From Porphyromonadaceae bacterium (lineage in GTDB: Bacteria; Bacteroidota; Bacteroidia; Bacteroidales; UBA12481), in contig QYQM01000134.1 of NCBI GenBank assembly GCA_007280905.1, forward strand, positions 1 to 47,382: a stretch of 47,382 nucleotides of DNA. Direction: 5' to 3'. Below are positions 1 to 47,382 of the stretch, one piece after another. The position numbers and the translations under genes are program-made. The notes under the pieces were generated by a model. It saw only the letters and a list, made by a program, of their open reading frames with translations. It searched no databases and had not been told where the DNA came from. How positions within the stretch are numbered: the first letter of the stretch is position 1; the number at the start of each line of letters is the position of its first letter.

Positions 1-15
1 ATTCATTACCAATCC

Positions 16-1011
16 TTAAACTTTAGAAAACGAGTAAAACGACCGCGCTTTAATGAGTGTAATGGGCCCCATAAAGATGTTTGTGACTTTCTTGTGATAT
101 TTCAGCGCGAATACCCCCAATCCTCCAGTAATATTGGTAACGATCTTACCACCAAAATCATCTGAGATTTTGTTAAGGTCAACATAGTCATAAAAATCTG
201 GCGAACCTGTATAAAGGTAAACCTCAATTTCACCGGGAAGTCTGTAGTCAACCCTGGGATCATCTTTAACATCTTGTCTGATTTGTGCCAGAAACTCATC
301 TCCGGGAACATAAATGGAAATGTTCTTGTATTCGCTAGAGAAGTGCCCGTTTTGTGTATTCCTGATAAATGATTTGTCTACCATTTGCTTAACTGTATCT
401 CCGTTTTTCATCACAGCCATGAAATGAAAGACAATATGTGCCTCATATCGTGCAAAGCCGATCAGATCTTCGAAGCCAATTTCAAATGGAAGTGCATAAA
501 ATTCCAGGAGTGATCTTAATCCCTGCCTGGGTGCAAAAATCTTTGGAGGTTCAAGATAATCAACTGAAGCAGAGATCAATCGTTGCTGACCAACGGAAAT
601 ATTTAAGACCAAATTTGTTCCCTTGATAAAAAAGGATGATATATCTGATTGACATTGATATAGTTGAAGTCCCTGATTGGTAAAATATCCTACTTCCCTT
701 GCTGGATTTTGTACCGGAAGAAACTTCAATTCATGGTATTTCCAGCCGGACTCGGTGTAAAACTCGATCTTCGGAGCTAATGTTTCATAGCATATCGAAT
801 CAGGATTATTGGCTGACTCGGATGCGATACTGCTGCCTTTAAATGAATGACTTATCCTGATGAAATGTATGGTATCGGCCGGATTGATAATTGCATAAAT
901 AACCGGATAGGATTCTCCATTATTTGAAATTTGGATATCCTGTTCACAGGAAAGAAGTAGCCAACCAGACAAGGCCACCACCAGAAAGATATTTAATTTT
1001 TTAATAGTCAT
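16..1011 (-). CDS. Uncharacterised lipoprotein, second copy of the non-FISUMP module partner
   Basis: The 331-residue product starts with a lipoprotein signal peptide: a basic N-terminus, a hydrophobic core and a lipobox ending LLLSC at about residue 22. The rest is predicted to be a soluble, beta-rich periplasmic or surface domain. It resembles the protein at 2096-3178 in layout: acidic start after the Cys, a PVIYAIINPADT segment matching PVIYGLIDYDD there, and a C-terminal ITGGLGVFA segment matching NGLGIFA. It overlaps the upstream FISUMP gene by 4 bp (ATGA). It may belong to the DUF4249-like group of Bacteroidetes lipoproteins, but I cannot confirm this. Function is unknown; the context suggests it works with the adjacent FISUMP lipoprotein. 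Confidence 0.85.
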   Translation of the reverse strand: MTIKKLNIFLVVALSGWLLLSCEQDIQISNNGESYPVIYAIINPADTIHFIRISHSFKGSSIASESANNPDSICYETLAPKIEFYTESGWKYHELKFLPVQNPAREVGYFTNQGLQLYQCQSDISSFFIKGTNLVLNISVGQQRLISASVDYLEPPKIFAPRQGLRSLLEFYALPFEIGFEDLIGFARYEAHIVFHFMAVMKNGDTVKQMVDKSFIRNTQNGHFSSEYKNISIYVPGDEFLAQIRQDVKDDPRVDYRLPGEIEVYLYTGSPDFYDYVDLNKISDDFGGKIVTNITGGLGVFALKYHKKVTNIFMGPITLIKARSFYSFSKV

Positions 1012-2102
1012 TTGTCTTTAGCGCAGCGCACAGAACAGGCATATCTTGCATTTGTCGGATGACCGCTCCCATATCTGTCATATGCAACAGTATTTCCACG
1101 AAGGTGGATTCTGTCACCTTCCGGAATCAACCCGAAATTATCAAAGCTATAGGTTATTGAATCATTCATCACATTATCTATTCCAATACTAATGTTCAAC
1201 CTTTGAAAGGCAATATTATTTCCGCTAAAGTCCTGCCATTTCTCCTCTCTGCTCGTGGAGGTCCAATAACGGCCCCGGAATTTCTGGTCACTAAAATACC
1301 GTTCATATTTCTCGCCGACCCTTGTCTCCCATATGAAGGTATAGTAGCCTCCGTATTTTAAATTTAGACCACCAGGGCCACCTGGGCTATAATAATAATC
1401 AAGGAACAGATAGGGTAAGTTAAACGGTGCGATAATGCTCCATTCTTCAAAAGAGGGTATATGCCATCCGGGTGGACAGATGCCTTGTCCTTTTTCCATG
1501 TTGGTATATTGCATTGCTTCATACCAGGAATACAAACCACCGTACTCTGCTATATTTTGAAAGTCATTATTATAGGCATAGGTCTCTACAACTCCATTGT
1601 CTTTTTGTAGGGAATCTGAGCAAATGACCGAACCATATTTTAAACTCTCAGCCATCCACCAATTCCTCTCCAGATATACAGTCTCGTATTTCTGCCCATC
1701 CCTCGGATCAGTCATTGAACCCTTTACAGGGATCGGAAAGACACGTACACTATCAGATAAAATGACCGAAAGTCCATCAGAATCAAATAATTCCATCCTG
1801 ATATAGTTCATTCCCTTCGTTGAAAACCGGTATAGAGCTTTAAACTCAGATTGAAAATCAGTATCCCATATCCCATCATTATTCCAATCCCATCTTACCG
1901 TAAGCTTTTCCTTAATGTCTTCAGCATCTGTAGATTTTGAGGCATCGAAAGTAAAAATGGTGGTAGTATCCCCGGCATAAGGAAAGACAGTCAGGACTCC
2001 TGATGGTGGGGTGTTTATCCTTTCCTCGTGGCAACTGAATAGTGCAATTACCACAAAAAGGATAATGTTTGCTTTAATCCTGTTGTTCGAAAGCTTCACC
2101 AT
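1008..2102 (-). CDS. FISUMP-domain lipoprotein with PKD-like domain, copy B
   Basis: 364 residues. A signal peptide with lipobox ALFSC (Cys near residue 24) is followed by a PKD/Ig-like segment at about residues 30-125 (FTFDASKSTDAED, then WDWNNDGIWDTD). A Fibrobacter-succinogenes-major-paralogous domain fills the C-terminal half, shown by DPRDGQKYETVYL, WWMAESLKYG, the YGGLYSWYEA segment and GICPPGWHIPS. Such proteins are exported and surface-associated in Bacteroidetes and Fibrobacter, with no established biochemical role. The gene overlaps the upstream lipoprotein gene by 7 bp and the downstream one by 4 bp, so the four genes are probably translated from one mRNA. Confidence 0.88.
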   Translation of the reverse strand: MVKLSNNRIKANIILFVVIALFSCHEERINTPPSGVLTVFPYAGDTTTIFTFDASKSTDAEDIKEKLTVRWDWNNDGIWDTDFQSEFKALYRFSTKGMNYIRMELFDSDGLSVILSDSVRVFPIPVKGSMTDPRDGQKYETVYLERNWWMAESLKYGSVICSDSLQKDNGVVETYAYNNDFQNIAEYGGLYSWYEAMQYTNMEKGQGICPPGWHIPSFEEWSIIAPFNLPYLFLDYYYSPGGPGGLNLKYGGYYTFIWETRVGEKYERYFSDQKFRGRYWTSTSREEKWQDFSGNNIAFQRLNISIGIDNVMNDSITYSFDNFGLIPEGDRIHLRGNTVAYDRYGSGHPTNARYACSVRCAKDK

Positions 2103-3178
2103 TTTACAAATTTCAAATGTTTGGTATATCTTCCATAAACCAGTGAATCCAGACTGTTTTTGTCAAGAGTAAATCCGTATTGCCCGTTTTTACTGGTTGA
2201 AGCGAAAATCCCCAATCCATTGATTACGTTTGAGATGGGCTTGCCGATCTGATCCGATACAATTTTATCTGATTCCAGATATTGACCAAATATCGGATCG
2301 GCATTAAAAACTACGAGGTCATAACTGATGAGTTTCCGGGCTTCCACTTCCGGGTTTGGTTTTATTCTGCCACCGATATGGGTGAGGATACTTTCGGTAA
2401 ATGGTAAACCACTATAATAAGTGAATTTTGACCCTCTATCGCCAATAAATACTTTCTCCTCAAACGGACTGAAACTCCAGGTTAACTGTTTTTCCAACCA
2501 CTCCCCGTTTTGTAATTCCTGGTAATGAAGGGTGATTTTGGGTTCATTATAATTCCCGTGTGAATCCCAGGACCATTCCACTAAATTATTATAAAGACTC
2601 ATCGATGTCGCTTTACCCAGACTCATTAAATATGGCCGTTCACATATTCGAGTAGAAGCCACTGCATAAATGTCGGTTCCTGGCTGTTGAACAACCAAAC
2701 GTAGAATAAGAGGATTGAGAGCACCGACGCCATATAGCCCATACTTTACAAATTCACTGGCAGGGAGTGTGTAAACTTTTCTGGATCTGCCTTCTGTCGG
2801 ATCAACAATCTGTTTTGGACGCATCTCCTTCCGGATTATCAGTTCACCATAATGTTGATAATCGGTTAACCATTGCTCCCAGCCATAGCTGCTACTATAA
2901 ACTCTTGCCTCCGGATCGAAACGTAATTCCAGTGCAACATTCAGTGAATCATAATAGAGATCAGTTCCAGATCCGATGCCGGCATTGCCTGGACCATCCG
3001 GGAGAAACGTCTTGGTAACAGATACCTGGTACTCCTGATCATCATAATCAATTAATCCATAGATAACGGGTATATCCTGATCCGGCATGCCGGGATTAAA
3101 ATCGGTTTCGCAATTTGTCAGCATGACCAAACTCAGTAAGGCTATCAGCCCTGATGTTATTGAACTTTTTTTATACAT
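2096..3178 (-). CDS. Uncharacterised lipoprotein, first copy of the non-FISUMP module partner
   Basis: 360 residues with a clear lipoprotein signal (hydrophobic core, lipobox MLTNC near residue 23). It resembles the protein at 16-1011 in order and motifs, including a PVIYGLIDYDD segment after the Cys and a C-terminal GKPISNVINGLGIFAS segment. No enzymatic motif is visible and the composition suggests a beta-sandwich. The start lies 22 bp inside the end of the preceding FISUMP gene, a strong sign of translational coupling. It may be DUF4249-like (often found beside TonB-dependent receptors), but I hold this loosely because no receptor is in the window. Confidence 0.85.
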   Translation of the reverse strand: MYKKSSITSGLIALLSLVMLTNCETDFNPGMPDQDIPVIYGLIDYDDQEYQVSVTKTFLPDGPGNAGIGSGTDLYYDSLNVALELRFDPEARVYSSSYGWEQWLTDYQHYGELIIRKEMRPKQIVDPTEGRSRKVYTLPASEFVKYGLYGVGALNPLILRLVVQQPGTDIYAVASTRICERPYLMSLGKATSMSLYNNLVEWSWDSHGNYNEPKITLHYQELQNGEWLEKQLTWSFSPFEEKVFIGDRGSKFTYYSGLPFTESILTHIGGRIKPNPEVEARKLISYDLVVFNADPIFGQYLESDKIVSDQIGKPISNVINGLGIFASTSKNGQYGFTLDKNSLDSLVYGRYTKHLKFVKW

Positions 3179-4119
3179 CTGACCGGTAGTGCTGCTTGAT
3201 AATAGTATGGAACTTCTCCATCAGGATTATAATATATTAAATGCATTGGGCCGTAGTACAAGATGACGTATGGCTTGTTGTTGGAATATTCACCATAGTA
3301 TTCACCGGTCCACCAGTGGCTGTCACCAATCGAAAACTCATAATTGTGGTACCAACCGTAAGTTCCTCCTTTGTTAGGCAGATCAAGATTCCAAAATCCG
3401 CCGGGTCCAAACAAATGCTCCTGCGGCGAAACGAGATACCCTTTGTTAAAGAGCTTCGCCAAAGCCACTCCATCCGGCAACTGCCATCCTTCCGGACAGA
3501 TTCCCCGCGGCAGATTCTCCTTTGAGAAACCGGAGACTTCTTTCCAGGTGTACAATCCGCCTTTGAATTCTTTCTGCGCTGAATCATTATTATAATAATA
3601 CTTCTCAACGATACCGTTGTTTTCCTGTCCTTGCGGGGCCAATATCCATTTGCCGTAATCGAGGTTCTCGGACATCCACCAGGTATCCTCGATCAGGGTT
3701 ATCTTATAGGTTTTTCCATCCCTGTCATCCGTCAGTTGCGATACTTTCATGATGTCGGTAATCCGAATTTCCAAGGAGAGGGTATCCGTTGCATCGTCCT
3801 GATCCTTAACCTCGAGAACCGGGTGGAATAATCCGTGTTGACGATAACGGTACGCGGCAACTTTCTGGGTTGCGTATTCAGTATCCCATGTCCCGTCGCC
3901 CTGAAAATCCCACCGGATAAAAAGTGCTAATTGATCATCTTCAGGGTCGGAACAGGCTGATGCATCAAATTCAAGAATGGCAATCGTGTCAGCCAGGTAG
4001 GCGGATATTTTAAATTGAGCTACAGGTGGTAAGTTTGTTTGTTCGCAGGAAACGAAAAACAGGAAGGTAAATAAACCCACAGCAAAGATTCTGATGTAAA
4101 TACTTCCCTTAAGCTGCAT
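3157..4119 (-). CDS. FISUMP-domain lipoprotein with PKD-like domain, copy A
   Basis: 320 residues and the first gene of the four-gene lipoprotein operon. Signal peptide with lipobox FFVSC (Cys near residue 25), PKD-like segment (LEFDASACSDPEDDQ, then WDFQGDGTWDTEY), and a FISUMP domain with DDRDGKTYKITLI, WWMSENLDYGKW, GGLYTWKEV and GICPEGWQLPD. It shares domain order with the gene at 1008-2102 and is most simply its duplicate. It is divergent from the MNT/HEPN pair with 138 bp between them, and that gap must hold the operon promoter. Confidence 0.88.
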   Translation of the reverse strand: MQLKGSIYIRIFAVGLFTFLFFVSCEQTNLPPVAQFKISAYLADTIAILEFDASACSDPEDDQLALFIRWDFQGDGTWDTEYATQKVAAYRYRQHGLFHPVLEVKDQDDATDTLSLEIRITDIMKVSQLTDDRDGKTYKITLIEDTWWMSENLDYGKWILAPQGQENNGIVEKYYYNNDSAQKEFKGGLYTWKEVSGFSKENLPRGICPEGWQLPDGVALAKLFNKGYLVSPQEHLFGPGGFWNLDLPNKGGTYGWYHNYEFSIGDSHWWTGEYYGEYSNNKPYVILYYGPMHLIYYNPDGEVPYYYQAALPVRCIKKVQ

Positions 4120-4213
4120 GGCGCTTGATTTTTCCTCTAAATTAAGATATATTTAGGAGATTGGAATTGCAGATTTCTCTTTTGAATGAGATGAAGTCAA
4201 AGACTCGGTTGGC

Positions 4214-4244
4214 CTTGTTGAGACCAGAAGAATTCTTATATTAG
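4214..4244 (+). promoter_or_regulatory. Candidate Bacteroidetes promoter for the MNT/HEPN pair
   Basis: CTTG at 4214-4217, a 19-nt spacer and TATATTAG at 4237-4244 approximate the Bacteroidetes -33 (TTTG) and -7 (TAnnTTTG) elements, with one mismatch in each. The start codon follows 13 nt downstream. Assigned by pattern only. Confidence 0.4.
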
Positions 4245-4257
4245 CAAAAAAAAAGCA

Positions 4258-4578
4258 ATGATTGGTAGCGATAAAATTGCTGAAATAGTTGCAAAAATAG
4301 CTCTGGGATATACTCCTGACAAGATTATCCTTTTCGGATCCTATGCTGCCGGAAATCCAAATGACGACAGCGATCTGGATTTATTTGTAATTAAGGATTC
4401 CGATTTGCCAAGACCTCAAAGGACAGCCCTGGTCAGAAAAATGCTTTATGGCGCTATGATTCCTATTGACCTTATTGTTTTTACTCCCAAAGAAATCGCA
4501 GAATCAAAGGACAATCGATTCAGTTTTGTTCACGAAGTATTAAATTCCGGAAAAACAGTATATGAACGGGCAAGCTAG
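4258..4578 (+). CDS. Minimal nucleotidyltransferase (MNT) antitoxin of an MNT/HEPN pair
   Basis: 106 residues with the DNA-polymerase-beta-like nucleotidyltransferase signature LFGSYAAGNPNDDSDLDLFV at about residues 25-45: Gly-Ser, then two acidic metal ligands in SDLDL. Proteins of this size next to a HEPN gene are MntA-like antitoxins that can inactivate the HEPN RNase by nucleotide transfer. The reading frame overlaps the HEPN gene by 17 bp, so the two are translationally linked. Length and motif spacing look intact. Confidence 0.88.
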   Translation: MIGSDKIAEIVAKIALGYTPDKIILFGSYAAGNPNDDSDLDLFVIKDSDLPRPQRTALVRKMLYGAMIPIDLIVFTPKEIAESKDNRFSFVHEVLNSGKTVYERAS

Positions 4579-4984
4579 CGAAATTGAACGATGGATTGTC
4601 AAGGGAGATCATGACCTGGGTACCGCCAAGATTACCTACCTGTATATCCCGGAATACCTTGATACAGTGACTTATCATTGCCAACAGGCTGTCGAGAAGT
4701 ATTTGAAGGCCTATTTGATTTTTCATTCAATTTCATTTAGATTCTCCCATGATTTGGTTTACTTGCTGGATTTGATTGTTCAAAAAGATTTGGATTTCAA
4801 TAATTATTATGATTCTGTTTCAGAGTTGCAAGGATATGCTGTAGAGATTAGATATCCGAATGAAACCATTTTCCTCTCCAACGAAAAAGTAGAAAAGGCG
4901 ATGGTAATTGCTAAGGCCATACGTGAGTTGGTGACAGGGAAAATGAATATATCAATTGATTATAATGATGTAATCGACAAATAA
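4562..4984 (+). CDS. HEPN-domain protein, toxin partner of the MNT protein
   Basis: 140 residues, mostly helical, of the pfam HEPN type: N-terminal [16 protein letters not shown], central [13 protein letters not shown], then [11 protein letters not shown] and a late VEIRYPNE segment. HEPN proteins paired with MNT genes act as RNases or regulators in toxin-antitoxin modules. A canonical R-x4-6-H catalytic motif is not obvious. RWIVKGDH has R-x6-H spacing, but this could be chance. The start ATG lies inside the MNT gene. It ends 55 bp before fumarase. Confidence 0.85.
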
Positions 4985-5039
4985 AATTGCAGGTCTCGGT
5001 TTTAGTATTTTTGGACCATTAACCAACTACATTTTACCC

Positions 5040-6422
<1,383 letters not shown>

Positions 6423-6517
6423 TGATGATCCGTCTTCGGAATGTGAGGGTGCCGATGATCGAGTTCCTGCTCACGATTTTTTTGATTTTGACGGAATGCG
6501 TTTTTGAATACCTTGCC

Positions 6518-6540
6518 GGGCCGACACATGGACCGACCCC
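6518..6540. repeat. Small palindromic intergenic repeat
   Basis: GGGCCGACACATGGACCGACCCC is an imperfect inverted repeat: a GGGCCGAC arm against a GACCGACCCC arm around ACATG. It resembles the GGCGACC hairpin at 7304-7322. The 6423-6640 stretch has no credible gene; the minus-strand ORF there lacks recognisable protein features. Confidence 0.45.
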
Positions 6541-6640
6541 TAAATGCTCTTAACTCCCTATACCTACCAACGTCCACCACTAATTTTAGCCCATTTTCTC
6601 CATTCACCCTGCATTCTCGCATCTATGTATCTTGAATAGA

Positions 6641-6672
6641 TTTGGTGACAAGTAATAATATTATTACTTTTG
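6641..6672 (+). promoter_or_regulatory. hicAB promoter with overlapping 20-bp palindromic operator
   Basis: TTTG at 6641-6644, a 20-nt spacer and TACTTTTG at 6665-6672 match the Bacteroidetes promoter consensus exactly. A perfect 20-bp palindrome, AAGTAATAAT followed by its reverse complement, spans 6650-6669 and covers the spacer and part of the -7 element. That is where a HicB-type repressor would act. The -7 box ends only 2 nt before the hicA ATG, so a transcript from it would begin within the first codons of hicA. Confidence 0.6.
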
Positions 6673-6674
6673 TA

Positions 6675-6887
6675 ATGAAAAGCAGAGAATTAATCAGGAT
6701 ATTGATGAGGGCAGGCTGGTATATCGTCAGGCAAAAAGGGAGCCACATCATTATGAGGCATCTCATTAAAGATAGGTAAATCGTAGTCACTATGCATGGA
6801 AATCAGGATATGGGTGAGGGGCTGGTAAGGAAGATATTAAAGGAGGCTGGATTAACTAAAGGAGGAAAAAAGAATGAAGAAAATTGA
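6675..6887 (+). pseudogene. hicA: hicA toxin gene interrupted by an in-frame stop
   Basis: The frame from ATG 6675 gives a HicA-like N-terminus (MKSRELIRILMRAGW, then RQKGSHIIMRH). It stops at TAA 6777-6779 after 34 codons, then continues in the same frame as VVTMHGNQDMGEGLVRKILKEAG to a TGA at 6885. This is the complete HicA mRNA-interferase fold, about 70 residues, including the conserved Gly-Ser-His with catalytic His. One codon, where HicA proteins usually have a residue leading into the second strand, is a stop. The reading frame is otherwise clean, so the lesion is recent or a sequencing error. It overlaps hicB by 14 bp. Confidence 0.75.
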
Positions 6888-7260
6888 TTTTACCGTAGAG
6901 AAAACCAATACCGGTTATTCGGCTTATGCTGAGAAACATATGATTTATACTGCCGGTTCCAACTGGGAAGAACTTGAATACAATATCCTCGAAGCTACTA
7001 ATCTGTATTTTGAAGATGAAGGCAAGGTTGTTACCCCGGATGACCTTCGAATCTCTCTTGACCTGCCCCAGTTCTTCGAATTCTATAAAGTCATTAATGC
7101 ATCGGCGTTGAGTGAGCGGATCAAAATGAACCAAAGCCTTCTGGCTCAATATATCAGCGGACATAAAAAACCCTCTGCCGCCCAATTGCAACGAATTCTC
7201 AAAGGTATCCGGCAAGTTGGTCGCGAACTCGCAGAGATTCACATTATAGGCTCCAAATAA
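6874..7260 (+). CDS. hicB: HicB-type antitoxin with C-terminal helix-turn-helix
   Basis: 128 residues. The N-terminal half is the partially degraded RNase-H-like HicB fold (MKKIDFTVEKTNTGYSAYAE, then GSNWEELEYNILEATNLYFEDEG). The C-terminal part is an XRE-like DNA-binding segment (SALSERIKMNQSLLAQYISGHKKPSAAQLQRILKGI). It would neutralise HicA and repress its own promoter, where a 20-bp palindrome lies. An AAAGGAGG Shine-Dalgarno precedes ATG 6874. The antitoxin is intact while its toxin has a stop, as expected when a toxin is lost first. Confidence 0.87.
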   Translation: MKKIDFTVEKTNTGYSAYAEKHMIYTAGSNWEELEYNILEATNLYFEDEGKVVTPDDLRISLDLPQFFEFYKVINASALSERIKMNQSLLAQYISGHKKPSAAQLQRILKGIRQVGRELAEIHIIGSK

Positions 7261-7303
7261 CAGAGGTCTGAACGAAGAGTCGGCATTCCGGCCAAACTTT
7301 GAA

Positions 7304-7322
7304 GGCGACCGCAAGGGTCGCC
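7304..7322. repeat. GGCGACC hairpin, dispersed intergenic repeat
   Basis: GGCGACC (7304-7310) pairs with GGTCGCC (7316-7322) around GCAAG, followed by CCTACA. It lies 43 bp after hicB and could act as a weak terminator, but no T-run follows. The rest of 7261-7552 holds only repeats; no gene is supported there. Confidence 0.5.
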
Positions 7323-7428
7323 CCTACAAAATATTGTCCTTGTCAAGTTAGAGTGGGTGTGGAGATGGAGGTGGGTGTCGGTGTGAACCCACTTGAATCT
7401 GTAATTTCAAAATTCACAACTGGTCTTC

Positions 7429-7485
7429 GCCCCCGCCTGCGCGGGGGTGACAAGTGCTCCTGTCATCCCCGCGCAGGCGGGGACC
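7429..7485. repeat. Inverted pair of TGTCATCCCCGCG-type palindromic repeats
   Basis: Two copies of the same REP-like element face each other: CCCCCGCCTGCGCGGGGG then TGACA at 7430-7452, and TGTCATCCCCGCGCAGGCGG then GGACC at 7461-7485. Related copies occur near 35562-35590, 37862-37886 and 44967-44996. Each unit has an internal CCCCGC/GCGGGG palindrome. Confidence 0.75.
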
Positions 7486-7552
7486 TCTTCACGCTGCACT
7501 GCGCCCTGATAAATGTCATCATTGCCCCAGCTCTGAGTTCCGTTTAAACCCC

Positions 7553-7560
7553 TACCTTTG
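7553..7560 (+). promoter_or_regulatory. Candidate -7 element for mutAB
   Basis: TACCTTTG fits the Bacteroidetes -7 consensus TAnnTTTG and lies 26 nt before the mutA ATG at 7587. I do not see a good TTTG at the -33 position. Confidence 0.4.
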
Positions 7561-7586
7561 CGCCCGAATCCCAAAGTTGATTGATT

Positions 7587-9455
7587 ATGGTACAGGATGA
7601 TAAAATGAGTAAGCTCTTCACGGGGTTTCCGCCCATCTCCACCCCGGAGTGGGAACAGGCGATCCTCAAAGACCTTAAAGGAGCCGATTATGCTAAAAAA
7701 CTGATCTGGACTAGTCCGGAAGGCATCCCGGTTCGGCCCTATTACCGGGCAGAAGATCTGGATAAACTGAACAGCAGTGAGTTTAATCCCATGGAGTTCG
7801 GGTTTATCAACGACACGGAAGGCAGGGCCAATGGGTGGCTTATCCGGCAGGATATCGATGTCACTGATTATGATCAGGCTAAAGATAAATGCCGCTATTT
7901 GCTCTCACATGGAGTGGAGTCGATCGGTTTTAAAATGGAGGATCCACATATCGTAGAAGAAGTGCGGGAGTTTTTGAAGGATTTACCTCTCGAAGAGGCT
8001 GAATTCAGTTTTGAGGGATTTGTTCCGATGCAGATCCTTGCTGTTCTCAATGAAATGGCCGATAGTGGGAAGCTGGATCCGGAAAAAATTCATGGATCCT
8101 GCCAGTGGGATATGCTCGGGGATTTCAGTTTGTATGGCTCTTTTGAATTTGATGAGGACGAAGAGTTAGCTGAGGTAGCTGACTGGATTCATCAGGCTGC
8201 AAGATTCCCCGGATTGAAGATCATCGGAGTTACTGGCCGGAATTTCCATCAGGCAGGATCCACGATCGCCCAGGAACTGGCTTACAGTTTGGCCCAGGCT
8301 AACGAATATCTGGCTGAATTAACCGAAATCGGGGTCCCTGCTGAACTCGTCGCCCGGAAAATATCTTTTCATTTTGCCATAGGATCCAACTATTTCATGG
8401 AGATCGCCAAGTTCCGGGCGGCCCGGATGCTTTGGGTCCGGATATTGGAAGGTCACGGAATTCAGAAAGATCAATTGCCGGCAATGTATATCCATGCTGA
8501 AACTTCGCGCTGGAACCAAACGGTTTATGATCCGTATGTCAACCTATTGAGAAACACAACTGAAGCCATGTCGGCTGCATTGGCCGGCATCGATTCGATG
8601 ACCGTGCTGCCGTTCGATTACCCGTATGAGGAACCTACCGAATTTGCGGAGCGTATCGCCCGGAATCAGCAAATCGTTCTAAGGGAAGAGGCTCATTTTG
8701 ATAAAGTTGCCGATCCTGCAGGGGGATCTTATTATATCGAATCCCTGACTTCATCGATAGCGGAAGTTGCCTGGAAACTCTTTCAGGATGTTGAAGATTC
8801 CGGCGGATATACCGATGCATTTTACGAGGGGAAAGTCCAGGATGCCATTGTAACAGCGGCCTTTGAGCGTGACCGGAATATAGCGCAGCGGAAGGAGATT
8901 CTGCTGGGAACCAACCAGTATCCCAATCCGGCCGAGGAGATGCTGCCAAAAGTGGATACCGTCAGGTTGCGTTCGAAAGTAATGGACACCAACCTGGCCG
9001 AAGCTCAGCCGATGAATCTGTACCGGGCATCTGAAGAATTTGAGTCCATCCGGTTTGAAACCGAACGTTCAGGTAAAAAGCCTGTTGTTTTTATGCTCAC
9101 CACCGGTCACCTGGCCGTGCGCAAAGCCCGCGCCACTTTTGCCTGCAATTTCTTTGGATGTGCCGGTTACACCGTGATCGATAATCCCGGATTTGCAACG
9201 CTGGCGGAAGGAGTTGATGCTGCCATGAAAGCTAAAGCCGATATCGTGGTGCTTTGCTCTTCGGATAGTGAGTATGCCACACTGGGGGTCCCGTTTGCCG
9301 GATTGCTGCGAATGAAAGCCATCCCGGTCATTGCCGGATATCCGAAGGAGATTATTGACCAGCTGAAATCCGCAGGAATACAGCATTTTATACACGTCCG
9401 GAGCAATGTATCCGCGACGTTAAAGGCGTTTAACGCTCTCATCTTAAAGGAATAA
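7587..9455 (+). CDS. mutA: Methylmalonyl-CoA mutase small (beta) subunit
   Basis: About 622 residues. It is the non-catalytic partner of the heterodimeric B12-dependent mutase that interconverts succinyl-CoA and (R)-methylmalonyl-CoA in propionate metabolism. The TIM-barrel region shows the family segments [40 protein letters not shown] and [13 protein letters not shown]. The C-terminal flavodoxin-like domain lacks the DxHxxG cobalamin motif, as expected for this subunit. I chose ATG 7587; ATG 7605 ([10 protein letters not shown]) is also plausible and closer to homologues. mutB follows after 5 bp. Confidence 0.95.
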
Positions 9456-9460
9456 AAGAA

Positions 9461-11542
9461 ATGAGACCTGATTTTACGAAACCCTGGATGACTCCGGAAC
9501 AGATTCCGGTAAAACCAAAATATAGCGCTGATGATCTGGCAAATATGGAGCATCTGAATTATGCTGCAGGATTGCCACCCTATTTACGCGGACCCTATTC
9601 CACGATGTACGTAATGCAGCCCTGGACGATCCGCCAGTATGCAGGATTTTCCACTGCCGAAGAGTCGAATGACTTTTACCGCCGCAACCTGGCTGCCGGT
9701 CAGATGGGGCTTTCTGTGGCTTTCGACCTGGCAACCCACCGCGGCTATGATTCCGATCATCCCCGTGTGGAGGGTGATGTCGGGAAAGCCGGTGTGGCCA
9801 TCGATTCGATCCTCGATATGAAGGTTCTCTTTAATTCGATCCCGCTGAATAAGATGTCGGTTTCGATGACCATGAACGGAGCTGTATTGCCGGTTATGGC
9901 TTTCTATATTGTAGCCGCACTGGAGCAGGGAGCCAAACTCGAAGAATTGCAGGGAACCATCCAGAACGATATCCTGAAGGAATTTATGGTGCGGAATACC
10001 TATATCTATCCGCCAGCCTTCAGCATGAAAATCATTGCCGATATCTTCGGCTATATTTCCAGGTACATGCCAAAGTTCAACTCGATCAGCATATCGGGAT
10101 ACCATATCCAGGAGGCTGGCGGTACAGCAGATATTGAGCTGGCCTATACATTGGCCGACGGACTCGAGTACCTGAGAACCGGGGTGAAATCGGGACTTGA
10201 TATTGATGCTTTTGCCCCGAGGCTATCCTTTTTCTGGGGCATCGGGATGAACCATTTCATGGAGATTGCCAAGCTAAGGGCTGCCCGGATGCTGTGGGCT
10301 AAACTGGTTAAGCAATTCAATCCGAAGAATCCGAAATCACTTGCCCTCCGCACCCATTCCCAAACCTCGGGCTGGAGCCTTACCGAGCAGGATCCTTTCA
10401 ATAATGTCACCCGCACCTGCGTGGAGGCTTTGGCCGCTGCGCTGGGCCATACCCAGAGTTTGCACACCAATGCACTCGATGAGGCCATCGCGCTGCCAAC
10501 CGATTTCTCGGCGCGAATTGCCCGTAACACCCAGATATACATTCAGGCAGAAACCGGCATCTGCCGTTCGGTGGATCCATGGGCCGGTTCGTACTATGTT
10601 GAGGCTCTTACCCATGAACTTGCTCAAAAAGCGTGGAAGCTGATCGAAGAGGTCGAAGAGCTGGGCGGAATGTCGAAAGCCGTTGAAACCGGTATCCCGA
10701 AGATGCGTATCGAGGAGGCCTCAGCCCGGAAACAGGCGCGCATCGATAGCAGCCAGGATACCATTCTCGGCGTAAATAAATTTCGTCTGGATAAAGAAGA
10801 TCCGATCGAAACACTCGATGTGGATAATACTAAAGTCCGGTTGTCACAGATTGAACGGTTAAAAAAACTGCGTGCAGAACGAAATGAGGCCGAATGCCAG
10901 GCTTCGCTTGATGCACTGACCCGTTGTACTGAAACCGGCGAAGGCAACCTTCTTGAGCTTGCTGTGGATGCCGCGAAAAAACGTGCATCTTTGGGTGAAA
11001 TTTCGTATGCTTGTGAGAAAATTGTCGGGAGGTTCAAAGCTGTGATTCGTTCGATATCTGGAGTTTATTCATCGGAATACGTGGGAAACGAAGATTTCCA
11101 GAAAGCACGCGACCTGGCTGATAAGTTTGCGACTATCGAAGGCCGCCGCCCGAGAATCATGGTTGCCAAAATGGGGCAGGATGGTCACGACCGGGGAGCA
11201 AAAGTGGTTTCCACCGGTTATGCCGATATTGGGTTCGATGTGGATATGGGCCCATTGTTCCAGACTCCGGCCGAAGCGGCAAAAGATGCCGTTGATAATG
11301 ATGTTCATGTGCTGGGGGTATCCAGTCTGGCTGCCGGCCATAAAACGCTCGTTCCGCAGGTCATTGAAGAACTGAAAAAACTGGGTCGCGATGATATCAT
11401 GGTGATCGTGGGCGGTGTAATACCCCCGCAGGATTATCAATATCTATACGACCTGGGAGTTGTCGGCATATTCGGACCAGGCACCAGCATTCCGAAAGCA
11501 GCCATTCAGATACTCGAAGTGCTGATACAGAGCAGGAGGTAA
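9461..11542 (+). CDS. mutB: Methylmalonyl-CoA mutase large (alpha) subunit
   Basis: 693 residues, slightly shorter than the roughly 715-730 usual for this subunit. It is the catalytic, adenosylcobalamin-binding chain. The active-site barrel includes [20 protein letters not shown], which holds the substrate-binding Tyr. The C-terminal cobalamin domain has GQDGHDRG, with the cobalt-ligating His near residue 575, followed by GPLFQTP and the GGVIPPQDY segment. It is cotranscribed with mutA, and an AGGAGG at its 3' end serves as ribosome site for the next gene. Confidence 0.96.
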
Positions 11543-11543
11543 T

Positions 11544-12116
11544 ATGCCGTTCGACTTTTGGGGGATAATCGTTGTACCGATATTGATCTTCCTTGCGAGG
11601 ATCGGGGATGTGTCCATTGGTACCGTCCGTATCATCTTCGTATCCAAAGGGTACCGTTATCTTGCACCTCTCCTGGGCTTTTTCGAGGTTTTCATCTGGC
11701 TTATGGCCATGACCAAGATTCTGCAGAATCTCGACCGTTGGTATTACTATTTTGCTTATTGCGGAGGATTTGCTACCGGGAACTTTATCGGGATCATCCT
11801 CGAAGAAAAAATCGCTATTGGCTATACTGCTGTTCGGGTGATCAGCCGGGTCCCAGCCGATGATCTGATCAAACAACTTCAGGATGCCGGGTACGGAGTC
11901 ACCTACGACACCGCCGAAGGCAGCACAGGAACGGTGGAGGTCATTTATACCATCATCAAGAGGTCGGAACTCCAGGCAATGATTTCCCTGATCAATCAGT
12001 TCAATCCCAAAGCCTTTTATACCGTAGAGGATGTAAAAGCAGTAAGCGAAGGTATTCACAGGTTTACCAACTACCAGAAAAACGTCCTTTTCAAACGCGG
12101 GCGGATGGGGAAGTAG
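11544..12116 (+). CDS. UPF0316 (DUF2179-type) membrane protein
   Basis: 190 residues. The N-terminal half has about three membrane segments (FWGIIVVPILIFLARI, then the YLAPLLGFFEVFIWLMAM and YYFAYCGGFATGNFIGI stretches). The C-terminal half is a soluble domain with GYGVTYDTAEGSTGTVEVIY, typical of DUF2179. The family has no proven role. The start codon is 2 nt after the mutB stop, with an AGGAGG ribosome site inside mutB, so it is tightly coupled to the mutase genes. Confidence 0.9.
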   Translation: MPFDFWGIIVVPILIFLARIGDVSIGTVRIIFVSKGYRYLAPLLGFFEVFIWLMAMTKILQNLDRWYYYFAYCGGFATGNFIGIILEEKIAIGYTAVRVISRVPADDLIKQLQDAGYGVTYDTAEGSTGTVEVIYTIIKRSELQAMISLINQFNPKAFYTVEDVKAVSEGIHRFTNYQKNVLFKRGRMGK

Positions 12117-12117
12117 T

Positions 12118-12207
12118 TCGCTACGCTCCCTAATTATGCTCCGCTACGCTACGCTAATTATGCTCCCTTCGGTCGCTAATTGTGCTCGCTGGTGCGAGCT
12201 AATTATA
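12118..12207. repeat. Imperfect tandem CGCTACGCTAATTATGCTCC repeat cluster between convergent genes
   Basis: Three to four decayed units alternate CGCTACGCT, or its variant CCTTCGGTCGCT, with AATTATGCTC or AATTGTGCTC. The part at 12155-12187 is nearly identical, in reverse orientation, to 27013-27040. The cluster fills the gap between the convergent UPF0316 and M28 peptidase genes, and similar sequence continues into the M28 3' end. Confidence 0.65.
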
Positions 12208-12222
12208 GCCTTTGTACCTTAA

Positions 12223-14349
12223 TTAGTGAGCGTAGCGAACCAATGAACCAGCGTTAGCGAGTATAACCAGCCCCGCAGTCTTCAGCACCTCAATATAATC
12301 GATAATTGCCTGCAAATCAGACTCTCTTGATGATTGCGTATCGAGCATCTGTTTGATCTGTACTGCATTATGCTTCCCGTTGCATAAACGTTCGAGTTCC
12401 CCGGTATTCGCGATATCCCGGTATGAGGCGGTCATCTGTTCACGCGTCATCTGGGGCATGAACTGGCGGTATCCATTGTAACCGGCCTCCTTGACCTTTG
12501 ATGTGGCCACCGGAATGATTGTCATGGCTTTTTTCTCCAGCTCTTCAGGCTTCAATAAAACAACCGGAACACCCAATTTTGCGGCAAGTTGTTTCATCTC
12601 CTGGTCGAGAATCAACAACTGGCCCTCTGCGAGTTTTTTCAGCTGAGCCGTCTGCAGTGCCACTGTGGCAATCAAATTGGCATCTTTTGGTGCCAGCTCG
12701 AGGGTGGTTTCAATGGTTTCGATTTCATTCAACAGAGCTCCCTCGATGTATCCACGAATCCTTTTATACCCCGTAGCCAGGTTATCAGTCTGCAATTTCG
12801 AGAGTCCGTCGATCGATCTTCCCTGCTGCATTCCCAGGCGGCGGATGGAATTGGAAAACACTTCACCGGCAATTTTCGCAGCCATTCCGGCATCGGCGGC
12901 GGCAATCGTATACGCTGAGGCGGCCCCGATCACACAGCAACGCTTTAACTGGGTGGGATCGAGCTTATCCGACAGATCCTGCGAAGTGTGGTAATAAAGA
13001 TCCGGCCATGTGATCATCATCACAGCGGGAACCCCTACTCCCCAGTCGTTGAACACCTCATGGTCGGATGCACCATAGTGGGCTTCAATAGCATAATAGA
13101 ACGGTTCGTCGGATCCCGATGGAGCGACGATCCGGTTCAGATAACCTTCGCGGCCGGAAAGAACGAGGCTGGTACGGTTGGTTTCTCCCACATACCGGAA
13201 GTAATTTTCCATTACATCATTGATATAATGAGGATTACCGAAAGTCGTGCGCTCAAGGTTGAAATACGATTGGCTCTGGCTCAGCAGAATCCCAACCATA
13301 TCCAGGTTGATGTTGCACAAGGTCTTTTCCATGATATCCTTATGGGCATTTACCCACGGACCGGTTCCTGAAAATTCGGGAACCCAGATAAACCGGACAC
13401 TGCGGGCAGGGCGGGGCAGACGGCCATCATTGTACATGGTATTCAGCATGCGCGCCATTTCGAGCAGACAGGCACCGCCTGAAAGGTCATCATTGGCACC
13501 CTGCTTAATCACTCCTTCGAAAATATGTGCGGAGAAAATAACCTCGCCGGCATTGGGGTCGGTTCCGGGCAAAACACATGTAGGTACTTGCAGATCAACG
13601 CTTTCCATAGCTGTCTTAACGGTGGCATGTACCTTTATTTTTTCTCCGCGCGTGAGCCTGTCGCGGAGGTAATACCCTTCTCTAGGAGGCATCTGGAAAG
13701 CAAATCCTTTTGCCTGGCCGCCACGTCCGCCTAAACTCGTATAGGGCATCTGGATAGGATCCGCAAGCGGGCGGGGTGAATTGAATGATAATATTCCAAC
13801 AGCTCCGTTTTTAGTGATCAGCGACTGAACCTGACCGGGCGAGGCATACGTCACTACGATTTTTCCGGCAACGGCCAGGGTGTCGTATTCCCCCTTCCGG
13901 GCTTCACTAATCCAGATCAGCTCGGCTTCCACATCGGCATTCTGACTGCCGGAGACCAGCATGGCTACCTGATCTTTGTAGTCGGCCAGTTTTTTCATTC
14001 CGGGCGAAACTTCCCACAGTTCTCCACTAATCCCATCCCATGTGGGTTTCATATCGCCAAATCGCTCCAGGTGTGCATCAATGATCCCGTATTCTTTGAG
14101 TTTGTCCATAACATACTGAGATTCCCAGAGGACGGTCTGGTACTCTTTGGATAACCGGTTCCGGGTATAACCGCCCATTTCGATGTCGTGGGCAAGGGCT
14201 GTTTCACCGGATGCTTCACCGATCACCTGATCCATCAGCTTTTTATCGAGTAGGGTCCACTGGTAATGAGGGACAAACTGGGCCATTGCGCCAACAGTCA
14301 TAACAGTTAGCATCCCGGCCAGAAACCAGAAGTTGCGAAGGTTTTTCAT
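12223..14349 (-). CDS. Secreted M28-family zinc metallopeptidase
   Basis: 708 residues with an N-terminal signal peptide ending near MAQ (residue 23). A PA-like insert (about residues 120-250) precedes the M28 fold. Zinc-site motifs are visible: the SAHIFEGVIKQGANDDLSGG segment, WVPEFSGTGPW, NLDMVG and HYGASDHEVFNDWGVGVP. Such enzymes are exported aminopeptidases or carboxypeptidases; specificity is not readable here. The last codons (AGSLVRYAH and stop) lie in sequence like the GCTAACGC/CGCTACGCTCAC repeats next to the gene, so the tail may have been repeat-altered. Confidence 0.92.
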   Translation of the reverse strand: MKNLRNFWFLAGMLTVMTVGAMAQFVPHYQWTLLDKKLMDQVIGEASGETALAHDIEMGGYTRNRLSKEYQTVLWESQYVMDKLKEYGIIDAHLERFGDMKPTWDGISGELWEVSPGMKKLADYKDQVAMLVSGSQNADVEAELIWISEARKGEYDTLAVAGKIVVTYASPGQVQSLITKNGAVGILSFNSPRPLADPIQMPYTSLGGRGGQAKGFAFQMPPREGYYLRDRLTRGEKIKVHATVKTAMESVDLQVPTCVLPGTDPNAGEVIFSAHIFEGVIKQGANDDLSGGACLLEMARMLNTMYNDGRLPRPARSVRFIWVPEFSGTGPWVNAHKDIMEKTLCNINLDMVGILLSQSQSYFNLERTTFGNPHYINDVMENYFRYVGETNRTSLVLSGREGYLNRIVAPSGSDEPFYYAIEAHYGASDHEVFNDWGVGVPAVMMITWPDLYYHTSQDLSDKLDPTQLKRCCVIGAASAYTIAAADAGMAAKIAGEVFSNSIRRLGMQQGRSIDGLSKLQTDNLATGYKRIRGYIEGALLNEIETIETTLELAPKDANLIATVALQTAQLKKLAEGQLLILDQEMKQLAAKLGVPVVLLKPEELEKKAMTIIPVATSKVKEAGYNGYRQFMPQMTREQMTASYRDIANTGELERLCNGKHNAVQIKQMLDTQSSRESDLQAIIDYIEVLKTAGLVILANAGSLVRYAH

Positions 14350-14496
14350 AATAAAGTCAGTTTAGGTCAAAAAATCGGGTCAAGTTAGGAAAAGTGAGAT
14401 CGCATGGTTCACTATTTAACTTTTTTTAAGATAAGAAATGGACACCATTCCCCCTGGTAATTTTCCTATTTTTACCGGTTCAAACTGAAAAACGAC

Positions 14497-14958
14497 ATGA
14501 AACCGGCACTGCAGATAATACTTGCTTTTATATTGATACTTACGGGATGTAAAGAGAAACTGTTGCAGGAAACCACAACAACCTGGCCGGATGGCAGTCC
14601 GCAAAAAGTATCCTTTTATCGGATAACCGGCGACAAGAAGGATAAAGTGAAGGAGATACGCTATTACCAAAGCGGTAAGAAGGAGATGGAAGGTGAATTT
14701 GCCGGCGGTAAAAAAGATGGTGCCTGGTCGAGCTGGTTTGAAAATGGCAAGAAGCAGAGTGAAGGTTTTTTCAAGAATGATATGCGCAACGGCAAAGCCG
14801 TCGTATATCGTGAAAACGGCTTCAAATATTACGAAGGAACTTATTCACTGGGTAAACTCCACGGCACCTGGATCACTTACGACACCGACGGCAGCCGCCT
14901 CAAGGAAACGCTTTATGAATACGATAGAAAAGTTAAGGAAATAGATTTTAAACAATGA
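14497..14958 (+). CDS. MORN-like (YwqK-type) repeat lipoprotein
   Basis: 153 residues. Signal peptide with lipobox LILTGC (Cys near residue 18). The body is a run of about 20-residue repeats: WPDGSPQKVSFY, YYQSGKKEMEGEFAGGKKDGAW, WFENGKKQSEGFFKNDMRNGK, YRENGFKYYEGTYSLGKLHGTW. These beta-hairpin repeats are annotated in databases as YwqK-family antitoxin-like, but no toxin neighbour supports that here. It is divergent from the M28 gene; the 147-bp gap must contain both promoters. Confidence 0.85.
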   Translation: MKPALQIILAFILILTGCKEKLLQETTTTWPDGSPQKVSFYRITGDKKDKVKEIRYYQSGKKEMEGEFAGGKKDGAWSSWFENGKKQSEGFFKNDMRNGKAVVYRENGFKYYEGTYSLGKLHGTWITYDTDGSRLKETLYEYDRKVKEIDFKQ

Positions 14959-15599
14959 AAATGAAGATATTGGTTTTTCCCGAAATGCAAAACCTGATTT
15001 CTACATTCAAAGGTCATGGAATAGATGTTTTCATTGTATCAGCAAGTTAAAAGCCTGTTGTAGAAGTATTTTCAGGTATTGGAACATTCGGTTACAATGT
15101 GCCTCCTGAAAATGTTACTGCTATGGAGCTGGCAACAGCCACTGATGGCAAAATTATTCCTGAACTTAAAGCGGGATGGGTTAAAACAGTCAGGCAAGGA
15201 AAAGTTGATGCCATTAATATAGTCATAAAAGCTGGACTTGGCAAAAACTGGGATCCCTTATTCTCAGCCGGCGACAGCGATGGCGATTATGAAATGTCAA
15301 CAAAGTTTCCGGATATGAAATTGACATTGATCTGGAACCGGGTGAAAGGTGGGGATATTGGAAAGCTTTGCAAACAAGCCGTGAATGAAATGAACAGCAC
15401 CACACCCGGATATATTCTTCAGGGACGTAACGAAAATACCGGTGTAGCTTCGCCATCCTCAGAATCTATTCTTTTTGGCAAGTCAATACCGCAATTTCTA
15501 ATCAGTAATCAACCGGGTGTACTTGATAGCAGGATAAGTCCGAAAGGCATCGACATTTTTTTAGGACCGAAACAAAACGCAAACGTTGGACAAACATAG
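14955..15599 (+). pseudogene. Remnant of a HAD-family phosphatase, truncated and with an in-frame stop
   Basis: The frame reads FPEMQNLISTFKGHGIDVFI then VSAS (HAD motif II), hits TAA at 15048-15050, and resumes as KPVVEVFSG, a VPPENVTAMELAT segment and AGDSDGDYEMSTKFPD (HAD motif IV, DxxxD). This order is that of phosphorylcholine-phosphatase-like HAD hydrolases. The N-terminal DxDxT nucleophile region is missing. The ATG at 14955 overlaps the stop of the upstream lipoprotein gene (ATGA), so the join there is recent. An alternative reading as a 166-residue gene from GTG 15099 would lack two catalytic motifs. Confidence 0.72.
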
Positions 15600-15813
15600 C
15601 AGGGCGCTATGTTGAAATGATTACAACCGGCGACTAGATCAAGTCCGGCTAAACCATTGTGCCCGAAACCTGATTGGCCAACATGATGTCCTCGAAAAAT
15701 TTTATCCAGTGCGCATCTCGCAACTGCTTAGCGGGGATTGATTGTCATTTATTGCTAATTTTAGCTGGTGGATACCATGAGAAGTGGCGGAAACTGATAC
15801 GAAATACTGAAAA

Positions 15814-17574
15814 ATGACCAGCCGTTTGACATATAAAAAAAGATTGAATCGGTTAAAGCGGCTTCCTTTTTTGATCAGCCTTCTTGCTATTCTGGCTATT
15901 ATTTACGATTTTGGCTTCGACCAATCAGATAAGATAGAGTCCGCTCTGGTCAACCTCTATTACCTTTCCCTTCTCACCGGATCCTTATCTGTTCTCGGCC
16001 GTTATTTATTCTCACGGACACGACCCCGGCTCAAGTTAATCCCGTTTGATGCCATTCTTTTTTTATTCCTGGCCGGATTGATCGGACAGTTTTTTGGTTG
16101 GGTCAATCTTCCGTTTTTTTATCACAAAGTCTGGGTTTATATGGCAGTTGGGGCAGTATTTCTGCGGGAGTTCTCTGCACTCCGACTCGATTTTAAAAAG
16201 CAAAATTTAAACCCGGCTCAATTGTTCATGATCAGTTTTCTGGCGCTGATCCTGGCAGGAGCCTTTCTTTTGTTGCTGCCCAATGCATCTTATGGCAGGA
16301 TTGGTTTTTTAGATGCCCTGTTTACTTCTACAAGCGCAGTTTGTGTGACTGGCCTGGTCGTTGTTGATACCGGCAGTTTTTTTACCCTGTTCGGACAATC
16401 CATTATTCTTATACTGATCCAGGCTGGTGGGATTGGCATCATGACTTTTACAAGTTATTTCAGTTACTTTTTCAGAGGCGAAAGTTCATACGAAAACAAT
16501 CTGATTCTCAGCGATCTGATGAGAACTGAAAGAATGGCCGATGTATTCGCAACGCTGCGGAAGATATTATTGGTCACTTTTATCGTGGAAGCCATCGGAG
16601 CAGTGATTATTTACAGCACCCTTGATCCTTCCTTATTGTCCTCTGTCAGGAACCGGATATTCTTCTCCGTGTTTCACTCGGTTTCCGGTTTTTGCAATGC
16701 CGGATTCTCGACTCTGTCCAACAGTCTGTATGATGAAGGTTTCCGGTTCAATTACCCATTGCAAATGAGCATCGCGACCTTGTTTATTTTGGGGGGATTG
16801 GGGTTTCCTATCGTGTTTAATTTTGTGAAATACATAAAACATCTGATTGTAAATCGTCTCCATTTGTTCCGCTGGAGAAAACGGGCGGTTCATCATGCCT
16901 GGGTAATCAATATTAACACCCGCATAGTTCTTGTAACCACCGGGATTCTGCTCCTCGGTGGCACCTTGTTGTTTTATCTGTTAGAATACCATAATACTCT
17001 GGCAGAGCATCATGGAATCGGGAAGATTATTACGGCTTTTTTCGGGGCGGCTACACCCCGGACTGCAGGATTTAACTCAGTGGATACCACTGCGCTGAAC
17101 TTCTCCACAGTCCTGATTATACTGTTCCTGATGTGGGTGGGGGCTTCGCCAGGATCAACCGGAGGGGGAGTAAAGACGAGTACTCTGGCTATTTCCATCC
17201 TTAATATTTTTAGCCTGGCCCGGGGAAAAGACCGGATAGAGCTATTCAGGAGAGAAATCTCCGTGATCTCGATTCGCCGCGCCTCTGCCCTGGTGGTCCT
17301 TTCAATCCTGGTTGTCGGATTATCCGTCTTTTTGGTCAATGCGTTTGATCCGGATAATAAACTGAAGGATATACTATTCGAATGCCTTTCTGCTTTCAGT
17401 ACGGTCGGCCTGAGCCAGGGAATTACAGCCGGACTGACTGATGCCAGTAAGGGTGTTTTGATCCTGACCATGTTCATAGGCCGCGTGGGAACTCTCACTA
17501 TGTTAACGGCGTTCCTTCATAAGATTAAGCATTTGAATTACCGCTATCCTACGGAAGAAATTTTAATCAATTAA
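15814..17574 (+). CDS. TrkH/KtrB-type potassium transporter membrane subunit
   Basis: 586 residues with two extra N-terminal membrane segments before the four-fold repeated M1-P-M2 unit. Filter-like segments TSAVCVTGL, HSVSGFCNAGFS, AATPRTAGFNSVD and LSAFSTVGLSQG each contain the conserved Gly of the K+ pore. GASPGSTGGGVKT is the family motif after the third pore. The cytosolic TrkA-type subunit follows 12 bp downstream. It imports K+ or K+/Na+ across the inner membrane. The 214-bp gap upstream holds nothing else I recognise. Confidence 0.94.
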   Translation: MTSRLTYKKRLNRLKRLPFLISLLAILAIIYDFGFDQSDKIESALVNLYYLSLLTGSLSVLGRYLFSRTRPRLKLIPFDAILFLFLAGLIGQFFGWVNLPFFYHKVWVYMAVGAVFLREFSALRLDFKKQNLNPAQLFMISFLALILAGAFLLLLPNASYGRIGFLDALFTSTSAVCVTGLVVVDTGSFFTLFGQSIILILIQAGGIGIMTFTSYFSYFFRGESSYENNLILSDLMRTERMADVFATLRKILLVTFIVEAIGAVIIYSTLDPSLLSSVRNRIFFSVFHSVSGFCNAGFSTLSNSLYDEGFRFNYPLQMSIATLFILGGLGFPIVFNFVKYIKHLIVNRLHLFRWRKRAVHHAWVININTRIVLVTTGILLLGGTLLFYLLEYHNTLAEHHGIGKIITAFFGAATPRTAGFNSVDTTALNFSTVLIILFLMWVGASPGSTGGGVKTSTLAISILNIFSLARGKDRIELFRREISVISIRRASALVVLSILVVGLSVFLVNAFDPDNKLKDILFECLSAFSTVGLSQGITAGLTDASKGVLILTMFIGRVGTLTMLTAFLHKIKHLNYRYPTEEILIN

Positions 17575-17586
17575 ACTGATAAAAGC

Positions 17587-18276
17587 ATGAAATTCATTGT
17601 TATAGGTCTTGGCATTTTCGGTTCTTCAGTGGCCACGAAACTCACTCGGTATGGTAATGAGGTCATTGGAGTGGACAGCCAGATGGGTAAGGTTGAAGCT
17701 TTGAAAGACAAGATAACCCATGTTGTCTGTTTGGACAGTACGGATCCGCAAGCCGTTACTAACTTGCCCTTAAAAGATACTGACGTGGTAATTGTGAGCA
17801 TCGGCGAGGATGAAGGCGCCAATATCAAAACTACGGCCCTTATGAAGCAACTGAAGGCAAGGAGGATCATCAGCCGTGCGATTTCACCCTTGCATGAAAT
17901 GATCCTCGAAGCCATGGGTATTGATGAAATACTTCGTCCGGAGGAAGAAACGGCTGAACGATGGGCCAAAAAACTCAATATCCGGGGAGTGATCGATTCC
18001 TTTGAGTTAATAGGGGACTATAACATCATTGAAGCGATTGTTCCCAAGCGGTTTTTTGGAAAAAAACTTGAAGAGATCGGGCTGAGACGGAACTACCATG
18101 TTTTGGTTCTCTCAACAATCCAGCAAGTTCAGACCAGAACACTTTTCGGTACACCCAAACAGGAATCCGTCATTCGGGAACTTGCCTCTGGCGGCACCAT
18201 TCTCAATGATGGGGATAAATTTATTCTTTACGGAAAAATCAAAGATATTCGGCGTCTGTTAGAAGAGAATGGATAA
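17587..18276 (+). CDS. TrkA/KtrA-type potassium uptake regulatory subunit
   Basis: 229 residues. The N-terminal RCK/Rossmann domain has the dinucleotide motif GLGIFGSS (residues 6-13) and acidic DSQ after the second strand. The C-terminal RCK_C domain spans about residues 135-220. It binds ATP/ADP or NAD(H) and gates the TrkH-like pore encoded just upstream. The product has a single RCK copy, as in KtrA, unlike the double-copy E. coli TrkA. Confidence 0.94.
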   Translation: MKFIVIGLGIFGSSVATKLTRYGNEVIGVDSQMGKVEALKDKITHVVCLDSTDPQAVTNLPLKDTDVVIVSIGEDEGANIKTTALMKQLKARRIISRAISPLHEMILEAMGIDEILRPEEETAERWAKKLNIRGVIDSFELIGDYNIIEAIVPKRFFGKKLEEIGLRRNYHVLVLSTIQQVQTRTLFGTPKQESVIRELASGGTILNDGDKFILYGKIKDIRRLLEENG

Positions 18277-18295
18277 ACACAGCTCCGTTCATTAC

Positions 18296-18311
18296 CGCGT
18301 CACGCGTCACG
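18296..18311. repeat. GTCACGC heptamer repeat
   Basis: CGCGTCACGCGTCACG is a two-copy heptamer tandem of the family also found at 34796-34816, 40769-40827 and 44797-44819. It lies between the convergent ktrA-like gene and the FISUMP fragment and contains the stop codon of the latter. Confidence 0.6.
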
Positions 18312-18684
18312 TTTTCTCAGTCACATGGCCGGAGATCGCTGAAAAGGTTTGTGAAAGCACTTTCGACACCGGAACCAATCTAATTCTTAACACACCGTAC
18401 CGACCGACCGCCATACTTGTAATACCTGTGCCGGCCAATTCCGGCGTCGAGTCCGGCAAGTAGGCCAGGTTTTCAGCCATCCAAACCTGGGTACCAATTG
18501 TTAGATATTTGTAAACGTGATTGTCACGGCTATCGGTAAAGTTTCCGGCGGGCAGAAAAACCTCAGGTTTGCAACAACCAGATATAACAATCAGTAGACC
18601 AACTAAAAATGCTGTTTCTAAAGGTATTGCTTTTAGCTTGTTCCGGGTTAACCAATTTCTTGTTTGCATTCCAATCAATTCCAA
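18307..18684 (-). pseudogene. Truncated FISUMP-domain lipoprotein
   Basis: A 125-codon ORF with a lipoprotein signal (LIVISGCC) and the first FISUMP block: NFTDSRDNHVYKYLTIG, QVWMAENLAYLPDS. After that the sequence leaves the family pattern (GRYGVL appears, but no YNND, YGGLYxW or GICPxGWHxP block), and the frame ends inside a GTCACGC repeat. This is a 5' fragment of a gene like those at 1008-2102 and 3157-4119. The first ATG (18684) is less likely than ATG 18669. It could still be translated as a short lipoprotein. Confidence 0.68.
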
Positions 18685-18913
18685 AAATTAAACACCGGAA
18701 ACGCCAGGTCGACGAACAAATTTACAACTTTATCGGGTCATTTCTATAATTCAGCGCCTCATAGGAATTGTGCAGTTGAACCTTGCAGTTACCTTGCAAG
18801 CCGGACAAGGTTCAGATTTCATGATTCAGTTACCCCTTGCAAAAAAAAGTCCAGTATCGAAGTCTTTTTAATCTCTTTTTAATCCCGTTTTCATTTCATT
18901 TTAATTTCCTTGA

Positions 18914-18932
18914 ATTACGTTAGTGACGTAAT
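18914..18932. promoter_or_regulatory. Inverted repeat upstream of the coiled-coil gene
   Basis: ATTACGT (18914-18920) and ACGTAAT (18926-18932) form a perfect 7-bp inverted repeat around TAGTG, ending 18 bp before the ATG at 18951. Position and symmetry suggest a regulator site, but no partner is known. Confidence 0.4.
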
Positions 18933-18950
18933 CAATCAAAGGGTTTTGAA

Positions 18951-19811
18951 ATGAACACATCATACAATACAAACAGGGCCGCTGCGGTAACAATTATCGC
19001 TCTGCTCCTCCTTGGCTCAGCCTTCTTAATTTACAATTCAATAAGGCTCTCCAATATTGCCGATAGAGAACGTCTGGATAAGGAATCGCTTATCTCTGAA
19101 AAAATTCATTTGAACAAGAGCCTGGATGATGTTCGAAAAGAAATTGCTGCAGCAAATGAAAAAAACCGTGACATAAGACAGATTCTGGAATCCACAAGAG
19201 ATCGTGTTGATGAAAAGCAGAAAGAATTGAGTCGGCTAACCCAACAAGTTGCTTCTTTATCCATGTACCGTAAAAAGAGTGCTGACCTGGAGGGGAAGAC
19301 CCGCGATTTGGAGCAGAAAATTTTAGAACTTAACAAAGCTGTGATTTCAAAAAAAGAGGAAGTTGATAATTTGCTTAGCCAGGTAGCTGCGGCCAAAGAG
19401 GAAAAATTGGCTTTTGAAAAACAAATTGATGAGCTGGTTAAAAAGCCCCATGCAGATAATTATCGTACAGAGGCCCAGAGAGGCCGACAGAACAAACTAA
19501 CTGTCGTTGCCAGACGGACCAACAAATTGGACATTAGTATAGAGGTTCCTTCAAAATTAGAGAGACCTATAAACTTCACAATTACAAATCCTGAAGGGAT
19601 GACCTTGTCAAGTTCCAGTGATATCTCTTCAGAGGTAAAGATAATCGGGGCTGATGCTAAAATCGTGGCCGGAACAAGTGACATATCTGCAAGTAAGAGC
19701 AGGGTGCAGTTGATATATTCTCCTACCAAAAAGCTGAAGAAAGGAATTTATAAGTTCCAGATCTTTTCAGGGACTGATTACCTGGGAAGCGTCCAGGTCA
19801 GGTTAAGATAA
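18951..19811 (+). CDS. Membrane-anchored coiled-coil protein of unknown function
   Basis: 286 residues. One membrane helix (residues about 12-30) is followed by a long coiled coil (about 35-165), rich in Lys, Glu and Arg with heptad-like leucines. A globular C-terminal part (about 175-286, KLTVVARRTNKLDISIEVPS to GSVQVRLR) has beta-strand character and a VSSEV/SSSSDISS-like Ser-rich stretch. No enzymatic motif is seen. The single TM and coiled coil suggest an envelope scaffold or sensor. A 33-codon membrane ORF follows after 48 bp. Confidence 0.82.
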   Translation: MNTSYNTNRAAAVTIIALLLLGSAFLIYNSIRLSNIADRERLDKESLISEKIHLNKSLDDVRKEIAAANEKNRDIRQILESTRDRVDEKQKELSRLTQQVASLSMYRKKSADLEGKTRDLEQKILELNKAVISKKEEVDNLLSQVAAAKEEKLAFEKQIDELVKKPHADNYRTEAQRGRQNKLTVVARRTNKLDISIEVPSKLERPINFTITNPEGMTLSSSSDISSEVKIIGADAKIVAGTSDISASKSRVQLIYSPTKKLKKGIYKFQIFSGTDYLGSVQVRLR

Positions 19812-19859
19812 CGTGGTTGAAATAAGACATTAAAATATTAATTTAAAATATTGATTATC

Positions 19860-19961
19860 ATGGCTAAGAAAAAAATTCCGGATCTCGTAAAGGCTCTATT
19901 TGTTTTTCTTTCAATTGTTCTTCTTATGGTACTGGCTAAAATATTATTTAAAATTCCATAG
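19860..19961 (+). CDS. 33-residue single-span membrane peptide
   Basis: ATG 19860 to TAG 19961 encodes a basic start (MAKKKIPDLVK) followed by a hydrophobic helix (ALFVFLSIVLLMVLAKILF) and KIP. It sits 48 bp after the coiled-coil protein on the same strand. A cationic head and one hydrophobic span are typical of small membrane proteins, and also of type I toxins. No ribosome site is obvious. Confidence 0.45.
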   Translation: MAKKKIPDLVKALFVFLSIVLLMVLAKILFKIP

Positions 19962-20076
19962 GAGAAGCGAAAGAAAAGATTCATTCGAATGGATGAGGAA
20001 GTTACTTCCTCGGAATGGAATAATAAGTTACATTACATCAAGGTAAGCACTCTGTTAATTTTGATTTTCATCAATC

Positions 20077-20112
20077 GAGGGACATGGCAGATTTATGCTG
20101 TTTATGTCCCTC
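20077..20112. terminator. Hairpin between the small membrane ORF and nhaD
   Basis: GAGGGACAT (20077-20085) and ATGTCCCTC (20104-20112) form a perfect 9-bp stem, with a second CAG/CTG pairing inside the loop. No T-run follows directly, so it may be a transcription attenuator, an mRNA-stabilising hairpin or a weak terminator. Confidence 0.45.
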
Positions 20113-20151
20113 TTCGTTTAAATCAGTAATTTCATATTAAATAGACAAGGC

Positions 20152-21555
20152 ATGTTTGTATTCATGATCATCCTGTTTGTTTTGGGGTATATTGCCATCG
20201 CCCTGGAACACCCGATTAAAATTAATAAAGCAGCTACAGCTCTGATTTTAGGTACCTTAACGTGGGTGGCGTATATCCTGGGATTGCCCGATATACTGAA
20301 CCAGGGGTACAGCAGTGCGTGGAATGGTTTTCTTTTAGCCAATCCGGTTGCTGATCATAAGGACATGATTAAATTCGTTGGCGAGCACGAAGTATTATCC
20401 CACCTGGCGGAAACGGCTACGATTATTTTCTTCCTCCTTGGTGCCATGACGATTGTTGAGATTATTGATCAGCATCATGGTTTTAAGGTTATAACGGATA
20501 AGATCCATACAACCGGTTTTACCAGGCTGATCTGGATAATTAGTATCCTCACCTTTTTTATGTCTGCCATCCTCGACAACCTGACTACCACCATAGTCAT
20601 GGTAGCCTTATTGCGCAAACTGGTATCAGACAAGGAGCAGAAATGGTTCATCGCGGGATTGATAATCCTGGCAGCCAATGCCGGAGGGGCCTGGTCGCCG
20701 ATCGGCGATGTCACAACCATCATGTTGTGGATAGGCGGGCAGGTTTCAACCGTAAACATTATTCTTAAAGTCTTTTTGCCCAGTCTGTTCAGCATGCTGA
20801 TCCCCTTGCTGATCATTACATTCTTTTATCCGAAGCTGGAAATTTCCCGTCCTAAAATAAGTTTGGCCGATGAGCGTGAGTTCAATACATCTGCAGAAAG
20901 AACTGGGATTCTATTCCTGGGTTTGGGTGCCTTACTTTTTGTACCAGTTTTTAAGACTCTTACCCATTTGCCTCCCTATATGGGTATGCTCCTTGGCTTG
21001 GGCGTTTTATGGGTGGTGACCGAAATTATTCACCGCGGCAAGCCTCACGAGGATCGCAGAAAACTAACTGTCGCAGGTATACTTACCAAAATTGATGTTC
21101 CTACTGTCCTATTCTTCCTGGGTATTCTGATGGCTGTGGCAAGCTTATCATCGGCCGGTCATCTAAATCTTTTGTCGAAATGGCTCGATGAAAAAGTTGG
21201 AGATATCTATGTTATCAACCTCATTATAGGTGCTTTATCCAGCATTGTCGACAATGTGCCCCTGGTAGCCGGAGCTATGGGGATGTACGATATCGCCACA
21301 CCTGAAATGGTAAGTGCAGCAGTCAATCCTGCCTACATTCAAAACTTTGCACAAGATGGACTTTTCTGGGAGTTCCTGGCATATTGTGCAGGTACAGGTG
21401 GCAGTATTCTCATTATCGGATCAGCAGCGGGTGTGGCAGCAATGGGTCTGGAAAAAATTGATTTTATCTGGTACCTGAAAAAGATCAGTTGGCTGGCAAT
21501 TATCGGTTACCTGTCAGGAGCGGCAGTATATTGGCTTCAGGCTCAGATAGTTTAA
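20152..21555 (+). CDS. nhaD: NhaD-type Na+/H+ antiporter
   Basis: 467 residues and about twelve membrane segments. It has the NhaD/IT-superfamily layout: AETATIIFFLLGAMTIVEII, then SAILDNLTTTIVMVALLRKL, AANAGGAWSPIGDVTTIMLW in the first half, and SSIVDNVPLVAG with TGGSILIIGSAAGVAA in the second. Conserved Asp-Asn pairs in LDNLTT and VDNVPL are the usual ion-site residues. It exports Na+ in exchange for protons. It lies beside K+ transport genes. The start MFVFMIILFVLGYIAIALEH is typical. Confidence 0.94.
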   Translation: MFVFMIILFVLGYIAIALEHPIKINKAATALILGTLTWVAYILGLPDILNQGYSSAWNGFLLANPVADHKDMIKFVGEHEVLSHLAETATIIFFLLGAMTIVEIIDQHHGFKVITDKIHTTGFTRLIWIISILTFFMSAILDNLTTTIVMVALLRKLVSDKEQKWFIAGLIILAANAGGAWSPIGDVTTIMLWIGGQVSTVNIILKVFLPSLFSMLIPLLIITFFYPKLEISRPKISLADEREFNTSAERTGILFLGLGALLFVPVFKTLTHLPPYMGMLLGLGVLWVVTEIIHRGKPHEDRRKLTVAGILTKIDVPTVLFFLGILMAVASLSSAGHLNLLSKWLDEKVGDIYVINLIIGALSSIVDNVPLVAGAMGMYDIATPEMVSAAVNPAYIQNFAQDGLFWEFLAYCAGTGGSILIIGSAAGVAAMGLEKIDFIWYLKKISWLAIIGYLSGAAVYWLQAQIV

Positions 21556-21560
21556 TCCCT

Positions 21561-21776
21561 ATGAAATACGTAATCCGGGCTGTGTTTATCCGGCTGATAA
21601 CGAAAGGTTTTCTACCCATGACCTTTATTTCTCCACGGGGATTGATCACGATTCTCCTATATTTGAGTATCCCCGAAGAGTTCAGGATACCGGAGGTCAA
21701 TGCCGGTGTATTGTTCCTGGTGGTTCTGATCACCAGCTTCATGATGCTTCTTGGCCGGGGTGACCATAAAATATAG
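21561..21776 (+). pseudogene. C-terminal fragment of a second cation:proton antiporter
   Basis: From ATG 21561, 5 bp after nhaD, 71 codons read MKYVIRAVFIRLITKGFLPM, then TFISPRGLITILLYLSIPEE and NAGVLFLVVLITSFMMLLGR. FISPRGLITILL is the characteristic penultimate helix of CPA1/NhaP-like antiporters; everything upstream is missing. The fragment looks like the tail of a deleted antiporter gene that ended up behind nhaD. It may be translated by coupling, but cannot transport alone. Confidence 0.6.
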
Positions 21777-21810
21777 AAAACACTGATAATTGGGCTGGTC
21801 CATGATAAAT

Positions 21811-23668
21811 TTAGGTAACCAAAGCTTCCAAAAGTTTCAACAAAACGGAAAATTCAGATACATTAAACTTAGCCAATGACGGACTTAAGCCAACCTTTAT
21901 GGTATAGGCTATATCAGGCAATGCTTTGAAAAGAAATTCATCCGTTTTGTCATCTCCGGCAGCAAGAATAAAGTCGAAACTTTCATTTAACATCAAAGCA
22001 TTTACAGATTGTCCTTTATCATATTTACCACTTTTAACTTCTAATACTTTATTTCCCTCCAGAATTTCAAAATCTGTTTTTATGACGAATTATCTCGGCA
22101 AGGTCATCCCGCAATTCATGGAGACGCAGCTGGGCGAAATCTGAATCTGCGTTTCGATAATGCCACGCAATGCTACCTGTTTTCTCCTCGATAAAAGTAC
22201 CGTTGCAACGACTCACATATTCCAAAAGAATTGGCATTATAGCTTCTTTCCATTGCATATCCGGATCGAAGGCGGCCTCCCATATTTCATCCCCTCTTTT
22301 AATAAAGTAGCCATGTTCTGCAACTAAAGTGACATTAACCTCGCTAAATTGTCTTTCTAAAAATTCCTTGCTTCTTCCGCTGATAATAACAATTTGATTT
22401 TTAGGATCATTGGATAGTTTTTTAATGATATCCAACGTCTTATTATCGATCATCGCCAATTCAGGATATTTGGAAAATGCAACAAGCGTGCCGTCATAAT
22501 CGAGAAAAAGAATACGACTTCCGGCATTTTGATAATCTGAAGTGATTTGTGACGAGATAGAATTATTAATGAATTTCACATTCATTATCTTCTGTTGCTC
22601 TTTTGTATCAAATGCCTGATTAAAAAAATCATATGCCCAGGTGAAAACATTGTAATTCGCAAGCCGTTGCTGCATTCTTTCGAGGCGCACCTGTTTATCG
22701 GCAGGCTCCATTTCAAGAGCGGTAAGAATTGCTACTGCCATTACAACATGATCAACAGGGTTAATAATTAAGGCTTCGTTTAATTCTGCAGCAGCACCTG
22801 CCATCTCACTCAGGATCAGAACTCCTTTGTTTTCAACCTGGCAGGCCACATATTCCTTGGCGACAAGGTTCATCCCATCAAGTAAAGGGGTAATAAGACC
22901 TACGTCATTTACATCGTACAAGGCAACCATCTCATCAAAAGATAAGGACTTGTATTGATAAATGACAGGACGCCACGCTAACGAACTGTATTTCCCATTA
23001 ATACGGCCAACCGTTGATTCTATCTCCTTCTTCATTTCTTTGTATTTTTCAATGCTATCACGGGAAGGGACGACAACCATATTGAAAACTACTTTTAAAT
23101 GCCACTCGGGAAATTTTTCCAGGAATGTTTCATATCCTTTGAGCCTAAACAACAGACCTTTTGAATAATCGAGCCTGTCAACCGAAAAAATGAGCTTTTG
23201 TCCGGTAAGGTTGTTTAAAATCTTTTGTTTTTCCGCTAATACATTTTCGTTCATGCATGCGTCATGAAATTTATTATAGTCAATACCAATAGGGAAAGCA
23301 TCTGCTTTAACCAGCTTGTTCGGTGTGTATATTATATTTTGATGGCACTCAAAACCGGTTGTTCGTTTTACGCTCCTGATAAAATGCTGTGTATAGTCAT
23401 GTGTATGAAATCCTGTTAAGTCGGCCCCAAGCATTCCGTTAATAATAGATTCCCGCCAATGACGGGGTAATAACCTGAATATTTCTAATGATGGGAAAGG
23501 AATGTGCAGAAAGAAACCAATAGTAGTATCGGGCACTCTTTTCCGGATCATTTCAGGCAGCAGGAGCAACTGGTAGTCATGACCGTTGATATTGACATCT
23601 GACAAGACGCTGTTGGTCATAGAAAAAGGACATATTATCAAATTAACCTTACTTTTACAAAGGAACAA
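21811..23668 (-). pseudogene. Trehalose-6-phosphate synthase/phosphatase fusion, 5'-truncated and frameshifted
   Basis: A glycosyltransferase-20 part (HDYQLLLLPEMIRKRVPDTT, FFLHIPFPSLEIFRLLP, GADLTGFHTHDYTQHFI, DRLDYSKGLLFRLKGYE, MNLVAKEYVACQ) is fused to a HAD phosphatase (LFLDYDGTLV, VIISGRSKEFLE). The frame runs 23668 to 22067 and stops. The remaining motif AAGDDKTDEFLF continues in another frame from 21996 to 21811. Deleting one A from the run that reads as five T at about 22077-22081 restores a single frame. Homology begins only at HDYQ (about 23590), so the first roughly 130 residues, with the UDP-glucose-side N-terminal part, are lost. Two lesions make it a pseudogene. Confidence 0.82.
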
Positions 23669-23683
23669 CCTGATAAAAGTATT

Positions 23684-24982
23684 ATGGAGATTCTTATTAT
23701 TTCAATATTGCTTCTGCTCAATGGTGTATTTGCCATGTACGAAATCGCACTTGTTTCATCCCGCAAATCAAGACTTGAAGAAAAAGCAAAATATGGCAAC
23801 AAGGGAGCAAAAACGGCCTTGTTACTACTTCAGGAACCTGAGAAAATTCTTTCGGCAATCCAGATAGGCATCACACTAATTGGTATTGTTTCCGGCGCAT
23901 TTGGCGGTTTAGCATTAGCTGAAGATGTAGTTCCGTTGTTTAGCGGGGTATCCTGGCTTGCCCCATATGCTGATGCATTGGCTGTTACTACAGTTGTAGG
24001 CTTTATTACTTACCTTTCACTGATAATTGGTGAACTTGTGCCCAAAACCATTGCCCTTAATAATCCTGAAAGCATAGCTATAATTCTTTCGCCGGCAATG
24101 AAAGTCCTAGGTTCAATTCTTTTCCCGATTGTTTGGTTTTTAAGTATTTCTACCAAACTTGTGTTAACCCTGTTTCGCATAAAGAAAAGTATCGATTCAC
24201 CTGTTACAGAAGAAGAATTGCGTCTGCTTTTAAAACAAGGCTCTGAACATGGAGTCATTGAAAAAGAGGAATCAGACATTATAAATGAAGTGATTCGCTT
24301 TGGTGATAAACGTGCAGGTTCCATAATGACACACAGAGTTGATGTAGATTGGATTGATAGTACTGTGCCTATTGATGAAATACTTGCAAAAGCTATGCAT
24401 GCGCCATATTCTCGTATGCCTGTCTGTCTTAAATCGTCTGAGGAAGTCTTAGGCATCGTTGCAGTAAAGGATGTTCTCTCTTATTATATCAATCATCAAT
24501 CGTTGATATTAAGCGAGATTATTACAGAACCCTTGTATTTACCTGAACAAATGCCTGCAATAAAAGTGTTGGAGATATTCAGGAAAACCAAAAACCATTT
24601 TGGGATTGTAATCAACGAATATGGTTCAATGGAAGGAATCATTACCCTGCATGATGTTACAGAAAATATCATGGGCGACCTGCCTGCCATCGAAGATGCT
24701 GATGAACCGGAAGTTTTTCAACGCGAAGATGGTTCTTACTTGATTGATGGTTCAATGACGCTCGAAGATGTTAAAGATTTATTGCAGCTCTATTCATTAT
24801 ATGATAAGGACGAAGGCGAGTCTAATATTAATACGATCGGCGGTCTGGCCATGTATAAACTGAACAGCGTACCGCATATTGGAGATAAATTTTTCGTTCA
24901 AGATTATCTGTTTGAAATAATTGATATGGATGGCAACAGGGTTGATAAAATAATGGTAGGCTCAAAACAATTGACCCAATAA
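23684..24982 (+). CDS. CNNM/CorC (hemolysin-like) transporter-associated membrane protein
   Basis: 432 residues. An N-terminal DUF21/CNNM membrane domain (about 1-185) with NGVFAMYEIALVSSRKSRLEE and LIIGELVPKTIALNNPE, then a CBS pair (about 200-330; THRVDVDWID and KNHFGIVINEYGSMEGIITL), then a C-terminal CorC_HlyC domain (about 345-430). These proteins are linked to Mg2+ or other divalent cation efflux. The start lies 15 bp from the broken end of the trehalose gene, in the opposite direction. A rho-independent terminator follows at 25082-25103. Confidence 0.93.
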   Translation: MEILIISILLLLNGVFAMYEIALVSSRKSRLEEKAKYGNKGAKTALLLLQEPEKILSAIQIGITLIGIVSGAFGGLALAEDVVPLFSGVSWLAPYADALAVTTVVGFITYLSLIIGELVPKTIALNNPESIAIILSPAMKVLGSILFPIVWFLSISTKLVLTLFRIKKSIDSPVTEEELRLLLKQGSEHGVIEKEESDIINEVIRFGDKRAGSIMTHRVDVDWIDSTVPIDEILAKAMHAPYSRMPVCLKSSEEVLGIVAVKDVLSYYINHQSLILSEIITEPLYLPEQMPAIKVLEIFRKTKNHFGIVINEYGSMEGIITLHDVTENIMGDLPAIEDADEPEVFQREDGSYLIDGSMTLEDVKDLLQLYSLYDKDEGESNINTIGGLAMYKLNSVPHIGDKFFVQDYLFEIIDMDGNRVDKIMVGSKQLTQ

Positions 24983-25081
24983 ACTAACTGATAATTCCGT
25001 TCCGAAGCGAACTTTCGCCGCAAAGTAATCGGATGATGCTTCGATTGGCAGGATGACATTTTTAGTAGTGATCAGGGAACG

Positions 25082-25103
25082 CCTCGGAAACGAGGCTTTT
25101 TTG
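25082..25103 (+). terminator. Rho-independent terminator after the CNNM gene
   Basis: GCCTCG, loop GAAA, CGAGGC, then six T (25098-25103). The GNRA loop and T-run make this the clearest intrinsic terminator in the window, 100 bp after the CNNM stop. Confidence 0.85.
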
Positions 25104-25210
25104 TTATGTCGCATTTAACTGGGCCCCCCACCAGGGCATCCATGACCGAATCCGGATTCTGCTTTCACCCAACCCGGGATCCTTATCCATCGCTTTGTCT
25201 GGTTTGGGTT

Positions 25211-25445
25211 GCGGTGAAAGGTCATTATGATAGAGTTCGTTCAAAGGTTTATAAATCACATGATTTCGTCCAAATGATGAATCTGGCAAGGGAAATGGCG
25301 TTGGCACAGGAACCCAAATGAATTGTGCAAAAAACTTGACGCTTTATGTAGCCAGGAAGACTTTGACCGATTCGTATACGATTTGGGAGCGTCATTGGTC
25401 ACCGGTTGGGGTAAATTAGGTCGGCGTGGACAGGATAAACTATGA
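25211..25445 (+). pseudogene. Broken ORF of unknown function split by a frameshift
   Basis: One frame reads VKGHYDRVRSKVYKSHDFVQ, MMNLAREMALAQEP and stops at TGA 25319. A shift near 25312-25316 (ACCCAAA) continues as NELCKKLDALCSQEDFDRFV, YDLGASLVTGWGKLGRRGQD, ending at TGA 25443. The joined text looks protein-like and helical, with neighbouring stretches that fit each other, but I recognise no family. Upstream boundaries are unclear. The surrounding 24983-25520 stretch holds no other gene I can support. Confidence 0.35.
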
Positions 25446-25521
25446 GGTTTGGTCATAGGACGCCCGCAATAGCCTCCATTCCAAACATTGAAGTCGTAGG
25501 CCTTCAAAATGGATGAATTCC

Positions 25522-25866
25522 CTATATGCGAATTCCATGCATCACTTTCTCGCATAAAAGCCCGGATACGATCATTGAAAGGCGTTTGTGGGCCGTTGAA
25601 GAAGAGTTATAACAGACCACCGGTAGGATCCATTCCAGCAAAGCCAGACAATAGGGGACAGGGTTGGGGTCGCCCTTGACGCTATTAAAGGCATATTCTC
25701 TCATTTTCAGACTCATACACATGTTCCGATCTATCACATCGCGATGCGCGCCCCGGTAACTATTTACGGGGGGTTCATCAAGCCACACGGTATCGTAAAA
25801 ACGAGATATGAATTTGATGTATTCCTCCATCTCTTTTTCGTTGTCCAACGGGGCGTGTTCAACCAT
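25522..25866 (-). CDS. Short ORF coupled to the STAS gene, function unknown
   Basis: 114 codons starting at ATG 25866, overlapping the previous ORF by 8 bp. Text includes EYIKFISRFYDTVWLDEPPV and KMREYAFNSVKG. It is in the same frame as the STAS ORF at 26125-26568, so it could be a separate gene or the downstream part of one disrupted protein. I recognise no domain. Confidence 0.4.
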   Translation of the reverse strand: MVEHAPLDNEKEMEEYIKFISRFYDTVWLDEPPVNSYRGAHRDVIDRNMCMSLKMREYAFNSVKGDPNPVPYCLALLEWILPVVCYNSSSTAHKRLSMIVSGLLCEKVMHGIRI

Positions 25867-26128
25867 GAAGCTGCTTTATGACCAACCGGGCAGAGTCGGT
25901 GTACAACCTGCGCGTCAGAAAAGCGTTATGGGGTTCCAACAGAAAATCACCAGAGGTTTCAATATGGAGGCGCTTGGTGGATGCATCGGCCAGTTGGCCA
26001 AGGGGCATGGAGGCCGGTTCTGTCAATCGCACCAGACCGGTGGGATGCTGACCGAACGAGAGCGCCTGCCTGACGAACACGCCGGCTTTGGCCGGATTTT
26101 GGTGTATCCTGAAGTCGGGGGACATCAT
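25859..26128 (-). CDS. Short ORF between the STAS ORF and 25522-25866, function unknown
   Basis: 89 codons from ATG 26128, overlapping the STAS ORF by 4 bp (ATGA). Sequence includes FRIHQNPAKAGVFVRQALSF and ADASTKRLHIETSGDFLLEP. Overlaps of 4 and 8 bp on either side look like operon coupling, but could also be marks of two frameshifts in one longer gene. No family is recognised. Confidence 0.4.
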   Translation of the reverse strand: MMSPDFRIHQNPAKAGVFVRQALSFGQHPTGLVRLTEPASMPLGQLADASTKRLHIETSGDFLLEPHNAFLTRRLYTDSARLVIKQLHG

Positions 26129-26568
26129 GGTATCATTGGGGATGAAACCCGCGCACCGACCGCTTGTCTGTCATTTTCGATGGGATGAAACTGAAAAGAA
26201 AATGCCCCGGCCAACCATTCGCGGGATCCACGTGCTTTTAATTTTATCCGTTCAATTTCACTTCGTGCCGCTTCCGGGTTTTCGAACCGACGAAAAATCT
26301 GATGCAGTCCGGCCATTTCAATGACCTGAAATACTTCGGGTAATAAACCGGATAAAAACAAGCTGCCGCCCCTGGCCAACAACTTTTTCTGCGATAACAA
26401 AAGGATACGTATGCCGGCACTGGATAAATAGTTGCATTGCGAAAGGTCGATGATCAGGTAATTCTCTTTTTCCACCAAGGGTCGAAGAGCCTGGTCAAAT
26501 TCAGCGCTGGTTGTTGTGTCGATCCGTCCCGCAGGGATCACAAGCGGGATCGTTGGGATCATCGTCAC
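26125..26568 (-). CDS. STAS-domain anti-anti-sigma-like protein
   Basis: 147 residues starting at GTG 26568 (or ATG 26562). Residues about 7-105 form a STAS domain: VIPAGRIDTTTSAEFDQALR, NYLIIDLSQCNYLSSAGIRI (the Ser-Ala-Gly phospho-acceptor region), LFLSGLLPEVFQVIEMAG. Such proteins antagonise anti-sigma kinases. The first strand is short, and its codons overlap the end of a metallophosphoesterase fragment, so the gene may have lost its original 5' end. The C-terminal 40 residues lie outside the STAS fold. No kinase or phosphatase partner is recognisable nearby. Confidence 0.65.
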   Translation of the reverse strand: MTMIPTIPLVIPAGRIDTTTSAEFDQALRPLVEKENYLIIDLSQCNYLSSAGIRILLLSQKKLLARGGSLFLSGLLPEVFQVIEMAGLHQIFRRFENPEAARSEIERIKLKARGSREWLAGAFSFQFHPIENDRQAVGARVSSPMIP

Positions 26569-26800
26569 TTTGGGTTAACATTATCGGCGAATATCCTGAA
26601 ATCAGCCAACCTTTGTAGCCAAAAAAGATTGCCTGAGCAGGAGATTCTTTGTCGGAGATATGGATGTCGGTCATGGCAAAGAAATTCAAAAGTTTTGCAG
26701 TATTTGTAACTGATGTATTGATATATGCAGGTGGCATAAGATCCAGCCTTTTTTGAAAAACAAGCCCCGCGCCATACTGCCAAACGCCATAACCGTTCTC
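26501..26800 (-). pseudogene. Metallophosphoesterase fragment (TIGR03768-like) with an internal deletion
   Basis: From 26800 the minus strand reads ENGYGVWQYGAGLVFQKRLD, then PPAYINTSVTNTAKLLNFFA, MTDIHISDKESPAQAIFFGY, SGYSPIML. That is the N-terminal portion of a secreted phosphoesterase with the TDIHISD metal motif. It is joined directly to TQSDDDPNDP, which from memory belongs far downstream in this family. The frame then drifts to a stop at 26501. The 5' end is cut by an in-frame stop just upstream. Both ends are missing, so it is non-functional. Confidence 0.6.
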
Positions 26801-26889
26801 AAACCGATAAAACTTTTAGCTGTGTTCATTGATTGTTTTTTTGGTTGCGTGAAATCAGCAACGACGGAGATTCTATAAACTTACGTTTT

Positions 26890-27041
26890 TTATTTAACTG
26901 CAACACCCAATAGCTAAGCTAATTACTTCATTCGGCTATTAATTTTGACCAACGGGCTAAATGACTCGGCTATCGCCTCACTAATTATGCGCTTCGCGCT
27001 GTTTGGCCAGATGAGCACAATTAGGCCGAAGGGCATAATTT
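26890..27041. repeat. Palindromic repeat cluster flanking the MBL gene
   Basis: The gap 26801-27041 has no gene. It carries CTAATTATGCGCTTCGCGCT (26981-27000) and, at 27013-27040, GAGCACAATTAGGCC with GAAGGGCATAATT. This is the reverse complement of the 12155-12187 element apart from a few indels. The repeat ends 1 bp before the stop codon of the MBL gene. Confidence 0.6.
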
Positions 27042-27884
27042 TCACGAAGTGAACTCTCTGAGGGTCATGGGTGTGCCCATGCGAAACCCTTTTTCGGTTT
27101 TCACGATCGTGGCACATTCGTAGAGCATGTCGTGCTGGAAGAACAGAACATAGTTATTCTCGACAATCCTTTCCAAAAACTCCTGTTTTTCCTTCATGGT
27201 GCGAAGCACCTCAAGATCATACGCCATATTGTATTTCACGGGAATATGGCCGTGGGTTGGAATGAGATCCGCTCCGAAAACCAGGGTCTTTGAACCATAC
27301 CGGATAATGGGTATGATCTGACCGGGAGTGTGGCCATTGACAAACCGTATATCAACACCCTCGCAGAAGGAGCCGGGTCGTTCAATAAAGTCGAGCAAAC
27401 CAAGATCCTGCATGGGTAGCAGGTTTTCCGGCAGATAGGAATCAGCCTCACGCGGATTTGGATTCACTGCATTGTCCCATTGCCTCTCTGTAGTCCAATA
27501 AGTGGCTTCAGGAAAAACCGCAATGGGTTCGCGATTCCAATTATAGGTAATACCGCCGCCGCAATGATCGAAATGGAGGTGAGTTAAGATCACGTCTGTA
27601 ACTTCCTCGGGTTTAATCCCATGCGTTGCCAGTCCTGATACCAGCCCTTCGTGCTCCTCAATATGCAGGAACTGCAGATAATCTTCATGCTGTTTGTCGC
27701 CGATACCTACATCGATCAGGATTACACGATCATCAGTTTTGATTACCAATGATCTTAACATCAAGGAAATCAGGTTTCTTTCATCTGCTTTGAAAAACTT
27801 CGACCAGATACCCTTGGGCACAACGCCAAACATAGCACCGCCATCAGCTTTGAAGGAGGAAATATCGATACTGTAAAGTTCCAT
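27042..27884 (-). CDS. Metallo-beta-lactamase-fold hydrolase
   Basis: 280 residues without a signal peptide. The zinc motif HLHFDHCGG (about residues 101-109) is followed by VNGHTPGQIIPII and FGADLIPTHGHIP, giving the remaining His and Asp ligands. The layout is that of AHL-lactonase-like and related cytoplasmic hydrolases; the substrate cannot be read from sequence. It stands alone, with repeats on both sides. Confidence 0.9.
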   Translation of the reverse strand: MELYSIDISSFKADGGAMFGVVPKGIWSKFFKADERNLISLMLRSLVIKTDDRVILIDVGIGDKQHEDYLQFLHIEEHEGLVSGLATHGIKPEEVTDVILTHLHFDHCGGGITYNWNREPIAVFPEATYWTTERQWDNAVNPNPREADSYLPENLLPMQDLGLLDFIERPGSFCEGVDIRFVNGHTPGQIIPIIRYGSKTLVFGADLIPTHGHIPVKYNMAYDLEVLRTMKEKQEFLERIVENNYVLFFQHDMLYECATIVKTEKGFRMGTPMTLREFTS

Positions 27885-27949
27885 GAGAAAAAGGCTTTGG
27901 CCAAAAATAGAAATCTTATCCAGAATACCAAAGACAAAAAGAAAATTCT

Positions 27950-28038
27950 GTTGTCAGTTGTCGGTTATCGGTTGTCGGGGTTGTGATTGTTATGATGGTT
28001 GTGATTGTTGCAGGTTGCAGGTTGTCTCGCCAGCGGGA
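27950..28038. repeat. GGTTGTGATTGTT-type low-complexity repeat, copy 1
   Basis: GTTGTCAGTTGTCGGTTATC and GGGTTGTGATTGTTATGATG are followed by a second GGTTGTGATTGTTGCAGGTT. The same words recur at 35476-35550 and 37722-37771. The intergenic region 27885-28238 holds this repeat and a possible gene remnant, nothing else recognised. Confidence 0.6.
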
Positions 28039-28040
28039 GG

Positions 28041-28148
28041 TCAGTTATCAAGCAGAAGTTTATAGGCCTCCTCGATAAAACCCCAGCCAAATTTGGGCAG
28101 ATTAGCTTTGGTCGCCATCAGAATGATTACGATGCTGCTAAATACCAT
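28041..28148 (-). pseudogene. Possible C-terminal gene remnant (35 codons)
   Basis: MVFSSIVIILMATKANLPKF, GWGFIEEAYKLLLDN reads like the end of a real protein, and the open frame extends upstream as YIRHNYQGE. The family is not recognised. It lies between the MBL gene and the slipin gene, upstream of both. Confidence 0.3.
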
Positions 28149-28238
28149 TTCGCCCTGATAATTGTGCCGAATATATAGAAAGAGCGACAGAAAGATTCAA
28201 ATATTAATACCTTTAGGAAGATTTAAAACACAAATACA

Positions 28239-29120
28239 ATGGAAACGTATTATTACTACTACTTCATCGGGGCTCTTGTTGTCCTGTTCCTTTTATCGGG
28301 GATCCGCATTATTCGCCCTACCCATAAGGGCTTAATCGAAAGGCTGGGGAAGTACCATCATTTTGCCAATCCCGGATTTAACTGGATTATACCGGTTATT
28401 GATAAGCTTTACCAGATAAATGTTACCGAACAAATGGTAGATGCCGAACCCCAGGAGATTATCACCAACGATAATCTGAATGCCCGCGTGGATGCACAAG
28501 TTTATTTCAGAGTTAAGGGTGATGAACAGAGCGTGAAAAACTCGGTGTACAATGTCAATAATTATAAATGGCAGATCGTGAACCTGGCACGGACTACGCT
28601 GAGGAATATTATTGGCACGCTGACCCTGAAATCAGCCAATAGCGAGCGGGGAAAAATTAATTCCGAACTGCATAAAACCTTATTGGATGAGACTGCCAGC
28701 TGGGGGATTGATATCGTCCGGACCGAGCTGAAAGAGATTGATCCGCCGAAGGATGTTCAGGAAACGATGAACAAGGTGGTAAAAGCTGAAAACGAAAAGA
28801 TAGCAGCCATTGACTATGCCACTGCCCGTGAAACTGTTGCCGATGGTGAAAAGAGGGCCAAAATCAAAGAAGCCGAAGGTTATAAGCAGGCTAAAATCCT
28901 GCATGCCGAAGGGGAAGCCGGCGCTATCAAGCTTGTAAACGAAGCGGCCGACAAATATTTCACCGGTAATGCCCAGCTGCTCCGGAAACTCGAAGCCATG
29001 GAGGCCTGCCTGAAAGAAAATGCCAAGATCGTCGTTCCCGAAGGGTCAGAACTGATCAACGTCATCGGTGACCTGGCCGGCGTGCTGCCGCTGAAGAAGA
29101 AAGACGGCAAGACGGAATAG
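28239..29120 (+). CDS. SPFH/band-7 (slipin-like) membrane protein
   Basis: 293 residues. An N-terminal membrane helix (YYYFIGALVVLFLLSGIRII), then the SPFH domain (about 30-190: GLIERLGKYHHFANPGFNWI, NDNLNARVDAQVYFRV, WGIDIVRTELKEIDPPKDVQ) and an Ala/Glu/Lys-rich helical C-terminus (AENEKIAAIDYATARETVAD). The family forms ring-like oligomers on membranes and helps protease or lipid-domain control. No NfeD partner is adjacent. A terminator-like hairpin follows at 29135-29155. Confidence 0.93.
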   Translation: METYYYYYFIGALVVLFLLSGIRIIRPTHKGLIERLGKYHHFANPGFNWIIPVIDKLYQINVTEQMVDAEPQEIITNDNLNARVDAQVYFRVKGDEQSVKNSVYNVNNYKWQIVNLARTTLRNIIGTLTLKSANSERGKINSELHKTLLDETASWGIDIVRTELKEIDPPKDVQETMNKVVKAENEKIAAIDYATARETVADGEKRAKIKEAEGYKQAKILHAEGEAGAIKLVNEAADKYFTGNAQLLRKLEAMEACLKENAKIVVPEGSELINVIGDLAGVLPLKKKDGKTE

Positions 29121-29134
29121 AGACGGTAAGAGTG

Positions 29135-29155
29135 AGAAGAAGGCCGCCTTCTTTT
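29135..29155 (+). terminator. Hairpin terminator after the slipin gene
   Basis: AAGAAGG (29137-29143), loop CCG, CCTTCTT (29147-29153), with G-T and A-T extensions, then TTCGTCTTCTCG. The T-tract is broken, so efficiency is uncertain. Confidence 0.55.
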
Positions 29156-29346
29156 CGTCTTCTCGTTCTTATCGTTCTTATCGTTTTCAACGAATCAGGT
29201 TGAACCGTGTTTGGTTCCCATCCACCCACTTACATCCTTCCCTGGTAAAAACGCCCTGCTCTCCAGGCAGACAAACATAGGCATGCCACTGCATATCGGT
29301 ACATAAACGCAAATAAAGGCTCTTCCCCGGCAGTAAAAATTATAAT

Positions 29347-30438
29347 ATGAAAAATCCATCTGAACGTTTGGTATCTCTCGATTTTTTTCGGGGTTTTACT
29401 ATGTTTTTATTGATTGCTGAGTTTGCCAACCTTTTTCCGCTTTTCCTGGCGCCTGAGCTCGATGGCACGCCCATTCATTTTATCGGTGTGCAGTTGCACC
29501 ATTGTGAGTGGGCAGGGCTCCATTTCTGGGACCTGATCCAGCCGTTTTTCATGTTTATCGTGGGAGTGGCCATGCCTTTGTCTTTTGCCCGACGCACTGC
29601 ACAGGGCGACAGCAACAGGCAACTATTGGGGCATGTGCTGAAAAGATCCCTTCTGCTACTCATTCTGGGTTGGGCACTCTATTGCATTGAACCGGGAAAA
29701 ATTATGTTCCGGTTTCAGAATGTGCTGGCACAACTTTCCGTGACCTATCTTTTGGCTTACCTCATCATGCGGAAAGCCCCATGGATTCAGATCCTGTTTT
29801 CGATTCTGCTCATTGGAGTCAGTGAAGCACTATACCGATTTTTCTCTCTGGAAGGATTTAACCATCCGTTTGTTGCCGGAGAGAATTTCGGAGCCTGGTC
29901 CAACCTGATGATCTCCGGTGAAACCGGCGAAGGAAACTGGGCAATATTCAACGCCATTCCTACAGCAGCCCATACCATCTGGGGAGTATTGGCCGGGTCG
30001 TTGCTGACTGGTGAAAAGACGCCAAAGAATAAAATCAAAACACTGATTTTCTTTGGATTGATTGCTCTGGCGGTTGGCTACAGCCTCAGTGCAGCAACTC
30101 CGATCATCAAAAGGATAGCAACCAGCAGTTTTGTTTTTGTCAGCGGGGGCTGGGCCATCCTTATGCTGGCCTTTTGTTACTGGGTTATAGATGTACTCCA
30201 ATTCCGAAAAGGTGTTCTCTTCTTTTCGGTTGTCGGTATGAATTCCCTCTTTATATATTTATTTGCTCACGTTGGCGGGGCCTTGTTGCTTAGGAACATC
30301 GTATCTCCCTTTTCTATGGCCCTGTTTGGTTTGGCGGGTTCCTGGATCGCTCAGTTTGCTACAAGCCTGATTGTATTATTTCTTCTTTGGTACCTCTGTT
30401 ACTGGCTATATAAAAGAAAAATATTTATCAGGATTTAG
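29347..30438 (+). CDS. NagX/HGSNAT-like membrane acyltransferase (DUF5009-type)
   Basis: 363 residues and about ten membrane spans. The N-terminal RLVSLDFFRGFTMFLLIAEF motif and HHCEWAGLHFWDLIQPFFMF segment, with its HHxxWxG-like residues, mark the family related to heparan-alpha-glucosaminide N-acetyltransferase. Likely role: transfer of an acetyl group to an amino sugar across the inner membrane. No amino-sugar catabolic gene lies beside it. Confidence 0.88.
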   Translation: MKNPSERLVSLDFFRGFTMFLLIAEFANLFPLFLAPELDGTPIHFIGVQLHHCEWAGLHFWDLIQPFFMFIVGVAMPLSFARRTAQGDSNRQLLGHVLKRSLLLLILGWALYCIEPGKIMFRFQNVLAQLSVTYLLAYLIMRKAPWIQILFSILLIGVSEALYRFFSLEGFNHPFVAGENFGAWSNLMISGETGEGNWAIFNAIPTAAHTIWGVLAGSLLTGEKTPKNKIKTLIFFGLIALAVGYSLSAATPIIKRIATSSFVFVSGGWAILMLAFCYWVIDVLQFRKGVLFFSVVGMNSLFIYLFAHVGGALLLRNIVSPFSMALFGLAGSWIAQFATSLIVLFLLWYLCYWLYKRKIFIRI

Positions 30439-30470
30439 CATATTGAAGGTGTTGAGATTAAGGCACTAAT

Positions 30471-32537
30471 TTATTTTCCGAAAAATTCCTTCAGCCAGAA
30501 TTTATTTTGCAGATCCCTGACATGGGCAGCTTTCGGGCCTCCCCAGCCATGGCGGCCGTTGGGATACATCATGAACTGAAAATCCTTATTCAGATCCTGC
30601 AATTTGCTGATCAGCTGAATGCTGTTCTGCATATGGACATTATCGTCCATTTCACCATGCACAAGGTATAATTTCCCTTTCAGTTTATCGGCAAAATTCA
30701 TAGCCGTTCCATTCTTGTATCCTTCCGGATTCTGCAATGGAGTGTCCATAAACCGTTCGGTATAAATATCGTCATATAACCCCCAGTCAGTGACACTGTA
30801 AAGGGCCATACCGTGTGTCCAGTAATCGGCTCCTGCGGTTAGTGCCATGCAGGTGGTATATCCGCCGTATGATCCCCCTGTGATACCCATCCGGGTTGCA
30901 TCCACATAAGGCTTGGCACGCAGCCATTTAACAGCTTCTTCGTAATCCACCATTTCCCATTTACCCAGGTTGCGCCACATATAGTCGATGCCCTTCTTGC
31001 CAAACTGTCCGGAGGCCCGATGATCCACATTGATGGTGATGATGCCGTTCTGGGCAAACCAGCCTGGATTGTTTCCGGCAAATACATTTCTTACCCCGCC
31101 GGCATCCGGACCGCCATAGATCGTAAAGACAACCGGATATTTTTTAACCGGATCAAAATTCACCGGATAAATAATGATAGCCGGTAACTGGAAACCATCG
31201 ATACTTGGGATACGCACATATTCAGCACGCTGGTGATTTGTCGGATCAAATTCCGGTTTGGTTTCACTCAGAAGTTTAAGCAGTTTGCCGTTTTTATCCC
31301 GCAATTCTTTGCGGCCTGGAATGATTACACTGCTCCAGCTATCAATCAGATAGGATCCGCCAGGCGAAAGGCTGATGGAATGAGAACCGGCTCCTTCGGT
31401 GAGCTGGACCATCCCGGTCCCATAGAGTTTTACACTATAAAATTGGGTTTCGGTGGATTCAGGACGTCCGCTGAAGTAAACGATTCCTTTTTCTTCATCA
31501 ATCTTGGTGATACCGCTTACGCGCCATTTAACGTTCGTCAGGTGAGCTAGTTGCTTGCCATTCCAATCGTGATAATATAGGTTGTGCCAATCGTTCCGGT
31601 AACTGTTAATGATAAAACCGGACCCATTTTCCAGCACATGAATATCCTCGAAAAAATCCACCCAGGTTGGGCGCTCCTCATCGTAAATTTTCCTCAAATC
31701 CCCGGTTTCCGGAGTAACCATAAAGAACTGCATGTGATTCTGATCGCGGTTTAGCACCTGGATCATCATCTCTTTGGAATCGGGTTTCCAGGATGGCCAC
31801 GCAATATACTGGTCAACATTATAGTCGAATTTTGCCCAGGCAATCTTTCCGGTTTCCAGATCGGCGATTCCGAGTTTAACCTTCGGATTAGGATCGCCGG
31901 GAACCGGATAACGGGTATATTCCGGAGCTCCATGCAAGCTGTCGCCTCTCCACAATATATACAGAGGGACCTCGGTATCATCAAATCGCAGGAAGGCAAG
32001 TTTTTTGCTGTCGGGCGACCACCAGAAGGCGCAATACTGTGATGGGCGGCCCAGGATCTCTTCATAATAAACCCACGATGCATAACCGTTGTATATCAGT
32101 TTAGTACCATCCATAGTAAGCCTGTGCTCCAGATTGGTAGCCAGATCAATCATATACAGGTCATTGTCGCGTGTAAAGGCAACTCTTTTCTGATCCGGAG
32201 ATGTACGGGGATTGATCTCTTTCCCAGGGTTTGCGGTTATTTGCCGGGGGGCGGCAGCGGTCCCGTCAGAATAAAACAATTCGCCATCCTTAACGATAAC
32301 ACTCACGCGCGGCGGTGCGGTTTCAGTTTTGGCTACAAAGAGCTTAGCCTTACCGGTCAGCACGTCAACACTCGTTTTGACATCCTTACCGTTTTTGTCT
32401 TTCTGCATTTCAATGTAATGGGTGTCATCCACCCACGTGGTTCCTCCGCGGCCGCCGAATTGGCCGTATACAACACCCGATGCCAACATCCCGCTAACCA
32501 GCAGTGCCAATATCAACCTGACCTGTTTAATTTTCAT
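30471..32537 (-). CDS. Secreted S9B dipeptidyl peptidase (DPP IV-like)
   Basis: 688 residues with a signal peptide (cleavage near VYG-QF, residue 25). The DPP IV N-terminal beta-propeller (about 100-430, with VYYEEILGR giving the Glu pair that anchors the substrate N-terminus) precedes the alpha/beta-hydrolase domain. Catalytic residues: Ser near 556 in GGSYGGY, Asp near 632 in GEMDDNVH, His near 663 in NGRHGWGG. It removes N-terminal dipeptides in the periplasm. Its ATG overlaps the xylA stop by 4 bp (ATGA), so the two genes are coupled although their pathways differ. Confidence 0.94.
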
Positions 32538-33841
32538 ATGGCGTTATTTATTATGGATTCAATTAACTCCTGTTTTCCTGATTGGAGTTCAGGTTCTCCT
32601 TTTTCAATGGCAAACTTATGAAGATCTTCGATATTGAGTTCACCTTTCTCGAATTTCACGGCTTCCGGTTCGTGGAAAGAAAGGTACCGGTTATCGCGGA
32701 AATCGGTGATCCGATTTTCGATTACGAGCTTATCAGCAATCAGCAGTGCTCTTGAAAAGGTGTCCATACCAACGATATGGGCAATGAAAAGATCTTCGAG
32801 ATCAGTTGAATTCCGCCGGAGTTTAGCATCAAAATTGAATCCTCCGGTTCCGAGCCCGCCGTATTCCAGCACCACGATCATGGCTTCAATGGCCTCATAC
32901 AGGTTGGTCGGGAAATTGTCAGTATCCCAGCCATTCATGGGTTCGCCATGATTGGCATCAATGCCTCCGAGCATCCCGGCATCCGCGGCAAAGCGGAGTT
33001 CATGAGTAAAACTGTGACCGGCCAGGGTAGCATGATTGGCTTCGACATTCAATTTGAAATCCTTTTCCAGACCATATTTGTGTAAAAATCCGATTACGGT
33101 GGAAGCGTCGAAATCATATTGATGCAGTGAAGGTTCCATCGGTTTGGGCTCGATCAGGTAAGTTCCTTTAAAGCCGATTTTCCGGCCATAATCGCGTGCC
33201 ATCTGAAGGAAGCGGCCCATGTGATCCAATTCTTTGGCTGTGTTTGTATTGAGCAGATAGGAATATCCTTCACGCCCGCCCCAGAAAACATAATTCTCTC
33301 CTCCGAGAGCCACTGTGGCTTCGATCGCAGATTTTACCTGGGCTCCGGCCTGACAAACCACGCTGAAATCCGGGTTGGTAGCGGCACCATTCATATAGCG
33401 CGGATGTGAAAACAGGTTGGCCGTGCCCCAAAGGAGTTGCACACCGGTATCTGCCTGCTGTCGTAATGCCAGATCCACCAATGTCTTCAGGTTTTTTTCC
33501 GATTCCTGCAACGAGCTGCCTTCCGGTGCAATATCCCGGTCGTGGAAGCAGTAAAACGGGATACCCATTTTAGTCATGAACTCGAAGGCTGCATTCAGGC
33601 GGGCTTTCGCATTCTCCATAGGATCAGCCGATACGGTCCAGGGAAACTGCCTGGTTCCCGGACCAAACGGATCGCCACCGGCATTGCACATGCTGTGCCA
33701 GTAAGCCAGGGCAAAACGGAAATGCTCCTTCATTGTTTTGCCGGCTATTACAAAGTTTTCGTCGTAATATTTGAATGATAAATGATTATCACTGTCCGGA
33801 CCTTCATACCGGATCGGGTCGATGTCGGGGAAAAATTCCAT
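32534..33841 (-). CDS. xylA: Xylose isomerase (class II)
   Basis: 435 residues, the usual class II length. It converts D-xylose to D-xylulose. Metal and substrate motifs are visible: [12 protein letters not shown] (catalytic His and Asp), [21 protein letters not shown] and [17 protein letters not shown]. The start [20 protein letters not shown] matches the family. It follows xylB by 132 bp, and that gap holds an octamer tandem repeat and a palindrome. Confidence 0.96.
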
Positions 33842-33881
33842 GTTAATCAGAGTTTAGAGTTTAAAGTTATCGGTTATCAGG

Positions 33882-33929
33882 TTTCAGGGTTTCAGAGTTT
33901 CAGGGTTTCAGGGTTACAGGGTTACAGGT
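33882..33929. repeat. Octamer tandem repeat TTTCAGGG/TTACAGGG, six units
   Basis: Six consecutive 8-bp units: TTTCAGGG, TTTCAGAG, TTTCAGGG, TTTCAGGG, TTACAGGG, TTACAGGT, preceded by the similar TTATCAGG. It is an intergenic tandem between xylB and xylA, in the leader of xylA. Copy number could vary by slippage. Confidence 0.85.
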
Positions 33930-33952
33930 CGCCAACTGCCTACTGCTTACTG

Positions 33953-33974
33953 GAGACGCATGATCATGCGTCTC
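33953..33974. repeat. Perfect 22-bp palindrome at the 3' end of xylB
   Basis: GAGACGCATGA followed immediately by its reverse complement TCATGCGTCTC. It touches the first base of the xylB stop codon (33974-33976 on the minus strand). It resembles dispersed palindromes common in Bacteroidetes intergenic DNA, and could act as a terminator or mRNA-protecting hairpin. Confidence 0.75.
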
Positions 33975-35473
33975 TACTGCCGACTGTTGCTAAGTTCATG
34001 AAGCATTTTCGTTTTCCAAACGAGATAAAGCTCATGGTAGATCTTTTGCCTCTCTGGATCAGGATTGACGTGTTCGATAATCCGGAGGCTTTTGAAGGCT
34101 TCAGCGGGGGAGGCATAAATGCCGGACCCGATACCGGCCCCGCGTGCAGCACCGGTAGCCCCATCGGTATCAAAAAGCTCAATCGCAGTTCCGGTAACAT
34201 CACTGAATATCTGCCTGAAAACACGGCTGAGAAAAAGGTTTGCATAACCGGCCCGTACGGTTTCGGTTCGCACACCCATCTCCTTCATAGCTTCAAATCC
34301 ATAATTCAAGGCGTAAACAATGCCTTCCTGGGCAGCCCTGACGAGGTGCGAGCGGTTATGCCGGTTTAGGTCGAGATTCAGGATCTGTCCGCCAAACGGA
34401 CGATTCTGATGGATCCTTTCCACTCCGTTGCCAAAAGGATAAACCATCAATCCATCCGATCCCGGCTCAACATCATAGGCAATCCGGTTTAATGCATCAT
34501 AGCCGAGGCCAGTACCATCAAGTAATTTTTTGATCCAGGAATATAAAATTCCGGTGCCATTCACACAAAGAAGAACACCCAGACGAGTATCCGGCAGGCC
34601 ATGATTTACATGAGCAAATACATTTACCCGCGATAGAGGATCGTGATTTACCTTGTCAAGGATCCCATAAATCACTCCGGATGTTCCGGCAGTCGTAGCC
34701 AGTTCACCTGGTTCTAATACGTTCAGGCTGAGGGCGTTATTTGGTTGATCTCCGGCACGGTAGCTTACCGGGACGCCAGCTGTTATACCCGTAAGGCGTG
34801 ACGCGTGACGCGTGACAGTTCCCTGGATGCCGAAACCGGGTACCAGGGAGGGGAATAGATCCGGAGAAAATCCGAATTGTTTGATCAGCTCCGCAGATGG
34901 CCGGTTTTCAGCGAAATCCCATAAAATTCCTTCTGACAAACCAGTTTTAGTGGTGACGATATCCCCGGTAAGCTTCATGGCGATATAATCACCCGGAAGC
35001 ATAATTTTATTTATCTGGGCATACACGGCAGGTTCATTTTTTTTAACCCATGCCAACTTTGCTGCTGTAAAGTTTCCGGGATTATTCAGGAGATGGTCCA
35101 TGCAGAAAGCAGGTCTGAGGCCTTCAAAGGCTGCCTGACCGTAACTTGCTGCTCGGCTGTCGCACCAGATGATCGAATTGCGGACCGTTTTTCCTTCCTT
35201 ATCCACTGCCACAAGACCATGCATCTGGTAAGATATGCCGATAGCCTTAACGCCGGACAAATCGCCCGCTTTTGTTTTCAGAATCCGCATGGATTCAACT
35301 ACATGATGCCACCAGATATCGGGATCCTGTTCAGCCCAGCCAGGCTGAGGAGCCAGAATCCGCAATTCACAGTCGGGAGATTGGGCGGTGGCAGACACCA
35401 GGCCGCTTTCTGCATCAACCAACGAAGCTTTGATGGCCGAGGATCCAATATCAAGACCTAGTAGAAGAGACAT
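33974..35473 (-). CDS. xylB: Xylulokinase
   Basis: 499 residues, FGGY family. It phosphorylates D-xylulose to xylulose 5-phosphate. N-terminal ATP-side motif GLDIGSSAIKASLVD, substrate segment YQMHGLVAVDKEGK, then FGGY-C motifs TAGTSGVIYGIL and PFGNGVERIHQNRPFGG. A heptamer repeat, GCGTGAC x3 at 34796-34816, encodes VTRHASR inside the protein. Homologues seem to have the same length there, so function need not be affected. Order rhaB, xylB, xylA on the minus strand suggests one pentose/deoxyhexose operon. Confidence 0.95.
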   Translation of the reverse strand: MSLLLGLDIGSSAIKASLVDAESGLVSATAQSPDCELRILAPQPGWAEQDPDIWWHHVVESMRILKTKAGDLSGVKAIGISYQMHGLVAVDKEGKTVRNSIIWCDSRAASYGQAAFEGLRPAFCMDHLLNNPGNFTAAKLAWVKKNEPAVYAQINKIMLPGDYIAMKLTGDIVTTKTGLSEGILWDFAENRPSAELIKQFGFSPDLFPSLVPGFGIQGTVTRHASRLTGITAGVPVSYRAGDQPNNALSLNVLEPGELATTAGTSGVIYGILDKVNHDPLSRVNVFAHVNHGLPDTRLGVLLCVNGTGILYSWIKKLLDGTGLGYDALNRIAYDVEPGSDGLMVYPFGNGVERIHQNRPFGGQILNLDLNRHNRSHLVRAAQEGIVYALNYGFEAMKEMGVRTETVRAGYANLFLSRVFRQIFSDVTGTAIELFDTDGATGAARGAGIGSGIYASPAEAFKSLRIIEHVNPDPERQKIYHELYLVWKTKMLHELSNSRQ

Positions 35474-35475
35474 AG

Positions 35476-35590
35476 TAGGTTAGAGGTTAGAAGGTTATGG
35501 TTGTTATGATAGTTGTGATTGTTGTCGGTTGTCAGTTATCGGTTAAACTCCGTGCAGCATCAAGGGGTCCACGCTTTCGCGGGGATGACA
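35476..35590. repeat. GGTTGTGATTGTT repeat followed by a TGTCATCCCCGCG-type repeat
   Basis: AGTTGTGATTGTTGTCGGTT and GTCAGTTATCGG (35511-35542) match the copies at 27950 and 37722. The palindromic element at 35562-35590 (CAAGGGGTCCACGC, then TTTCGCGGGGATGACA) overlaps the 3' end of rhaB and encodes its last residues and stop codon. Confidence 0.7.
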
Positions 35591-37047
35591 GCGCTCCGTA
35601 TTTGGACTTTATCCCAGGTACTTTTATTTTTTGGCAGATAGGTGATTGTTTTCACCGTGTTGAGGGAATAGGCACGCAAGGTTTCAAGTCCGCTAAGGCC
35701 CTGATGGCATGCAATCTGGACGAGGATATTTCCCAATGCGGCGGCTTCGGCCGGACCGGCGATTACGGGCAATCCTGTCGCATCGGCAGTAAATTGGCAA
35801 AGCACTGAATTGAGCGAACCACCTCCGATCATGTGGATTTTTTCGATCGGATGGGGGCTGACCTCCCTGAGTTGGTCGAGAACGATCCGGTACTTCAATG
35901 CCAGGCTTTCGAAAATGCACCTGGTAAATTCAGCAATGGTTTCAGGAGCAACCTGGCCGGTTTTAAGGCAGCATTCCCGGATGGCGGCAGGCATGTTTTC
36001 GGGGTTCATGAACATTGGGTTGTCAGGGTCAACGATTGAACGAAATGCCTTCGCCTTTTTGCACCGGCTGATCAGCTCGGCATACGAGAGCACCTCTTCC
36101 TTGTCCCAAATCTTTTTACATTCCTGAAGCAGCCATAACCCAGTGATATTCTTAAGGTAACGGATTGTTTTTCCAACTCCGCCCTCATTAGTGAAAAGAT
36201 ACTTAAAGCTCTCTTCGGTCAGGATGGGTTGGTCGGTTTCAATTCCCATCAGCGACCAGGTACCCGAGCTGATGTAAGCCCAATTCTTCCCTTCGGCAGG
36301 GATCGCGGCAATGGCCGAGGCAGTATCATGAGCCCCGACTGCCACAATAGATATAGTATTGATGCCCAGTTCGCTGAGAATACCGGGTTTCATTGTTCCA
36401 ATCTGGGTTCCGGGCTCTACAATATCATCCAGAACATGGATCGGCAAGCCAAGCCTCATCAGCAAATCCGGATACCAGTTGCGTGTTTTGGGATTCAGCA
36501 TCTGCGAAGTGGAGGCAATGGTGTATTCCGAGAAAACAATACCGGTAAAAAGATAGCCCAGCAGATCCGGAATGAACAGGAGCTTGTCGGCCTGAAGCAA
36601 TAAGTTTGGGAACTTCTTTTTTAAAGCCCAAAGCTGGAAGATCGTGTTGAACCGCAGAAACTGTATCCCGGTGCGGGTATACAATTCCTTAGGTCTGATC
36701 ACTTTAAACACCTGTTCCATAGCTTCTTCGGTAAGAGAATCCCGATAGGCAAACGGGTTGCCGATCAATTGATTATTGCCATCGAGCAAACCGAAATCCA
36801 CCCCCCAGGTATCGATCCCGATAGAAACCGGGATGACGTTAAGTTTTTTGACACAAAGCCTGAGCCCGGTCATCAGTTCCTCAAACAATCGATTAATATT
36901 CCAGTAATAGTGGCCTTCGCGAAGGATCATTTCGTTCGGGAAACGGTAAATCTCTTCGAGGGTTACCTTGCAGCCGTCGAGAGTACCGAGAATAGCCCGG
37001 CCGCTTCCGGCGCCGATATCAAAAGCTAAGTATTGCGAATTAGACAT
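35560..37047 (-). CDS. rhaB: Rhamnulokinase
   Basis: 495 residues, FGGY family. It phosphorylates L-rhamnulose. N-terminal AFDIGAGSGRAILGTL, WGVDFGLLDG substrate loop, then GAHDTASAIAAIPA, YISSGTWSLMG and the FESLALKYR/HMIGGGSLNSVLCQF region are typical of RhaB. The last ten residues (AVIPAKAWTP, with stop) are encoded by a TGTCATCCCCGCG-type palindromic repeat, so the tail is a repeat-derived extension. Rhamnose isomerase and aldolase genes are not in the window. Confidence 0.93.
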   Translation of the reverse strand: MSNSQYLAFDIGAGSGRAILGTLDGCKVTLEEIYRFPNEMILREGHYYWNINRLFEELMTGLRLCVKKLNVIPVSIGIDTWGVDFGLLDGNNQLIGNPFAYRDSLTEEAMEQVFKVIRPKELYTRTGIQFLRFNTIFQLWALKKKFPNLLLQADKLLFIPDLLGYLFTGIVFSEYTIASTSQMLNPKTRNWYPDLLMRLGLPIHVLDDIVEPGTQIGTMKPGILSELGINTISIVAVGAHDTASAIAAIPAEGKNWAYISSGTWSLMGIETDQPILTEESFKYLFTNEGGVGKTIRYLKNITGLWLLQECKKIWDKEEVLSYAELISRCKKAKAFRSIVDPDNPMFMNPENMPAAIRECCLKTGQVAPETIAEFTRCIFESLALKYRIVLDQLREVSPHPIEKIHMIGGGSLNSVLCQFTADATGLPVIAGPAEAAALGNILVQIACHQGLSGLETLRAYSLNTVKTITYLPKNKSTWDKVQIRSAVIPAKAWTP

Positions 37048-37100
37048 TTAAGGTAAATTTGCCTTTGCCTTAAAGATACCTTTTTTTCATTAACTGTAGT

Positions 37101-37718
37101 TCAGGTTTTCAGGTTTAGCATGTTAGTGAGTGCTTCCCTGATGGTTTCTACCGCCAGGGGATATCCTGCCAGGTGAATGGATGTCACAAAATCCTCATGC
37201 CTCCGGCCAATCCGGTAATCAGGTTCCCGCACGGGATGTTTAAGGTATCGGCCTATAAATTCAGGGGTTTCGGATATATTCAGTACGGCATGATAGAATA
37301 CCATGGTTCTCTTCCGGTAAATCGATGAACCCAATATTTTTTTCTCCCCAATGGCAATATCGGAGATCCCTTTTTCAACCAGACCAGCAATACCAAGACT
37401 GGCCAAGGCTGATAGGAGAACGTTATTGATCCGCTTAAAATAGAACTGCGGATTATCCAGCTTTTCCGAAAAGAGCCTGACCGAAATCACAAGCGTCCGT
37501 GGGGTCAGAATGACCGTTTGTCCGCCTGATTGCCTTTTGTATACCGGAACCCCATCCAGATCTGCCAGGTCCATGTTAACCGCTGTCTCAGCCTGGTTGC
37601 TCTGGCCCAATACAATAACCGTTTCAGCCGGCTGCCATACCATAAAAGCATTAGCAACGGCATCGGGGTCAATCAGAGCCTGATCGGGCAAATTATAGGG
37701 GAGGGGGGAGGGTTTCAT
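37101..37718 (-). CDS. Lipoate-protein ligase family protein
   Basis: 205 residues of the biotin/lipoate A/B ligase fold: EKLDNPQFYFKRINNVLLSA, the QSGGQTVILTPRTLVISVRL segment (normally RRxSGGG-like) and EKKILGSSIYRKRTMVFYHA (lysine-containing catalytic loop). It is shorter than E. coli LplA, as in several Bacteroidetes proteins. Role: attaching lipoate or octanoate to E2 proteins. It lies 980 bp downstream of the dehydrogenase complex genes on the same strand, a likely functional link. Confidence 0.82.
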   Translation of the reverse strand: MKPSPLPYNLPDQALIDPDAVANAFMVWQPAETVIVLGQSNQAETAVNMDLADLDGVPVYKRQSGGQTVILTPRTLVISVRLFSEKLDNPQFYFKRINNVLLSALASLGIAGLVEKGISDIAIGEKKILGSSIYRKRTMVFYHAVLNISETPEFIGRYLKHPVREPDYRIGRRHEDFVTSIHLAGYPLAVETIREALTNMLNLKT

Positions 37719-37721
37719 GGT

Positions 37722-37771
37722 GGGCGGTTGTCGGTTATGGGTTGTGATTGTTGTGATTGTTGTGATTGTCA
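37722..37771. repeat. GGTTGTGATTGTT repeat, copy 3
   Basis: GCGGTTGTCGGTTATGGGTT followed by three consecutive GTGATTGTT units. It lies immediately upstream of the lipoate ligase gene. Confidence 0.65.
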
Positions 37772-37861
37772 GTTCCGCCAGTGCGCCCCCTCTCCCGTGA
37801 GCGTAGCGATCACACTCGCGCCCACACCCACTTCCCTCCTCTTTTCTTGAGCGGGAGCCTT

Positions 37862-37900
37862 GTCATCCCCGCGCAGGCGGGGATCCCGTCACGATACTCC
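37862..37900. repeat. TGTCATCCCCGCG palindromic repeat, copy near lplA
   Basis: TGTCATCCCCGCGCAGGCGG, then GGATCCCGTCACG. It matches the 7461-7485 and 44967-44996 copies, including the shared CCCSTTGACG-like right flank. Confidence 0.7.
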
Positions 37901-37993
37901 GAGGCCTTAGTCGTTTAGAACGGGGCCCCGACCTTCGCCGACGTGACAAGTGTCTTGGTCTCAACCCCCAGGGAGAAGTCTCTGGTCTGAAAC

Positions 37994-38013
37994 CCCCAGA
38001 CTGAAGTCTGGGG
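37994..38013. repeat. CCCCAGACT hairpin, with a decayed sister copy upstream
   Basis: CCCCAGACT (37994-38002) and AGTCTGGGG (38005-38013) make a perfect 9-bp stem with a GA loop. A related degenerate version lies at 37964-37986. Likely a dispersed Bacteroidetes hairpin repeat. Confidence 0.65.
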
Positions 38014-38118
38014 TTAGTCAAGAGGCATAGGGTCATTTTGTCCTTATTATTTGTTGTTTGAGATTTTCAGGTCGGTATGCTGTCATGGATTTGCTTTTCG
38101 GCACCTTTTGGCATGGGT

Positions 38119-38146
38119 ATCGTTTTGCTGATGTCAGCAAAACGAT
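38119..38146. ncRNA. 28-bp perfect hairpin in the 979-bp gap, possible structured RNA
   Basis: ATCGTTTTGCTGA (38119-38131), loop TG, TCAGCAAAACGAT (38134-38146): a 13-bp perfect stem. Beyond it, AATTATTCCT (38198-38207) and AGGAATAATT (38217-38226) form a second stem, and CCTCCGGT (38322-38329) with ACCGGAGG (38334-38341) a third. The 37719-38697 gap has no convincing gene, except that the + strand from 38365 reads DIYAEAIVTPTGGTGPGLQF, which resembles the start of a DUF4402-like domain. Confidence 0.35.
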
Positions 38147-38697
38147 CGAGAACATCATTGCCTGAGGTTTTGCGTTTTCTTTTCCATTTTATTATATAAT
38201 TATTCCTAAAAATAACAGGAATAATTGGTTTTGACTCATGGGAGTTATTGTTTTCGTTTGCTCAAAAGTGAATTGTTCAAGCTCTGCAGGCTTGATAAAG
38301 AATCGAGGTGGGTCATCGGGTCCTCCGGTTGGCACCGGAGGTTACTGAGGTTGGGCCCTTGCGGTCGCAGATATTTATGCAGAAGCAATTGTCACACCGA
38401 CCGGCGGAACCGGCCCGGGTCTTCAGTTTGGGGCCCTGATCCCACAAGAAATGAACTGGTACAAAGGCCCTACTTCACAACACTTGAATCTCCCACCTCA
38501 GAATTCAGAATTGGTCTTCGAATCCCTTATTTAACTCCTTTTCTCTCGCAAAGGCGCAAAGTCGCCAAATTGTTTATGCTAATAGCGTCTTGGAGACTTT
38601 GCGAGAAATATCTTTTAACTAAATAGTACCTTTTTAAGTTATTGGCTTTGGTGCTATATTGAAAGAATATTGCGGGACTCTAAATTCTTCCCTCCTT

Positions 38698-40044
38698 TTA
38701 CTTGTGAATCGGCTTATCCGCCGCATCCATTCCTGCCTCCAAAAATACCTCTGAGACAGTTGGGTGTGCGTGCATCGTGCGGGCAACATCGTAAACAGTG
38801 GCCTCAACCGACATAAAGGCGGCTGCTTCGGCGATGAGGTCGGTTGCGTTAGCTGCAATGATTTGAACTCCAAGTACTTCGCCGAGTTTTTTCCCGGACA
38901 GGATCCGGATCATTCCTTCAGCACTATCCTCGGCAAGGGCTTTACCGTTGGCCGACATGGGGAACTCCCCAATACGATACTCGATCTCCTTTTCCCGTAT
39001 CTCCCGTTCAGTCAATCCGATCTGGGCCACCTCCGGATGGGTGTAAATATTGATCGGACACCGTTTCATATCCATACTGCCCAGAACACCCTGCACGTGG
39101 TTTACGGCAAAAATGCCCTGAGCCGAAGCGGCATGAGCCAGATAGGACAATCCGTTCACATCACCGATGGCAAAAACTCCGGGAATTCTGGTCTCCAAAA
39201 ATTCATCAACCGGAATGAACCCGTGATCATCGCGGCTCAAATCAATATCCGACGGGGGCGCAATGCCATTCCGCCAGGAACAGTTGATCACTACATCATA
39301 CGGATTGTCAATGCCGTTTACCTGAAGCATATCATCGCCGGCCGATCCGATCTTACTGTTTTCAATGATCCGGATCCCCTGGCTACGGGTTTTCTTCAGG
39401 ATATATTGACGCAGATAATCATCAATACCAGGCAGTATATTCTCAACCGGACTGATCACGGTAATATTCTTGTCGATCAGCTGGAAGAACTGGGCCAGCT
39501 CGAGTGTGACCGGGCCGTGACCAACGAGAACGATTCGCTGCGGAAGCTCCTCCATATCAAGAAGATGCTCAACCTGGATCAATTTGCCTGCAGGTAGCTC
39601 TATGTCAAGCGGGGCAGGGTAGGAACCGGTTCCGATGAAAATATTCTTAGCTTCAAGCAGCCTGTTTTGTATACTTACCGAGTTTGGCGAGGTAATCCGG
39701 GCTTCACCCTTGATGACTTCAACACCGTTCTTTTTCAGTAAAAAATTCACACCGCCGGTCAGCTTGGTAACAATTTTGGTTGATCTCTTCTTGGCATTGG
39801 TCCAGTTGAAAACCACTTTCGACTGGTCAATTCCGTCGATACCTAAATTTTCTGCCGTCTTTATACGATTGTAAAATTTAGCACTCTCGATTAGTGCTTT
39901 GGTGGGTATGCAACCCCAGTTGAGGCACATCCCCCCAACCTCTTTTTTCTCAAGCAGGGCGGTTTTCATGCCGAGCTGTCCGGCACGTATGGCTGCAACA
40001 TAGCCTGCGGGACCGGCTCCTATAATAATCAGATCATATTCCAT
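38698..40044 (-). CDS. lpdA: Dihydrolipoyl dehydrogenase (E3)
   Basis: 448 residues. FAD motif GAGPAGYVAA near the N-terminus, redox disulfide GGMCLNWGC (Cys 40 and 45), NAD-binding VLVGHGPVTLELAQFF, second FAD motif VFAIGDVNGLSYLAHAA and the C-terminal HAHPTVSE His-Glu region. It reoxidises the lipoyl groups of the E2 encoded 26 bp upstream. GHGPVT replaces the usual GGGxxG in the NAD-binding motif, a detail that could affect cofactor contacts. Confidence 0.95.
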   Translation of the reverse strand: MEYDLIIIGAGPAGYVAAIRAGQLGMKTALLEKKEVGGMCLNWGCIPTKALIESAKFYNRIKTAENLGIDGIDQSKVVFNWTNAKKRSTKIVTKLTGGVNFLLKKNGVEVIKGEARITSPNSVSIQNRLLEAKNIFIGTGSYPAPLDIELPAGKLIQVEHLLDMEELPQRIVLVGHGPVTLELAQFFQLIDKNITVISPVENILPGIDDYLRQYILKKTRSQGIRIIENSKIGSAGDDMLQVNGIDNPYDVVINCSWRNGIAPPSDIDLSRDDHGFIPVDEFLETRIPGVFAIGDVNGLSYLAHAASAQGIFAVNHVQGVLGSMDMKRCPINIYTHPEVAQIGLTEREIREKEIEYRIGEFPMSANGKALAEDSAEGMIRILSGKKLGEVLGVQIIAANATDLIAEAAAFMSVEATVYDVARTMHAHPTVSEVFLEAGMDAADKPIHK

Positions 40045-40070
40045 AGAGAAAGGTTTTCAGTTGAACAAAG

Positions 40071-41381
40071 TTAACCGATTATTAATGAAACCGGATCGCT
40101 GAGATATTCCATCAACCGGTTCAGGAACCGGGCGACTTCTCCTCCATCTACCATCCGGTGGTCGATGGAAAGGCTTAAAGGCAGCAATGTTCCGGCAACT
40201 ATCTGACCGTTTTTAATCACGGGTTTCTCAACCAGCCGGCCGATTCCAAGGATCCCTGCCTGGGGATAATTGATCACCGGAACGGCATACAGGCCTCCGA
40301 TTGATCCATAATTAGTCAGGGTAAAAGTGCCATCCTTCATGTCTTCCATCGTAAGGGTCCGCTTTCGTGCCTTTTCGGAAATCTGATTCACCGCAATGGC
40401 TATATCTCTGATAGTCAATCGATCTACATTCCGGATAACGGGTACAACCAGTCCTTCTTCAGTATCTACGGCAATCCCAAGATGGTAATATTTCTTATAG
40501 ATCATCCGGCTGTTATCCAGATCCAGCTCCGCATTCAGCACCGGATGGCTCTTAAGTGCCAGTGCTGTAGCCTTCAGTATAAATGGAAGATACGAGAGCT
40601 TGATCCCTTCCTTCTCAAATTGCTCCTTGTATTTATAACGGATTCGGACCAGTTCTGAAACCTCAACTTCATCGAACACGGTCATGTGAGCCGCATTGTG
40701 TTTCGACTGGATCATATTCCGGGCGATAATCTTACGGATCTGGCTCAGTGGTTTAATTTCGACTTCAAGATCGTGACGAGTGACAAGTGACAAGCGATCC
40801 GGAACATCAGGATCGTGACGAGTCACGTCTATCTTCCCGACCTTGCTATAGTAATTCTCGATGTCGGACTTAATGACACGCCCGGCGGGACCGGTTCCGG
40901 GAACCAGGTTTATGTTGACGCCGAGTTCGCGGGCCATCGCCCGGGCGACCGGTGTGGCCAGCGCACGTCGCTGCGACCCGGGGGTCTCCCGGCGGACCGA
41001 AGCAGTTTCAGCCTCACTGCTGGCGGGAAGATAGGCTGAGCTGTCAGCTATTTCAAGGGTTCCCACAACACCTGCTCCTTCTTCTTTCACGGTTTCAAAG
41101 GCCGGCTTGGCTGCTTCGGCGATGGCATCGGCTCCATTAATACCCGGCATATCATATTCAACCAGCGGACTGCCAACGTGAATGGTTTCTCCGACATGGC
41201 CATAAAGGGCAGCAATGATCCCGGTTTTCGGCGAAGGAATATCCGTAACTACCTTGTCTGTTTCCATCTTTAACAGGGGTTGCCCCATTTCAACAGACTG
41301 GCCCTTTTCAACATACCATTCTGCAATGATCCCTTCATCGAGGCCTTCGCCAATATCGGGAAACTTGAATATATACCTCAT
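40071..41381 (-). CDS. Dihydrolipoyl acyltransferase (E2) of a 2-oxoacid dehydrogenase complex
   Basis: 436 residues. One lipoyl domain (1-75) with Lys43 in METDKVV, then a linker, a peripheral-subunit-binding domain (about 138-175: ATPVARAMARELGVNINLVP, GPAGRVIKSD), a second linker and the catalytic domain (about 205-436) with DHRMVDGGEVARFLN and its His near residue 412. The second linker contains VTRHDPDVPDRLSLVTRHD, encoded by two GTGACTCGTCACGATC-like repeat copies (40769-40793 and 40811-40827). E1 beta lies 4 bp upstream. Confidence 0.93.
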   Translation of the reverse strand: MRYIFKFPDIGEGLDEGIIAEWYVEKGQSVEMGQPLLKMETDKVVTDIPSPKTGIIAALYGHVGETIHVGSPLVEYDMPGINGADAIAEAAKPAFETVKEEGAGVVGTLEIADSSAYLPASSEAETASVRRETPGSQRRALATPVARAMARELGVNINLVPGTGPAGRVIKSDIENYYSKVGKIDVTRHDPDVPDRLSLVTRHDLEVEIKPLSQIRKIIARNMIQSKHNAAHMTVFDEVEVSELVRIRYKYKEQFEKEGIKLSYLPFILKATALALKSHPVLNAELDLDNSRMIYKKYYHLGIAVDTEEGLVVPVIRNVDRLTIRDIAIAVNQISEKARKRTLTMEDMKDGTFTLTNYGSIGGLYAVPVINYPQAGILGIGRLVEKPVIKNGQIVAGTLLPLSLSIDHRMVDGGEVARFLNRLMEYLSDPVSLIIG

Positions 41382-41385
41382 GAGA

Positions 41386-42363
41386 TCAGAATTTTACGGT
41401 TTTTTGAATCTCATAGAAGATTTTTTCCGGAGAGATCATATAATGGTGCTCACCCTTAGGCAACGGAACGATGGTATCGAAAGCGGTTACGCGTTTTGGC
41501 GGTGCTTGCAGATATAAAAATGCTTCTTCATTAGCTACTGCAATGATTTCAGAACCTACCCCGAAGGAGGTTGGTTCCTCGGCAACAAATACGATACGGC
41601 CGGTTTTGCGGATCGATTGGGCAAGTGTCTCTTTATCCATCGGATAAATGGTTCTCAGATCAATCAGCTCAACGGATATCCCGGCTTCCTTGAGTTTTGG
41701 CAGCGCTTTCTGAACTTCCCTCACCATCGCACCATAGGCTACAACGGTAACATCAGTCCCCGTAGTCACAACCCGGGCTTTGCCGATGGGGATTGAAAAT
41801 TTCTCTTCGCTGACTTCCTGTTTGATAGCCCGGTAGATTCTCTTGGGTTCCATAAAGAGGATTGGATCCTCCGATTCGATTGCCGAGATCAGCAAGCCTT
41901 TAGCATCAGCCGGTGTGGAAGGAATCACCACCTTTAAACCAGGGATCTGGGCATAAAGGGCTTCCATGCTTTCCGAATGATGTTCGAGGGCATTGATTCC
42001 GCCCCCGTAAGGAATCCTTACAACCACAGGCATTCCAATCCTCCCGCGGGAACGGTTTCGCATGCGGGACAGATGCGAAATGATCTGATTGAATGCCGGG
42101 TAAACAAATCCGCAAAACTGCATTTCAACAACCGGCCTTAAACCGGCTGCAGCCATACCAATAGCGGTACCTACAATGGCCGATTCTGCAAGCGGGGAAT
42201 CAAATACCCGATCGGCGCCATACTTTACCTGCAGGCCTTCGGTAACCCTGAAAACTCCGCCTTCAACCCCCACGTCCTCGCCGTAAACCACGATATCGGG
42301 ATCTTCTGCCAGTTTGATATCCAACGCGTTATTAATCGCGTTGACCATATTCATAATTTTCAT
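41386..42363 (-). CDS. pdhB: Pyruvate dehydrogenase-type E1 beta subunit
   Basis: I choose ATG 42363 (MKIMNMVNAINNALDIKLAE), not the further upstream in-frame start at 42423, because the family begins here and the longer form would overlap the end of E1 alpha. About 325 residues. Transketolase pyrimidine-binding domain (GEDVGVEGGVFRVTEGL, SPLAESAIVGTAIGMAAAGL, VRIPYGGGINALEHHSES) and a C-terminal transketolase_C domain. It closely resembles PdhB-type sequences of Gram-positive bacteria, so pyruvate is the likeliest substrate, with branched-chain 2-oxoacids as alternative. Confidence 0.92.
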   Translation of the reverse strand: MKIMNMVNAINNALDIKLAEDPDIVVYGEDVGVEGGVFRVTEGLQVKYGADRVFDSPLAESAIVGTAIGMAAAGLRPVVEMQFCGFVYPAFNQIISHLSRMRNRSRGRIGMPVVVRIPYGGGINALEHHSESMEALYAQIPGLKVVIPSTPADAKGLLISAIESEDPILFMEPKRIYRAIKQEVSEEKFSIPIGKARVVTTGTDVTVVAYGAMVREVQKALPKLKEAGISVELIDLRTIYPMDKETLAQSIRKTGRIVFVAEEPTSFGVGSEIIAVANEEAFLYLQAPPKRVTAFDTIVPLPKGEHHYMISPEKIFYEIQKTVKF

Positions 42364-42379
42364 ACTTATGGGCTGTTCT

Positions 42380-43468
42380 TTACGAATTTGATTCCTTCCA
42401 CTGCAGAAATTTCTCATGCTCAACCTGTTGTTTTCTTAGATCATCAGGCATTTCGGCATACATATATTTAAAAACATCTTCCAGCGGGTAGGCAGGTTGG
42501 CTTTCAGCCTCCACAAAAATCCGGTCAATCTCCGATCGATATTGGTCTTCCAGTCTTTTTTCGTCTTCTTCGTCTAACAAATCTTTGCCTACCAGGTAGT
42601 TTCTTAACCTTCTTAACGGATCTTTTCTCTCCCACGATTCTTCTTCTTCTTTTGATCTGTACTTGGTAGGATCATCGGAGGTGGTGTGTGCACCTTTGCG
42701 GTAAGTGACAGCTTCGATCAATACCGGGCCGTTTCCTGCCCGGCAGAATTCGGTGGCCTCCTGCAGAGTTCTCAACATCGCAAGAAAATCATTGCCATCA
42801 ACCTGAATCCCAGGCATTCCGTAAGCGAGCGATTTGATTGCAATGCCGTCGGAGGCCGTTTGCATCCGGAATGGTAACGATATGGCAAACTGGTTATTCT
42901 GGACCACGAAAATGACCGGCACTTTCCATACTGCTGCAAAGTTCAGGGCCTCATGGAAATCACCTTCAGAGGTGCCACCATCGCCCACAAACGCAAACAC
43001 CACTTCATCGAGTTTTTTGTACTTGATGGCATAACCGATGCCTGCAGCATGCGGCAGCTGTGAAGCAATCGGTACGGTAATCGGCAAGAAATGGTTTGCA
43101 TTGGGCCAGCTGTTTCCCACTTCATAACCCATGAAATAGAGGAAGGTATCTTTAAGTGTGGCTCCTTTGGCCAGCCAGGCGCCCATTTCCCGGAAAGCAG
43201 GAACCAGCCAGTCGTCGGTGCGGATAACCTGGGCGGTTGCCCCATGAATGGCTTCCTGTCCATAATTGGGCGGATAGGTGAAAATCCGGCCCTGCCGCTG
43301 GTAGCTCACCGTCATGTGATCGGCGGTGCGGGCAAAAAGCATATCATGGTAGGCCTTCACCAACTGGCTATCATCGATAACGGGCATGTGTTTATCAGAA
43401 ATAATCCGGCCATCGTCATCCATGATCCGGAACATCTTCTTTTTTGTCGCATCAAATTCCTTGAGCAT
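42380..43468 (-). CDS. pdhA: Pyruvate dehydrogenase-type E1 alpha subunit
   Basis: 362 residues, first gene of the E1alpha-E1beta-E2-E3 operon. The thiamine-diphosphate motif is GDGGTSEGDFHEALNFAA, followed by VPVIFVVQNNQFAIS, as in heterotetrameric pyruvate dehydrogenases. The conserved phosphorylation-loop-like segment RKGAHTTSDDPTKYRSKEEE is present. The start fits homologues. It follows pepT by 55 bp on the same strand, so read-through from pepT is possible. Confidence 0.92.
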   Translation of the reverse strand: MLKEFDATKKKMFRIMDDDGRIISDKHMPVIDDSQLVKAYHDMLFARTADHMTVSYQRQGRIFTYPPNYGQEAIHGATAQVIRTDDWLVPAFREMGAWLAKGATLKDTFLYFMGYEVGNSWPNANHFLPITVPIASQLPHAAGIGYAIKYKKLDEVVFAFVGDGGTSEGDFHEALNFAAVWKVPVIFVVQNNQFAISLPFRMQTASDGIAIKSLAYGMPGIQVDGNDFLAMLRTLQEATEFCRAGNGPVLIEAVTYRKGAHTTSDDPTKYRSKEEEESWERKDPLRRLRNYLVGKDLLDEEDEKRLEDQYRSEIDRIFVEAESQPAYPLEDVFKYMYAEMPDDLRKQQVEHEKFLQWKESNS

Positions 43469-43523
43469 CTCGATATGGGTTGTTGTAGGTTTCGAACAAA
43501 TTCATTCCCGTTTTGTTCAGGGA

Positions 43524-44747
43524 TCATGATGCGGCTAACCTCACAATGTTGACGATCACTTCGATAGCCTTTTCCATGGATTGAACCGGAATAAACTCAA
43601 ATCGCCCGTGATAATTATGGCCGCCGGTGAACAGATTCGGGGTTGGAAGCCCCATATAGGAGAGTTTTGATCCGTCGGTGCCACCGCGGATGGGAATGAT
43701 CAGCGGTTCCACATCTGCTGCCCTGATGGCTTGCGCTGCCAGATCTATAATATGGTATACCGGCATGATCTTCTCTTTCATGTTGAAATACTGATCGCGT
43801 ACAGATGCCTTAACCGTACCACCAGAATATTTCTTATTTAATTGTGCAGCAATTTCGGCCAGCAAATTCTTTCGTCCGGTAAACCGCTCAAAATCATGGT
43901 CCCGGATGATATAATCCATACGCGCTTTCTCAACTGTACCTTCGATGTGCGAGAGGTGAAAAAAACCTTCGTAACCTTCGGTTTTCTCAGGCCGGTCGTG
44001 CACGGGCAACATGGAATGCAGATCAACCGCCACCTGCAATGCATTGATCATTTTACCCTTTGCGGTACCCGGATGGACATTTCTTCCCTGAATAATAATA
44101 ACAACTGCTGCTGCATTGAAATTTTCGTATTCCAGTTCGCCAACCGGGCCTCCGTCAACAGTGTAGGCAAAATCCGCATTGAATTTCTTTACATCAAACA
44201 GATCAGCTCCCCGGCCAATCTCTTCATCCGGGGTAAATCCAATCCTGATCTTACCATGCGGGATTTCCGGGTGGAGGTTCAGATAATTCATAGCCTCGAT
44301 GATCTCAGTGATCCCGGCTTTGTCATCGGCCCCGAGCAGGGTGGTTCCATCGGTCACAATCAAATCCTGACCGGCATAATTCAACAGTTCAGGAAATTCA
44401 GCCGGGCTTAACCTGACCGAAGCCTTCGGATCAAGCAGGATATCGCCTCCGGTATACCCTTTGATTATCCGAGGTTGAACATCCTTGCCGGAATAATCCG
44501 GACTGGTATCGAGGTGTGCAATGAAACCGATGGTGGGGGTTTCCTTCGTAACATTGGATGCGACGGTAGCCATTATGTATCCGTTACGGTCGTGCGACAT
44601 CTCGGTGCATCCAATCTCCAGAAGGTCCGCTACAAGTAATCGGGCCAGCTCCATCTGACCTGAGCTACTTGGGCAGGTTGTTGATTTATTGTCGGATTGC
44701 GTATTTATCCGGGCATACCGGATAAAGCGTTCGGTAATAGAGTTAAT
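43524..44747 (-). CDS. pepT: Peptidase T (tripeptidase), with no standard start codon
   Basis: The M20-family tripeptidase, 407 residues if started at ATT 44747. Zinc-site motifs: IGFIAHLDTSPDYSG (His-x-Asp), LLGADDKAGITEII, FTPDEEIGRGAD, and TDGSKLSYMGLPTPNLFTGG with the last His in GGHNYHGRFE. The first ATG in frame (44654) would remove the conserved NSITERFIRYARINTQSD segment plus TCPSSSGQ that homologues begin with. That upstream frame is open back to TAG 44774 but has no ATG, GTG or TTG. Either ATT is used or the start was lost. Confidence 0.85.
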   Translation of the reverse strand: MNSITERFIRYARINTQSDNKSTTCPSSSGQMELARLLVADLLEIGCTEMSHDRNGYIMATVASNVTKETPTIGFIAHLDTSPDYSGKDVQPRIIKGYTGGDILLDPKASVRLSPAEFPELLNYAGQDLIVTDGTTLLGADDKAGITEIIEAMNYLNLHPEIPHGKIRIGFTPDEEIGRGADLFDVKKFNADFAYTVDGGPVGELEYENFNAAAVVIIIQGRNVHPGTAKGKMINALQVAVDLHSMLPVHDRPEKTEGYEGFFHLSHIEGTVEKARMDYIIRDHDFERFTGRKNLLAEIAAQLNKKYSGGTVKASVRDQYFNMKEKIMPVYHIIDLAAQAIRAADVEPLIIPIRGGTDGSKLSYMGLPTPNLFTGGHNYHGRFEFIPVQSMEKAIEVIVNIVRLAAS

Positions 44748-44796
44748 ATTTAGGATAGTTTTTTTGATAAGCTAAGATAGTAAAACTTGGCGGAAG

Positions 44797-44819
44797 AGTG
44801 ACAAGTGACGAGTGACAGG
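44797..44819. repeat. AGTGACA heptamer tandem repeat
   Basis: AGTGACA, AGTGACG, AGTGACA, GG in direct tandem, the same family as 18296, 34796, 40769 and 40811. It lies upstream of pepT, in the gap to rmuC. Confidence 0.7.
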
Positions 44820-44966
44820 TAAAGAATTCCAATTCAGAGTTCCGAAGTATAAGATCCAAGTATTTATGATGGAAGAATTTGCAACTTCATGATTACCTGA
44901 ATCTCGCACTTCGGAATTCGAAATTCTTCATTCGAATCTCTACATTTCTCCTTCCCTTGAGCCCTT

Positions 44967-44999
44967 GTCATCCCCGCGAAAGCGGGGACCCCTTGACGC
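44967..44999. repeat. TGTCATCCCCGCG palindromic repeat at the end of rmuC
   Basis: TGTCATCCCCGCGAAAGCGG, then GGACCCCTTGACGCT. The unit ends at the rmuC stop codon (44999-45001), which lies in the conserved right flank GCTACACTGAG. Confidence 0.7.
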
Positions 45000-46426
45000 T
45001 ACACTGAGTTACCCGGGGCCTCTTCTTCTGCTATATCCGACTCACCTAGCTCTGGGAGGTACACCGCCGCTTCCCCGGCAGGAAGCGATTCAACATCCTT
45101 AAGACTCCGCCGGATGGCTCTGGTGCGCTTGCCTACGAGTTCATCGAGCTGAGAGGTAGCCGTGTGCAGATTCTTCTGGGTCTTATCGAGAAGCTTGCCG
45201 AAATTGTCAAATTCGGTTTTCACAGCTCCCAGTATCCGCCAAACCTCACTGCTTCGTTTCTGGATCGCGAGAGTTTTGAAGCCCATTTGCAGACTATTGA
45301 GAATGGCGGCGAGGGTAGTGGGACCAGTTACAATGATCCGGAAATCACGCTGCAAAGTTTCCATCAGGGCTGCCCTTCTGATTACCTCAGCATAAACCCC
45401 TTCAAATGGCAGAAACATAATTCCAAATTCCGTGGTGTTCGGTGGATCTATGTATTTATCTTTTATGTCCTTAGCCATCTTTTTGATCGTAATTTCAAGC
45501 TTTTTGGAAGCGATTTCAATGGCATCAGGATTAGCCGCTTCATAGGCTTCGCTTAGCTGGATATAATCTTCCTGAGGAAATTTGGCATCGATGGGAAGGT
45601 ACACTACACTGCCGTCATCGTCTTTTCCGGGAAGCTTAAGTGCAAACTCAACTATATCGGAGGATCCTTTTTTCGTCCTGACGTTCGCTTCATATTGTTC
45701 AGGAGCCAGAATCTGCTCGAGAAGCATCTCGAGCCTCACTTCACCAAGTCCGCCGCGCATCTTCACGTTACTGAGCACTTTCTTGAGTCCGCCTACATCC
45801 TGCGCCAGTGTCTGCATCTCACCCAAACCTTTCTGAACATTCTCTAATTGCCGGCTCACCACTTCAAAGGATTGTCCAAGCCGTTCATTAAGTGTCTTTT
45901 GCAGCTTTTCATCCACCGTTTCCCGCATCTGTTCGAGCTTCTTCTCGGTACTGGCGTTCAGTTCCCCTAGTTTCTCCTCCACCTTGCTGCTGATTTTATC
46001 AAGCTGAAGAACCATCCGGTCGGAAAACTCCTTCAGGTTTTTGGCAAGTTCATCCCGGTTAATTTTATTATTCTCTTCGGTCTTCCCCGTGAGTGCAGCC
46101 ATCTGCTCCCCAATCGTCTTACTCAGATTAGCCAGAGCCTGCTGCGATGAGTCGATCAAACCCTTCAGCTGCCCGGCCTGATCTTTTGAAATGCTGCTGA
46201 GAGTACCCAGGAACGACTGTTGAAAAGTGGTAAGCGTATTGTTTAACTCCTGACGGTTGGATTTTACCTCATCCTTCACCGCGGCCTCAATCCTGGCACC
46301 ATTTTTTTCGATCGCTCCCATCAGTTGTTCGCTCTGATCCTCGGCTTTGCCCTGCCTGAACGCCAACTGCAATCCCACAACCCCAATAAGTAATACGATA
46401 ATGATAATCAACAAGATAGTTTCCAT
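44999..46426 (-). CDS. rmuC: RmuC-family DNA recombination protein
   Basis: 475 residues. An N-terminal membrane helix (about 4-22) precedes a long coiled coil (about 25-200) and the RmuC nuclease-like domain (about 205-430: LSNVKMRGGLGEVRLEMLLE, YLPIDAKFPQEDYIQL, EFGIMFLPFEGVYAEVIRRA, VTGPTTLAAILNSLQMGFKT). In E. coli RmuC limits inversion at short inverted repeats, which is notable in this repeat-rich window. The C-terminal residues NSV and the stop fall inside a palindromic repeat flank. Confidence 0.93.
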   Translation of the reverse strand: METILLIIIIVLLIGVVGLQLAFRQGKAEDQSEQLMGAIEKNGARIEAAVKDEVKSNRQELNNTLTTFQQSFLGTLSSISKDQAGQLKGLIDSSQQALANLSKTIGEQMAALTGKTEENNKINRDELAKNLKEFSDRMVLQLDKISSKVEEKLGELNASTEKKLEQMRETVDEKLQKTLNERLGQSFEVVSRQLENVQKGLGEMQTLAQDVGGLKKVLSNVKMRGGLGEVRLEMLLEQILAPEQYEANVRTKKGSSDIVEFALKLPGKDDDGSVVYLPIDAKFPQEDYIQLSEAYEAANPDAIEIASKKLEITIKKMAKDIKDKYIDPPNTTEFGIMFLPFEGVYAEVIRRAALMETLQRDFRIIVTGPTTLAAILNSLQMGFKTLAIQKRSSEVWRILGAVKTEFDNFGKLLDKTQKNLHTATSQLDELVGKRTRAIRRSLKDVESLPAGEAAVYLPELGESDIAEEEAPGNSV

Positions 46427-46518
46427 GAGGCAAGAATCTTAATTATTTAGTGAAGGTAGTTTATTCAAACGGGAGGTTAAAATCCAAATCACAAAAAACA
46501 AAAATCAAATCTCCAACA

Positions 46519-46587
46519 TGGGCACATTGGCAAATTAGCACATCATAACTCAGAACATTAGCACATCAGCAAATTGGCAAATCAAAA
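46519..46587. repeat. TTAGCACATCAGCAAATTGG low-complexity repeat
   Basis: Imperfect copies of GCACATTGGCAAATT and AGCACATCA alternate over about 70 bp between rmuC and the cardiolipin synthase gene. Similar TTAGCACATTAGCAAAT strings are common Bacteroidetes intergenic repeats. Confidence 0.6.
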
Positions 46588-46621
46588 ATTCCTTCGTATT
46601 TTTCCATACATCTTAAACTGA

Positions 46622-47382
46622 ATGATTGCCAGCATCTTCAATAATTTTAGCCATCAGGGTCTTTTTTGGCTGATCCTTGATATTGTGCTACTGCTAACCA
46701 TCCTGGTAATGGTGGTGGTGATCATTATGGAAAATCAGGATCCAATCAAAACTATGTCATGGATATTGATACTTTTCCTGATCCCCCTGGGCGGAATCAT
46801 CCTCTATATCTACTTTGGGGTGAATCCCAAAAAGCGAAAGATGATCATTATGAAGGAGATGACAGACAGAATGTCGCTCGACCGGCTGATCCAGGACCAG
46901 ATGATCCGATTAAACAAACAGATTTTCATACGCGATCAAAGGCTCGTTCCGAAGCGTCATCTGATGAAGCTGCTCCTGAATAATTCGAAGGCATTAATTA
47001 CGGAATACAACACGATCAGGGTGCTGAATAATGGCCGGCAAACATTTGGTTCAATCATTTATGAACTGGAAAATGCACGCGAACATATCCACCTGGAGTT
47101 TTACATTATCGAGGACGACCAGATCGGAAACCGGATCAAAGAGATCCTGATGCGCAAAGCATTGGAAGGATGTGATGTTAAGGTATTATATGACGATCTT
47201 GGAAGCTGGTCTTTATCAAGAAGATATATCCGTGAATTAACCTCATCCGGGGTAAAGGTGATGAGTTTTATGCCAGTGCGAACGTATGCTTTTGCCAACA
47301 AGGTCAATTTCAGACTGCACCGTAAAATCATAGTGATCGACGGCCGGGTAGGGTTTGTCGGAGGGATCAATATTGCCGACCG
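46622..47382 (+). CDS. cls: Cardiolipin synthase, 5' part (cut by the window end)
   Basis: 253 residues visible. Two N-terminal membrane helices (about 10-37 and 47-65: HQGLFWLILDIVLLLTILVM, MSWILILFLIPLGGIILYIY) precede a phospholipase-D-type domain. The segment AREHIHLEFYIIEDDQIGNR starts the first domain, and HRKIIVIDGRVGFVGGINIA is the complete first HKD motif (H-x-K-x4-D). It makes cardiolipin from phosphatidylglycerol in the inner membrane. The second HKD motif is beyond the window. Confidence 0.93.
   Translation, partial: MIASIFNNFSHQGLFWLILDIVLLLTILVMVVVIIMENQDPIKTMSWILILFLIPLGGIILYIYFGVNPKKRKMIIMKEMTDRMSLDRLIQDQMIRLNKQIFIRDQRLVPKRHLMKLLLNNSKALITEYNTIRVLNNGRQTFGSIIYELENAREHIHLEFYIIEDDQIGNRIKEILMRKALEGCDVKVLYDDLGSWSLSRRYIRELTSSGVKVMSFMPVRTYAFANKVNFRLHRKIIVIDGRVGFVGGINIAD

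Follow-up and report, generated by a model that had tools for sequence, protein, structure and literature searches.

A recurring pair of FISUMP and DUF4249-like lipoprotein genes in one family of Bacteroidota, and a locus at which two such pairs adjoin

Introduction

Systems composed of SusC/SusD and surface glycan-binding proteins encode their lipoproteins together, are present as many paralogues per genome, and use beta-sandwich stalks to carry a binding head. Another point of reference is a DUF4249 protein that is genetically tied to a TonB-dependent transporter (BT2173 and BT2172), where excerpts of the account describe similar consequences of disrupting BT2172 or BT2173 (PMC11003636). The FISUMP (Fib_succ_major) domain is reported to resemble DUF1566 and to be among the domains targeted by diversity-generating retroelements (PMC4159848), and a FISUMP protein is listed among the cell envelope proteins in a table of the F. 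succinogenes surface proteome (PMC4619616); the sections of the literature consulted yielded no FISUMP function beyond these descriptions. A sequence-only reading of the locus analysed here had stated that neither family has a known job, which was half right, since it conflicts with the tie between DUF4249 and a transporter but otherwise holds.

Here we describe a gene pair in which a FISUMP lipoprotein (F) is encoded next to a DUF4249-like partner lipoprotein (P), an arrangement for which a literature search found no published description. These pairs resemble SusC/SusD systems in their co-encoded lipoproteins, their many paralogues per genome and their predicted beta-sandwich stalks with a presumed head, and differ from them in that the locus analysed here has no SusC-like receptor; a Pfam scan of 27 FISUMP and 35 partner proteins gave no match to SusD. 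What they have in common with the BT2172/BT2173 type is a DUF4249 or DUF4249-like lipoprotein and, for some pairs, a receptor in the operon, but the gene that normally lies next to P encodes a FISUMP lipoprotein rather than a receptor, and the partner profile has 7-27 matches per genome in 12 of 12 genomes of the family compared with 0-1 per genome in 29 others from the same order. Relative to FISUMP proteins in general (TIGR02145, PF09603), the two F proteins of this locus are alike in scoring above the family cut-offs, in being predicted lipoproteins and in ending with a FISUMP head, and they are distinguished by a PKD stalk below that head, a standing partner gene, and the lack of a retroelement seen adjoining them.

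Organization of the locus and its proteins

The window, by which we mean the whole stretch of DNA analysed (47,382 nucleotides; contig QYQM01000134.1 of a Porphyromonadaceae bacterium), carries the minus-strand genes F4, P3, F2 and P1 in that order, and both the open reading frame call and reading of the sequence confirmed a string of four lipoprotein genes with overlaps of 22, 7 and 4 bp. F4 (3157-4119, 320 aa) has a PKD domain at residues ~31-118 and a FISUMP domain from residue ~128; P3 (2096-3178, 360 aa) is a DUF4249-like partner; F2 (1008-2102, 364 aa) has a PKD domain at residues 29-125 and a FISUMP domain from residue ~129; and P1 (16-1011) is a DUF4249 lipoprotein of 331 aa as read. 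The halves therefore agree in gene order and domain plan, as had been noted from the sequence. In the 22-bp F4/P3 overlap (3157-3178), the ATG of P3 lies inside the Arg-Cys codons (aga tgt) of a conserved FISUMP ending, ..VRC(I/A)K, that was seen by eye in the F4/F2 alignment; in the 7-bp P3/F2 overlap (2096-2102), the ATG of F2 lies inside the Lys-Trp-stop codons (aaa tgg tga) of P3; and F2 and P1 overlap by 4 bp, ATGA (1008-1011). Since the start codon of P is nested in the end of the F gene, the two proteins are probably made in step, with translation probably coupled along the string.

The last gene seems to be frameshifted near its end, where the reading frame of P1 changes relative to contig C50, which continues the locus past position 1, and relative to the family ending in the partner alignment. 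Translation of C50 2-103 closes with a family-type partner ending, and by reading of the sequence the stop codon for P1 in the frame common to C50 and the relatives lies at 6-8 on the minus strand. The 5-bp difference in P1 may reflect variation between strains or a mistake in assembly. A consensus scan of C50 1-400 found no terminator after P1.

Both FISUMP open reading frames score above the curated cut-off of TIGR02145 (81.2 and 69.8 bits; cut-off 41.65) and above that of PF09603 (61.8 and 49.1 bits; cut-off 33.9), with best stretches that cover profile positions 5-81 and 3-76 of 187 and, for F2, a second stretch at a loose threshold. F4 and F2 are 36% identical over their full length in a two-sequence alignment. 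Pfam names a PKD domain in F4 only (PKD_4, 27.8 bits; cut-off 27), and the PKD domain of F2 is assigned from its AF2 model (pLDDT 81.1), which has structural matches to PKD domains, among them 2c26 (Z 13.1 over 92 residues, rmsd 1.8). The FISUMP head probably has a C-type-lectin-like binding fold, an assignment that rests on the literature because the fold search barely probed the FISUMP half and profiles found no solved relative of this domain: the PKD half took up the match list of the F2 model, which contained no lectin-like fold for the FISUMP half; the FISUMP-domain profile had no PDB sequence match at E <= 1; and the protein profile that included PKD recovered only chains that contain a PKD domain, with matches in or close to that domain's range. 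Rows for surface glycan-binding proteins (7kwc, E 2.1e-4, TM 0.15/0.22, rmsd 20.6; and 7kwb) were set aside because their alignments were poor. One FISUMP relative (L034) has a weak Lcl_C match (22.7 bits) under the cut-off of 34.9.

Variation of FISUMP heads by a retroelement was also considered and is unsupported by the positions of RVT_1 matches and by repeat searches. The draft genome has three RVT_1 matches, none on contigs C163 or C50, and no reverse transcriptase with template and variable repeats was found on these contigs near the window FISUMP genes. The long direct repeats in window positions 1-5000 are two stretches common to both FISUMP genes (45 nt at 71% and 35 nt at 74%), and contig C126, which has both a reverse transcriptase and a FISUMP pair, gave a single 26-nt match within 9500-29419.

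The partner, which had been called an unknown lipoprotein, is partly known: P1 exceeds the DUF4249 cut-off (PF14054, 32.1 bits; cut-off 28.5), whereas P3 has no Pfam match. P3 is nevertheless recovered by phmmer with P1 as the query (36.0 bits, E 8.9e-11), the two are 24% identical over their full length in a two-sequence alignment, and 11 of the 35 members of the partner protein set match DUF4249 at E <= 0.001, which by sequence places the partner family within or near DUF4249. For both families, then, similarity between the two copies extends beyond the signal peptides. The AF2 model of P3 (pLDDT 77.6, pTM 0.71) predicts two beta-sandwich domains. Foldseek and VIA searches for the partner fold listed complement or macroglobulin domains, transglutaminase, VPS26 and cytokine receptors, but Z did not exceed 7.3 and most rmsd values were large, and the resemblances were read as a common tandem beta-sandwich arrangement.

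By a pattern script and reading of the N termini, all four proteins begin with a sequence resembling a signal peptide and have a cysteine of the lipobox type (Cys25 in F4, Cys23 in P3, Cys24 in F2 and Cys22 in P1); across 32 pairs, the lipobox pattern is present in 28 of the FISUMP proteins and 25 of the partners. Acidic residues are enriched behind the partner cysteine (0.80 at +4 and 0.56 at +6, compared with 0.22 and 0.24 for 63 further proteins with a lipobox); these are only suggestive of exposure on the outer face, and the enrichment may be a structural motif rather than an export signal. We infer that F and P most likely reside on the outer face of the outer membrane.

Recurrence and joint inheritance of the pair

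The pair is found repeatedly, at many sites in its own genome and in relatives. In loci of three relatives, 36 of 46 partner open reading frames lie in a run of same-strand genes that includes a FISUMP gene (17 of 22 in G004, 13 of 16 in G007 and 6 of 8 in G008) among the matches listed, a sample that is not neutral, since loci were fetched for the top matches listed to a partner profile whose 15 member sequences came from the own genome and included 13 that adjoin a FISUMP gene. In its own genome, where loci were partly chosen around FISUMP hits, the corresponding figure is 17 of 21, the 17 open reading frames representing 16 genes, one of which is broken in two.

Trees of the two families, computed for 32 direct pairs, have 19 of 29 splits in common (shuffle maximum 3 in 2000), and the F and P distances are correlated at 0.78 (shuffle maximum 0.26 in 5000). 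When each orthologue group is represented by one pair picked by hand (n=19), 7 of 16 splits are in common (shuffle maximum 3 in 2000) and the distance correlation is 0.56 (shuffle maximum 0.46). The strict pairing proposed from the sequence is thus borne out by recurrence at many places and by strongly congruent trees, and joint inheritance of F and P is well supported. Recurrence many times per genome and largely matching trees make it probable that F and P work together. Since any linked genes should have congruent trees, joint inheritance is established more surely than contact.

The reading that we favour, and to which we would give an even chance, is that the locus is a two-lipoprotein operon present twice, with two old paralogous pairs joined, and that each pair forms a surface capture complex. 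In this proposal, F would be made first, with a lipid anchor, a PKD stalk and a FISUMP head that probably has a lectin-like fold; P, with its two predicted beta-sandwich domains, would follow; and the two would assemble on the outer face of the outer membrane, where the head could provide variable ligand recognition and P a structural or hand-over role, leading to import or adhesion. The recurring matched pair gives both FISUMP and DUF4249 a testable partner, and the 17 own-genome partner reading frames in a run with FISUMP genes are a natural set in which to look for residues that decide cognate contact.

Possible links to TonB receptors and glycans

Some pairs have a TonB receptor in their operon. 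At a stricter profile threshold, the loci with a FISUMP-partner pair that have a receptor in the run are only L018, L108/L155 and L160, or three lineages, while a looser threshold also flags receptor-like open reading frames near L112, L117, L119 and L123. The receptors beside pairs contain CarbopepD_reg_2 and Plug domains, those of the three lineages are mutual best matches among open reading frames of the fetched loci (33-42%), and, where long alignments are compared, they are 23-27% identical to the receptors that accompany ordinary DUF4249 genes; by these comparisons they are a group of their own among the fetched receptors, a further difference from the BT2172/BT2173 type. L155 and its orthologous locus L108 have a receptor and two pairs, one of them adjoined by a GH92 glycosidase gene, a composition that recalls SusC/SusD systems, and a sulfatase gene lies ~4 kb from the pair of L160.

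These observations, the DUF4249 kinship of the partner (P1 above the cut-off, as well as the matches in the partner set) and the phenotypes common to BT2172 and BT2173 in the excerpted report (PMC11003636) are consistent with the pair being the outer lipoprotein part of a comparable TonB-linked transporter, perhaps for glycans, with receptor-less pairs sharing a receptor encoded elsewhere. We consider this possible but doubtful, given that receptors lie in the run at so few loci at the stricter threshold, that 7-27 partner matches per genome mean receptors would have to be shared, and that the window locus meets prfB. It had been proposed that finding a TonB receptor or a secretion gene past position 1 would be informative; C50 instead has a convergent prfB, followed by a NamZ gene, a phosphoesterase and then a GH92 gene ~3.6 kb beyond P1, and its prfB-NamZ-phosphoesterase order is that of relative L148. 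The other flank has a nucleotidyltransferase/HEPN pair and fumarase, and no TonB receptor adjoins the window pairs on either flank in the window and C50. A gene at window 6874-7260 (128 aa) and its L148 counterpart were considered as HicB-like and have no Pfam match. Under the capture-complex reading, a partner family that works with TonB-dependent transporters would have kept its receptor in the operon of some lineages and be without one at the window locus.

A broader and equally tentative proposal, which we think unlikely as a whole, is that one uncultured family of Bacteroidota has a large undescribed family of matched surface pairs (>12 per genome) in which every FISUMP head is tied to a DUF4249-like partner of its own. 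These pairs would load their own TonB-receptor group or act alone as recognition modules, and reshuffling among loci, in part through prophages, would assemble them into longer coupled strings, of which this quartet would be one.

Linkage, prophages and the origin of the four-gene string

The pair could lack a joint function and consist of unrelated lipoprotein genes duplicated together as linked neighbours, which by default have a common history; some partners do stand alone (10 of 46 in relatives' loci, among the matches listed), and one beside dnaK/panB has no FISUMP gene within the stretches seen. This is improbable, since with 39 FISUMP matches in its own genome chance neighbours would be rare, and the arrangement is repeated in distant paralogues at unlinked loci, whose partners are ~16-25% identical to P3 in the alignment of own-genome partners. 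Joint function of F and P remains the probable explanation.

It is improbable that the pairs are prophage cargo spread by phages, altering the lysogen surface for adhesion or to exclude other phages. The G004 orthologue of F2-P1 does lie within a cluster of tail genes, where 99 bp separate it from a gene for a tape-measure protein (phrog_1533, E 5.9e-36), and own-genome pairs L019 and L020 are ~4-6 kb from relatives of that gene (by phmmer, and by PhageMin_Tail for that of L019), L019 also being near an endolysin-like gene (phrog_894). However, these are only three places (L092 and L130 counting once) among 183 fetched loci, 115 with a partner open reading frame and many overlapping; the scan covered relatives of 12 proteins from two tail clusters and so may miss other phage-linked pairs. 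In addition, the L020 piece itself has no PHROG match, L041, which has an ordinary DUF4249 gene and a receptor but no FISUMP gene, is likewise near endolysin-like genes, and no phage gene adjoins the window copy.

A local tandem duplication of one pair, as first proposed, would account for the equal order and domain plan of the halves, and the partner AU test by itself does not reject a single clade (p 0.059), but it is scarcely credible and largely contradicted by synteny: F4-P3 and F2-P1 fall in separate, well supported clades and are not nearest relatives of each other, each having its nearest relatives elsewhere; the FISUMP AU test gives p 0.0089 against one clade (for groups named once the tree had been seen); and G004 has F4-P3 alone at the syntenic locus and its F2-P1 orthologue on another contig. 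F4 has orthologues at L099/L148 and L146, those of P3 in G001 and G004 are 84% identical, and those of F2 in G004, G005 and G007 are 81%, 66% and 60% identical; among 12 genomes, the two pairs are adjacent in this one only. The quartet therefore seems to consist of two old pairs that came to adjoin each other, not of one pair newly duplicated. In the proposed order of events, F4-P3 would be the older resident beside fumarase, with F2-P1 added behind it.

So viewed, the locus consists of two coupled lipoprotein operons that have become one through their close juxtaposition, and its start codons lie inside the conserved ends of the proteins encoded upstream. Other junctions fit such nesting: in 9 of 32 pairs the overlap has the length (19 or 22) that nesting of the F4/P3 type would give for their endings, and the -7 junction following ..FVRW recurs in L088/L137, which are the same locus seen twice.

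A recurrent lipoprotein gene pair

Four lipoprotein genes occupy the minus strand at the start of the window, which is also the first base of contig C163 in a draft genome of 4.39 Mb and 185 contigs. They alternate between FISUMP genes and genes for a DUF4249-like partner, in the order F4 (FISUMP, 3157-4119), P3 (partner, 2096-3178), F2 (FISUMP, 1008-2102) and P1 (DUF4249, 16-1011), and the open reading frames confirm both this arrangement and the successive overlaps of 22, 7 and 4 bp. In profile searches F4 and F2 exceeded both curated FISUMP cut-offs, and each carries a PKD domain between the lipid anchor and the FISUMP head; that of F4 is named by Pfam, and the corresponding region of the predicted F2 structure (mean pLDDT 81.1, pTM 0.72) matches PKD domains (2c26, Z 13.1, 92 residues, rmsd 1.8). 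P1 lies above the DUF4249 cut-off and P3 does not; the two retrieve each other with phmmer and are placed in one profile family. The P3 model consists of two beta-sandwich domains (mean pLDDT 77.6, pTM 0.71), for which a fold search gave no telling match.

The overlaps can be read directly from the sequence. The 22 bp overlap comes from a P3 ATG nested in two codons of the conserved FISUMP ending, those for Arg-Cys (aga tgt), and the 7 bp overlap from an F2 ATG nested in the last codons of P3, Lys-Trp-stop (aaa tgg tga). Of 32 direct FISUMP-to-partner junctions, 9 overlap by 19 or 22 bp, as expected from ATG-in-Arg-Cys nesting given the printed endings, and the 7-bp junction recurs in L088/L137, one locus seen twice. 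The true start could be a later in-frame Met at loci L019 and L088, and perhaps at L030 and L092; inspection by eye of the printed N-termini of P3, L099, L146, L119 and L123, for ATG starts only, found no later Met that leaves a usable signal peptide.

Profile counts indicate that the partner family is expanded in this lineage, because a profile of the family (A4) finds 7 to 27 matches per genome here and mostly none or one elsewhere in the order. It matched 27 places in the own genome, which also has 39 FISUMP matches (38 above cut-off), and each of 11 other family genomes gave 7 to 27 matches, so that all 12 are positive; of 29 genomes sampled elsewhere in the order, 9 had exactly one match and 20 none. 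In a wider draw of 247 genomes from the order, 106 were positive at a threshold of 1e-20, 4 from this family and 102 from others; of the latter, 92 showed one match, 9 two and 1 three, counts that are lower bounds, with at most eight candidates scored per genome.

The sequence-only reading had proposed a strict pairing, which is confirmed and extends far beyond what the window alone reveals. The same-strand run includes a FISUMP gene, one or two genes off, for 17 of 22 partner reading frames in related genome G004, 13 of 16 in G007 and 6 of 8 in G008 (36 of 46 together), in stretches taken around the best 20 of 27, 15 of 23 and 7 of 17 partner places, respectively; this sample is not neutral, as A4 was built from own-genome partners, most of them already paired. 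The own-genome figure, 17 of 21, comes from a biased sample, and a single broken gene accounts for two of the 17. Two layouts recur: a short FISUMP gene (about 320-370 aa) immediately ahead of the partner, or three lipoproteins comprising the partner, a small one (about 146 aa) and a FISUMP protein of about 600 aa, which has several PKD domains in L034, the only one scanned. The small lipoprotein occurs in L027, L028, L034, L035 and others, and two that were scanned had no Pfam match. At L020 (7817-8620) a partner gene following an open FISUMP gene is split in two (116 and 146 aa), which hints that some pairs may decay.

A solo partner gene, for a DUF4249 lipoprotein, adjoins dnaK and panB in the own genome (L037, 6235-7257), with counterparts in G002, G004, G006, G007 and G008 and, outside this family, in several others of the order. 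Six of the nine order singletons adjoin dnaK and/or panB, and three have neither within their short stretches. This solo gene looks like the ancestral copy.

Origin of the quartet

Duplication of one pair in tandem, as first proposed for the quartet, is unsupported, since each half has its relatives elsewhere. F4-P3 clusters with L099/L148 (G004) and L146, and F2-P1 with L092/L130 (G004) and L131, each with support of 100/100 in both trees. Forcing both groups, which were defined post hoc with the tree already seen, into one clade was rejected by the AU test for FISUMP (p-AU 0.0089) and was not rejected at 0.05 for the partner (0.059). In a survey of 12 family genomes (7 with at least 90% completeness and at most 5% contamination), P3 has orthologues (84%) in G001 and G004, a 30% match in G007 being its sister, and F2 has orthologues in G004 (81%), G005 (66%) and G007 (60%). 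Among the 12, the halves are adjacent only in the window genome, and their G004 orthologues lie on separate contigs. These separate clades and contigs therefore argue that two old pairs came together in the quartet.

The G004 orthologue of F2-P1 (L092/L130) is embedded in a cluster of phage tail genes, with a tape-measure gene (phrog_1533, E 5.9e-36) 99 bp away; relatives of this tape-measure gene are also found about 4-6 kb from the own-genome pairs L019 and L020. Prophages may act as carriers of pairs. An endolysin-like gene is also found near the phage tail cluster of the L019 pair.

The locus past position 1

Contig C50 of the same genome is most probably the continuation of the locus past position 1, because it restores a P1 ending of the family type. 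Its first 108 bases are the reverse complement of window 1-103 except for one 5-base insertion, and its translation in the P1 frame ends ..MDSLKRGRFTRFLKFKDW*, a type of ending conserved in the family (P3 ends ..LDSLVYGRYTKHLKFVKW). In P1 as read in the window, this ending is out of frame, with the 5-base difference from C50 falling within 16-80 (-); the frame change most probably stems from strain variation or assembly. A TonB receptor or secretion gene past position 1 had been named as an informative find; C50 instead carries prfB on the opposite strand, with PCRF and RF-1 domains, followed by NamZ, a calcineurin-like phosphoesterase and a GH92 glycosidase. Neither type of gene adjoins the quartet on the window side or the C50 side.

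In G004, L148 has the order mutase, 538-aa gene, 128-aa gene, FKBP, fumarase, one FISUMP-partner pair, two other genes, prfB, NamZ and phosphoesterase (the mutase, 128-aa match and phosphoesterase identified by eye). The mutase-like, 128-aa and fumarase genes keep this order in the window, and the 538-aa and FKBP genes are missing from the corresponding stretch. Between F4 and fumarase stand nucleotidyltransferase (106 aa) and HEPN (140 aa) genes (4258-4984, +; overlap 17 bp), likely an MNT/HEPN toxin-antitoxin pair. The site seems to accept insertions, because its contents differ among loci: it is empty in L148 and holds a 944-aa sensor-like gene (by eye) in L146.

Function of the pair

FISUMP and partner trees were compared for 32 pairs with direct junctions, FISUMP of 280-430 aa and partner of at least 290 aa, after duplicates were dropped; reverse gene orders and the long-FISUMP layout were excluded. 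The trees agree on 19 of 29 splits, where 2000 shuffles gave 3 at most, and their distances correlate at 0.78, against at most 0.26 in 5000 shuffles. For 19 pairs, hand-picked as one per orthologue group, the values are 7 of 16 splits (shuffle maximum 3) and 0.56 (shuffle maximum 0.46). The trees conflict in some rows, L018, L113 and L117 among them, and contain several long end branches. This congruence shows that partners are seldom exchanged between pairs; it does not speak to contact, because linked genes are co-inherited anyway. That the two proteins work together, as had been suggested, is very probable.

Strict TonB-dependent uptake by the pair is a less likely reading. At L018, L155/L108 and L160 a TonB receptor, 766-777 aa long in complete copies, shares an operon with the pair and stands beside it. 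Among reading frames of the fetched loci, these receptors are each other's best matches (33-42%), versus 23-27% over long alignments to receptors beside ordinary DUF4249 genes, with one such comparison reaching 33% over a short alignment. The orthologous loci L155 (1242-11415) and L108 (1-8266), which combine two pairs, a TonB receptor and a GH92 glycosidase gene, resemble a small glycan uptake locus. According to PMC11003636, disruption of the DUF4249 gene BT2173 has effects resembling those of its TonB transporter BT2172. The proposal that the pair forms a capture complex on the cell surface stands at about even chances. DUF4249-like and FISUMP lipoproteins are known parts, and no description of their standing two-gene association was found in the literature searched.

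PMC4159848 describes FISUMP as similar to DUF1566 and as a target of diversity-generating retroelements; searches for such an element found no sign of one here. On contig C126 of the own genome (L219, 3605-5679), three consecutive genes, for an HTH protein, a reverse transcriptase (296 aa) and a trypsin-like protein (261 aa, by eye), possibly form a retron-type defence set.
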